Below the pieces are notes generated by a model. It did not search any database. It was not told where the DNA came from and was given only the letters and a program-made list of their open reading frames with translations. The position numbers were made by a program, and so were the translations under genes. From Bacteroidales bacterium (GTDB lineage: Bacteria > Bacteroidota > Bacteroidia > Bacteroidales > UBA12170), in contig JAQIBR010000147.1 in assembly GCA_027858955.1 (NCBI GenBank), forward strand, positions 1 through 32,987: DNA of 32,987 nt, read 5' to 3'. Shown one piece after another: positions 1 through 32,987 of the stretch; positions within the stretch are counted from its first letter, which is position 1, and each line of letters begins with the position of its first letter.

Positions 1-117
1 GCAAAATTAACCGTTCAGTTGTTGAGCGATCTGAAACGCACAGGTAGTAAATATGGAATGGTTACTATGTGTATCGGAACAGGGCAAGGTGCTGCTGGAA
101 TATTCGAAATGTTATAG
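1..117 (+). CDS. Acetyl-CoA acetyltransferase (thiolase), 3' end only
   Basis: The window opens inside a reading frame that ends with TAG at 115-117 and gives 38 residues. The stretch [16 protein letters not shown] is the C-terminal catalytic signature of thiolases, where the Cys of the C-I-G/T-G-Q-G motif acts as the general base in condensation or thiolysis of acyl-CoA. Thiolases usually end a few residues after this motif, as here. It lies 33 bp upstream of an acyl-CoA dehydrogenase on the same strand, which fits a beta-oxidation operon (thiolase making acetyl-CoA from 3-ketoacyl-CoA). The start and the nucleophilic Cys are outside the window, so the exact substrate class cannot be judged. 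Confidence 0.85.
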
Positions 118-150
118 ACAAAACTTAAAACACGATAAAAATAAAAAATT

Positions 151-1932
151 ATGTCAGAAAATAGAACACTCAAAGGAGGCGAATTCTTAATTCGCGAAAC
201 ATTAGCCGCGGATGTTTTTGTTCCCGAGGAATTTGATGAAGAACAAAGATTGATGCAGCAAAGCTGTAAAGATTTTACAGATACTCAGGTTCTTCCACAA
301 ATAGAGCAATTAGAAAAACACGACAGAGCTTTGTTGACCAAATTAATGAGAGAAGCTGGTGAATTGGGTTTGTTGGGAATTTCCGTTCCAGAAGAATACG
401 ATGGATTTGGCCAAAAATTCGTTACATCTATGCTTACTACTGAAGAAATGAGTAAAGGATTCAGCTTTTCAGTTGCTTATTCTGCGCACACAGGAATTGG
501 TACTTTACCAATTTTGTATTACGGCACCGAAGAGCAAAAGCAAAAATATGTTACCAAATTAGCTACCGGAGAATTTATTGGTGCTTATTGTTTAACTGAA
601 GCCGATGCAGGATCTGATGCCAATAGCGGTAAAGCTAAAGCTACTATTAGTAAAGACGGTAAGCACTATATATTGAATGGGGTTAAGATCTGGATTACTA
701 ACGGTGGTGTTGCAAATTTATATATTGTTTTTGCTAAAATCGACGATGATAAAAACCTAAGTGCTTTTCTTGTTGAGAGCACGCAAGAAGGAGTTAAAGC
801 CGGTGCCGAAGAAGAAAAAATGGGTATCAAAGGATCTTCTACTTGTCAGATGTATTTTGATAATGTAAAAGTACCGGTCGAAAATATGTTGGGTGATAGA
901 GATAAAGGTTTTAAGATTGCCTTAAATATTCTAAATCTTGGACGTATCAAATTAGGTGGTGGAGCTGTTGGTGCTTCAAAAGCGGTTGCAGATAATGCCA
1001 TCAATTATGCCAATGAGCGTAAGCAATTTAAAACTGAGATTTCTAATTTTGGCGCTATCAAATACAAAATAGCTGAAATGGGAATTCGCACTTTTGCTGC
1101 CGAATCATTGATATATCGTGCTGCCCAAAATATAGATGATGCCAAAGATGCATTGATTGCTAGTGGTATGGATATTGGAAAAGCGACAGTCGAAGCCATT
1201 TACCAATATGCCATCGAAGCTTCCATAGCGAAAGTATATGGATCCGAAGTATTGGATTATGTTGCTGATGAAGGTGTTCAAATATATGGAGGTATGGGTT
1301 ATTCTGCCGAAACTCCTGTAGAAAAAGCTTATCGCGATGCACGTATCAACCGTATTTTTGAAGGAACTAATGAAATCAATCGTATGGTTATCGTTGGTGA
1401 ACTTATTAAAAGAGCTATGAAAGGTGAATTAGACCTTTTAACGCCTGCAAAAGAAGTTGCCAAAGAACTAATGGGTATTCCTGATTTTGGTTCCGTATCA
1501 ACTGATTATTACGAATCAAAGAAAAAACTAATCGTTAATTTCAAAAAAGCTATTTTAATGGTTGCAGGTGCTGCACTTCAGAAATTTATGGCTACCTTTA
1601 GCGACGAACAAGAAATCTTGATGGATATTTCTGATATGATTATGATTACTTATGCTGCTGAATCTATGTTACTTCGCGTTGAAAAATTAGATGGTATGAA
1701 TCATGAAAATGTTCCTGCGTTTAAAGATATGCTCGAAGTGTATATGTATGATGCTGCAAGCCAGATGAATAAATTTGGTATTGATAGTGTAAATGCATTT
1801 GCCGAAGGCGATGAACAACAAGCTATGTTAATGGGGATGAAACGTTTTACAAAAACAGGACCTGTTAATGCTAAAGCTGCTCGTCGTCGTATTGCCGATC
1901 AAATGATAGAAGCTAATAAATATTGTTTTTAG
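151..1932 (+). CDS. Acyl-CoA dehydrogenase, long form with C-terminal extension
   Basis: This 593-residue flavoprotein should catalyse FAD-dependent alpha,beta-dehydrogenation of acyl-CoA, the first step of beta-oxidation, in the cytoplasm. The signature YCLTEADAGSDANS is at residues 147-159, the FAD-contacting WITNG at 181-185, and RIFEGTNEINR at 401-411. E404 aligns with the catalytic base of the medium-chain enzyme (the Glu of its YEGT motif). Residues 1-420 form the normal ACAD core. The remaining ~170 residues are a helical extension of the kind seen in very-long-chain-type ACADs, so the protein is longer than the ~380-residue short forms. The 33-bp gap to the upstream thiolase end suggests cotranscription, and a strong hairpin terminator follows at 1952-1981. 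The chain-length specificity is not readable from sequence alone. Confidence 0.93.
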   Translation: MSENRTLKGGEFLIRETLAADVFVPEEFDEEQRLMQQSCKDFTDTQVLPQIEQLEKHDRALLTKLMREAGELGLLGISVPEEYDGFGQKFVTSMLTTEEMSKGFSFSVAYSAHTGIGTLPILYYGTEEQKQKYVTKLATGEFIGAYCLTEADAGSDANSGKAKATISKDGKHYILNGVKIWITNGGVANLYIVFAKIDDDKNLSAFLVESTQEGVKAGAEEEKMGIKGSSTCQMYFDNVKVPVENMLGDRDKGFKIALNILNLGRIKLGGGAVGASKAVADNAINYANERKQFKTEISNFGAIKYKIAEMGIRTFAAESLIYRAAQNIDDAKDALIASGMDIGKATVEAIYQYAIEASIAKVYGSEVLDYVADEGVQIYGGMGYSAETPVEKAYRDARINRIFEGTNEINRMVIVGELIKRAMKGELDLLTPAKEVAKELMGIPDFGSVSTDYYESKKKLIVNFKKAILMVAGAALQKFMATFSDEQEILMDISDMIMITYAAESMLLRVEKLDGMNHENVPAFKDMLEVYMYDAASQMNKFGIDSVNAFAEGDEQQAMLMGMKRFTKTGPVNAKAARRRIADQMIEANKYCF

Positions 1933-1951
1933 CCGAACAAAATGAGATAGT

Positions 1952-1981
1952 CCTCCGGTTTCGGCCGGAGGCTGTTTTTTA
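1952..1981 (+). terminator. Rho-independent terminator after acyl-CoA dehydrogenase gene
   Basis: A perfect 7-bp GC-rich stem (CCTCCGG at 1952-1958, CCGGAGG at 1965-1971) with a 6-nt loop is followed by CTG and a T run at 1975-1981. It sits 20 bp after the ACAD stop codon. This would end the thiolase-ACAD transcript and make the following DUF4442/acyl-CoA synthetase pair a separate or read-through unit. Confidence 0.85.
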
Positions 1982-2016
1982 AAGAAGAAAACCAAAAACC
2001 AAATTAAAGCAAATAA

Positions 2017-2499
2017 ATGAAAGGAAATAAATTTAGAGATTCTGCTACAAATACTTTTAAAATGGGCTTGTTTATGCTCAAGAATTTACCGCTTGGTTTT
2101 TTTGTGGGACTTCGTGTGAAACACATTGATGAAAAAAGTGCTTCGGTATCGGTTCCATTTAAATATTTAACTAAAAACCCATTTCGTTCCATTTATTTTG
2201 CCGTACAAAGTATGGCCGCTGAACTTTCAACTGCTGTTCTTGCGAAGTCATCTATTTACAATACTCCTGTACCTGTTTCTATGCTCGTCTTTGATATGAA
2301 TGCAAAGTTTACAAAGAAAGCAACTTCGCGAATTGTGTTTCGTTGTGAACAAGGAGAAGATATTGTGAAAGCAGTTGAAGATTGTCTTGCCACTGGAGAT
2401 GGGAAAACAGTTACCGTAAAAACCATAGGAAAGGATAAGAGCGGTGTGCAAGTGTCAGAATTTAATTTTACTTGGACCTTTAAACCAAAAAATATATAG
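2017..2499 (+). CDS. DUF4442 hotdog-fold protein, thioesterase-like
   Basis: The 160-residue product matches the DUF4442 family, a branch of the hotdog-fold superfamily to which acyl-CoA thioesterases belong. The visible pattern is the N-terminal helix, the GLRVKHIDEKSASVSVPF strand pair, the N-P-F-R-S-I-Y-F segment beginning the long central helix (FAVQSMAAELSTAVLA, about residues 67-82), and C-terminal beta strands ending in FNFTWTFKP. No signal peptide or membrane segment is seen, so it should be cytoplasmic. It lies 39 bp upstream of a long-chain acyl-CoA synthetase and downstream of beta-oxidation genes, which suggests a role on acyl-CoA substrates, either hydrolysing or binding them. 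The catalytic activity of DUF4442 proteins is not well established to my knowledge, so thioesterase is an inference from fold and context. Confidence 0.75.
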   Translation: MKGNKFRDSATNTFKMGLFMLKNLPLGFFVGLRVKHIDEKSASVSVPFKYLTKNPFRSIYFAVQSMAAELSTAVLAKSSIYNTPVPVSMLVFDMNAKFTKKATSRIVFRCEQGEDIVKAVEDCLATGDGKTVTVKTIGKDKSGVQVSEFNFTWTFKPKNI

Positions 2500-2538
2500 A
2501 CCGAAAAAAATGTAAAAACCAACCTAAATCTAAGAGAA

Positions 2539-4362
2539 ATGGAAATAAGAAGAACCTTCGACATTGTAGATCAATTTGTTGAGAAGTACCCAAAAGATGA
2601 TGCCCTGACCGTTAAACGAAATGGCCAATGGGAAAAATTTAGCAGTCAGCAATACAAAGAATTTGTCGATAACTTTAGCTATGGCTTATTAGCCGCTGGC
2701 TTTAAAAAAGGCGATAAAATTCTTACTGTTTCCAACAATCGACCTGAATGGAATTTTATTGATATGGGAATGAGCCAGGTAGGTGTTATTCACGTTCCTA
2801 TCTACCCCAATAATGGTCAAAAAGAATACGAACATATTCTTGTGCATTCAGATGCAAGAATTATTATTACTTCATCTCAGGAATATTACGATATATTAAG
2901 CGAACACGCGAAAGTAGCGCCAAATATCGAAAAGATTTATAGTCTTGATAATCTTGAAGGCATTCCAAATTGGATGGAGTTTATCGAACTTGGCAAGCAA
3001 AATGCCGCTAAATTTAAGGACGAACTCCAAAAAATTAAAGATGGCATTGAGCCACGCGATTTGATGTCGATTATTTACACTTCAGGAACAACTGGATTAT
3101 CAAAGGGTGTAATGCTTTGCCACGAAAATTTCATGTGTAATGTAAAGGCAACACAAAACATTTTACCTGTTGGAGATAACGAAAAATTTCTAAGCTTTTT
3201 ACCACTCTGTCACGTTTTGGAACGTATGGTTAATTACTTGTTTATGTCGAAAGGTGTATCTGTTTATTATGCAGAGAGTATAGAAACTTTGGGCGATGAT
3301 ATGCGCGAAGTGAGTCCTGAAGGATTTACTTGCGTGCCAAGAGTTCTCGAAAAAATCTTTGATAAGATCATGCTGAAAGGTAAAGACCTAAAAGGCATTA
3401 AAAAAGCTCTCTTTTTCTGGGCAGTTAATTTGGGTTTAAAATACGAACTTAACAGAGCAAACGGTTGGTGGTACGAATTCCAACTTAAGCTTGCCAATAA
3501 ATTGATATTCAGCAAATGGCGCGAAGCTACAGGAGGTAAAATTAGAGTTGTCATCTCAGGTGGAGCTGCTTTGCAGGTGCGTCTGGCTAAAATTTTCAAT
3601 GCTGCCCAAATTCCCGTTATGGAAGGTTACGGCCTAACCGAAACATCTCCGGTAATTTCCGTTAATCATCCTGAATATCCAAAATTACAGTTTGGCAGTG
3701 TCGGACCAATTCTCGATAATATTGATGTTAAGATTGCAGAAGATGGCGAAATTATGATGAAAGGGCCTAGCTTGATGTTAGGTTATTATAAAGATGATAA
3801 GAAAACAGCTGAAGTAATCGATAAGGATGGATATTTTCATACGGGAGATATAGGAGAAATAGGGGAGCACAATATTTTGAAAATCACCGATCGTAAAAAA
3901 GAGATATTTAAACTTTCTACAGGAAAGTACATTGCTCCTCAAGTAGTTGAGAATAGATTTAAAGAATCTGCTTTTATCGAGCAAATTATGGTTGTTGGTG
4001 AGGGTGAGAAATTTGCAGCTGCTATTATTTGTCCTTCATTTGAGTTCTTGCATGGATGGTGCTTTAATCATAATATTACTTATCGTGATAATAAAGATCT
4101 TATTCAAATTCCGGAAGTTATTGCTCGCTTTCAGCAGGAAGTAGATCGCATTAATGAGGGTTTGGGTAGTTATCGTCAAATTAAGAAGTTTGAACTCACT
4201 TGTCAGGAATGGTTAACCGAAACCGGAGAATTATCGCCTACTCTGAAAGTGAAGAGGAAATTCTTAAAAGAAAAGTATAAAACAAAACTTGATCGTTTAT
4301 ACGGTTATACTGAGGATCATGGTCATATTGGTGTTCCAGTTAATGCTGTAGAAGATAATTAG
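2539..4362 (+). CDS. Long-chain fatty acid-CoA ligase (AMP-forming)
   Basis: This 607-residue adenylate-forming enzyme activates fatty acids in two steps (acyl-AMP, then acyl-CoA). The P-loop-like signature YTSGTTGLSKG is at residues 180-190 and the adenine-binding motif GYGLTETSP begins at residue 363. The hinge and C-terminal core motif GDIGEIGEHNILKITDRKKEIFKLSTGKYIAPQ is split over the mobile C-terminal domain and includes the expected D-R-K-K hinge and the conserved G-K of the catalytic lysine region. The length is normal for the FadD15/ACSL-like group of Bacteroidetes. It has no membrane span or signal peptide. It follows the DUF4442 gene by 39 bp and closes the fatty-acid block, with a hairpin terminator directly after it. 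Confidence 0.93.
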   Translation: MEIRRTFDIVDQFVEKYPKDDALTVKRNGQWEKFSSQQYKEFVDNFSYGLLAAGFKKGDKILTVSNNRPEWNFIDMGMSQVGVIHVPIYPNNGQKEYEHILVHSDARIIITSSQEYYDILSEHAKVAPNIEKIYSLDNLEGIPNWMEFIELGKQNAAKFKDELQKIKDGIEPRDLMSIIYTSGTTGLSKGVMLCHENFMCNVKATQNILPVGDNEKFLSFLPLCHVLERMVNYLFMSKGVSVYYAESIETLGDDMREVSPEGFTCVPRVLEKIFDKIMLKGKDLKGIKKALFFWAVNLGLKYELNRANGWWYEFQLKLANKLIFSKWREATGGKIRVVISGGAALQVRLAKIFNAAQIPVMEGYGLTETSPVISVNHPEYPKLQFGSVGPILDNIDVKIAEDGEIMMKGPSLMLGYYKDDKKTAEVIDKDGYFHTGDIGEIGEHNILKITDRKKEIFKLSTGKYIAPQVVENRFKESAFIEQIMVVGEGEKFAAAIICPSFEFLHGWCFNHNITYRDNKDLIQIPEVIARFQQEVDRINEGLGSYRQIKKFELTCQEWLTETGELSPTLKVKRKFLKEKYKTKLDRLYGYTEDHGHIGVPVNAVEDN

Positions 4363-4386
4363 TAATGTGATTCTCTTATTTTCCTC

Positions 4387-4434
4387 ACCCGCGAAATATT
4401 CTGGTTTACTAGATAGTTTCGTGGGTTTTTTTTA
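4387..4434 (+). terminator. Terminator after acyl-CoA ligase gene
   Basis: A 10-bp stem (ACCCGCGAAA at 4387-4396, TTTCGTGGGT at 4417-4426, one G-T pair) with a 20-nt loop runs into a T tract at 4426-4433. It lies 24 bp after the ligase stop and fits a rho-independent terminator on the plus strand. Confidence 0.8.
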
Positions 4435-4504
4435 TTTTATTATAAATGGAAAGAGACGGTCTGAAAAGCCTTTTTAATTGGTAGAGCATACTCTAATTCG
4501 CAGT

Positions 4505-4519
4505 GCGTCTCAAAGACGC
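4505..4519. other. Short perfect hairpin between convergent genes
   Basis: GCGTCT and AGACGC form a perfect 6-bp stem around a CAA loop, 20 bp from the 3' end of the minus-strand flavoprotein gene. It could slow or end minus-strand transcription, but no T tract follows in that direction, so the terminator reading is weak. Confidence 0.4.
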
Positions 4520-4538
4520 GCCGCGAAAGTTTCATAAT

Positions 4539-5519
4539 TTATGCTTCTGTGTATTGCTGAATCATATCAGAAACTATTTTCTTCACAGTTTTTATCTCCT
4601 TAATATCTTCAATAGTTGGCCCGGCCACATAAAAAGTTTTGTAACTAGCTTTAAAAGCTGATTTTTCCATCGATTTCATCCCGCGATAGGTTATTATCAT
4701 TTTGACATATTTCTTTAGACGCTTATTTTTCATTAGCATTTTTTGAAAGTATGATGCTTTTGTACCAACTTTTTGTACGTATGGTGTATTGATGACAGTT
4801 AGGGGAGTCCCCGATAAGTTTGAAGTTCTTACTATATCTTTTGCTCCGTACTCAATTAAAGCATTTTTATAATCATCGGTAACTGGCGATTCTTCTGCGG
4901 CAATAAATAAAGTACCTATACTAACTGCTTCTGTACCATAATTTAAGGCATTTTTTAATTGTTTTCCTGTAGCAACACCTCCTGCAGAAATAATAGGAAT
5001 TTCAAAATTAGCTTTTAAAAGTGGAATCAATTCTTTTAGGGGTATATTTCCTGCATGTCCTCCTGCTTCGGCATTCACTGCTATAATTGCATCTGCACCT
5101 AAATCGGCAACTTTTTGTGCAAATTTTAAATCAACCACATCGCAAAATACCTTTATTCCTTTTGCTTTGCATTGTCTAATTGTTTCCTCTGGACTTCCCA
5201 AAGAAGTGATTATAAAATCAACACCCAATTCAACACATGTTTTGAGTTGAGCAGGGTATTTTATATTTGATTTGTTTACTATCAAATTAATACCAAATGG
5301 TTTATTTGTTTTCGACTTGATGTCAATAATTGCTTCACGAAAAGCTACATCGGTACGATAGTTAAGTGCAGGAATGGCTGCAGTTATACCGCTTTCCAGT
5401 GCTTGAATCACCATCTCAGCGTTTGAAATCAGAAACATAGGAGCCATAATTATGGGATAATCAATACCCAATAATTTACAAAATGGATTGTCTTTAAAAA
5501 TTGCCTTGGAGTTGTTCAT
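4539..5519 (-). CDS. Nitronate monooxygenase family flavoprotein (NPD/FMN TIM barrel)
   Basis: The 326-residue product belongs to the 2-nitropropane dioxygenase / nitronate monooxygenase family, FMN-dependent TIM barrels that oxidise alkyl nitronates or, in the FabK branch, reduce enoyl-ACP. Visible signatures are YPIIMAPMF at 21-29 near the N-terminal FMN site, EAGGHAGN at 151-158 carrying the family His (H155), and the phosphate-binding AGGVATGKQL at 179-188 followed by GTEAVSIGTLF. The position downstream of fatty-acid genes makes a FabK-like role worth keeping open, but it is on the opposite strand. The gene is monocistronic and a TAAATTTG -7-like box lies 21 bp upstream of its ATG. The family is clear; the substrate is not. 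Confidence 0.85.
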   Translation of the reverse strand: MNNSKAIFKDNPFCKLLGIDYPIIMAPMFLISNAEMVIQALESGITAAIPALNYRTDVAFREAIIDIKSKTNKPFGINLIVNKSNIKYPAQLKTCVELGVDFIITSLGSPEETIRQCKAKGIKVFCDVVDLKFAQKVADLGADAIIAVNAEAGGHAGNIPLKELIPLLKANFEIPIISAGGVATGKQLKNALNYGTEAVSIGTLFIAAEESPVTDDYKNALIEYGAKDIVRTSNLSGTPLTVINTPYVQKVGTKASYFQKMLMKNKRLKKYVKMIITYRGMKSMEKSAFKASYKTFYVAGPTIEDIKEIKTVKKIVSDMIQQYTEA

Positions 5520-5539
5520 CTTAAATTCAGTTATTTAGT

Positions 5540-5547
5540 CAAATTTA
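5540..5547 (-). promoter_or_regulatory. Putative -7 box (TAAATTTG) of flavoprotein gene
   Basis: On the minus strand TAAATTTG matches the Bacteroidetes TAnnTTTG element. No TTTG is found 19 bp further upstream, so only half of the consensus is present. Confidence 0.4.
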
Positions 5548-5689
5548 TTAGGTAAAAGTACTGAAAAATAAGGGATTTGGAAAGGGAATCGGAAGAAAAT
5601 AATGTAAAAGATTGATCCGATAATTTTAATAAGACTGAAGGGTTTTATTAAAAAAATGGGACTCTAAAATTTATCATTTCAAAATATTT

Positions 5690-5716
5690 AGGCATTTTTT
5701 CTATTGGAAAATGCCT
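5690..5716. terminator. AT-rich hairpin, possible terminator of toxin-antitoxin unit
   Basis: A perfect 9-bp stem (AGGCATTTT at 5690-5698, AAAATGCCT at 5708-5716) with a 9-nt loop lies in the 294-bp gap between the flavoprotein and toxin genes, about 100 bp past the toxin stop. A moderately T-rich stretch follows on the minus strand. Apart from this hairpin and the -7 box at 5540 I see nothing else in the gap. Confidence 0.4.
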
Positions 5717-5813
5717 TTAAAATGTGAAGATTACCGATTGATCAGTAAAATGAATTTTTTTACTTCAGCTTTTTCTAATTTGCCTATTTAAATGTTAGAT
5801 TAATAAAGCTTAT

Positions 5814-6158
5814 TTAATCATTTTCAAATAGATGACTAATTTTATCTTTGATAATATTTTCGACATTGACATTAATCATTCCCAATTTCCTTTTAATCAA
5901 CTTTTGTGGTATAGTTACCATTTTATGTAACCTAATAACAGAATCAACTGTCAATCCAGTGCCAGTCCAATTGGCACTATTTTTTTCAATAACAAAATCA
6001 CTTTCAATGTGTTCATCTGGAATCTTACTTGAAATAAAGGCAATAATAACGTGCTCATGCTTTCCTATAGCCGAAGTCAAACAGAGTGTTGGCCTGACTT
6101 TAGAAGCAGAAAAATCATCAAAGGGAAAAGGAACTAATACAATTGAGTTCTTAATCAT
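5814..6158 (-). CDS. PemK/MazF-family toxin
   Basis: The product begins MIKNSIVLVPFPFDD and continues SASKVRPTLCL, the typical N-terminus of the PemK/MazF endoribonuclease toxin fold (first beta strand, then the K-x-R-P motif whose Arg contributes to the active site). This start gives 114 residues, normal for the family. An in-frame ATG lies 18 bp further upstream (6176), but the 6158 start gives the classic coupled overlap ATGATTAA with the antitoxin stop and has a GGAG sequence 9 bp before it, so I prefer it. The partner gene is immediately upstream on the same strand. Expected action is RNA cleavage in the cytoplasm when the antitoxin is lost; the cleavage site cannot be predicted here. 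Confidence 0.85.
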   Translation of the reverse strand: MIKNSIVLVPFPFDDFSASKVRPTLCLTSAIGKHEHVIIAFISSKIPDEHIESDFVIEKNSANWTGTGLTVDSVIRLHKMVTIPQKLIKRKLGMINVNVENIIKDKISHLFEND

Positions 6159-6390
6159 TAAATGGTTCTCCATCATTATTTGAATAAATATCTTCTGAAC
6201 TATCCTTTAAAAAATCAAAAGCAGGATTATTTGATATTGAAGACAGCCATAGTTGTTCTTCGTCTTGTTCAGTATTTATATCATCAATTAAAATTATGAT
6301 ACGAACTTTACTATCTGATCTATCCAGTTGATAATCAATTTTTAAATGTCCGGTCTTATCTGTTTTTGAATTTATTTCAATTGCTTTCAT
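6151..6390 (-). CDS. Antitoxin-like partner of the PemK/MazF toxin
   Basis: This 79-residue acidic protein starts MKAIEINSKTDKTGHLKIDY, then a beta-rich stretch KVRIIILIDD, then an acidic tail EDIYSNNDGEPF. This is the pattern of small antitoxin-like proteins (the K-A-I-E-I/.../K-V-R-V-I-I-L-L form) that accompany PemK or PIN toxins in Bacteroidetes and cyanobacteria. It contains no clear DNA-binding motif. Its stop codon overlaps the toxin start by 8 nt, so translation is coupled. A good AAAGGA sequence lies 2 bp before the ATG, and a TATCTTTG -7-like box is at 6408-6415. The pairing is strong; the family name is from memory of the pattern. Confidence 0.75.
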   Translation of the reverse strand: MKAIEINSKTDKTGHLKIDYQLDRSDSKVRIIILIDDINTEQDEEQLWLSSISNNPAFDFLKDSSEDIYSNNDGEPFND

Positions 6391-6407
6391 TTCCTTTCGA
6401 TTTTATA

Positions 6408-6415
6408 CAAAGATA
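6408..6415 (-). promoter_or_regulatory. Putative -7 box (TATCTTTG) of toxin-antitoxin operon
   Basis: TATCTTTG on the minus strand matches TAnnTTTG, 17 bp upstream of the antitoxin ATG. A TTTG lies upstream but at 26 bp spacing, too far for the usual -33 element. Confidence 0.45.
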
Positions 6416-6513
6416 GTAAAATATAGTATTTATTTTCGAACCAAAAATAATCAAACTAAATAATATTGAGTTTTTCGTTAATCTAACTAAACTTCAAAAC
6501 TGCAAACTCAACT

Positions 6514-7245
6514 CTAAACATCAAACTTCTTTCTAATTTCTTGCTCCATCTTAAAAAAATACTGTTTCTCAAGACTATACAGTTTGATTTCAAAAATATA
6601 ACCAGACTCATCTTCATGAATAATTTCTACTTTTGGTGGCCGTTTTATTGATGCCCAAGGAAGGCTTAAAATTTCAAAACGGATTTTATCTATTTTAGTC
6701 TCAGCTTTGTCGCTTTTATTTGATTTTATAGTAAATGCGTGACTTAAAACCATTTCGCCGGGATGCACTTTAATAATGGTTTGGTTGCTTAATTTGCTGT
6801 ATGGAATATAAATTATCTCACCCGAATCGCTTTCAATTTTAAATAAACGGTTGCTCATTTCAATAATTTTTCCTTCAAAATTATTGACCTGAATAATATC
6901 TTTTTCCTTAAAATCTTGGTTCATTTTAAACAAAGCTCCGGCAATAAAATCTTTAATAGAAAACCATAAAATCCAAAATGCACTAAGCATCAATAATAAA
7001 AATAAACCCCAGGAATACAGCTTGTTAGAATCTGAGAATTGTTGAATACAAATTATTATAAAAATTGACCAAATTCCAACTTCGAAAATAGCAATATATT
7101 GTTTTATTAGATTCTTTTTCGATTCGCTTTTAGTAAGATAGGGGATAAATCGTTTTGAAATGAATAAAACCACAAACATAAGCAGAGCAAGGCCGCTAAA
7201 AAACAATAGCTCAAAATTCGAGAAAGTTAAAAAATCGTTTTCCAT
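6514..7245 (-). CDS. Small MscS-like mechanosensitive channel protein
   Basis: This 243-residue membrane protein has three to four hydrophobic segments in its first ~110 residues (about 10-30, 48-68, 76-100). A soluble domain follows whose start, GALFKMNQDFKEKDIIQV...FEGKIIEMSNRLFKIESDSGEIIYIPYSKL, is the MscS beta domain (family pattern G-D-x-I-x-V...G-x-V-x-x-I...T-x-x-x-x-x-D...I-P-N-S). The usual I-P-N-S is I-P-Y-S here. It should gate ion or osmolyte flow across the inner membrane under tension. It begins 12 bp after the stop of the huge permease-ATPase gene on the same strand, so the two are almost surely cotranscribed. That arrangement joins an ion importer with a tension-released channel. 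Confidence 0.83.
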   Translation of the reverse strand: MENDFLTFSNFELLFFSGLALLMFVVLFISKRFIPYLTKSESKKNLIKQYIAIFEVGIWSIFIIICIQQFSDSNKLYSWGLFLLLMLSAFWILWFSIKDFIAGALFKMNQDFKEKDIIQVNNFEGKIIEMSNRLFKIESDSGEIIYIPYSKLSNQTIIKVHPGEMVLSHAFTIKSNKSDKAETKIDKIRFEILSLPWASIKRPPKVEIIHEDESGYIFEIKLYSLEKQYFFKMEQEIRKKFDV

Positions 7246-7257
7246 AGTTTTTATTCT

Positions 7258-10200
7258 TTAAAGCAATTGCCTTTTAATAAGTGATTTTTGCATAAATGCC
7301 AGCATATAAGGGTTCAACTCAAGAATACCATCTGCCAATTGATTTAACAAGCCAGCACGTTTTAGAATATTTACCTTCAGTTGAACATTGCTTTCCGATT
7401 CTCGTGTGACACGAATTAATTTATTCATATTCATTCGTTTATGCAAGATAAACTGCATAATAAAGATCATCCAATCCATTTCAAGAAAATTGAAAACAGA
7501 AGAATTTGGTTGAATGGGTTTTCTAATAAATAATGTATTATTTTCAATTTCATTTATATGAGCTATCCAACTTTGCAAGGCAATACCAATATTGCCTTCG
7601 GAATAGTTGAAATAGCTTGAAAAGAGCCTTGCTGTTTGCCATGAATGCAATGCGGATTCTGGTGTATTCTTAAAATGAAACTGCATGCCAGATGATGTAT
7701 GCCTTTTTAAAATGGCATCCTTAATTTCCTTAGCATTCATGGGCGAAAGTTCAATCAAGTTTATGAAATTACTTTCAATTTTCCGATAATGATTGATTAG
7801 TTTAAAGGCATTAATATCACATGCAAATAAGAATAAATGTTGGCGAGAAAAATCTGCGATTAATTTTATGAATTGATCAATAACCCTCATCCCATTGGTG
7901 CTTTTTTCCCACCATAGTTCTAGATCATCAATAATCAAAACACTTTCGTTTGGTAAACTGTTTAAAATGTTTGCAAATGTTCCCGATTTTTCTGTTGCCG
8001 TTCGAAAACTGGAAAGTAAATCAGAAGGAGCAGTAGATCCGGTAAAAGGAGCTGAAATATGATAAATTTCGCCTTGAATATCCAGTTTATTAATGAGCTG
8101 GTTTAGAAAGAAAGTTTTGCCGGTACTCCTTTCGCCAGTAACTAAAATACCTCCTTTATAGCCATTTCTGAAGTGATGAAAACTTTTTACAGCAGAATCG
8201 AATTCAGCTTCTCGGCCCACCCAGAAATCTTTAATATAGAATTGTTTACTTAAAAAGAGTTGTTTGTAATAATCAGGGAGTTTCTGCAATATCTTTGAAG
8301 AAACACTAACTTTGTCTTTAAACTCCAATAAATCGTTCACACGGGTTTCTTTTTTAAGCATCGCTTTGCTTAGTTTTCGTGCTAAAATTAGTCCGCTACT
8401 TTGATTATACCACAGCTTATTAAGTTGATTTACAATAAAAGAATTAAAATGTTTTAATTGCTTTCTAAGCTTTTCAAACTCATGTTTTTGTGTATGTACA
8501 CGAATATATTGTTTCAGGTTGGTTAAATTTGATACAAATGCATGAAGTTGGAGAGTTTTTTTAATATGTAAATCTCGGGTCTCGAAAAAGTTGGAAAGTT
8601 CTTTTGTTTTATCTTCAAACTCAGCCTCTATCGTGCCAAGTTTTTCCCTTGTCAATCCAACTAAGGCTTCCCAATCTAATTGGTTATCTTTATCAGTTTC
8701 CTTTTTATCAAAAAGATTTAATTGATGGAAAAGCTTATTAAATTCATTTTTCGATAATTGAAGTTCAGATCCAAATTTGAAAAGAAATTCACGTAGTTTG
8801 CTGCTTAGCTCTTTTTCTATAAGATATTCAACAGTACGAATTACAGAAGCTTGTACTACATCTAAAGATTGAAAATATAGAGCTGGGGTATCTTTTCGTA
8901 AACTATCTGAGTATAGCTCAAGTTTCTCAGGAAAAATATTTGTTGCAGCTTTAATTTTTTCGTTTCGAGTATAGTTAATATCCAACATTTGTTGGGAAAC
9001 AAAGTATTCTGAGTTGGGTGTATAACCCTTTATAAGCTCACGAACATTATCAGGATTAGCTTCATTTTTCTCTATTAAACTTAGAATCCCCTTTTGTAGA
9101 TTTTTTACCGGTTGTATACAATCAGTCTTGATATTCTGTGATAACTCATAAAGTTCTTGTCCCAGGTAGAGACGCGTTTGCTGATTGAATTGTAGCAGTC
9201 CATTATTAAGAATATTTTGATTGTAGATCAGATATAAGTTATTGCTGAATAATCCGGCAAAGGTGTTTAGTTGTTTTTTTAGTTTCTTGCTAGTAACATA
9301 ATAATCAATAAGATGGTTTTCGTATGCATTTGGAAATAAACCTGACAGTTGTGCTGAAAAAGTATTTAAATCGGCATTTATCCTCTCATTAGCATGTATT
9401 TGTATATTCTTGATGCTGCTACTAAGAGTATGGCTTAAATTTTGAATAAATTCTTTAATCTGTTTCTGTTTATTATGAAGGTCTTCCTTTGTAGGAAGTT
9501 CGGTTTGATATATTTCGGGCTTTAAAGTTTCAAAAACATCAGAAATTTTCTGCATATTATTAATAAAAGCATTACCCATTATGTAATTCATATGATCGAA
9601 TTCGATCAATGATTGATAAACACCCTCATAAGCCTTATGTGGGAAATGTGTGTCTACTAGGCTCTGATAATTAACATAATACGGAAATTTATGAAAAATT
9701 GACCACAAAGGTTTTAATCGATTTTTTGCTTTTTGAGTTTCTTTATCTTTAATATCAAAAGCGAGAATCTTTTCTTTTGTTAATTGAATTTTAATCCTAG
9801 AAGGCTCTTGTTTTACTAATTTATCGACAAGCTCCATGAAATTAGTTATTTCATGTGCAATGGTTTCAGCCATTATCGGAATCTGGTTTTCGCTCAATTC
9901 ACCCAAATATTGATTTCGCGCACGCATAAGAATGTTATGTTGGGCCACAATAACCTTCTTAAAACTATCTACCGTTTGATGCGATTCTAATCGATTCCCA
10001 AGGTTTTGGAAACTATGGTCAACAATATTTAATAGGTTCTGAATAAGGTTATTATGAAATTCTCCGGAAGCTCTTAATTCACTATTTAATAAAGTAGAAT
10101 GATAGTTTAGTAATTTAGAAGTGAAATTTTCGAATGCTTGAGTAAGTTGAGGTTCTTTTGGAGTGTCTGGGTTCTCAAAAATTACTTTATCGTCTTGATG

Positions 10201-12429
10201 TTCAGCCATAAACATTTCATTATGAACATTTACTAGAAGTTCGCCCATATGCATCTCTTTAAATAGTGAGGAACTCTTAATAAGTACTACGGTGCCTATA
10301 TCTTTGCATAATTTATTCGTTTTTTCAACAAATTCTTTTTCTTTTCCGGCCTCCAATTGCGGGAATCCTAAAAATGTCAAATCAGAATCAATTGATTCTT
10401 TTTCAATAATGTCGTAAAAACTTTTTTGTTCTATTTCATTATCAATAACAAAAATATCTGCTTGTATTCGGAGGTTCTCAAGTATGCTTTTGGAAGTTTC
10501 ATATATAGAAGATGTTAATTCCGATTGATCGTTCACAATTATCAGTCTGATTTGGGCTCCGGACCAAGCATCGGAATTCAATAAAAATTTAGAAAAGTAT
10601 AAAGCTAGGTTCCCGTTATTGCTACCACCACGCCACCAAACATCTATTTTTTTATATTTTCCAAATCCACGGTTTTTCTCGTAATCTACCAAAAGCACAT
10701 TCATATCGAGATCGATCAAATTATTGATGCTTTGCACAAAACGTGTTGGTTCAGAGCTTTGTCGAGCCCAACCCATCATTACAGTATTGGGTTCTACACC
10801 TGAAAAACCATAGGTTTGTGCAATCATTTCAATACCTTCATAAATATTGTTCACCAATTGCTGCCTAGTATAAACTCCCGGATATTTTTCACTTATTTCG
10901 CTATTTATATTTTGATCTTTTTTTGCAAATAAAAATTGTTCATCTACATTAACTTTCAAATCAAAATTTGAAATAAAACCATGATCTCCAACAAAATTGC
11001 TTCCTAAATCTATTAGATGAGTCCTAACATTGCTACCGCCACTAAATAAAATAATATTTGGTTCCCAATTTTTCTCATTCAAAGTATTTTGACTGATTTT
11101 ATGCAAGCTCGATCGTGCCAGAGAGGTCCATACGCTATGCCAAACATTGCTCATATTTCCCTGAATTTCGTTACGTTTAAGTAAGATATATATGCCAAAA
11201 ATTATTAGCAAAGCAATAGCCATAGCCAATGTGTCTATTTTAAACATTACTCCCATACTGGCAATAAAACCAATAATTCCAATCCATTTAGGAATTTTTA
11301 AACTAGGACGGAAATCAGAATTGGCCCATCTTTCCAGTACATATGCTAAATTTATGGAACCGTAGGCAGCAATATAAAACATGGTTACAATCACAGCAAT
11401 TACATCCAATTCACCTATCAAGATTCCTATTTCGGCAATAATAAAAGTAAAAATTAAAGCCTGTCTGGGCTCGTTGTTTTTTCCTGCTCCTTTTGCAAAG
11501 AATTTAGGAGTTATCCTATCGATAGACATAGCTTGCAATATCCTGGAAGCACCTAATAATCCTCCTAAAGCAGATGATAAAGTAGCTCCCCATATACCGG
11601 CAACGACCAAAGGCGAAAACCAGGCAATTTTCATTAGGAAATTTGTATCGCTTAGTAAAAGTTCGCGATCGACATACAAAGCGAAGAATAATGCCAAGGC
11701 AATATATATGACCAAACCTACTCCGATTGAAGCAAGAGTGCCAAGTGGAATTGAAGATTTGGGCGATTTTAAATCGCCTGACATAGCTACGCCTGCAGTA
11801 AATCCGGTAACGGCCGGGAAGAATATTGCAAAAATGACAATAAAGTTTGGAGCTTCTGGTGCAACACTAAGACTGGGAACTACTTGTTGCACATCTGCTT
11901 GAAGAAAAATGCCAACGATTATGCTTATCAGCGAAAGTGCTATAGCACCAAGAATTAAAAATTGTGTTTTAATTGCAATTGAAGTTGAGATATAAGCCAG
12001 AATTACCAAAACAATAATAACTATTGTTCCAATTATGCGTGTATCGTTTACGCTTCCTTGCATCCCCAGGAAGTTGGAAATAGCTTCTATACTAATAAAA
12101 TTTTCGACAAAACCGACTATATAAAGTGCTATACTAAAGGCAGTTCCAACAAATAATGTAATACCGATAGCTCCGCCCATAGGTAAACCCAGACTTCGCG
12201 AAAGCATAAAATAAATGCCGCCGGTTTTAATCTTTTTGTCTGTTGCAATTGATGAAATACTTAATCCCGTTGAAATACTTATAACGTGAGCAAGAAGAAT
12301 AAGTCCGATAACAGCGTAAAGTCCCGCCTGGCCAACAACCCAGCCTAAACGTAAATACATAATTACACCTAAAATTGTAAGAATAGAAGGTGTGAAAACG
12401 CCGGCAAAAGTCCCAAATTTTTTGGACAT
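7258..12429 (-). CDS. Cation-chloride-cotransporter-like permease fused to C-terminal AAA/STAND-like ATPase (1723 aa)
   Basis: Residues 1 to about 420 are an APC-superfamily permease of the SLC12 type: GVFTPSILTILGVIMYLRLGWVVGQAG is at the N-terminus, followed by about 12 hydrophobic segments. Residues ~430-730 resemble the SLC12 cytosolic C-terminal domain, including NTVMMGWARQS (~546-556) and KKIDVWWRGGSNNGNLALYF (~590-610), parallel to the TIDVWW-GGL motif of NKCC/KCC proteins. Residues ~730-1410 are charged and helical with no recognised domain. Residues ~1410-1723 begin F-W-V-G-R-E-A-E and carry Walker A GERSTGKT (1432-1439, K1438) and Walker B VLIIDD (D1501, D1502), then a winged-helix-like end. 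Bacterial CCC proteins normally stop after the cytosolic domain, so the ATPase and linker are unusual. No frameshift is present: it is one open frame. The ATPase may gate or regulate cotransport; this is inference. Confidence 0.85.
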   Translation of the reverse strand: MSKKFGTFAGVFTPSILTILGVIMYLRLGWVVGQAGLYAVIGLILLAHVISISTGLSISSIATDKKIKTGGIYFMLSRSLGLPMGGAIGITLFVGTAFSIALYIVGFVENFISIEAISNFLGMQGSVNDTRIIGTIVIIVLVILAYISTSIAIKTQFLILGAIALSLISIIVGIFLQADVQQVVPSLSVAPEAPNFIVIFAIFFPAVTGFTAGVAMSGDLKSPKSSIPLGTLASIGVGLVIYIALALFFALYVDRELLLSDTNFLMKIAWFSPLVVAGIWGATLSSALGGLLGASRILQAMSIDRITPKFFAKGAGKNNEPRQALIFTFIIAEIGILIGELDVIAVIVTMFYIAAYGSINLAYVLERWANSDFRPSLKIPKWIGIIGFIASMGVMFKIDTLAMAIALLIIFGIYILLKRNEIQGNMSNVWHSVWTSLARSSLHKISQNTLNEKNWEPNIILFSGGSNVRTHLIDLGSNFVGDHGFISNFDLKVNVDEQFLFAKKDQNINSEISEKYPGVYTRQQLVNNIYEGIEMIAQTYGFSGVEPNTVMMGWARQSSEPTRFVQSINNLIDLDMNVLLVDYEKNRGFGKYKKIDVWWRGGSNNGNLALYFSKFLLNSDAWSGAQIRLIIVNDQSELTSSIYETSKSILENLRIQADIFVIDNEIEQKSFYDIIEKESIDSDLTFLGFPQLEAGKEKEFVEKTNKLCKDIGTVVLIKSSSLFKEMHMGELLVNVHNEMFMAEHQDDKVIFENPDTPKEPQLTQAFENFTSKLLNYHSTLLNSELRASGEFHNNLIQNLLNIVDHSFQNLGNRLESHQTVDSFKKVIVAQHNILMRARNQYLGELSENQIPIMAETIAHEITNFMELVDKLVKQEPSRIKIQLTKEKILAFDIKDKETQKAKNRLKPLWSIFHKFPYYVNYQSLVDTHFPHKAYEGVYQSLIEFDHMNYIMGNAFINNMQKISDVFETLKPEIYQTELPTKEDLHNKQKQIKEFIQNLSHTLSSSIKNIQIHANERINADLNTFSAQLSGLFPNAYENHLIDYYVTSKKLKKQLNTFAGLFSNNLYLIYNQNILNNGLLQFNQQTRLYLGQELYELSQNIKTDCIQPVKNLQKGILSLIEKNEANPDNVRELIKGYTPNSEYFVSQQMLDINYTRNEKIKAATNIFPEKLELYSDSLRKDTPALYFQSLDVVQASVIRTVEYLIEKELSSKLREFLFKFGSELQLSKNEFNKLFHQLNLFDKKETDKDNQLDWEALVGLTREKLGTIEAEFEDKTKELSNFFETRDLHIKKTLQLHAFVSNLTNLKQYIRVHTQKHEFEKLRKQLKHFNSFIVNQLNKLWYNQSSGLILARKLSKAMLKKETRVNDLLEFKDKVSVSSKILQKLPDYYKQLFLSKQFYIKDFWVGREAEFDSAVKSFHHFRNGYKGGILVTGERSTGKTFFLNQLINKLDIQGEIYHISAPFTGSTAPSDLLSSFRTATEKSGTFANILNSLPNESVLIIDDLELWWEKSTNGMRVIDQFIKLIADFSRQHLFLFACDINAFKLINHYRKIESNFINLIELSPMNAKEIKDAILKRHTSSGMQFHFKNTPESALHSWQTARLFSSYFNYSEGNIGIALQSWIAHINEIENNTLFIRKPIQPNSSVFNFLEMDWMIFIMQFILHKRMNMNKLIRVTRESESNVQLKVNILKRAGLLNQLADGILELNPYMLAFMQKSLIKRQLL

Positions 12430-12470
12430 AGGAGCAGTTTGTTCGTTAAAAATTGATTTACTAATGCAGA

Positions 12471-12478
12471 CAAATATA
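12471..12478 (-). promoter_or_regulatory. Putative -7 box (TATATTTG) of permease-ATPase/MscS operon
   Basis: TATATTTG on the minus strand lies 41 bp upstream of the permease ATG and matches TAnnTTTG exactly. The -33 region 19 bp upstream reads ACAA rather than TTTG, so the promoter is partial. Confidence 0.45.
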
Positions 12479-12543
12479 CGAACTAGGTGGCAGAAGGTTG
12501 TTATTGATTGATAATTTATTATATATATTTAAAGTTTAAAACC

Positions 12544-12560
12544 CTGCAATTTTATTGCAG
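12544..12560. repeat. Perfect TTT-loop hairpin 1
   Basis: CTGCAAT and ATTGCAG form a perfect 7-bp stem around TTT. It is one of three hairpins of the same build in the 332-bp gap between the hemolysin III gene and the permease-ATPase gene. Confidence 0.7.
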
Positions 12561-12590
12561 TTACTTAAGTTTCTATGAATATTTAATGTC

Positions 12591-12685
12591 GAATATCGAT
12601 TAACGAATAATGATTTAAGAAGTGTTCTTTTGTGTAAGTACAATTACTTCAAAATTCTTAAATCGTTAATCGGTGTTCATTATTC
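12591..12685. repeat. Imperfect inverted repeat between two hairpins
   Basis: The left arm (12591-12623) reads GAATATCGATTAACG, then GATTTAAGAA. The right arm (12646-12685) contains the reverse complement blocks TTCTTAAATC and GTTAATCGGTGTTC. The left arm has about 10 extra bases between its two blocks. The AT-rich, gene-free setting and the arms suggest a decayed MITE-like or intergenic palindromic element; function unknown. Confidence 0.55.
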
Positions 12686-12697
12686 AATTATATTTAA

Positions 12698-12714
12698 AAG
12701 GAATTTTATTCCTT
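12698..12714. repeat. Perfect TTT-loop hairpin 2
   Basis: AAGGAAT and ATTCCTT form a perfect 7-bp stem around TTT, with the same AAT-TTT-ATT core as the hairpin at 12544-12560. Confidence 0.7.
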
Positions 12715-12726
12715 GCTTTGTTAAAA

Positions 12727-12747
12727 CTATGGATTTTTAATCCATAG
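12727..12747 (-). terminator. Hairpin terminator of TetR-ALDH-HlyIII operon
   Basis: CTATGGATT and AATCCATAG form a perfect 9-bp stem around TTT (AAA on the minus strand), 14 bp after the hemolysin III stop. On the minus strand the stem is followed by TTTTAAC, which fits a modest rho-independent terminator. It is also the third of the TTT-loop hairpins in this gap. Confidence 0.65.
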
Positions 12748-12761
12748 CGGTTTATTCTCCT

Positions 12762-13406
12762 TTAAGGCAAAATATACCAGAAAATAGTAACAAAATGAGC
12801 AATGCTACCACCTAAAACAAAAAGATGGAAAATAGCATGATTGTATGGGATTTTATTCAAAAGATAAAAGACGGCGCCGATGGAATAACTTAATCCGCCT
12901 ATACCTAACCATATTAGTCCTGGCGTACTGAGGTTTTCGATTAAGGATTTTAAAGCGATAATTACCACCCAACCCATAATAACATATGCAAGCGTGCTGA
13001 GTTTATTAAACCTGCCGGTAAAGAAGAATTTTAAAACTATTCCGATTATAGCCATTCCCCATACAACACCAAAAAGACTCCATCCCCAAGGACCTCGTAA
13101 AGTAACCAACAATAAAGGTGTATAAGTTCCGGCGATAAGTATGTAAATTGATGCATGGTCGAAAATATTTAGTTTTAATCTCCGTGAAGGCTTGCTAGAC
13201 CAATGAAACAGGGTTGAAGCTAAATACAAAACTACCAGGCTTGTTCCGTAAATGCTGTAACTCACAATATGCCAGGCATTTCCGTAGATACTTGCAAAAA
13301 CAACCAGTAATACAAGAGCCGCAATACTCAATAGAAAACCAATACCATGCGATATTACATTTAGGATTTCTTCTTTTTTCTCGTATTTTTTTGCTTTTAT
13401 TGGCAT
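12762..13406 (-). CDS. Hemolysin III / PAQR-family membrane protein
   Basis: This 214-residue protein has about seven hydrophobic segments and the PAQR/HlyIII signatures. One is STLFHWS followed by FDHASIYILIAGTYTPLLL, which includes the first zinc-ligand His and the conserved D-H-A/S motif. The other is NHAIFHLFVLGGSIAHF near the C-terminus, with the paired His ligands. The length matches the YqfA/HlyIII group. Family members are integral membrane proteins proposed to be zinc-dependent hydrolases or lipid-homeostasis factors; haemolysis itself is rarely shown. It is the last gene of the TetR-ALDH-HlyIII unit, 17 bp after the aldehyde dehydrogenase, and a hairpin terminator follows. The operon context suggests a membrane-lipid or aldehyde stress role, which is inference. 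Confidence 0.88.
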   Translation of the reverse strand: MPIKAKKYEKKEEILNVISHGIGFLLSIAALVLLVVFASIYGNAWHIVSYSIYGTSLVVLYLASTLFHWSSKPSRRLKLNIFDHASIYILIAGTYTPLLLVTLRGPWGWSLFGVVWGMAIIGIVLKFFFTGRFNKLSTLAYVIMGWVVIIALKSLIENLSTPGLIWLGIGGLSYSIGAVFYLLNKIPYNHAIFHLFVLGGSIAHFVTIFWYILP

Positions 13407-13423
13407 GATATTTAATTATAAAC

Positions 13424-14800
13424 TTAACCTAATATTTTTCGAATTAATTCTAACTTTCCTTTTGTATACGGAGGATATTTAAACCAAGGTTCGAACCAAT
13501 TGGTTTTTTTGATGATAGATTTATGATGCGAAAAAGTTTTAAAACCATATTCTCCATGATAATTTCCCATTCCCGAATGACCAACACCTCCAAAAGGTAA
13601 TTTTGAATTGGCCAATTGCATAATCACATCGTTAATAGCACCTCCGCCGAATGAAATTTCTTGAAGCACTTTTTGTTGAACTTTTTTTGTATTTGAAAAC
13701 AAATAAAGTGCCAATGGTTTTGGCCTATCTTTAATTTGAGCAATTGCCCAATCAAGGTCTTCATAAGTAATTATTGGAAGAATCGGCCCGAAGATTTCTT
13801 CCTGCATCACTTCATCATCAAAACTAATATTATCAAGAACAATAGGATCTATGTATAATTCGTTTTCACAAGTATTTCCTCCGATTATAATTTTTTCTTT
13901 ATCGATTAATTTAATTAATCGTTGAAAATGACGATGATTAATTATACGTACAAAAGCCTCGCTATACATAGGATTTTCACCGTGTATCAGTTTAATTTGA
14001 TTTTCAATTTCAAGGATTAATTCCTTTTTAATTGATTGATGGACAAGGAGATAGTCAGGTGCAACGCAAGTTTGACCGCCGTTTAAAAATTTTCCCCAAA
14101 CTATGCGTTTAGCTGCCATTTTGATATTAGCATCAGCATCAATAATAGCAGGACTTTTACCTCCTAATTCCAGAGCAACTGGAGTCAGGTTTTCAGATGC
14201 GGCATGCATAATAATTTTTCCGACTGCCGTGCTCCCTGTGTAAAAAATGAAATCGAAAGGATGTTTTAACAATACTGTTGTTTCTTCAACACCGCCTTCA
14301 ATAACATGCAAAATTTCTTCTTCAAAATTATCGTTAATGATTTTAGCCATTGCCTGAGAGGCGTTTAAAGATAATTCACTTGGTTTTATGACTACAGTAT
14401 TTCCTGCTGCTAATGCAGATACGGCAGGCAAAATGGAGAGTTGATAAGGATAATTCCAAGCTCCAATTACTAAAACATTGCCATAAGGTTCAGCTATGAT
14501 AAAACTTTTTCCGGGGAAATTACTTAATCCGCTGCTTACTCTTTTTGTTTTAGACCAACTACCTAATTTTCTGATGGCCAGCTTTATCTCATGGTAAATT
14601 ATTGCAAGCTCAGTTTCGTAAGTTTCAAAAGCTGATTTTTTGAAATCCTTATAAAGTGCATTGTTTAAAAGGTTTTCATTCGCTTTTAATACTCGCATTA
14701 ATTTCTTCAGCTGTTCAATTCTAAATTTTGTGTTTTTCGACTGATTGCTTGCAAAATAAGCTGACTGTTTTTTTAGAATAACATTAGAATTATTTTCCAT
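13424..14800 (-). CDS. Aldehyde dehydrogenase, class 3-like
   Basis: This 458-residue NAD(P)-dependent enzyme oxidises aldehydes to acids. The catalytic set is intact: N114 in GAWNYPYQ, the general base E211 in LELGGKSP, and the nucleophile C245 in GGQTCVAPDY. The NAD-binding FYTGSTAVGK is at 187-196. The short length and the C-terminal PPYTKGKLELIRKI resemble the ALDH3 (fatty/aromatic aldehyde) group, which in eukaryotes ends in a membrane anchor; here no strong hydrophobic tail is seen. Its start overlaps the 3' end of the TetR gene by 11 nt, so translation is probably coupled. Likely substrate class is medium- to long-chain or aromatic aldehydes, by family resemblance only. Confidence 0.9.
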   Translation of the reverse strand: MENNSNVILKKQSAYFASNQSKNTKFRIEQLKKLMRVLKANENLLNNALYKDFKKSAFETYETELAIIYHEIKLAIRKLGSWSKTKRVSSGLSNFPGKSFIIAEPYGNVLVIGAWNYPYQLSILPAVSALAAGNTVVIKPSELSLNASQAMAKIINDNFEEEILHVIEGGVEETTVLLKHPFDFIFYTGSTAVGKIIMHAASENLTPVALELGGKSPAIIDADANIKMAAKRIVWGKFLNGGQTCVAPDYLLVHQSIKKELILEIENQIKLIHGENPMYSEAFVRIINHRHFQRLIKLIDKEKIIIGGNTCENELYIDPIVLDNISFDDEVMQEEIFGPILPIITYEDLDWAIAQIKDRPKPLALYLFSNTKKVQQKVLQEISFGGGAINDVIMQLANSKLPFGGVGHSGMGNYHGEYGFKTFSHHKSIIKKTNWFEPWFKYPPYTKGKLELIRKILG

Positions 14801-15398
14801 CTTGGCTTGTTTCTTTAATGAGTGAATAATAATTGAAAATAACAGTATGGATATTTTTCTTTATAGATTCGAGTGTATAAATACCATCAAGAATTGTAAG
14901 TCCGATAATCATATTAAGCAATTGGCGAGCTGCAATCTCAGAATCAATATCTCCTTTTATTTCGCCTTCCTTTTTGGCTATTTCAATAATTTGATAGAGA
15001 TAATATCCTTTGCGATAAAAATGTTTGTTTACACGATGTCGAATTTCATCATAAGTAGAAGCAGCTTGAAAAAGGAAGCGGAAATATGAGGTTAACTGAT
15101 CTAATTTCAATAAACCCGCAATTTCTTGGTAGGGATCCAAAAAACTTCTTTCAAAACGTTCAAGCTTTTCTGTAAATGGAATTTCGGCAGAATAAAAGAC
15201 ATTTTGCTTTTTGAAATAAGAAAAAAAGAAACGATTAAGTACTTCCATATACACCATTTCTTTACTCTCAAAATGATAATAAAAGGCGCCTTTTGATAAG
15301 CCACAACTTTTGATTATTTCATTGATGCTTACTTCTTTAATTCCTTTTTGAAGAAATAGAACAAAGCTATTTTGTATGATTAAATCACGGGTATCCAT
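14790..15398 (-). CDS. TetR/AcrR-family regulator of the ALDH-HlyIII operon
   Basis: The 202-residue protein has the TetR N-terminal DNA-binding domain. The helix-turn-helix SINEIIKSCGLSKGAFYYHFESKEMVY spans about residues 24-50, with the characteristic G-x-F/L-Y-Y-H-F recognition segment. The C-terminal ~140 residues are the helical ligand-binding domain. It is the first gene of an operon with the aldehyde dehydrogenase (11-nt overlap) and HlyIII. A near-palindrome ACCGACCGGTTGGT lies 21 bp upstream of its ATG, next to a TATATTTG -7 box, so it very likely represses its own operon and is released by a ligand, perhaps an aldehyde or fatty acyl compound. The -7 box ends only 4 bp before the ATG, which suggests a leaderless message. 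Confidence 0.9.
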   Translation of the reverse strand: MDTRDLIIQNSFVLFLQKGIKEVSINEIIKSCGLSKGAFYYHFESKEMVYMEVLNRFFFSYFKKQNVFYSAEIPFTEKLERFERSFLDPYQEIAGLLKLDQLTSYFRFLFQAASTYDEIRHRVNKHFYRKGYYLYQIIEIAKKEGEIKGDIDSEIAARQLLNMIIGLTILDGIYTLESIKKNIHTVIFNYYSLIKETSQDGK

Positions 15399-15402
15399 TA
15401 TG

Positions 15403-15410
15403 CAAATATA
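15403..15410 (-). promoter_or_regulatory. -7 box (TATATTTG) of TetR-ALDH-HlyIII operon
   Basis: TATATTTG on the minus strand matches TAnnTTTG and ends 4 bp before the ATG. Transcription from it would start at or close to the initiation codon. The -33 position, 19 bp upstream, lies at the outer edge of the TetR operator. Confidence 0.6.
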
Positions 15411-15418
15411 AATAAAAA

Positions 15419-15432
15419 ACCGACCGGTTGGT
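15419..15432. promoter_or_regulatory. TetR-type operator
   Basis: ACCGACCGGTTGGT is a 14-bp near-palindrome with a single mismatched pair of symmetric positions and the core ACCGGT. Sites of the form ACCGACCGGTCGGT are typical for TetR/AcrR repressors. It sits between the -33 and -7 positions of the promoter of the divergent-free TetR gene, so binding would block polymerase. Confidence 0.75.
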
Positions 15433-15507
15433 ATGTAACTAGGAGAAATTATTTACTAGTACCTAGTAATGGCTATTTCAGTAAAAGATTCGGTGAAATT
15501 TTATTTT

Positions 15508-15898
15508 GCCACAAAAACACCAATGCACAAAATCTCACCAAATTGTGTTATTAATCCCGATAACTATGGCATACGCGTCAGCTTAAGCTAAAATTAAAAT
15601 CATTCTTGTTCAAAATACACCAAAAACAACCTAATATTTATCCTTAAAGGACAGCTAAATTAAACTGACCAGAATATGATTGTGGACTTTCAGCCCTTTA
15701 AAACCTTACAAACTCTGCGACACAGGGTTACGCTTCACTTCACCCTGTGCTTATACATTACGAGATTTCACATCTTGCATATTGTTAAATATCAAACATC
15801 ATTAAATCAAAGTGTTCCAGATATTTTCGATAAGAATGCAAGTTCAAATTTAATATAGTATACTTTGGTGGAATTTAGTGTTTTGGTGAGTTGGTGGC
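15508..15898. repeat. Long imperfect inverted repeat, probable decayed MITE-like element
   Basis: The left arm (15508-15542) starts GCCACAAAAACACCAA. The right arm (15864-15898), read on the minus strand, starts GCCACCAACTCACCAA. The arms agree at roughly three quarters of positions over 35 bp, with the shared pattern GCCAC-AA--CACCAA--CAC-AAA. Inside are a 10-bp palindrome AGCTTAAGCT (15580-15589) and no convincing gene: a 60-codon frame at 15676-15858 has no family features. Together with the TetR operator and the PLP-enzyme promoter this is what the 648-bp gap 15399-16046 holds. Confidence 0.55.
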
Positions 15899-16018
15899 TT
15901 TTTTTTAATTTTATTAGTAAATGATATCAAATCTACATCAAATATCGAAAAGGCACTCTTAACGAATTTACAGTTAATTAAAACGAGTAAAGCCTAATGC
16001 TAATGTTCTATTTTTTCT

Positions 16019-16026
16019 TAAATTTG
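16019..16026 (+). promoter_or_regulatory. Putative -7 box (TAAATTTG) of PLP enzyme gene
   Basis: TAAATTTG matches TAnnTTTG 20 bp before the ATG at 16047. At the expected 19-bp spacing upstream the sequence is AATG, two bases off TTTG, so the -33 match is partial. Confidence 0.5.
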
Positions 16027-16046
16027 CTCCCCTAATTTTATTATTT

Positions 16047-17519
16047 ATGATCGAAATTATTGATAAGGTAACAAATACCAAAGTATTGGAAAGAGCTGTT
16101 AAACGCTATCGCGAAAAAGGAATTATTCTGCCAACGTTTAAGCAGATGGAAGATCCGACTATGATTCCTGAAAAGTTAGTTAAACAATTAAAATCGATAG
16201 GTTTATGGGATAATCATCCATTAAATTTATTTCGTATTACATGGAAAAACGAACCTGTGGAGCAGGGCGGAGGTTTTGGTGGCGTTAATTATCTTGAAAT
16301 ACCAAAAGAAATTAGCGGTGTTGATGCTAAAATTATTATGATATTAGGCAAATATTTTCCTACAGGTGCGCATAAAGTTGGAGCAGCTTATGGTTGTTTG
16401 GCGCCTCGTATTATAACCGGTCAATTCGATCCTACTTATCATAAAGCTGTTTGGCCATCTACAGGAAATTATTGTCGTGGTGGTGCTTTCGATTCTTTTT
16501 TGATGGATGTTACGGCTGTAGCTATTTTGCCGGAAGAAATGAGTAAAGAGCGTTTTACATGGTTGGAAGATATTGGAGCTGAGGTGATTGCAACTCCCGG
16601 TTGTGAATCTAATGTAAAAGAAATTTATGATAAATGCTGGGAAATTCGCCGTACTCGTAAGGATGCCGTTATCTTTAATCAATTCGATGAGTTCGGAAAT
16701 TCTGCCTGGCATTATAATGTTACAGGAAAAGCTATTCATGAAGTTTATGAGGAAGTTAAATCGGATAAAACCCGTTTTTCTGCCTATGTATCTGCTACAG
16801 GCTCAGCAGGTACAATTGCTGCCGGTGATTTTTTACGTACTCTTCATCCTTATATACAAGTAGTAGCTTCAGAGGCGCTTCAATGCCCAACTTTGTTAAG
16901 AAACGGTTTTGGTGGACATCGCATTGAAGGAATAGGTGATAAGCACGTGCCCTGGATTCATAACGTAAGAAATACTAACGTTGTAAATGCAATTGATGAT
17001 GAGCATACTATGCGTTTGCTTCGTTTGTTTAACGAAAAAGAAGGAAAAGAATTTTTGAAAGCCAAAGGTGTTGATCCTGAATTAGTTGACAAATTGTATT
17101 TATTAGGTATCAGCAGTATAGGTAATCTTCTTTCAGCTATTAAAACTGCCAAATATTTCGAATATGACAAAGATGATGTTATTTTCTCAATTGCTACCGA
17201 TTCTGCTGAAATGTACGAAAGTAGAATAGAGGAACAGCGTATAGAAAAAGGCGACTATAATGAGTTACAGGCTGCGCTTGATTTTGAAAGTGTTATTATG
17301 GAGCAAGGCACTGACAATATGAAAGAATTAAATTATCAGGATCAGAAAGCGATTCATAATTTAAAATATTTCACTTGGATTGAGCAACAAGCTAAACCTT
17401 TGGAAGAATTAAATCAAATGTGGTACGATAAACAAATCTGGGATAAAATATTCCACCAAACAGAACGTTGGGATGAACTTATAGAGGAGTTTAATGATCG
17501 GACAGGATTGTTAAAATAG
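16047..17519 (+). CDS. TrpB-like pyridoxal-phosphate-dependent enzyme (fold type II)
   Basis: This 490-residue protein is a fold-type II PLP enzyme related to the tryptophan synthase beta subunit and cysteine synthase. The PLP Lys is K110 in YFPTGAHKVGAAYG, and the phosphate-binding glycine loop is SATGSAGTIAAGD at 249-261. It is longer than TrpB (~400 residues), with a C-terminal helical extension after ~residue 395 (EYDKDDVIFSIATDS ends the core). No TrpA or other trp gene lies nearby, so tryptophan synthesis is not indicated. Related Bacteroidetes proteins are usually annotated only as PLP-dependent protein subunit beta. It stands alone, between a promoter at 16019 and a MITE-like repeat downstream. 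The substrate is unknown; serine/threonine or cysteine chemistry is plausible from the fold. Confidence 0.82.
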   Translation: MIEIIDKVTNTKVLERAVKRYREKGIILPTFKQMEDPTMIPEKLVKQLKSIGLWDNHPLNLFRITWKNEPVEQGGGFGGVNYLEIPKEISGVDAKIIMILGKYFPTGAHKVGAAYGCLAPRIITGQFDPTYHKAVWPSTGNYCRGGAFDSFLMDVTAVAILPEEMSKERFTWLEDIGAEVIATPGCESNVKEIYDKCWEIRRTRKDAVIFNQFDEFGNSAWHYNVTGKAIHEVYEEVKSDKTRFSAYVSATGSAGTIAAGDFLRTLHPYIQVVASEALQCPTLLRNGFGGHRIEGIGDKHVPWIHNVRNTNVVNAIDDEHTMRLLRLFNEKEGKEFLKAKGVDPELVDKLYLLGISSIGNLLSAIKTAKYFEYDKDDVIFSIATDSAEMYESRIEEQRIEKGDYNELQAALDFESVIMEQGTDNMKELNYQDQKAIHNLKYFTWIEQQAKPLEELNQMWYDKQIWDKIFHQTERWDELIEEFNDRTGLLK

Positions 17520-17524
17520 ATCTT

Positions 17525-17663
17525 ATACCAATTGTAGTTCAAAATGCCGCATAGCAAATTTTGAATTTATCCCGAACCTTCGGGAGTTAATGCCGATAGA
17601 TCAACAAAAACGCAAATTGAACGAAGTAAAAATATGCGGCATTTAGTTGACTAATCGGTATTA
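17525..17663. repeat. MITE-like palindromic element (about 139 bp)
   Basis: The ends form terminal inverted repeats of about 28 bp: ATACCAATTGTAGTT...AAATGCCGCATA from 17525, and at the other end the reverse complement ATACCGATTAGTCAACT...AAATGCCGCATA. The innermost 10 bp (AATGCCGCAT at 17542-17551 and ATGCGGCATT at 17634-17643) match exactly. The centre carries TCCCGAA-CC-TTCGGGA, a perfect 7-bp hairpin. The element fills the gap between the PLP enzyme and the convergent TetR gene and its end reaches the TetR stop codon region. No coding capacity is seen. It may also serve as a bidirectional terminator. Confidence 0.7.
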
Positions 17664-18242
17664 GCGACGCATTATTCCAAAGAAAAGTATACGAAGTACA
17701 TAATCTATTCGTTTTTCTAAATTACGCTTCTCGCCTTTTATTAATAGAGGAGCTTCCAAGCCTTTTATTGCGGTAACTAAAGCTATTGCAGCTAATTCAG
17801 GGTCTTGAATTGAGAATTCGCGACTTTTAACACCTTCAATCAGAATATTTTGAAGAATGCTGATTTCTCTTATATGATATTTGTTTCGCAACTCCAGTAT
17901 AAAGTCGAGCTGATGCAATGATTCGTTCTTCATTACATCATAAAAATTATTCAATTCACGAATCTTATTAAGTCGAGTAAAAACGTATAGTTTGAATTTC
18001 TCAGTGGCTGCAATTGGCTTCTCAATTTGAATTAATATATTATCAAACAACATATTAGACTCTGCATCAACAACCGCTTCGTAGATTTCTTCTTTACTTT
18101 TGAAATAATAATAAATAGAACTTTTGCCTTTTCTAGCACCCTCAGCAATATCGTCCATGGTAGTCTTCTTATATCCAAAGCGACTAAAAACTTCACGGGC
18201 AACTTCGATAATTAATCCCTTGACTTTTAATTTATTGGCCAT
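17661..18242 (-). CDS. TetR/AcrR-family transcriptional regulator
   Basis: From the ATG at 18242 the protein is 193 residues and begins MANKLKVKGLIIEVAREVFSRFGYKKTT. The helix-turn-helix is TTMDDIAEGARKGKSSIYYYFKSKEEIYEAVV (about 27-58). The rest is the helical ligand domain. The open frame extends 13 codons further up to 18281, but a perfect promoter (TTTG-N19-TATTTTTG) covers 18279-18309, so that longer start would overlap the -7 box and is rejected. The gene stands alone, followed by PorQ upstream on the same strand with about 100 bp between, and its target is not evident. The recognition helix G-K-S-S-I-Y-Y-Y-F is normal for the family. Confidence 0.88.
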   Translation of the reverse strand: MANKLKVKGLIIEVAREVFSRFGYKKTTMDDIAEGARKGKSSIYYYFKSKEEIYEAVVDAESNMLFDNILIQIEKPIAATEKFKLYVFTRLNKIRELNNFYDVMKNESLHQLDFILELRNKYHIREISILQNILIEGVKSREFSIQDPELAAIALVTAIKGLEAPLLIKGEKRNLEKRIDYVLRILFFGIMRR

Positions 18243-18278
18243 TGTATTCAATTTTTCGACTAATAGAATTTTAAAGTC

Positions 18279-18309
18279 CAAAAATACGAATCTATTAATC
18301 TAAATCAAA
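18279..18309 (-). promoter_or_regulatory. Consensus Bacteroidetes promoter of TetR gene
   Basis: On the minus strand TTTG (18306-18309), a 19-bp spacer and TATTTTTG (18279-18286) exactly fit the TTTG-N19-TAnnTTTG consensus of the primary sigma factor of Bacteroidetes. It fixes the TetR start at 18242. Confidence 0.8.
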
Positions 18310-18337
18310 GTAATATTAAAAATAAAATTAGACCTAA

Positions 18338-19441
18338 TTATTTACCTAGGAACTGTCCTAAATTAGTTGCAATACTTAAGTAATTTGGCGATGTTGCCAA
18401 ATGCTGTGAATTACGAGCATAATTGAACTGAAATTTATAAATATTAAGACCAAAACCCCAGGAAAAACCAACTGTTGATAGCCTGGTGGGGATCGTCATT
18501 TCTTTGCGTTTCAGATAGTTGTATCCAATTCTAAGACTTAGAGCTTTCATAGGACTGAGTTCAGCCCCTAAAACTATATGTCGCATTAGCTTATCTCCAA
18601 ATACATCTATTCCTGTAGATTTATTATCAGTTTCAATTTCCGTTAAGGGGTAAGTTTGATTTGCAAAAACATCATTATATGTTAAATCCCACTTTTGCAA
18701 ATTTGTGAGTAAAACTGAAAAGCGTAATGGAAGATGTGCCAATTTTTTTGAAAATCCAGCTTGAATTTCAAAAGGTAGCGGCTCATTAGTATTAGGTGTA
18801 TAGGTTTTGATCTGAGATCCAATATTTCTGAATATTAAACTTGCACTAATTTGTTTCTCAGGTATTAAATATGTTGCTGCAATATCAACTGCCACGCCAA
18901 ATGAATTATAAGATTCATATGCTGAATAAAGCCCTTTTATATTTGCTCCAATAAAAATAGTAGAACTCAAAGCACGACTCCAACCAATGTTTATAGTATA
19001 GTCACCAGCAGTAAAATTCCCATAACGCTCGCCTGTTTCGGTTGCATAGTCGAACCTGCCATAATCCATAAACTGCATGCTAGCGACAAAAGTACCTAAT
19101 TTTTCAAACATGCGTCCATAACTTACTGATCCATAATTGATATCAGCAAAATAATCGATATAATTAAGCTGAATTTGATTGTGCATTTCGGTAGATATAA
19201 GGGATGGATTTCCTAAAGCCAGACTAATATCATGATCGTAAACACTTAGAAAATTACCTCCCATTGCGATGCTACGAGCAGAAAAAGGCAGGTTTAAAAA
19301 TGCATAAGTTGTTCCTGATTCGCTTTGAGTAAATCCGATTAAAGGTAGAAAGAGAAAAATAAAAATGAGACGAGTAAACAGGTTTTGCACTTTTATACTT
19401 GTTTTAGTTTTATAAACGAATGTACTGTTTCTAAATTGCAT
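18338..19441 (-). CDS. porQ: Type IX secretion system protein PorQ
   Basis: The 367-residue protein has a long, basic N-terminus followed by a hydrophobic signal segment ending LIGFTQSES near residue 40, then YAFLNLPFSARSIAMGGNFLSVYDHDISLALGNPSLIS. That opening is the hallmark of PorQ (and its relative PorV), outer-membrane beta-barrel proteins of the FadL type. Alternating strand patterns continue to the end, FQFNYARNSQHLATSPNYLSIATNL. PorQ works with PorV, PorU and PorZ in attaching type IX substrates at the cell surface, as established in Porphyromonas. No other T9SS gene is next to it, which is usual. I prefer PorQ over PorV from the length and opening motif. Confidence 0.87.
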   Translation of the reverse strand: MQFRNSTFVYKTKTSIKVQNLFTRLIFIFLFLPLIGFTQSESGTTYAFLNLPFSARSIAMGGNFLSVYDHDISLALGNPSLISTEMHNQIQLNYIDYFADINYGSVSYGRMFEKLGTFVASMQFMDYGRFDYATETGERYGNFTAGDYTINIGWSRALSSTIFIGANIKGLYSAYESYNSFGVAVDIAATYLIPEKQISASLIFRNIGSQIKTYTPNTNEPLPFEIQAGFSKKLAHLPLRFSVLLTNLQKWDLTYNDVFANQTYPLTEIETDNKSTGIDVFGDKLMRHIVLGAELSPMKALSLRIGYNYLKRKEMTIPTRLSTVGFSWGFGLNIYKFQFNYARNSQHLATSPNYLSIATNLGQFLGK

Positions 19442-19550
19442 GGTGGAATATAATTATACAAAGATTTGGATAATGCGAAGATATGTTTTGCCGAAGAATA
19501 CGATTTGTTTATTCAACTTTATCACCAAAACTTAAAAAAAAATAATGTAA

Positions 19551-19598
19551 TACCTGTTATGAGCAAGGCCGAAATACCTGTATTGAGCAAGGCCGAAA
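19551..19598. repeat. Two tandem 24-bp direct repeats
   Basis: Positions 19551-19574 and 19575-19598 are 24-bp copies of TACCTG-TTAT/TATT-GAGCAAGGCCGAAA, identical except in the four middle bases. The second copy is also the outer left arm of the large palindrome described separately. Confidence 0.75.
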
Positions 19599-19794
19599 TA
19601 AGGTTTTAGACTGTGTATCACATGACTTCTCTACTAAGGTTAAAAAATTGAATATAAGGTTTTTAAACCTAATCCAGATCGGTAATGTATGAGATTATGA
19701 CATCTTAATAAAACCTTATTTTTTTCAAGTTTTTTGAAGCTTAGTAGAAAAAATGATCGCCTCTCAACAAACCTTATTTCAGTCTTATTCAATA
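19581..19794. repeat. Large nested imperfect palindrome upstream of the response regulator gene
   Basis: Outer arms 19581-19606 and 19769-19794 are reverse complements at 22 of 26 positions, and every mismatch is a transition. Inner arms 19630-19663 and 19710-19748 share TCTACTAAG and ATAAGGTTTT with small gaps. The two arm pairs are nested around a centre near 19687. The block lies in the 493-bp gap between the start of porQ and the response regulator start (19442-19934). No coding frame is seen inside. It could be a MITE-like element or encode a structured RNA. Confidence 0.65.
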
Positions 19795-19844
19795 TAAATA
19801 TTAACCTTTGAGGTCAAGTCTTACTAATTATAAGATAGACACAA

Positions 19845-19860
19845 ATGTTCTCCGGAACAT
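19845..19860. promoter_or_regulatory. Palindromic site upstream of response regulator promoter
   Basis: ATGTTC and GAACAT flank a TCCG centre, making a 16-bp inverted repeat 29 bp upstream of the -33 box. This spacing suits an activator or repressor site, but no binding protein is indicated. Confidence 0.4.
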
Positions 19861-19888
19861 CAAAATAATACTTAATCATATTGTAGTC

Positions 19889-19919
19889 TTTGCTCTTGCA
19901 GCGAAATAAAGTACATTTG
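19889..19919 (+). promoter_or_regulatory. Consensus Bacteroidetes promoter of response regulator gene
   Basis: TTTG (19889-19892), a 19-bp spacer and TACATTTG (19912-19919) fit TTTG-N19-TAnnTTTG exactly. The start codon must therefore be downstream, at 19935, giving a leader of about 10 nt. Confidence 0.85.
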
Positions 19920-19934
19920 TATAAAGATTATTTT

Positions 19935-21083
19935 ATGGCTAAAATATTAGTAATTGATGACGAGCGGAGTATAAGGAATACAATTAAAGAGATTCTTGAA
20001 TTTGAAAAATACGAAGTTTCACTTGCGGCTGATGGTTTTGAAGGAATTGCACTGATTGAGCAGACTAATTTCGATGTCATTCTTTGCGATGTTAAAATGC
20101 CAGGAAAAGATGGAATAGAAGTCTTGCAGGATGCTATGAAATTGACTGATACACCTTTTATTATGATTTCAGGTCATGGAACCATTGAGTTGGCTGTAGA
20201 AGCTATCAAAAAAGGTGCTTATGATTATATTGCTAAACCATTGGATTTGAATCGCTTATTAATTGCACTTCGCAATGCGATGGAAAAAGGACAACTAGAG
20301 GTTGAAACAAAGAAATTACGAAAAAAAATCAGCAATAAATATAAGATGGTAGGCGAGTCAACTCCAATGAAACAACTTCGCAGTTTAATCCTGAAAGTTG
20401 GGCCAACTCATGCTCGCGTTTTTATTACCGGTGAAAATGGGACAGGTAAAGAGTTAGTTGCCAGAGCAATACACGAGTCTAGCGATCGTGCTAAAGCTCC
20501 GTTTATTGAAGTAAATTGTGCTGCAATCCCTTCGGAGTTGATTGAAAGTCAGTTGTTTGGTCATGAGAAAGGATCGTTTACATCTGCCATTAAGCAGCGT
20601 AAAGGCGATTTTGAATTGGCACATGGCGGCACAATATTCCTCGATGAAATTGGAGATATGAGCTTATCAGCGCAAGCTAAAGTATTGCGTGCTTTGCAGG
20701 AAAATAAAATTGTCAGAGTAGGAGGAGAGAAAGAAATTCTTGTTGATGTTCGCATTATTGCTGCCACAAATAAAAATATTAAAACAGAGATAAAAGACAA
20801 TAGCTTTAGAGAAGACCTATATCATCGACTGAGTGTAATATTATTGGAAGTTCCTCCTTTGAGAAATAGAAAAGAAGACATTCCATTGCTTGTTGATTAT
20901 TTTCTAACCGATATTGCAGATTCTCATGGGAAGAAAAAGACAGAAGTATCAAAAAACGCTTTAATAAAACTGCAAGACAAAGCATGGACTGGAAACATTA
21001 GAGAATTACGTAATGTGGTTGAACGATTGGTTATCTTAGCAGGAAACAAGATTGAAGTTGAAGATATTGAAACTTACGTTTAA
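19935..21083 (+). CDS. NtrC-type response regulator (REC + sigma-54 AAA+), no DNA-binding domain
   Basis: The 382-residue protein has a receiver domain (1-120) with acidic pocket D8/D9, phosphoacceptor D52 and K101. An AAA+ domain (about 140-365) carries Walker A GENGTGKE (166-173) and Walker B TIFLDEIGD (233-241). The sigma-54 contact loop is GSFTSA (213-218), not the usual GAFTGA. It ends at ...VEDIETYV directly after the AAA+ lid, so the C-terminal Fis helix-turn-helix of typical NtrC proteins is absent. Closely similar HTH-less proteins with GAFTSA are, from memory, widespread in Bacteroidetes, so this is probably a conserved clade rather than a truncation. Start 19935 is set by the promoter just upstream; an earlier in-frame ATG at 19890 lies inside that promoter. 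No cognate kinase is adjacent. Its last 4 nt overlap the convergent MarC gene. Confidence 0.9.
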   Translation: MAKILVIDDERSIRNTIKEILEFEKYEVSLAADGFEGIALIEQTNFDVILCDVKMPGKDGIEVLQDAMKLTDTPFIMISGHGTIELAVEAIKKGAYDYIAKPLDLNRLLIALRNAMEKGQLEVETKKLRKKISNKYKMVGESTPMKQLRSLILKVGPTHARVFITGENGTGKELVARAIHESSDRAKAPFIEVNCAAIPSELIESQLFGHEKGSFTSAIKQRKGDFELAHGGTIFLDEIGDMSLSAQAKVLRALQENKIVRVGGEKEILVDVRIIAATNKNIKTEIKDNSFREDLYHRLSVILLEVPPLRNRKEDIPLLVDYFLTDIADSHGKKKTEVSKNALIKLQDKAWTGNIRELRNVVERLVILAGNKIEVEDIETYV

Positions 21084-21727
21084 GCTGGAAATATGCCTTG
21101 AAGAATAGGCCCTAATCCGGCAAAAAAGAATTCAACAGCTATAACCATAACAATTAGGCCCATTAATTTTAGCATAATCTTATTTCCTGTTTCACCCAGA
21201 AACTTGGTTATTCTAGAGCCGCCCAAATATATTAGAATTGTGAGCAGCATTGTGAAAACAATGGTTCCGATTAAAATAGTTTTTAAAACTAAATCACTAG
21301 AATCTTCCATCAATACAATAGAATTAGTAATGGCTCCGGGACCTGCTATCATTGGAATTCCTAGTGGCGTAACAGAAATATCATCTACATACTCTTTTAC
21401 GCTTTCTTGTGGAATACTTTTAAACGAGCTGAGACGTGCGTTAAGCATATCGTATCCCATCATAAAGAAGATAATTCCGCCAACTATTCGGAAACTGTTT
21501 ACAGATATTCCGAAAAATTCGAAAAGCATCTGACCCCCAAAAGCAAAAATCATCAAAGTAATAAATGCTGTTAAAACTGCTTTTAGAGCAGTTTTAGTTC
21601 TTTCCGACTTGCTTAATTTAGCAGTCATTGTTAAAAAAACAGGCATAGATCCCAAAGGATTTATAAGGGTAAAAAAGGAAGTGAAATAAAGCAATGCAAT
21701 GGTTAATAATTCCTGTGTGCTATACAT
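21080..21727 (-). CDS. MarC-family integral membrane protein
   Basis: The 215-residue protein (from ATG 21727) has about six hydrophobic segments and the MarC/UPF0056 signatures: FFTLINPLGSMPVFLTMT near the N-terminus and VTPLGIPMIAGPGAITNSIVLM in the middle. Length and topology are normal for this inner-membrane family. Its function is not settled; an earlier link to multiple antibiotic resistance was not borne out. An upstream in-frame ATG at 21751 exists, but a TATTTTTG -7-like box at 21740-21747 lies between the two, so the shorter start is preferred. It is convergent with, and overlaps by 4 nt, the response regulator gene. Confidence 0.88.
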   Translation of the reverse strand: MYSTQELLTIALLYFTSFFTLINPLGSMPVFLTMTAKLSKSERTKTALKAVLTAFITLMIFAFGGQMLFEFFGISVNSFRIVGGIIFFMMGYDMLNARLSSFKSIPQESVKEYVDDISVTPLGIPMIAGPGAITNSIVLMEDSSDLVLKTILIGTIVFTMLLTILIYLGGSRITKFLGETGNKIMLKLMGLIVMVIAVEFFFAGLGPILQGIFPA

Positions 21728-21739
21728 GTCTTTTTTTTG

Positions 21740-21747
21740 CAAAAATA
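21740..21747 (-). promoter_or_regulatory. Putative -7 box (TATTTTTG) of MarC gene
   Basis: TATTTTTG on the minus strand matches TAnnTTTG, 12 bp before the ATG at 21727. No TTTG is seen at the expected -33 spacing. Confidence 0.45.
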
Positions 21748-21840
21748 GCAATTTATAAAACCTATGGATCAGATAAATTCAAATGACATTTTAACTTTTC
21801 TGATCGATTTAGAAAAAAAGTACGATTAATCATTTTTTCA

Positions 21841-21870
21841 TTTGTAAATTTCTAAATATTTATATCTTTG
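21841..21870 (+). promoter_or_regulatory. Promoter of the tRNA-Glu cluster
   Basis: TTTG (21841-21844), an 18-bp spacer and TATCTTTG (21863-21870) fit the Bacteroidetes consensus with a spacer one base short of the usual 19. The intact tRNA begins 16 bp downstream. Confidence 0.75.
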
Positions 21871-21886
21871 CACCGCTAAAAACAAC

Positions 21887-21958
21887 GGTCCGTTCGTCTA
21901 GGGGTTAGGACGCCAGGTTTTCATCCTGGTAACAGGGGTTCGATTCCCCTACGGACTA
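21887..21958 (+). tRNA. tRNA-Glu (anticodon UUC), copy 1
   Basis: The 72-nt gene folds into a full cloverleaf. The acceptor stem is GGTCCGT/ACGGACT (first pair G-U), the D arm GTCT/GGAC, the anticodon stem CCAGG/CCTGG with loop TTTTCAT (anticodon TTC), and the T arm AGGGG-TTCGATT-CCCCT. The discriminator base is A and CCA is not encoded. It reads GAA/GAG codons. It is the first member of a short cluster with a second identical copy at 22085. Confidence 0.95.
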
Positions 21959-21982
21959 CAGCACAAAGTTCTATTATATATT

Positions 21983-22001
21983 GGTCCGTTCGTCTAGGGG
22001 T
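21983..22001 (+). pseudogene. Truncated tRNA-Glu (5' 19 nt only)
   Basis: GGTCCGTTCGTCTAGGGGT is identical to the first 19 nt of the two flanking tRNA-Glu genes and is preceded, like copy 2, by ATT. The identity stops in the D loop, where TCCCGATAGCTATCGGGA begins, and the anticodon, T arm and 3' acceptor strand are missing. It cannot make a tRNA. Confidence 0.85.
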
Positions 22002-22003
22002 AA

Positions 22004-22087
22004 GTCCCGATAGCTATCGGGAGCAAGGTTTGATCAATAATTTGATTGAAATCAAGACTCTCAAACGGAAATACCAATAAAATTGGT
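22004..22087 (+). repeat. Palindrome-rich insert interrupting the tRNA-Glu remnant
   Basis: The segment after the tRNA fragment contains the perfect 16-bp-plus palindrome TCCCGATAGCTATCGGGA (22004-22021), a gene-free stretch with related TTTGATCAA and TTGATTGAAATCAA sequences, and a final hairpin ACCAAT-AAA-ATTGGT (22073-22087) whose right arm overlaps the 5' end of tRNA copy 2. The CCCGAT/ATCGGG core resembles the central hairpin of the MITE-like element at 17525-17663. Confidence 0.6.
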
Positions 22088-22156
22088 CCGTTCGTCTAGG
22101 GGTTAGGACGCCAGGTTTTCATCCTGGTAACAGGGGTTCGATTCCCCTACGGACTA
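22085..22156 (+). tRNA. tRNA-Glu (anticodon UUC), copy 2
   Basis: This gene is identical over all 72 nt to the tRNA-Glu at 21887-21958, with the same cloverleaf, anticodon TTC and lack of encoded CCA. It is followed by a strong terminator at 22172-22206. No separate promoter is visible, so it is probably transcribed from the promoter at 21841 together with copy 1 and the remnant. Confidence 0.95.
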
Positions 22157-22171
22157 CTATCCAAAATTCAG

Positions 22172-22206
22172 AACCGCTTGTAATCATTTGATTACGGCGG
22201 TTTTTT
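22172..22206 (+). terminator. Terminator of tRNA-Glu cluster
   Basis: AACCGC and GCGGTT enclose an inner stem GTAATC/GATTAC with an ATTT loop, giving one long hairpin, and TTTTTTC follows directly. It lies 15 bp after the second tRNA. The rest of the 228-bp gap before the sigma factor shows no clear feature. Confidence 0.88.
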
Positions 22207-22384
22207 CTTTTTATATCATAGATAAGATAATGAGAAGGAAATCTACCCTTAAATACTTTTCTCCATTATAAAAGCTAATTTAATTATTAGGTTTTTTTAA
22301 CAATAGAAGCTAATATCATTTTTTTGTATTATATTCACACTTTCAAAGCATTGCATATAGATACTTTTCCCAAACGCGAATAAA

Positions 22385-22990
22385 ATGCCACTTAATACTG
22401 TCACAAAAGAAGAAGTAAGCGTACAAACTACTAAAATATCAGAAGATGTTTTGATCAAAGGAATATTGAATAATGATTCAAAAGTCCTTCGCCAAATTTA
22501 TTCTGAGAACTTTGTAAAGATTAAAGTGATGGTATTAAATTTTAAGAATGTCCGTATTGATCCACAAGATGTTTTTCAGGAAGGTCTGACAAGAGCAGTT
22601 GTCAATGTCAGGCAAAATAAATTTAATGCACAAAGTAAATTTTCTACTTATCTATATAGCATTTGCCATAATATCTGTTTAAAAGAATATCAAAAACAGT
22701 ATAAAGAAAGTATTGTGATTAAGGAGTTAGATATTGAAGATGACTCAACTCAATACTTTGAACTACTTCAGTTTGTTCTAAAAATACGAGATCGACTGGA
22801 TGAAACTTGCAAGCAGATTATAGATTTGAGGTTTAATTTGAACGAAAATCAAAGCTCAACAAGATTTGAATATATATCTGAAAAACTCGGTATTATGGCC
22901 GACAATGCCCGACAAAGATTTAGAAGGTGCTTAAATAAATTAATTGAGCAAGTAAATGATCATCCAGGATACAAATCTTTATTTGAATAA
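22385..22990 (+). CDS. ECF-type sigma-70 family sigma factor
   Basis: The 201-residue protein has a sigma region 2 (about 40-105) with DPQDVFQEGLTRAVVNV and KFSTYLYSICHNICLKEYQK, matching the D-x-x-Q-E-x-x-x-x-x-x-x...F-x-x-W-L-x-x-I-x-x-N pattern (Y in place of W). Region 4 (about 135-195) includes LDETCKQIIDLRF and a helix-turn-helix YISEKLGIMADNARQRFRRCLNKL. No region 3 is present, as in ECF factors. It is the first gene of a tightly packed operon whose second gene, 2 bp later, encodes a one-TM putative anti-sigma factor. The following genes encode exported or lipid-anchored proteins, so the regulon is probably an envelope programme. I see no good -33/-7 consensus upstream, in line with possible self-directed transcription. 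Confidence 0.88.
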   Translation: MPLNTVTKEEVSVQTTKISEDVLIKGILNNDSKVLRQIYSENFVKIKVMVLNFKNVRIDPQDVFQEGLTRAVVNVRQNKFNAQSKFSTYLYSICHNICLKEYQKQYKESIVIKELDIEDDSTQYFELLQFVLKIRDRLDETCKQIIDLRFNLNENQSSTRFEYISEKLGIMADNARQRFRRCLNKLIEQVNDHPGYKSLFE

Positions 22991-22992
22991 CT

Positions 22993-23706
22993 ATGAGTAT
23001 AGATGATAAATTAAAGTGGATAGAAAAATATATCGATCATTCTTTGACTGATGATGAGCAGAAGGAATTTGAATCTATGCTCAAAGAAGACCTGGAGCTA
23101 TCCAAGTTACTCGAGCAGCAGATTAAATTGAACAAATTATGGAATGATGCTAAACTTTACAAAGAAACTAAATCTGAAGTAAATAATGCTCTACGTTTTC
23201 AAGCAAAGAAACATCTACAAATCAAAACGGTTTGGATTTATTCGTTAGCCGCAGTTATTCTCTTATTCATTGGGATAACGTCAGTTATACTTTTTACTGC
23301 TAAAAGGGATATTCCATCTGATCAGCATTATGCCGATACTCCTACTGGTGGTCAGGATTCCATTTCAATGACCGATTTTAAGCTTGATAAACCAGAAAGT
23401 AAAGCCACCTTTTCAAATATAAATACAAATAGAGGTATCGAGTTAATATACCCTGATAGCAACCAAAGAATCATATATCAGCAGCAAATCAGGTTTGTAT
23501 GGTATTCTGAAAATCATATCGAAAACATTGATACTCTTTTCATAAGATCACTTCCTAACGAAAAGGTGCTTATATTAAAGCCGATTTCTTTAAAAGAAAC
23601 ATCTTATATATTGGATAACAATACTTTAAAACCCGGTAAATATAGCTGGACTATAGGTAGAACAAGTAAAATCATAGAATTCTTAATTGAAAATAAAGAT
23701 GATTAA
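22993..23706 (+). CDS. Putative anti-sigma factor, single-pass membrane protein
   Basis: The 237-residue protein has an N-terminal acidic helical part, KLKWIEKYIDHSLTDDEQKEFESMLKEDLELSKLLEQQ (7-43). This resembles the cytosolic anti-sigma pattern (I-x-x-Y-L-x-G-x-L-x-x-x-E-x-x-x-F-E-x-x-L-x-x-D). One TM helix follows at about 80-102 (VWIYSLAAVILLFIGITSVILF), then a beta-rich periplasmic domain (about 145-235). That domain ends in LKPGKYSWTIGR, typical of an Ig/FN3-like fold. The gene starts 2 bp after the sigma factor stop, so coupling is likely. Its topology is right for sensing the periplasm and holding the sigma factor at the membrane. No zinc-binding H-x3-C-x2-C motif is seen. The anti-sigma role rests on topology and position rather than a clear family match. 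Confidence 0.7.
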   Translation: MSIDDKLKWIEKYIDHSLTDDEQKEFESMLKEDLELSKLLEQQIKLNKLWNDAKLYKETKSEVNNALRFQAKKHLQIKTVWIYSLAAVILLFIGITSVILFTAKRDIPSDQHYADTPTGGQDSISMTDFKLDKPESKATFSNINTNRGIELIYPDSNQRIIYQQQIRFVWYSENHIENIDTLFIRSLPNEKVLILKPISLKETSYILDNNTLKPGKYSWTIGRTSKIIEFLIENKDD

Positions 23707-25165
23707 AAGAAACATATTAATGCTGATTATTGGTATTGCTTTATTACCAAGTGCATATAGCCAGATCAATACTAATTCATTTGATAGCATATTTAATGCT
23801 TTTAAAAATGATATACAAACAGAATTTGACCAATTTAAAGCTGCTAATGATTCTGTGTTCGTCAGTTTTCTTCGTCAATCATGGGAAGAGTACGACTTGC
23901 TATTATCTGAAAGGCCACCATCCCGACCAAAACCCAAAACTCAACCTGTTGTTACTGACCTAGAAAAGAAAGCTATTGAATTGATCCCTGAAACTAAACC
24001 TGCCATTAATTTACATCCTCCGGATAAAGAACATTTTGAAAAAACAGATATTGACAATAAAAATATTTTCGATTTAGCAAAATACACTACAAAATTTGAA
24101 TTTAAATTCTATGGTACTGATATTGATTTTGATGCTCCAAAAGATAAGCTACAAATTATAAAAAAAGTCTCTAATACCGACATAGCAAAATTTTATGAAG
24201 ATGCTTCAAAATCGGATTTTTTCACTGCACTACTTCAACAGTCCATATTATATAAGCATATTTTAAAATTAAACGGTTGGGCATATCTCAAATTGTGTAA
24301 TGAGTTGTCGAAGGAGATTTATAGCGATAATAATATGCAGGTTTTAGCTTTATGGTATCTTATGGTTAATTCGGGTCATAAAGCAAAAGTTGCATATAAC
24401 AGTGATGAAATTTATTTGTTATGTGTTTATGATGCTCCTATTTTTAACGTTAACTACATTCCTATAAATAACGAACATTACTACCTCTATCTCAAAGATA
24501 ATTCAACACCTGATTTTAATACATTATTTACCTATAAGGAAAATCACCAGCAGCAAACCGAGTCCGTTTCATTATCTCTAAATCAAATCCCTGAATTTGA
24601 TCTTGATCTTTCAATAAAAAACATTAATTTTATGGGTCAAAAGATTGAAGCTCAGATTAACAATAACCTGATCAATTTTTACACCGACTATCCTGATTGC
24701 GCTTTAGAAATTACTCTTAATGCACCTTTGTCTGATATAGCTTTTCAAAGTCTTGATTCATTTCTTGCAAAAAAAATGAAGAATCTGGATGATAGAGAGA
24801 AACTTGATTTTCTGCTTGATTTTGTTCAACGCGCTTTTGAGTACAAAACGGATGAAGATCAATTCGGTAAAGAAAATTATTTATTTGCCGACGAAAGTTT
24901 GAATTACCCATACAGCGATTGCGAAGACAGAGTAGCTTTATTAGTACAACTCCTTAAAAAATATACAGATTTAATTTTTGTTGGATTAGATTTTCCCGAA
25001 CATATTTCTCTTGCAGTGCATTTAAATGAAGAAATTAACGGTGCTTTTATTGATGTTGATAATCTAAAATATTATGTATGCGATCCAACTTATATGGGAG
25101 CTAAGTGCGGAATGATAATGCCAGTATTTATAGGTGTAAATCCTAAAATAATAAACTTAAATTAA
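23699..25165 (+). CDS. Exported transglutaminase-like (Cys-His-Asp) protein
   Basis: From the ATG at 23699 the product has 488 residues and begins MIKRNILMLIIGIALLPSAYSQ, a clear signal peptide. The C-terminal part carries the transglutaminase-like triad: C408 in YPYSDCEDRVALLVQLL, H435 in FPEHISLAVHL, and D462 in YYVCDPTYMGA. This is the papain-like fold used by bacterial transglutaminase-like proteases and amidases. Residues ~60-390 are not recognised. The start overlaps the anti-sigma stop as ATGATTAA, so translation is coupled; an earlier in-frame ATG (23687) lies deeper in the upstream gene and would spoil the signal peptide less cleanly. It is a periplasmic or surface enzyme or, if inactive, a peptide-binding protein. 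It is placed between the anti-sigma gene and a DUF4384 gene. Confidence 0.8.
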   Translation: MIKRNILMLIIGIALLPSAYSQINTNSFDSIFNAFKNDIQTEFDQFKAANDSVFVSFLRQSWEEYDLLLSERPPSRPKPKTQPVVTDLEKKAIELIPETKPAINLHPPDKEHFEKTDIDNKNIFDLAKYTTKFEFKFYGTDIDFDAPKDKLQIIKKVSNTDIAKFYEDASKSDFFTALLQQSILYKHILKLNGWAYLKLCNELSKEIYSDNNMQVLALWYLMVNSGHKAKVAYNSDEIYLLCVYDAPIFNVNYIPINNEHYYLYLKDNSTPDFNTLFTYKENHQQQTESVSLSLNQIPEFDLDLSIKNINFMGQKIEAQINNNLINFYTDYPDCALEITLNAPLSDIAFQSLDSFLAKKMKNLDDREKLDFLLDFVQRAFEYKTDEDQFGKENYLFADESLNYPYSDCEDRVALLVQLLKKYTDLIFVGLDFPEHISLAVHLNEEINGAFIDVDNLKYYVCDPTYMGAKCGMIMPVFIGVNPKIINLN

Positions 25166-25169
25166 ACTT

Positions 25170-26075
25170 ATGAAGCCTTTGATAAAAATATTGTGTTTAT
25201 TTATTTTAGTGGCTTTATTTATGCCTTTAAGAAGTTATTCACAGAAAGTAAAAACTGCTAAAGGAATAGCAACTGTAAAAATAGAAGCTCATTTAACTAA
25301 GCTTGAAACAAGAAACAAAGCTATGCAACTTGCCATTATTAACGCTATTGAAAATGAATTTGGCACTTATGTTGAACAGGAAGCAGATATTACGATTGTC
25401 GATGGTAAAACATCTTTTAGCTTAATAGGTAGCACTAAAGTAAAAGGCGAATGGATAGAGACTATAAAAGAAAATTATACTGAAACATCACGGGAAATAA
25501 GAGAAAACGGAGAAACCAAAGTTGAGGTATATATAACTTGCGAAATAAAAGGCAAAGTTAGAGAAATCCTGCCCAAAGCAAGTTTAGAGTATGAATTATT
25601 AAATTGTCCGCAACTAGAATGCAGAACTAGAACTTTTCTTGTTAACGAACAACTCTATTTATATTTTAGAAGTCCTGTTGATGGTTATTTGTCTGTTTTT
25701 GTTGATGAAAGTACAATTATTAGGCGAATACTCCCCTATAGTTTTATGCCCGATATATACCAAAACGGAATTGAGATTAAGGCCGATAAAGAATATCTAT
25801 TTTTTAGTCCTAAACATAACAGCTTCTCTAACAGCGTAGTTGATGAAATGATACTCTATACTATAAAGAATGAAGAAAGAATTACATTGGTCCTGGCGTT
25901 TTCTGAAAAACCTTTTAAAAAACCTATATTAAATGAAATAGAAAAAGTGGGTGATTTAATATTACCAAAATCACTGTCCGCAAATAAATTTACTGAATGG
26001 TTAATCGATAACCGATCGACTGAAAATAGTTTTCAAGATTTGAATATTAATTTTCAAATTATTAATCCCAATTAA
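25170..26075 (+). CDS. Exported DUF4384-domain protein
   Basis: The 301-residue product has a signal peptide (MKPLIKILCLFILVALFMPLRSYSQ is split by its hydrophobic core, cleavage near residue 25). Residues ~28-135 look like an LPP20/FlgT N-terminal-type domain (KGIATVKIEAHLTKLETRNKAMQLAIINAIENEFG, with strands TSFSLIGSTKV and KVEVYITCEIKGKV). Residues ~150-240 fit DUF4384: QLYLYFRSPVDGYLSVFVDES, RRILPYSF and the K-A-D-K-E-Y-L-F-F end strand. DUF4384 is, from memory, often fused to or adjacent to caspase-family peptidases, and a caspase gene lies two genes downstream. It begins 4 bp after the transglutaminase-like gene. Likely it is a periplasmic or outer-membrane-associated accessory; no catalytic residues are evident. 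Confidence 0.75.
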   Translation: MKPLIKILCLFILVALFMPLRSYSQKVKTAKGIATVKIEAHLTKLETRNKAMQLAIINAIENEFGTYVEQEADITIVDGKTSFSLIGSTKVKGEWIETIKENYTETSREIRENGETKVEVYITCEIKGKVREILPKASLEYELLNCPQLECRTRTFLVNEQLYLYFRSPVDGYLSVFVDESTIIRRILPYSFMPDIYQNGIEIKADKEYLFFSPKHNSFSNSVVDEMILYTIKNEERITLVLAFSEKPFKKPILNEIEKVGDLILPKSLSANKFTEWLIDNRSTENSFQDLNINFQIINPN

Positions 26076-26085
26076 TTCATAAATC

Positions 26086-27729
26086 ATGAATAAGATGAAA
26101 GCCATCTTGATAATTAGTGCATTACTAATCGTATTTTTTTCGTGCCGGAAGACTCCTGAGAATCCGTCTGAGGGAAATAAAATAGAATTAGGTCAATCCG
26201 TTATCGATACTGTAGGTTATTTTAATAGTAAGATTATAACTACTATAACAGATTTAGGAGGCAATACTATCAGTCAACACGGACATTGCTGGAGCTTGAC
26301 TGAAAACCCGACAATAGATGACTTTAAAACTTCCAAAGGAACAATTAGCCAAGCCACAAGCTTTTATAGTGACCTGACATCACTTACACCAAATACAAAA
26401 TATTACATACGACCTTATCTTACTTATGCACGAGGCACTATATATGGAAGTCAACTTTCCATTACAACTTTACAAACAGAAAAACCCGTTGTTACAACAA
26501 AAGCGATAACAGGCATTACCCTTTACACAGCAATAAGTGGTGGTACTGTAACTTCAGATGGTGGATTAACGGTTACCCAAAGAGGTATTTGTTGGAGTAC
26601 AGAGCAGAATTTTGATTTAGCAACTAGTTTAAGTAGCACAAGCAATGGAACAGGTTTTGGAATCTATACTTCAAATATGCTCGACCTCCTTGCCGGTACA
26701 ACTTATTACGTTAAAGCGTATGCAACAAATGCAGCCGGAACAAGTTACGGACAAACTTTAAGTTTTACTACCACTCCTATTACAACACCTACAGTTACAA
26801 CAGCTGATATATCCAATATAACAACAACATCAGCAGAAAGCGGAGGAAATATTACTAGTGATGGAGGTTCATCAGTCACTGCGAGGGGTGTTTGTTGGAG
26901 TACGAACCAGAACCCAACAACTGCAGATAGCAAAACAACGGATGGAACTGGTACAGGAAGTTTCATAAGCTCTCTAGTAGGTTTAATACCGTGGACAACA
27001 TATTATGTTAGGGCTTATGCAACTAATGAAAAAGGTTCAAGTTACGGAGAATTAAATGAATTTGAAACATATGTAACTATTATTGATTCGCGAGATGGCC
27101 AAGTTTATAAAACTGTTGTAATAGGTAGCCAAATATGGTTTGCCGAAAACCTAAAATACTTACCTTCAGTTGTTGGTTATGGCACTGGTTCTGAAACAAC
27201 ACCCTATTATTTTGTTTACGGTTATGATGGCACTGTTGTATCCGATGCCAAGGCAACTTCAAATTACACTACTTATGGCGTATTGTACAACTGGATTGCA
27301 GCAATGAACTCTGCAGCAAGTAGTACATCAAACCCGAGTGGTGTACAAGGAGTATGCCCAAGTGGATGGCATTTGCCAAGTGATGATGAGTGGAAACAAA
27401 TGGAAATGTTTATTGGCATGAACCAAAGTACGGTTGATAACATAGGTTGGCGTGGTACAGACGAGGGTAGTAAACTCAAATCTACCAGCGGATGGTATGT
27501 TAATAGCGGTAATAATAGCAGTAGTTTTACAGCTCTCCCCGGAGGCTTCTTCAATGCCGGTGTGGGGTACTTCGACGGTCTTGGCAAATCTGGTTTCTGG
27601 TGGTCATCTAGTGAGAGCTCGAGTTCCATTGTCGTATGCCGAACCTTGAGCTATGACAAAGATGGCATATTTCTAGGCTTCAATGGCAAGACTCCAGGTT
27701 TCTCAGTCCGCTGCCTAAAAGACGACTGA
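26086..27729 (+). CDS. FISUMP-domain lipoprotein with FN3-like repeats, paralog 1
   Basis: This 547-residue surface lipoprotein has a lipobox with C20 (VFFSC) followed by R-K-T-P-E-N-P. Three ~95-residue FN3-like repeats follow (about 35-330), each containing a G-H/I/V-C-W-S segment (GHCWS, GICWS, GVCWS) and an ending like TYYVRAYATNEKGSSYG. From about residue 333 there is a FISUMP domain (Fibrobacter succinogenes major paralogous domain): DGQVYKTVVIGSQIWFAENLKYLP, GVLYNWIAAM, CPSGWHLPSDDEWKQME, SGFWWSSSESS and the C-terminal FSVRCLKD. The repeats suggest an extended stalk displaying a C-terminal module. It lies 10 bp after the DUF4384 gene. A second in-frame ATG (26095) is possible. Two paralogs follow downstream. 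Role: probably binding or adhesion; unproven. Confidence 0.87.
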   Translation: MNKMKAILIISALLIVFFSCRKTPENPSEGNKIELGQSVIDTVGYFNSKIITTITDLGGNTISQHGHCWSLTENPTIDDFKTSKGTISQATSFYSDLTSLTPNTKYYIRPYLTYARGTIYGSQLSITTLQTEKPVVTTKAITGITLYTAISGGTVTSDGGLTVTQRGICWSTEQNFDLATSLSSTSNGTGFGIYTSNMLDLLAGTTYYVKAYATNAAGTSYGQTLSFTTTPITTPTVTTADISNITTTSAESGGNITSDGGSSVTARGVCWSTNQNPTTADSKTTDGTGTGSFISSLVGLIPWTTYYVRAYATNEKGSSYGELNEFETYVTIIDSRDGQVYKTVVIGSQIWFAENLKYLPSVVGYGTGSETTPYYFVYGYDGTVVSDAKATSNYTTYGVLYNWIAAMNSAASSTSNPSGVQGVCPSGWHLPSDDEWKQMEMFIGMNQSTVDNIGWRGTDEGSKLKSTSGWYVNSGNNSSSFTALPGGFFNAGVGYFDGLGKSGFWWSSSESSSSIVVCRTLSYDKDGIFLGFNGKTPGFSVRCLKDD

Positions 27730-27803
27730 ATATATATATATCATATTTAAGGAAATGGCAAGCAGTCAAATAGAAACGGAAAAAACAACTTGTGAAAAAA
27801 CAG

Positions 27804-27811
27804 TAACTTTG
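27804..27811 (+). promoter_or_regulatory. Putative -7 box (TAACTTTG) of caspase gene
   Basis: TAACTTTG matches TAnnTTTG 23 bp before the caspase ATG in the 105-bp gap after the first FISUMP gene. No TTTG lies at the right spacing upstream. It is compatible with a secondary promoter inside the locus. Confidence 0.4.
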
Positions 27812-27834
27812 CAAGAAATAAACGCAAATGCCTT

Positions 27835-29595
27835 ATGAAAAATTTCATTACTATTATTTTATTGGTATTATTGTCAATAAGCGCCTTTCCACAAAAGATT
27901 ATATCAGGTAAAAGCCAACCCAAAAGATTTGTAATTAATCCTACTTTCGTAAGAGGTATTCCGCCTAACTTATATATAAGCATGGACTTTGTGGATCAGG
28001 ATAATGATGGTTTGCTTGAAGCCGAAGAATCGGCTATGTTAACCTTAACCATTACCAACAAAGGCAGCGGTAATGCGCAAGGCTTAAAAATCTTAGTAAA
28101 AGATAGTCAATCCGACCCGGCACTAATCATCAATGACGGCAGAAGCATCCCTTTTCTAGCTCCAAATAAAAGCATTGAAGTTAAAATCCCAATTACAGCC
28201 AAACGTGATATTAAAGAAGCTGAACATAAAATGGAAATTTCAGTTAGCGAACATTTTGGTTATAATGCTGATCCAGCATTTCTTATGCTAAATACTTTTG
28301 CATTTCAAGAACCGGAATTGGTATTTAGTGGTCTTGAGATTGTTGATATTGGTGAAGGAACAGGAGCTATTAAAGTAGATGGCCAACTTCAAGCGGGCGA
28401 AATGGTAAAAGCAAAGATAGTAGTGCAAAATATTGGTCAAAACATTGCTCCGAACACAATCTTTAGTGTTACATCCAATGATAATGATATTTACCTCGCC
28501 AATAATTCAGGCAAACTGGGTGATTTGGGTATTGGAGAAGTTAAAGAATTTTGGATAACCGTCAGTCCAAACAAAAGAGTTGCTAATGAAGGAAAATTAC
28601 CAATTTATCTAAGCTTAAAAAACGATTATGGAGTTGGTAATATGTACAATTTTAACTTACCCGTTCAGATGAATCAAAAACCGCCTGAGCCAAAAGTATT
28701 AGCTATTAAACCAAATGAAAATAAAATTAAAAACATTGCCAGATTTGAATATAACTCATCAAGAATTACGGCTAATATTGGAAATATAATTGACATTAAA
28801 CAAGTACCGCCATCAAAAACAATTAGAAAGGATGCTATTGCTATAATTATCGGTGTTGAGAAATATAAAAATTTTATCGATGCACCTTATGCTTCTAACG
28901 ATGCTCGCATCATAAAAGAATACTTTAAAAATGTACTTGGTATTAGTCAAGTGATTGCATATACCGATAAGCAAGTTACAGGTTTCTTTTTCGATGATAC
29001 ATTTAATCCATATTATGGTGAATTACAAAAAGCTATTATAAAAGGAAAAACAGAAGTGTTTGTGTTTTATTCCGGTCATGGAATGCCTTCAAAAGATGGA
29101 GATAAAATATTCCTTTTCCCTTATGATGGCAGAATAGAAGCTATTGAAACACAGGGATTTAATTTGAACAAATTTTATACTGATTTGGATGCTTTGGATG
29201 CAAAAAATGTGACAATATTTATTGATGCCTGTTTTAGTGGAGTTTCAAGAGCTTCCGAGAATTACAAGATAGAAAATCTGATTTCGATGAAGGGAGTGGC
29301 GATAAAACCTAAAATTACTCAACCATGGGAATCCAATCCAAATTTTACTGTATTTTCTTCTTCTGCATTCGATCAAACCTCACTGGGTTTTGATGATTCC
29401 GAAACAGGATTGTTTACTTATTCTTTATGTGCAGGATTACAAGGTAAAGCTGATGAAAATGGCGATAAAAAAATTACATCGGGCGAATTGGCAGACTATG
29501 TTCAAAAAAAGGTGAAAGAATTATCAGTGAAAATTCACGGATTGCAAACACCACAATTTAACGGAAATCGTAATATTGTTTTAGGAGAATATTAA
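27835..29595 (+). CDS. Exported caspase-family (C14/metacaspase-like) protease
   Basis: The 586-residue protein has a signal peptide (MKNFITIILLVLLSISAFPQ). Residues ~40-280 are beta-rich, of CARDB/Ig-like appearance (MLTLTITNKGSGNAQGLKI, MVKAKIVVQNIGQNIAP). The caspase domain spans ~333-586: KDAIAIIIGVEKYKNF opens it, the catalytic His is H415 in FVFYSGHGMP, and the nucleophile is C466 in IFIDACFSG, the metacaspase-type D-A-C-F-S-G motif. The dyad is intact. Two EF-hand-like loops, DQDNDGLLEAEE (54-65) and DENGDKKITSGE (~540-551), suggest Ca2+ binding, which activates many metacaspases. The export signal places the protease in the periplasm or outside, unlike most cytosolic bacterial caspases. 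It is followed 16 bp later by a barrel protein. Substrates are unknown. Confidence 0.88.
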   Translation: MKNFITIILLVLLSISAFPQKIISGKSQPKRFVINPTFVRGIPPNLYISMDFVDQDNDGLLEAEESAMLTLTITNKGSGNAQGLKILVKDSQSDPALIINDGRSIPFLAPNKSIEVKIPITAKRDIKEAEHKMEISVSEHFGYNADPAFLMLNTFAFQEPELVFSGLEIVDIGEGTGAIKVDGQLQAGEMVKAKIVVQNIGQNIAPNTIFSVTSNDNDIYLANNSGKLGDLGIGEVKEFWITVSPNKRVANEGKLPIYLSLKNDYGVGNMYNFNLPVQMNQKPPEPKVLAIKPNENKIKNIARFEYNSSRITANIGNIIDIKQVPPSKTIRKDAIAIIIGVEKYKNFIDAPYASNDARIIKEYFKNVLGISQVIAYTDKQVTGFFFDDTFNPYYGELQKAIIKGKTEVFVFYSGHGMPSKDGDKIFLFPYDGRIEAIETQGFNLNKFYTDLDALDAKNVTIFIDACFSGVSRASENYKIENLISMKGVAIKPKITQPWESNPNFTVFSSSAFDQTSLGFDDSETGLFTYSLCAGLQGKADENGDKKITSGELADYVQKKVKELSVKIHGLQTPQFNGNRNIVLGEY

Positions 29596-29611
29596 TTCAA
29601 ATTATAATCAC

Positions 29612-30445
29612 ATGAAAAAATTAATTGCATTTGTTCTTCTTGCTATAATCTTCACGACTAGCTATGGGCAGTCTGTTAAAGTAAAAAACTCTAGATTTTT
29701 AGATAATAAAATTTATGTTGATTACAATATAACAGGTACAAAGTATTATCAAACTATTACAGTTTATCTCTATGTCAGCCGTGATCGAGGACAAACTTTT
29801 GAAGGACCTATGGAACAAGTAAGTGGAGATATTGGTAATATAAATAAGGGTGGAAATCATACAATAATTTGGGATTTCTTAAAAGAAATGCCTTTTACGG
29901 ATGAAGAGCTAGTATTTGATGTCAGGATAAAAGTGAATGAAGAGGCAAGAAAGAGAAAATATTATTTGTCTTATGTTGGTAATCTTTCTTCACCAATTGG
30001 CTTTAGAGTTGGTCTTATCAATAAAATAGGATTTTATATTGAAGGAAGAATGTCTTTACCACCAACGGATGCAATTAGCTATAATTATAATGGACGGCTA
30101 TATGATTACGATAAAAACGGATATTATCAGTTTACAGGTGCGAATCAAATTGAAGCGAAAACTATTTTGTTAGGGATCAATACGCAGATTTCACGGAATT
30201 CATTTTTATATTTTGCTGCTGGCTATGGAATAGATTTTTATAAACTTGAAATCGATGAATTTAATTACAATGATAATTCATTGGAGGGAAGTTCATGGAT
30301 CAAAGATGAAACCCAATCATACTCCGGAGTTGAAATAGATGCAGGTTTAATGCTACGCTTTGGAAGTATTGTTTTATCTGCAGGTGGAAGTATAATCAAT
30401 TTTGAACAACCCAACTTTACATTAGGGTTGGGGTTTAATCTATAA
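29612..30445 (+). CDS. Exported beta-rich protein, probable outer-membrane barrel
   Basis: The 277-residue product has a signal peptide (MKKLIAFVLLAIIFTTSYGQ). An N-terminal Ig-like strand region (SVKVKNSRFLDNKIYVDYNI...GGNHTIIWDFLKE, about 20-110) is followed by about 140 residues of alternating hydrophobic/aromatic strands. The C-terminus ends GSIVLSAGGSI...FTLGLGFNL, the usual aromatic or hydrophobic-ending strand of Bacteroidetes outer-membrane barrels. This N-terminal module is, from memory, common in Bacteroidetes proteins next to FISUMP or formylglycine-type genes. It begins 16 bp after the caspase, so the two are probably cotranscribed; it may anchor or present the protease at the outer membrane. 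No enzymatic motif is seen. I do not recognise a named family. Confidence 0.7.
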   Translation: MKKLIAFVLLAIIFTTSYGQSVKVKNSRFLDNKIYVDYNITGTKYYQTITVYLYVSRDRGQTFEGPMEQVSGDIGNINKGGNHTIIWDFLKEMPFTDEELVFDVRIKVNEEARKRKYYLSYVGNLSSPIGFRVGLINKIGFYIEGRMSLPPTDAISYNYNGRLYDYDKNGYYQFTGANQIEAKTILLGINTQISRNSFLYFAAGYGIDFYKLEIDEFNYNDNSLEGSSWIKDETQSYSGVEIDAGLMLRFGSIVLSAGGSIINFEQPNFTLGLGFNL

Positions 30446-30448
30446 AAG

Positions 30449-30473
30449 GATTGTTGTAAAATATTAAACAATC
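30449..30473 (+). terminator. Weak hairpin after barrel gene
   Basis: GATTGTT (30449-30455) and AACAATC (30467-30473) form a perfect 7-bp AT-rich stem around an 11-nt loop, followed by TTATATA. It could end the caspase-barrel transcript, but the T tract is poor. Nothing else is seen in this 106-bp gap. Confidence 0.4.
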
Positions 30474-30551
30474 TTATATAGAAAAATAGCTTATTGTCAC
30501 AAATCACAGATAATAGGTACAAACAATTAAAATCACTTAAAAATAGAAATC

Positions 30552-31199
30552 ATGAAAAAGACAATTTTTACCTTAATCGCATTTTTTACATTATCTCTTA
30601 TTAATCCTTTATCAGCTCAACAATCAGATAAAGATCTTACCAGATCTATTAGAAAAAATGCGGTAAGAGAAGCCAGGAAACAGGCGAGAAAGTACAAAAG
30701 AGACGACTATTACGTTGCTCTAGGAGCTTTACCTATGGATAAGCAATTGGAACAAGCGTGGAAGTACCAGTTGATGACTGAAGATGATGGATTTCCATCG
30801 TATATTGTAGCTACTGGAAACTCTGTAGCAGAAACACAGATTGCAGCCAAACTTCAAGCAACTGAGGTTGCCAAACTTGAACTTGCAGGAACTATTGCTA
30901 CCAATGTAGCTGCTTTAATTGAGACCAATATTGCAAACCAGCAATTAAATACAGAAGAAGCCGCTTCGGTAACAAAAACAGTTGCGGCAGCAAAGAATAT
31001 AATAGCTCAACGAATAGGCCGTGTAATAACTATGGTTGAGATGTATAAAAAAATTGGATCCAATGTAGAAGCCAATGTTCGCTTAGCATACAATAGCCAA
31101 ATGGCAAATGAAATAGCCAAGAAAGTAATCCGCAAGGAATTGGAAGAACAAACCGATTTAATGCAAGACAAACTTGAAAAACTAATGGATTTCAAATAG
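30552..31199 (+). CDS. Exported LPP20-like helical protein
   Basis: The 215-residue product starts MKKTIFTLIAFFTLSLINPLSAQQ, a signal peptide. The mature part is mostly helical and basic at first (RKNAVREARKQARKYKRDDYYV). Then comes AETQIAAKLQATEVAKLELAGTIATNVAALIET, whose A-x-x-x-A-K-L-E-L-A-x-x-I pattern resembles the LPP20/FlgT-N type fold, and VEANVRLAYN, a likely strand. It ends in a charged helix (LMQDKLEKLMDFK). No lipobox Cys is present after the signal. The same fold type seems to occur in the N-terminal part of the DUF4384 protein upstream. It stands between the barrel gene and the second FISUMP gene, with a terminator directly after it. Its role is unknown. Confidence 0.65.
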   Translation: MKKTIFTLIAFFTLSLINPLSAQQSDKDLTRSIRKNAVREARKQARKYKRDDYYVALGALPMDKQLEQAWKYQLMTEDDGFPSYIVATGNSVAETQIAAKLQATEVAKLELAGTIATNVAALIETNIANQQLNTEEAASVTKTVAAAKNIIAQRIGRVITMVEMYKKIGSNVEANVRLAYNSQMANEIAKKVIRKELEEQTDLMQDKLEKLMDFK

Positions 31200-31213
31200 A
31201 TGATTATTATAAA

Positions 31214-31245
31214 GGCAAGATTTCAATTTGAGGTCTTGTCTTTTT
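31214..31245 (+). terminator. Terminator after LPP20-like gene
   Basis: GGCAAGA (31214-31220) and TCTTGTC (31234-31240) form a 7-bp stem with one G-U pair and a 13-nt loop, followed by TTTTTCCTTTT. It lies 15 bp after the stop codon and 56 bp before the next start. Confidence 0.78.
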
Positions 31246-31300
31246 CCTTTTATTGGAAGCTTTTTATATTATACCGAAAATAAAGATTAATTCCATTGTC

Positions 31301-32905
31301 ATGAAAATTAAAGCTATCCTCTTAATAATAGTAGCATTTGTATCAGTTACTATATCTTGCCGGAAGACCCCTGAGAATCCTGTTGGTGGAAATAAAATAG
31401 AGATTGGTCAATCGGCTATTGATAATATTGGTTATTTCGATAGTAAAATAACAACTACTATTACAGATTTGGGTGGCAATACCATTAATCAGCATGGACA
31501 TTGCTGGGGCATTAGTGAAAATCCAACAATAACAGATTTCAAAACTTCTAAAGGTGCAATGAGCCAAGCAACAAGCTTTTATAGCGATCTAACATCACTT
31601 ACTCCAGAAACAAAATACTATATTAGACCTTACCTTACTTATGCTCAAGGTACTGTTTATGGTAGTCAACTTTCCATTACAACTTTACAAACACAGAAAC
31701 CTGTTGTTTCAACAAAAGATATCACAAACATTAGTATTCATACGGCAACCGGAGGTGGCGAAGTAACACAGGACGGTGGATTAACAGTTACACAGAGAGG
31801 TATTGTTTGGAGTACCAATCAAGACCCGACCCTTACTAGCAATATAGGAATGACTTCTGATGGGGCGGGAATAGGAATCTTCACCAGCAATATAACAAAC
31901 CTATCCGAAGGATCAACTTATTATGTAAAAGCTTATGCCACAAATAGTATAGGAACAGCTTATGGCAGTCAGGCAACCTTCACAACTTTGGCAGTTCCTG
32001 TTTTGACCACTGCCACTATATCGGCTATTAACTCAACATCAGCAAGCGGTGGTGGTAATATTTCTTCCGATGGAGGAGCATCAGTTACAGCTCGTGGAGT
32101 ATGCTGGAATACGACAGGCAATCCAACAATTTCAAACAGTAAAACAACTGATGGTACAGGAACTGGGGTTTTTACAAGTAATATGACAGGATTGGAGAAT
32201 AATACAATCTATTATGTTCGGGCTTATGCCACCAATGCCGTAGGTACAAGTTATGGAAATGAAGTGAGTTTTCCTTTGATTATGAATGTTCCCGGACCTT
32301 CAGTTACCGACATTAATGGAAATGTGTACAAAACAGTTAAAATTGGTAACCAGGTTTGGATGGCCGAAAACCTAAAGACCACTAAATACCGAGAAGGAAC
32401 TCTAATACCTAATATTACGGATGCTACTGACTGGGCAAATCTTACTTCAGGTGCCTATTGTTATTTTAGTAATAGTACTTCAATTGGTGCTATTTACGGA
32501 GCATTATACAATTTCTTTGCAGTAACGGACAACCGGAAAATTTGCCCAACTGGTTGGCATGTTCCTTCAGATTCTGAATGGTCTATATTAAGGGAATATT
32601 TAGGCGGTGAAGAAATTGCTGGTGGAAAATTAAAAGAAACAGGATTAGAACACTGGGTTGACCCCAATGTTGGTGCGGACAATAGTGCAGGCTTTACAGC
32701 GTTGGGGGGCAGCTGGCGTGGTACCAATGGTCCATTCTATTATTATACTGGAAGAACTACAGTATTTTGGTCTTCAACAGTAGACGATTCCAACAATCCC
32801 GTATTTTATGAACTTACTTATGATAGTTCAAATTTTGGCAGAAGAGTTGGCACTATATATTTCCTTAAAAATGCCGGATTAAGCGTTCGCTGCCTTAAAG
32901 ATTAA
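31301..32905 (+). CDS. FISUMP-domain lipoprotein with FN3-like repeats, paralog 2
   Basis: From the ATG at 31301 the product has 534 residues, with the lipobox Cys at residue 20 (VTISC) followed by R-K-T-P-E-N-P, exactly as in paralog 1 at 26086. An upstream in-frame ATG (31253) is rejected because it would put 16 extra residues before the signal peptide and lies close behind a terminator. Three FN3-like repeats carry GHCWG, GIVWS (Cys lost) and GVCWN. The FISUMP domain starts near residue 336 (NGNVYKTVKIGNQVWMAENLKTTKY, ALYNFFAV, CPTGWHVPSDSEWSILREYLGG, TVFWSSTVDD, LSVRCLKD). The N-terminal repeats are much closer to paralog 1 than the FISUMP domains are. A third copy begins 11 bp downstream. 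Confidence 0.87.
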   Translation: MKIKAILLIIVAFVSVTISCRKTPENPVGGNKIEIGQSAIDNIGYFDSKITTTITDLGGNTINQHGHCWGISENPTITDFKTSKGAMSQATSFYSDLTSLTPETKYYIRPYLTYAQGTVYGSQLSITTLQTQKPVVSTKDITNISIHTATGGGEVTQDGGLTVTQRGIVWSTNQDPTLTSNIGMTSDGAGIGIFTSNITNLSEGSTYYVKAYATNSIGTAYGSQATFTTLAVPVLTTATISAINSTSASGGGNISSDGGASVTARGVCWNTTGNPTISNSKTTDGTGTGVFTSNMTGLENNTIYYVRAYATNAVGTSYGNEVSFPLIMNVPGPSVTDINGNVYKTVKIGNQVWMAENLKTTKYREGTLIPNITDATDWANLTSGAYCYFSNSTSIGAIYGALYNFFAVTDNRKICPTGWHVPSDSEWSILREYLGGEEIAGGKLKETGLEHWVDPNVGADNSAGFTALGGSWRGTNGPFYYYTGRTTVFWSSTVDDSNNPVFYELTYDSSNFGRRVGTIYFLKNAGLSVRCLKD

Positions 32906-32916
32906 ATGATAATAAA

Positions 32917-32987
32917 ATGAAAGTTAAACCTATCCATTTTGTAATATTTGCCTCTGTAATTTTTGTATTTTCCTGCCGGAAGACACC
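32917..32987 (+). CDS. FISUMP-type lipoprotein paralog 3, 5' end only
   Basis: An ATG at 32917 opens a frame that reads MKVKPIHFVIFASVIFVFSC-RKT to the window edge. The lipobox Cys is again residue 20 and is followed by R-K-T, as in the two upstream paralogs, and the DNA TGCCGGAAGAC is shared by all three. It starts 11 bp after paralog 2, so they are cotranscribed. The remainder, including any FISUMP domain, is outside the window; the family call rests on the signal/lipobox identity and position. Confidence 0.75.
   Translation, partial: MKVKPIHFVIFASVIFVFSCRKT

Follow-up and report, generated by a model that had tools for sequence, protein, structure and literature searches.

Organization of the locus

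The window, the whole stretch of 32,987 nucleotides analysed here, contains on its minus strand a fusion gene whose frame runs from an ATG at 12429 to a stop at 7258 and encodes 1723 amino acids. The sequence-only reading had described a 1723-codon frame; it is indeed single and uninterrupted, and the strand, which that reading did not give, is minus (12429-7258). The plus strand of 7258-12429 is full of stops. The motifs that the same reading took as Walker A (GERSTGKT) and Walker B (VLIIDD) lie at residues 1432-1439 and from residue 1497, respectively. A second gene, for an MscS-family protein, starts 12 nt downstream of the fusion gene and had been missed. The features are as follows.

7258..12429, minus strand: whole fusion gene, 1723 aa, SLC12 - helical stalk - AAA+ - winged helix (open reading frame and translation; 45 distinct full-length homologs)
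11140..12429, minus strand: SLC12/CCC transmembrane domain, residues 1-430 (Pfam; phmmer alignment to human NKCC1)
10255..11139, minus strand: CCC cytosolic C-terminal domain, residues ~431-725 (phmmer match to KCC1/KCC3; PF03522 in homologs L041 and L044)
8290..10254, minus strand: long-helix stalk, residues ~726-1380 (AlphaFold model; hhalign to SLC12-less AAA proteins)
7510..8289, minus strand: AAA+ domain, ORC/Cdc6/STAND-like, residues 1381-1640 (Pfam, AlphaFold, fold matches, invariant Walker A Lys)
8136-8113, minus strand: Walker A GERSTGKT, within the AAA+ domain
7941-7906, minus strand: Walker B and DDLELWWE motif
7261..7509, minus strand: C-terminal winged helix, residues 1641-1723 (AlphaFold model; alignment reaching ORC/TnsC C-terminal parts)
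6514..7245, minus strand: MscS-family protein, 243 aa, TM3a Gly/Ala packing lost (Pfam PF00924, Foldseek; adjacency)

The draft assembly that contains the window is fragmented (273 contigs), and the gene could in principle be an ordinary fusion or an assembly artefact with no functional coupling. Against this stand 45 distinct, intact, full-length fusions with identities down to about 30%, one of them (G295) on a single contig of 3,566,706 bases (3.57 Mb), and the probability that we assign to this explanation is negligible. An assembly chimera is ruled out by the many independent copies. The 45 homologs carry both halves, so the proposal of a permease-ATPase fusion survives the possibility that homologs never contain both parts. 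A set of 60 relatives includes full-length homologs, 33-76% identical, from many families of the order, and the named relatives found by a scan with the window fusion are MAGs of Bacteroidales and other Bacteroidota, one of them labelled Chlorobiota. Our surveys for the AAA module covered Bacteroidota: of 393 genomes of the order, 74 have it, and most of the frames that carry it measure 1630-1780 aa, which matches the fusion in length; across the phylum the count is 77 of 395 genomes, usually without SLC12.

The SLC12 half

The N-terminal half had been read as SLC12-like, and both searches bear this out. Pfam AA_permease (PF00324) matches residues 11-426 with 163 bits (E = 1.3e-47), and in phmmer searches of the PDB the N-terminal ~700 residues match human NKCC1 (E = 4.8e-75) and KCC1 (E = 2.2e-71). 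Since the KCC match extends to residue ~672-708, the fusion includes the CCC C-terminal domain. PF03522 is over its cut-off in homolog L041 and is also matched in L044; the Pfam search gives no PF03522 match in the window fusion protein itself. The curated CCC model TIGR00930 scores 397.5 bits, below a cut-off of 953.4 that is set for one annotated subfamily; therefore, we call the fusion a divergent CCC homolog and not a TIGR00930 member.

We compared the ion-site residues of NKCC1 with those of the fusion in the phmmer alignment. The K+ site is kept, with Tyr383, Pro496 and Thr499 of NKCC1 corresponding to Tyr103, Pro205 and Thr208, and the Na+ site is kept as well, with Ala610, Ser613 and Ser614 corresponding to Ala282, Ser285 and Ser286 (sites as defined in PMC7035313). 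Retention of both Na+-site serines is NKCC/NCC-like. The Cl- site positions Gly301, Gly500 and Tyr686 of NKCC1 are likewise kept, as Gly21, Gly209 and Tyr356. The ion-site residues are conserved in at least 46 of 49 fused sequences (at least 94%), the exceptions being Thr18 (40/49) and Thr211, which is variable. An amino-acid permease identity is ruled out by the NKCC-specific site residues and by the best matches, which are CCCs. By homology, the SLC12 half is predicted to be an NKCC-like secondary cotransporter, and its substrate ions are predicted on the same grounds. Standalone SLC12 relatives of 738-760 aa occur in the same order; the flanking sequence available for them contains no MscS neighbour.

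Helical stalk and AAA+ domain

The C-terminal part had been described as an AAA/STAND-like module behind a helical region. Pfam AAA matches residues 1428-1537 of the fusion with 25.1 bits, above the curated cut-off of 21.2. Modelled with AlphaFold on a 45-row alignment of fusion homologs, residues 701-1723 (mean pLDDT 80.6) are predicted to form long helices over ~600 residues and then an AAA+ core and a winged helix, so that the helical region, the module and an NTPase fold within residues 1400-1723 are all recovered. The structure models are single-chain, with a pTM of about 0.5 and shallow alignments (45 and 43 rows). In Foldseek and VIA-align comparisons the nearest folds, ranked first, are ORC2/Cdc6, RuvB, TnsC, RFC and NSF D2; the alignment of the AAA+ model with ORC2 (1w5t; Z = 16.0, rmsd 5.4, 320 residues aligned) spans the winged helix. 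Searched against PDB sequences, a profile of the AAA module gives marginal P-loop and winged-helix matches only, and the fold call therefore rests on the model. NCBIfam and PADLOC assign no family to the module. The Walker A lysine (residue 1438) is invariant in 45 of 45 fusion homologs, a pair of tryptophans (WW) follows Walker B in nearly all of them, and the module contains an invariant arginine in a KRHxSSG motif.

The STAND/ORC-like fold with its winged helix, and the presence of NLRP3, NLRC4 and CED-4 among the fold matches of the AAA+ model, would suit a STAND-like switch for a stress- or phage-triggered collapse of ion balance, that is, a defence function, or else a membrane-tethered regulator that binds DNA through the winged helix. 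Such roles are, in our judgement, highly doubtful. PADLOC gives only weak P-loop-level matches, no relative is present in the viral contigs searched, and the neighbours conserved in close relatives are metabolic genes and not islands. As for DNA binding, winged helices are frequent in the ORC/STAND-type AAA class without it.

The MscS-family partner

The 243-residue product of the downstream gene matches PF00924 with 44.2 bits against a cut-off of 20.2, and Foldseek of its model returns MscS/YnaI (E = 3e-13) with a fold of three transmembrane helices and a beta-domain. An MscS gene lies directly downstream in 37 of 45 full fusions, with gaps of -47 to 75 nt. In the phylum survey, MscS is immediately downstream in all 30 of the best AAA-module loci, four of which are SLC12 fusions, the other 26 being mostly of the SLC12-less ~1000-aa or AAA-only class.

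Nine genomes whose fusion has no adjacent MscS were searched genome-wide for this MscS type. In one of them (G542) it lies next to a second fusion; the remaining eight have a copy at another genomic site (E = 5e-52 to 6e-81). Among 26 order-mates without the AAA module, no match to this MscS type is better than 1e-26. The resulting co-occurrence in trans, 8/8 versus 0/26 (Fisher p = 5.5e-8), is independent of the query alignment, since the eight genomes lie outside it. The background is one to nine MscS genes per genome. The in-trans copies have unrelated neighbours (PAS/GAF proteins, PLP enzymes and others) and thus do not belong to another transporter operon. In G501 and G603 the fusion is present and this MscS type is not found at E = 1e-25; at one further locus (L168), a type-A-like AAA occurs without SLC12 and without an adjacent MscS.

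The MscS C-terminus at two loci (L049:7369-8238 and L051:4011-5033) weakly resembles Pfam OSR1_C, with E values of 2.5e-4 and 0.04, narrowly below the cut-off. OSR1_C is the CCT domain of kinases that regulate SLC12 in animals. The likeness probably reflects a shared small fold, though it is an odd coincidence.

AAA-MscS pairs and their transporters

The AAA module occurs in several arrangements, which we sorted into five sets: A, the SLC12 fusion; B, an AAA protein (~1000 aa, or AAA alone) with MscS; C, proteins of ~1500 aa; D, MscS upstream of AAA; and E, an AAA protein of 750-820 aa with an MscS-like protein and CPA. The stalk of set A is homologous to those of set B (hhalign, 98.7%) and set C (98.3%), showing that stalk and AAA travel together. 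Set C proteins begin with a CPA antiporter domain of ~450 residues (PF00999 in five of six members, best E = 2.3e-22), and the operon adds a CPA-like protein of 414 aa (hhalign, 97%), MscS, TrkH and TrkA. Profile searches of the PDB give no match for the set C CPA-like domains, and the CPA call comes from Pfam and hhalign. The set C operon is a second, independent transporter-AAA fusion. In set E, a Na_H_Exchanger gene follows the AAA and MscS genes. Given the SLC12 and CPA linkages, transporter-AAA linkage arose more than once and with different transporters, and all transporters linked to the AAA module are monovalent-ion transporters. The AAA module is primarily an MscS partner, and its own tree shows that two lineages or more acquired a link to transporters. 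That an NTPase is unexpected on a cotransporter, as the sequence-only reading put it, is therefore incomplete as a premise: the window fusion is not a one-off oddity.

The set C arrangement (CPA-like 414-aa protein, CPA-stalk-AAA fusion of ~1500 aa, MscS) is found at L087-L091 and L174, with TrkH and TrkA in the members checked; its hosts are perhaps cultivable Bacteroidota. At the set D loci L093, L094, L096, L098, L099 and L184, with MscS upstream of AAA, the Walker A lysine is replaced by arginine in most (GSGRT), which suggests that these proteins may bind nucleotide without hydrolysing it. Walker A is intact in set A, has the Lys-to-Arg change in most of set D and is mixed in set B, a trend partly opposite to that of TM3a described below. 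Because Walker A is degenerate in some SLC12-less AAA-MscS pairs, hydrolysis is not a property that all such partnerships share.

The near-obligate pairing with MscS, and fold matches that include remodellers and clamp loaders (NSF D2, RFC, RuvB), would also suit an assembly or remodelling role, in which the AAA+ protein puts together or takes apart MscS-family oligomers and the transporter is tethered so that both are produced in proportion, with no acute gating. The recurrence with several transporter types is left unexplained by such a factor, and set D has lost the Walker A lysine; we consider this role improbable.

The pore helix TM3a of the MscS-family proteins shows distinct differences between the sets. 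We counted small residues at eight TM3a positions where E. coli MscS has mainly Gly/Ala. The mean is 1.6 in set A, 2.0 in set C and 2.3 in set E, against 6.8-6.9 in sets B and D, and the window protein has two of eight. By threshold, the Gly/Ala packing is lost in 48 of 48 transporter-linked proteins (A, C, E) and canonical in 41 of 41 without a transporter (B, D); on the AAA tree, which separates A+E from B+C+D with strong support for both, this correlation amounts to about two independent transitions, too few for significance. Loss of the packing with transporter linkage is a strong pattern built on few events. One set B locus (L169) has a canonical MscS, yet a CPA gene lies 186 nt upstream.

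These counts bear on the main rival explanation, in which the MscS-like protein still conducts and the AAA protein opens or shuts it against SLC12 uptake, one ATPase balancing uptake and release. AAA-MscS pairs without a transporter keep the canonical TM3a, so that the AAA module may originally have acted on the gating of a channel; uptake, moreover, is what SLC12 and TrkH perform. However, the pore helix of the SLC12-fused set retains only 1.6 Gly/Ala out of eight, with bulky Trp/Phe in the window protein, and we regard this explanation as unlikely.

Proposed mechanism

In the reading that we prefer, turgor or volume would be controlled through an AAA+ regulator that ties monovalent-ion transport to a membrane subunit derived from MscS, and we give this reading a probability of about one half. 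The products of the fusion and its downstream gene would form a single membrane machine that keeps ions and turgor in balance. Its SLC12 part would move Na+/K+/Cl- as an NKCC-like secondary cotransporter, and the MscS-family subunit would serve mainly as an oligomeric membrane platform that senses tension or crowding, not as a free-running valve. The stalk and the ORC/STAND-like AAA+ domain would couple the two, and the nucleotide state, set by ATP and the MscS-like subunit, would switch the cotransporter. The computed support for this coupling consists of the fusion, both folds, the NKCC ion-site residues, Walker A, the MscS linkage and co-occurrence, and the recurrence of AAA-MscS with CPA and TrkH/TrkA. 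From these we infer a physical complex, a direction of signalling, tension sensing, ATP dependence and the substrate ions. The earlier suggestion of a sensor or an ATP-gated cotransporter agrees with the MscS, CPA and TrkH/TrkA context and appears to have been a reasonable direction.

Tentatively, we extend this coupling to an AAA+-controlled ion-homeostasis family in Bacteroidota, in which an ORC/STAND-type ATPase with MscS would be plugged into SLC12 (as a fusion) or CPA (as a fusion with TrkH/TrkA, or as an operon). In the transporter-linked forms the MscS valve may have become a sensor or scaffold, giving tension- or volume-regulated, ATP-dependent cotransport. How turgor is linked to K+/Na+/Cl- transport at the protein level in bacteria is largely an open question. 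If the coupling is real, the locus provides a simple two-gene bacterial system that joins sensing, ATP use and cotransport, and a bacterial NKCC1 relative with built-in regulation.

Comparison with known systems

The transmembrane and cytosolic C-terminal domains of the fusion align end to end with NKCC1/KCC, and the K+, Na+ and Cl- site residues are those of the SLC12/CCC family (NKCC1, KCCs and prokaryotic MaCCC). Unlike these proteins, the fusion adds ~1000 residues (stalk, AAA+ and winged helix) and a dedicated MscS partner. The partner shares with MscS/YnaI the PF00924 beta domain, three transmembrane helices and an alpha/beta C-terminal part, and differs in that bulky residues replace the TM3a Gly/Ala in the SLC12-linked set and in its association with an AAA gene. 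TrkH-TrkA and CPA/Kef systems place a monovalent-cation transporter under a cytosolic nucleotide-binding ring, and TrkH, TrkA and CPA genes occur within the sister AAA-MscS operons; in the fusion, however, an AAA+ of ORC/STAND type on a long stalk takes the place of the RCK domain as regulator, and an MscS-like subunit is included. The WNK-SPAK/OSR1 pathway provides ATP-using cytosolic control of CCC in volume regulation, through eukaryotic kinases acting in trans, whereas the AAA+ of the fusion is covalently attached.

To our knowledge, no MscS-family protein or SLC12 cotransporter has been tied to an AAA+ ATPase, and no system is known to us that pairs MscS with an AAA+ ATPase, still less one in which the ion transporter can be exchanged. 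Searches of open-access PubMed Central full text yielded no description of an AAA+-MscS or such a transporter system, although each domain comes from a known superfamily.

Other features of the window

A PemK/MazF-like toxin gene (5814-6176, minus strand, PF02452) overlaps a small frame at ~6151-6390 on the minus strand, likely its antitoxin. The pair (5814-6390) forms an insertion that separates the MscS gene from a nitronate-monooxygenase-like gene, and no toxin gene is seen at that place in the loci of the closest relatives. A caspase-like (Peptidase C14) protein with a CARDB-type domain is encoded at 27835-29595 on the plus strand, downstream of a sigma factor and near Fib_succ_major and unannotated genes. 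Lastly, two tRNA genes with equal scores lie 126 nt apart at 21887-22156 on the plus strand.

Follow-up and report, generated by a model that had tools for sequence, protein, structure and literature searches.

The stretch of DNA analyzed here (the window, all 32,987 nucleotides of a Bacteroidales contig) contains nine co-directional genes that span positions 22385 to 32905 with intergenic gaps of no more than 106 bp (Table 1). The leading gene encodes an ECF sigma factor, and 2 bp after it starts the gene for a putative membrane anti-sigma factor, which has no family match and a predicted outer part of ∼130 residues. The third gene encodes a transglutaminase-like protein, a second thiol protease of the same operon, which has no Pfam family match and whose Cys-His-Asp triad is kept in 12 of 12 sequences, the window included. 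It is followed by a DUF4384-like protein, a domain that scores above its cut-off (36 versus 27) in an LPP215-like cassette protein of a related locus, L088. The remaining genes encode a first Fn3-repeat lipoprotein with a FISUMP domain, the caspase-fold protease, the protein BB277, which is single-copy in the source genome, the LPP20-like protein LPP215, which is 58% identical to a caspase neighbor in locus L040, and a second Fn3/FISUMP lipoprotein. Rfam matches were limited to two tRNAs, with two tRNA-Glu(ttc) genes at 21887-22157; the cassette starts 228 bases further on. Promoter- and terminator-like patterns were no more common in the window than in shuffled sequence, and for this reason the element TAACTTTG at 27804, just 5' of the caspase gene, is not claimed as a promoter.

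Table 1. Features of the caspase gene and of the surrounding cassette, in window coordinates.
Feature	Position	Strand	Basis or remark
ECF sigma factor	22385..22990	+	TIGR02937, 54.6 bits (cut-off 42.9)
Putative membrane anti-sigma factor	22993..23706	+	Position, topology; one TM helix, residues 85-103
Exported transglutaminase-like thiol protease	23687..25165	+	Cys-His-Asp triad
Exported DUF4384-like protein	25170..26075	+	PF14326, E 0.014, below cut-off
Fn3-repeat lipoprotein, C-terminal FISUMP domain	26086..27729	+	PF09603, 129.9 bits (cut-off 33.9); Cys20
Caspase-fold protease gene	27835..29595	+	586 aa, ATG start; ORF and Pfam
Predicted N-terminal export signal, ∼residues 1-20 (MKN...SAFPQ)	27835..27894	+	Sole hydrophobic stretch, no Cys nearby
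First Ig-like domain (CARDB at residues 54-135)	27955..28305	+	Pfam, model strands; outer boundaries approximate
Ca2+-type loop of first Ig domain, residues 54-65, DQDNDGLLEAEE	27994..28029	+	Sequence, conservation
Second Ig-like domain	28306..28674	+	Model strands, weak DUF11 match (183-226), alignment; boundaries approximate
Caspase domain, residues 329-586	28819..29592	+	PF00656; top structural match AtMC4
D356, predicted acidic S1 residue	28900..28902	+	TbMCA2 Asp95 position; 21/21 in clade
S413 (predicted S1) and catalytic H415	29071..29079	+	Each 21/21 in clade
D464 (predicted S1) and catalytic C466 in DACFSG	29224..29232	+	Each 21/21 in clade
K486, candidate self-cleavage site in linker after p20	29290..29292	+	Basic in 21/21
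EF-hand-type loop, residues 540-551, DENGDKKITSGE	29452..29487	+	Joins last two caspase-fold helices
Exported Ig-like and small beta-barrel-like protein BB277	29612..30445	+	Barrel is a sequence reading
Exported LPP20-like protein LPP215	30552..31199	+	LPP20 name by analogy
Second Fn3-repeat FISUMP lipoprotein	31253..32905	+	PF09603, 148.6 bits; ATG likely at 31301

The caspase is the only PF00656 protein in the source genome. Its Peptidase_C14 match covers residues 335-577 with 65.2 bits against a cut-off of 21.4, and the score above this curated value together with the catalytic His and Cys places the protein in the C14 family; the model for EACC1-associated caspases (NF047832) gave 57.3 bits, below its cut-off of 140. 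The protein has a single hydrophobic stretch, residues 1-19, without a lipobox Cys, and only two cysteines overall (466 and 532). The hydrophobicity and the absence of a nearby Cys point to a type I signal rather than a lipoprotein signal, and relatives (e.g., L050 and L035) have a similar N-terminal start. The signal peptide of the initial annotation is thus borne out by the sequence, as are its N-terminal Ig-like domains: a CARDB (Ig-like) match at residues 54-135 (24.4 bits, cut-off 22.7) and strands in the model lie ahead of the caspase fold. Paracaspases are defined in PMC6426788, as excerpted, by an N-terminal Ig domain of PF00047, PF13895, or PF13927; none of these was found by Pfam at the N terminus, where CARDB alone passes its cut-off. 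The AF2 model, built from four sequences, is of low confidence overall (mean pLDDT 58.4). A fold search with model residues 329-586 returned the metacaspase AtMC4 as the best match (Z 19.1), followed by caspase-8, CED-3, and MALT1 at Z 17 to 18 (MALT1, 17.5). Sequence searches against solved structures, with the single protein, a full-length profile, and a caspase-domain profile, gave no significant relative. Two of the five weak matches of the caspase-domain profile are entries of one putative Ca2+-binding protein that align at the EF-type loop with E values of 1.8 and 1.9, which is suggestive only.

Conservation was assessed in a clade of 21 sequences that was first picked by >39% identity and later recovered as one tree group with a support of 99/100; two truncated caspases (L085 and L086, <100 bits) were excluded before alignment. 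The initial annotation had expected an active enzyme from an intact H415 and an intact C466 in the DACFSG motif. Both residues are in place, with H415 in an SGHG motif, and the dyad is kept in 21/21 clade members. On the basis of motif and of spacing from the dyad, D356, S413, and D464 match Asp95, Ser156, and Asp211 of TbMCA2, and D356 and D464 match Asp365 and Asp462 of MALT1; the acidic S1 residues of both enzymes are as given in excerpts of PMC4357240. All three window residues occur in 21/21 sequences and would form the acidic S1 pocket for Arg/Lys that marks metacaspases, while the position of TbMCA2 Cys92 is Ala or Ser in this clade. Because the S1 residues are acidic throughout, the caspase is predicted to cleave after Arg or Lys. 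Asp specificity was rejected on the same invariant residues, which makes the Asp substrates named by the initial annotation alongside Arg/Lys unlikely. The linker that follows p20 (residues 468-495) is modeled with pLDDT <50 and holds a candidate self-cleavage site at residue 486, where 19 of the 21 sequences have Lys and the other two Arg.

The initial annotation also described two acidic loops of the D-x-D/N-x-D-G type. Both exist and both are constrained in the manner of an EF-hand, except that the second loop carries Lys instead of Gly at its sixth position. In the C-terminal loop, each ligand position (D1, N/D/S3, D/N5, T/S9, and E12) is kept in 21/21 clade members and positions 2, 4, and 10 vary; in the Ig loop, position 1 is Asp in 17/18 and position 12 Glu in 18/18. 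Equal constraint to that of the Ca2+ ligand positions (1, 3, 5, 9, and 12) is found for 2 of 792 five-position sets in the C-terminal loop and for 1 of 792 in the Ig loop. When the protein was shuffled 20,000 times, at least two loops with the strict EF pattern appeared in 10 of the shuffles. Downstream of the catalytic Cys, 20/21 clade members have a strict loop, compared to 0.7% of shuffled tails; the alignment places one inserted residue in the C-terminal loop of L084. Oxygen-bearing residues at loop positions 1, 3, 5, and 12 (21/21 each) lie between two helices, 526-535 and 549-566 in the low-confidence AF2 model, as in an EF-hand. The Pfam match to EF-hand_1 at 540-551 (E 0.0056) stays below the threshold, with 16.6 bits against the curated PF00036 cut-off of 25.4. 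The loop in the caspase is a single one. EF-hands usually pair.

Taken as the joint basis of Ca2+ control, as the initial annotation had it, the two loops part ways. The second Ig-like domain has a degenerate version of the Ig loop near residues 177-189 in the alignment, and in distant caspases position 12 of the Ig loop is Glu in 32 of 45 rows, with seven of the remaining rows being gaps. Since the 54-65 loop is part of an Ig domain and is present in most distant caspases that have no second loop, it is probably structural. In the model, only the 540-551 loop is positioned to influence catalysis. The L5 loop helps form the S1 pocket in clan CD enzymes (PMC4357240, in excerpt), and because the EF-type loop comes directly after the equivalent of L5, a Ca2+-set L5 is a sensible hypothesis for this caspase. 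The four-Asp Ca2+ site of TbMCA2 (D173, D189, D190, and D220) is at most one-quarter conserved, at D431 (20/21), by spacing from the dyad rather than by superposition; the other positions are not consistently acidic.

An EF-type loop in a C14 protein is not new as such. Of 37 other C14 proteins, drawn from the phylum, L034, viral contigs, and one plasmid, 6 also have an EF pattern after the Cys, which makes the motif recurrent and not unique, and archaeal orthocaspases with EF-hand motifs have been published (PMC6426788, in excerpt). Within the family it behaves as a clade label: it is absent from 27/27 rows of the sister clade and requires three changes on the tree. Overall, Ca2+ control of the caspase is plausible from the sequence, and Ca2+ may at least stabilize the enzyme and possibly license it. 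An alternative that we rate slightly short of even odds is that both loops are structural only, with Ca2+ stabilizing the exported protease without regulating it. Stabilization by Ca2+ is common among secreted enzymes, and because Ca2+ is plentiful outside the cell a switch that depends on it would always be on. The Ig loop shared with distant caspases that lack the second loop fits this alternative, as do the 27 sister-clade members that manage without the EF loop, and the gingipain Ca2+ sites are described as stabilizing in the excerpted PMC4357240. A purely structural part is harder to reconcile with the modeled location of the EF loop right behind the substrate-binding loop and with a strict pattern kept in 20/21 sequences. 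A clade with an EF-type loop in its catalytic fold opens the Ca2+ regulation of bacterial caspases to direct testing.

The gene cassette, which the initial annotation did not mention, is more informative about function than the two loops are. Neighborhoods were taken for 40 of the order-wide matches and for 15 matches from a separate search, a selection and not the whole. In 16 of 20 clade loci (window excluded) a Fn3/FISUMP gene lies within four ORFs of the caspase, on the same strand in 14, and BB277 is a separate gene within that distance in 10; these counts come from mechanical ORFs of at least 80 aa, with neighbor profiles built and iterated on the same loci as counted and several loci cut by contig ends. 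Among the four loci without Fn3/FISUMP in this range, the contig of L050 ends and L076 has a FISUMP gene 3.4 kb downstream. A FISUMP domain above the Pfam cut-off is present near the caspase in some loci only, the common part being the Fn3 repeat. In 7 of the 20 loci, the N-terminal domain of BB277 is instead fused to the N terminus of the caspase; fused and separate forms occur together in 0/20 and neither in 3/20. The fused portion corresponds to approximately the first 110 residues of BB277 and is followed by a DUF5683-like hydrophobic segment, which stays below the DUF5683 cut-off. This arrangement, an N-terminal BB277 Ig-like domain plus a DUF5683-like segment, was observed in the long caspases L032, L033, L036, L037, L076, L077, and L083, which are probably membrane-tethered because of that segment. 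In L074 (6697-8624, + strand), a second, membrane-type BB277-like gene and a Fn3 gene stand directly upstream of the caspase; the cassette may duplicate this pair of adaptor and lipoprotein.

Gene order is kept in two related loci. L084 reads sigma, anti-sigma, transglutaminase-like, DUF4384-like, LPP20-like, caspase, BB277, and Fn3 repeat protein, and L035 reads anti-sigma, transglutaminase-like, DUF4384-like, caspase, BB277, and FISUMP, without the sigma factor and LPP215. At 27 sister loci, Fn3/FISUMP genes were counted 13 times, BB277 15, DUF4384-like 11, LPP20-like 6, and transglutaminase-like 3 times, versus 2, 5, 0, 0, and 1 for 39 background ORFs from the same loci. No account of this cassette was found among the papers listed by searches on FISUMP, LPP20, DUF4384, retroelements with caspases, and exported orthocaspases.

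The caspase itself is sporadic: a search of 393 genomes of the order gave matches with E values of 1e-30 or lower in 54, and 10/10 same-genus genomes lack it, with at most Ig-domain matches there. Horizontal spread of the cassette fits this distribution. The tRNA-Glu pair and the absence from the ten same-genus genomes hint at an island. In another phylum, on plasmid pSULFM1 of Sulfurimonas aquatica (L119, 4906-7712, + strand), a caspase gene overlaps a gene for an LPP20 family lipoprotein. In viral contigs, a single-protein search gave no relatives and a profile search returned six distant caspases. Sporadic occurrence, including 0/10 in the genus, is what one might expect of an exported protease with ordinary house-keeping or nutritional duties whose neighbors are there by chance; this reading does not account for neighbors that recur across families or for the mutually exclusive fusion and separation of BB277. 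Given the cassette it is already unlikely, and we consider it a long shot.

The head of the operon raises a different option, in which the caspase or its transglutaminase-like partner would cut the anti-sigma factor and free the ECF sigma factor in the manner of a site-1 protease. In both the window and L084, the co-directional run opens with the sigma and anti-sigma-like genes, a related pair occurs at L093, and the outer part of the anti-sigma-like protein offers a possible target. However, a gene of this kind (g237-like) is found within four ORFs of the caspase in only 2 of 20 clade loci. Such cleavage might take place in the window, but with most loci lacking the gene it cannot be what the enzyme does in general, and as an explanation of the enzyme it is improbable.

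Two loci connect the cassette to diversity-generating retroelements. In L035 (genome G056), a FISUMP-like gene adjoins the caspase, and its end repeats, with some mismatches, a sequence found further downstream; 28 of 33 differences fall at template adenines (28/28 beyond the first 20 bases; P 5e-11, hypergeometric). In L090 (G076, sister clade), 20 of 21 mismatches do so (P 5e-10, hypergeometric). The FISUMP domain at this locus scores 128.1 bits (PF09603); an Avd gene (PF22296) is present with 58.5 bits, above a cut-off of 40, and a reverse transcriptase (PF00078) is matched with 34.0 versus 29.6. The FISUMP domain of L035 lies below the Pfam cut-off and was called by similarity to the window FISUMP genes. 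Such adenine-specific repeats are the signature of a diversity-generating retroelement. The regions concerned, with the repeats on FISUMP genes beside caspases, are 4445-7358 (− strand) in L035 and 66-2723 (− strand) in L090, and G056 has a further reverse transcriptase match, next to more FISUMP genes, on contig C101. A scan for template and variable repeats across 57 loci and the window gave these two convincing cases only; L104 gave low-count matches (6/8), and adenine-specific repeats were absent from the window. We also considered a retroelement that acts on the window FISUMP genes; none was found, as there are no repeats and the FISUMP contigs of the source genome (C35, C187, and C203) differ from those with reverse transcriptase matches. 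FISUMP is a known retroelement target domain and has been assigned a C-type lectin fold (PMC4159848 and PMC8143477, in excerpt). This fold assignment rests on those papers, because our model of the domain is poor (mean pLDDT 46.6) and a fold search and a profile search gave no matches. At these two loci, and not for the window, the repeats indicate that forced diversification acts, or once acted, on some caspase partners as binding heads.

Diversified FISUMP genes linked to caspases at two loci support recognition as the job of the cassette. They could also suggest an extracytoplasmic defense or suicide effector, with the Fn3/FISUMP lipoproteins as variable antigen sensors and a caspase that kills or protects upon binding, and caspase-like effectors do occur with retroelement-diversified sensors in other conflict systems (PMC10907252 and PMC7159879, in excerpt). 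We regard this as unlikely: in the scan of 57 loci plus the window, the repeats turned up at two loci only and not in the window itself, and the reverse transcriptases at both loci look truncated. Furthermore, PADLOC reported no complete system and only a partial caspase match, and the ATPase and adaptor parts of the published systems were not noticed on general inspection.

Our preferred interpretation, to which we assign a probability of roughly one-half, is that the window encodes an exported, catalytically intact C14 caspase homolog that cuts after Arg/Lys and is the proteolytic member of a conserved set of envelope genes. We read the caspase as the working enzyme of a cassette for recognition at the cell surface. 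In the mechanism we propose, the ECF sigma/anti-sigma pair would switch the cassette on, and the caspase would work outside the cytoplasm, tied to the envelope via the BB277 module, whether fused or encoded next door. Ca2+ would occupy the Ig loop and stiffen the stalk, and Ca2+ in the EF-type loop would set the preceding substrate loop, such that the caspase becomes competent only after export. The enzyme could then mature through self-cleavage of the linker at K486. Ligand binding by the Fn3/FISUMP lipoproteins may recruit or release the caspase, which would cut a nearby envelope protein, most likely these lipoproteins themselves; they would accordingly be substrates or regulators. The complete scheme, an outside-facing, Ca2+-gated caspase system with FISUMP sensors, a BB277 relay, and an EF-hand that licenses cleavage outside the cell, is a speculative extension that we would not bet on. 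Of the many bacterial caspase homologs, only a few have been assigned a role, and research has centered on cytoplasmic ones. A cassette that recurs, with lipoprotein partners and an adaptor that is either fused or separate, names likely partners and substrates, the missing piece for these enzymes.

Among known systems, bacterial orthocaspases and other C14 peptidases such as MaOC1 of Microcystis share with the caspase its fold, the His/Cys dyad, and the predicted Arg/Lys specificity. The caspase differs from them in being exported and in having two N-terminal Ig-like domains, an EF-type loop within the final third of the caspase fold, and an envelope cassette. MaOC1, a characterized bacterial orthocaspase, is Ca2+-independent, and cyanobacterial orthocaspases are known to carry DUF4384 as an accessory domain (both PMC7475262, in excerpt). 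Among metacaspases, AtMC4 has the closest solved fold and the acidic S1 residues are shared; unlike in TbMCA2, the four-Asp site is not conserved, D431 at most, and the EF-type loop is located elsewhere. The paracaspase MALT1 likewise combines Ig-like domains with the caspase on one chain, a similar fold, and an acidic S1 pocket, whereas the window Ig domains are of the bacterial CARDB type and not of the families that define paracaspases (PMC6426788, in excerpt). Archaeal orthocaspases include seven proteins with an EF-hand motif and 15 with an N-terminal Big_7 next to p20 (PMC6426788, in excerpt). In contrast to these, the window loop is built into the caspase fold and is characteristic of a clade, a combination that the excerpted text does not describe. 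Lastly, retroelement-diversified conflict systems (PMC10907252, PMC7159879, and PMC7517822, in excerpt) pair a variable sensor of C-type-lectin fold with a caspase-like peptidase. As described there they are mostly cytoplasmic and ATPase-based, whereas the caspase and lipoproteins of the cassette all have export signals and we noticed no ATPase in the set of conserved neighbors; the two are alike in logic and not in parts. If the Ca2+-gated scheme were true, the cassette would represent an extracytoplasmic counterpart of the known cytoplasmic caspase conflict systems, with sensors that are retroelement-diversified in some strains.
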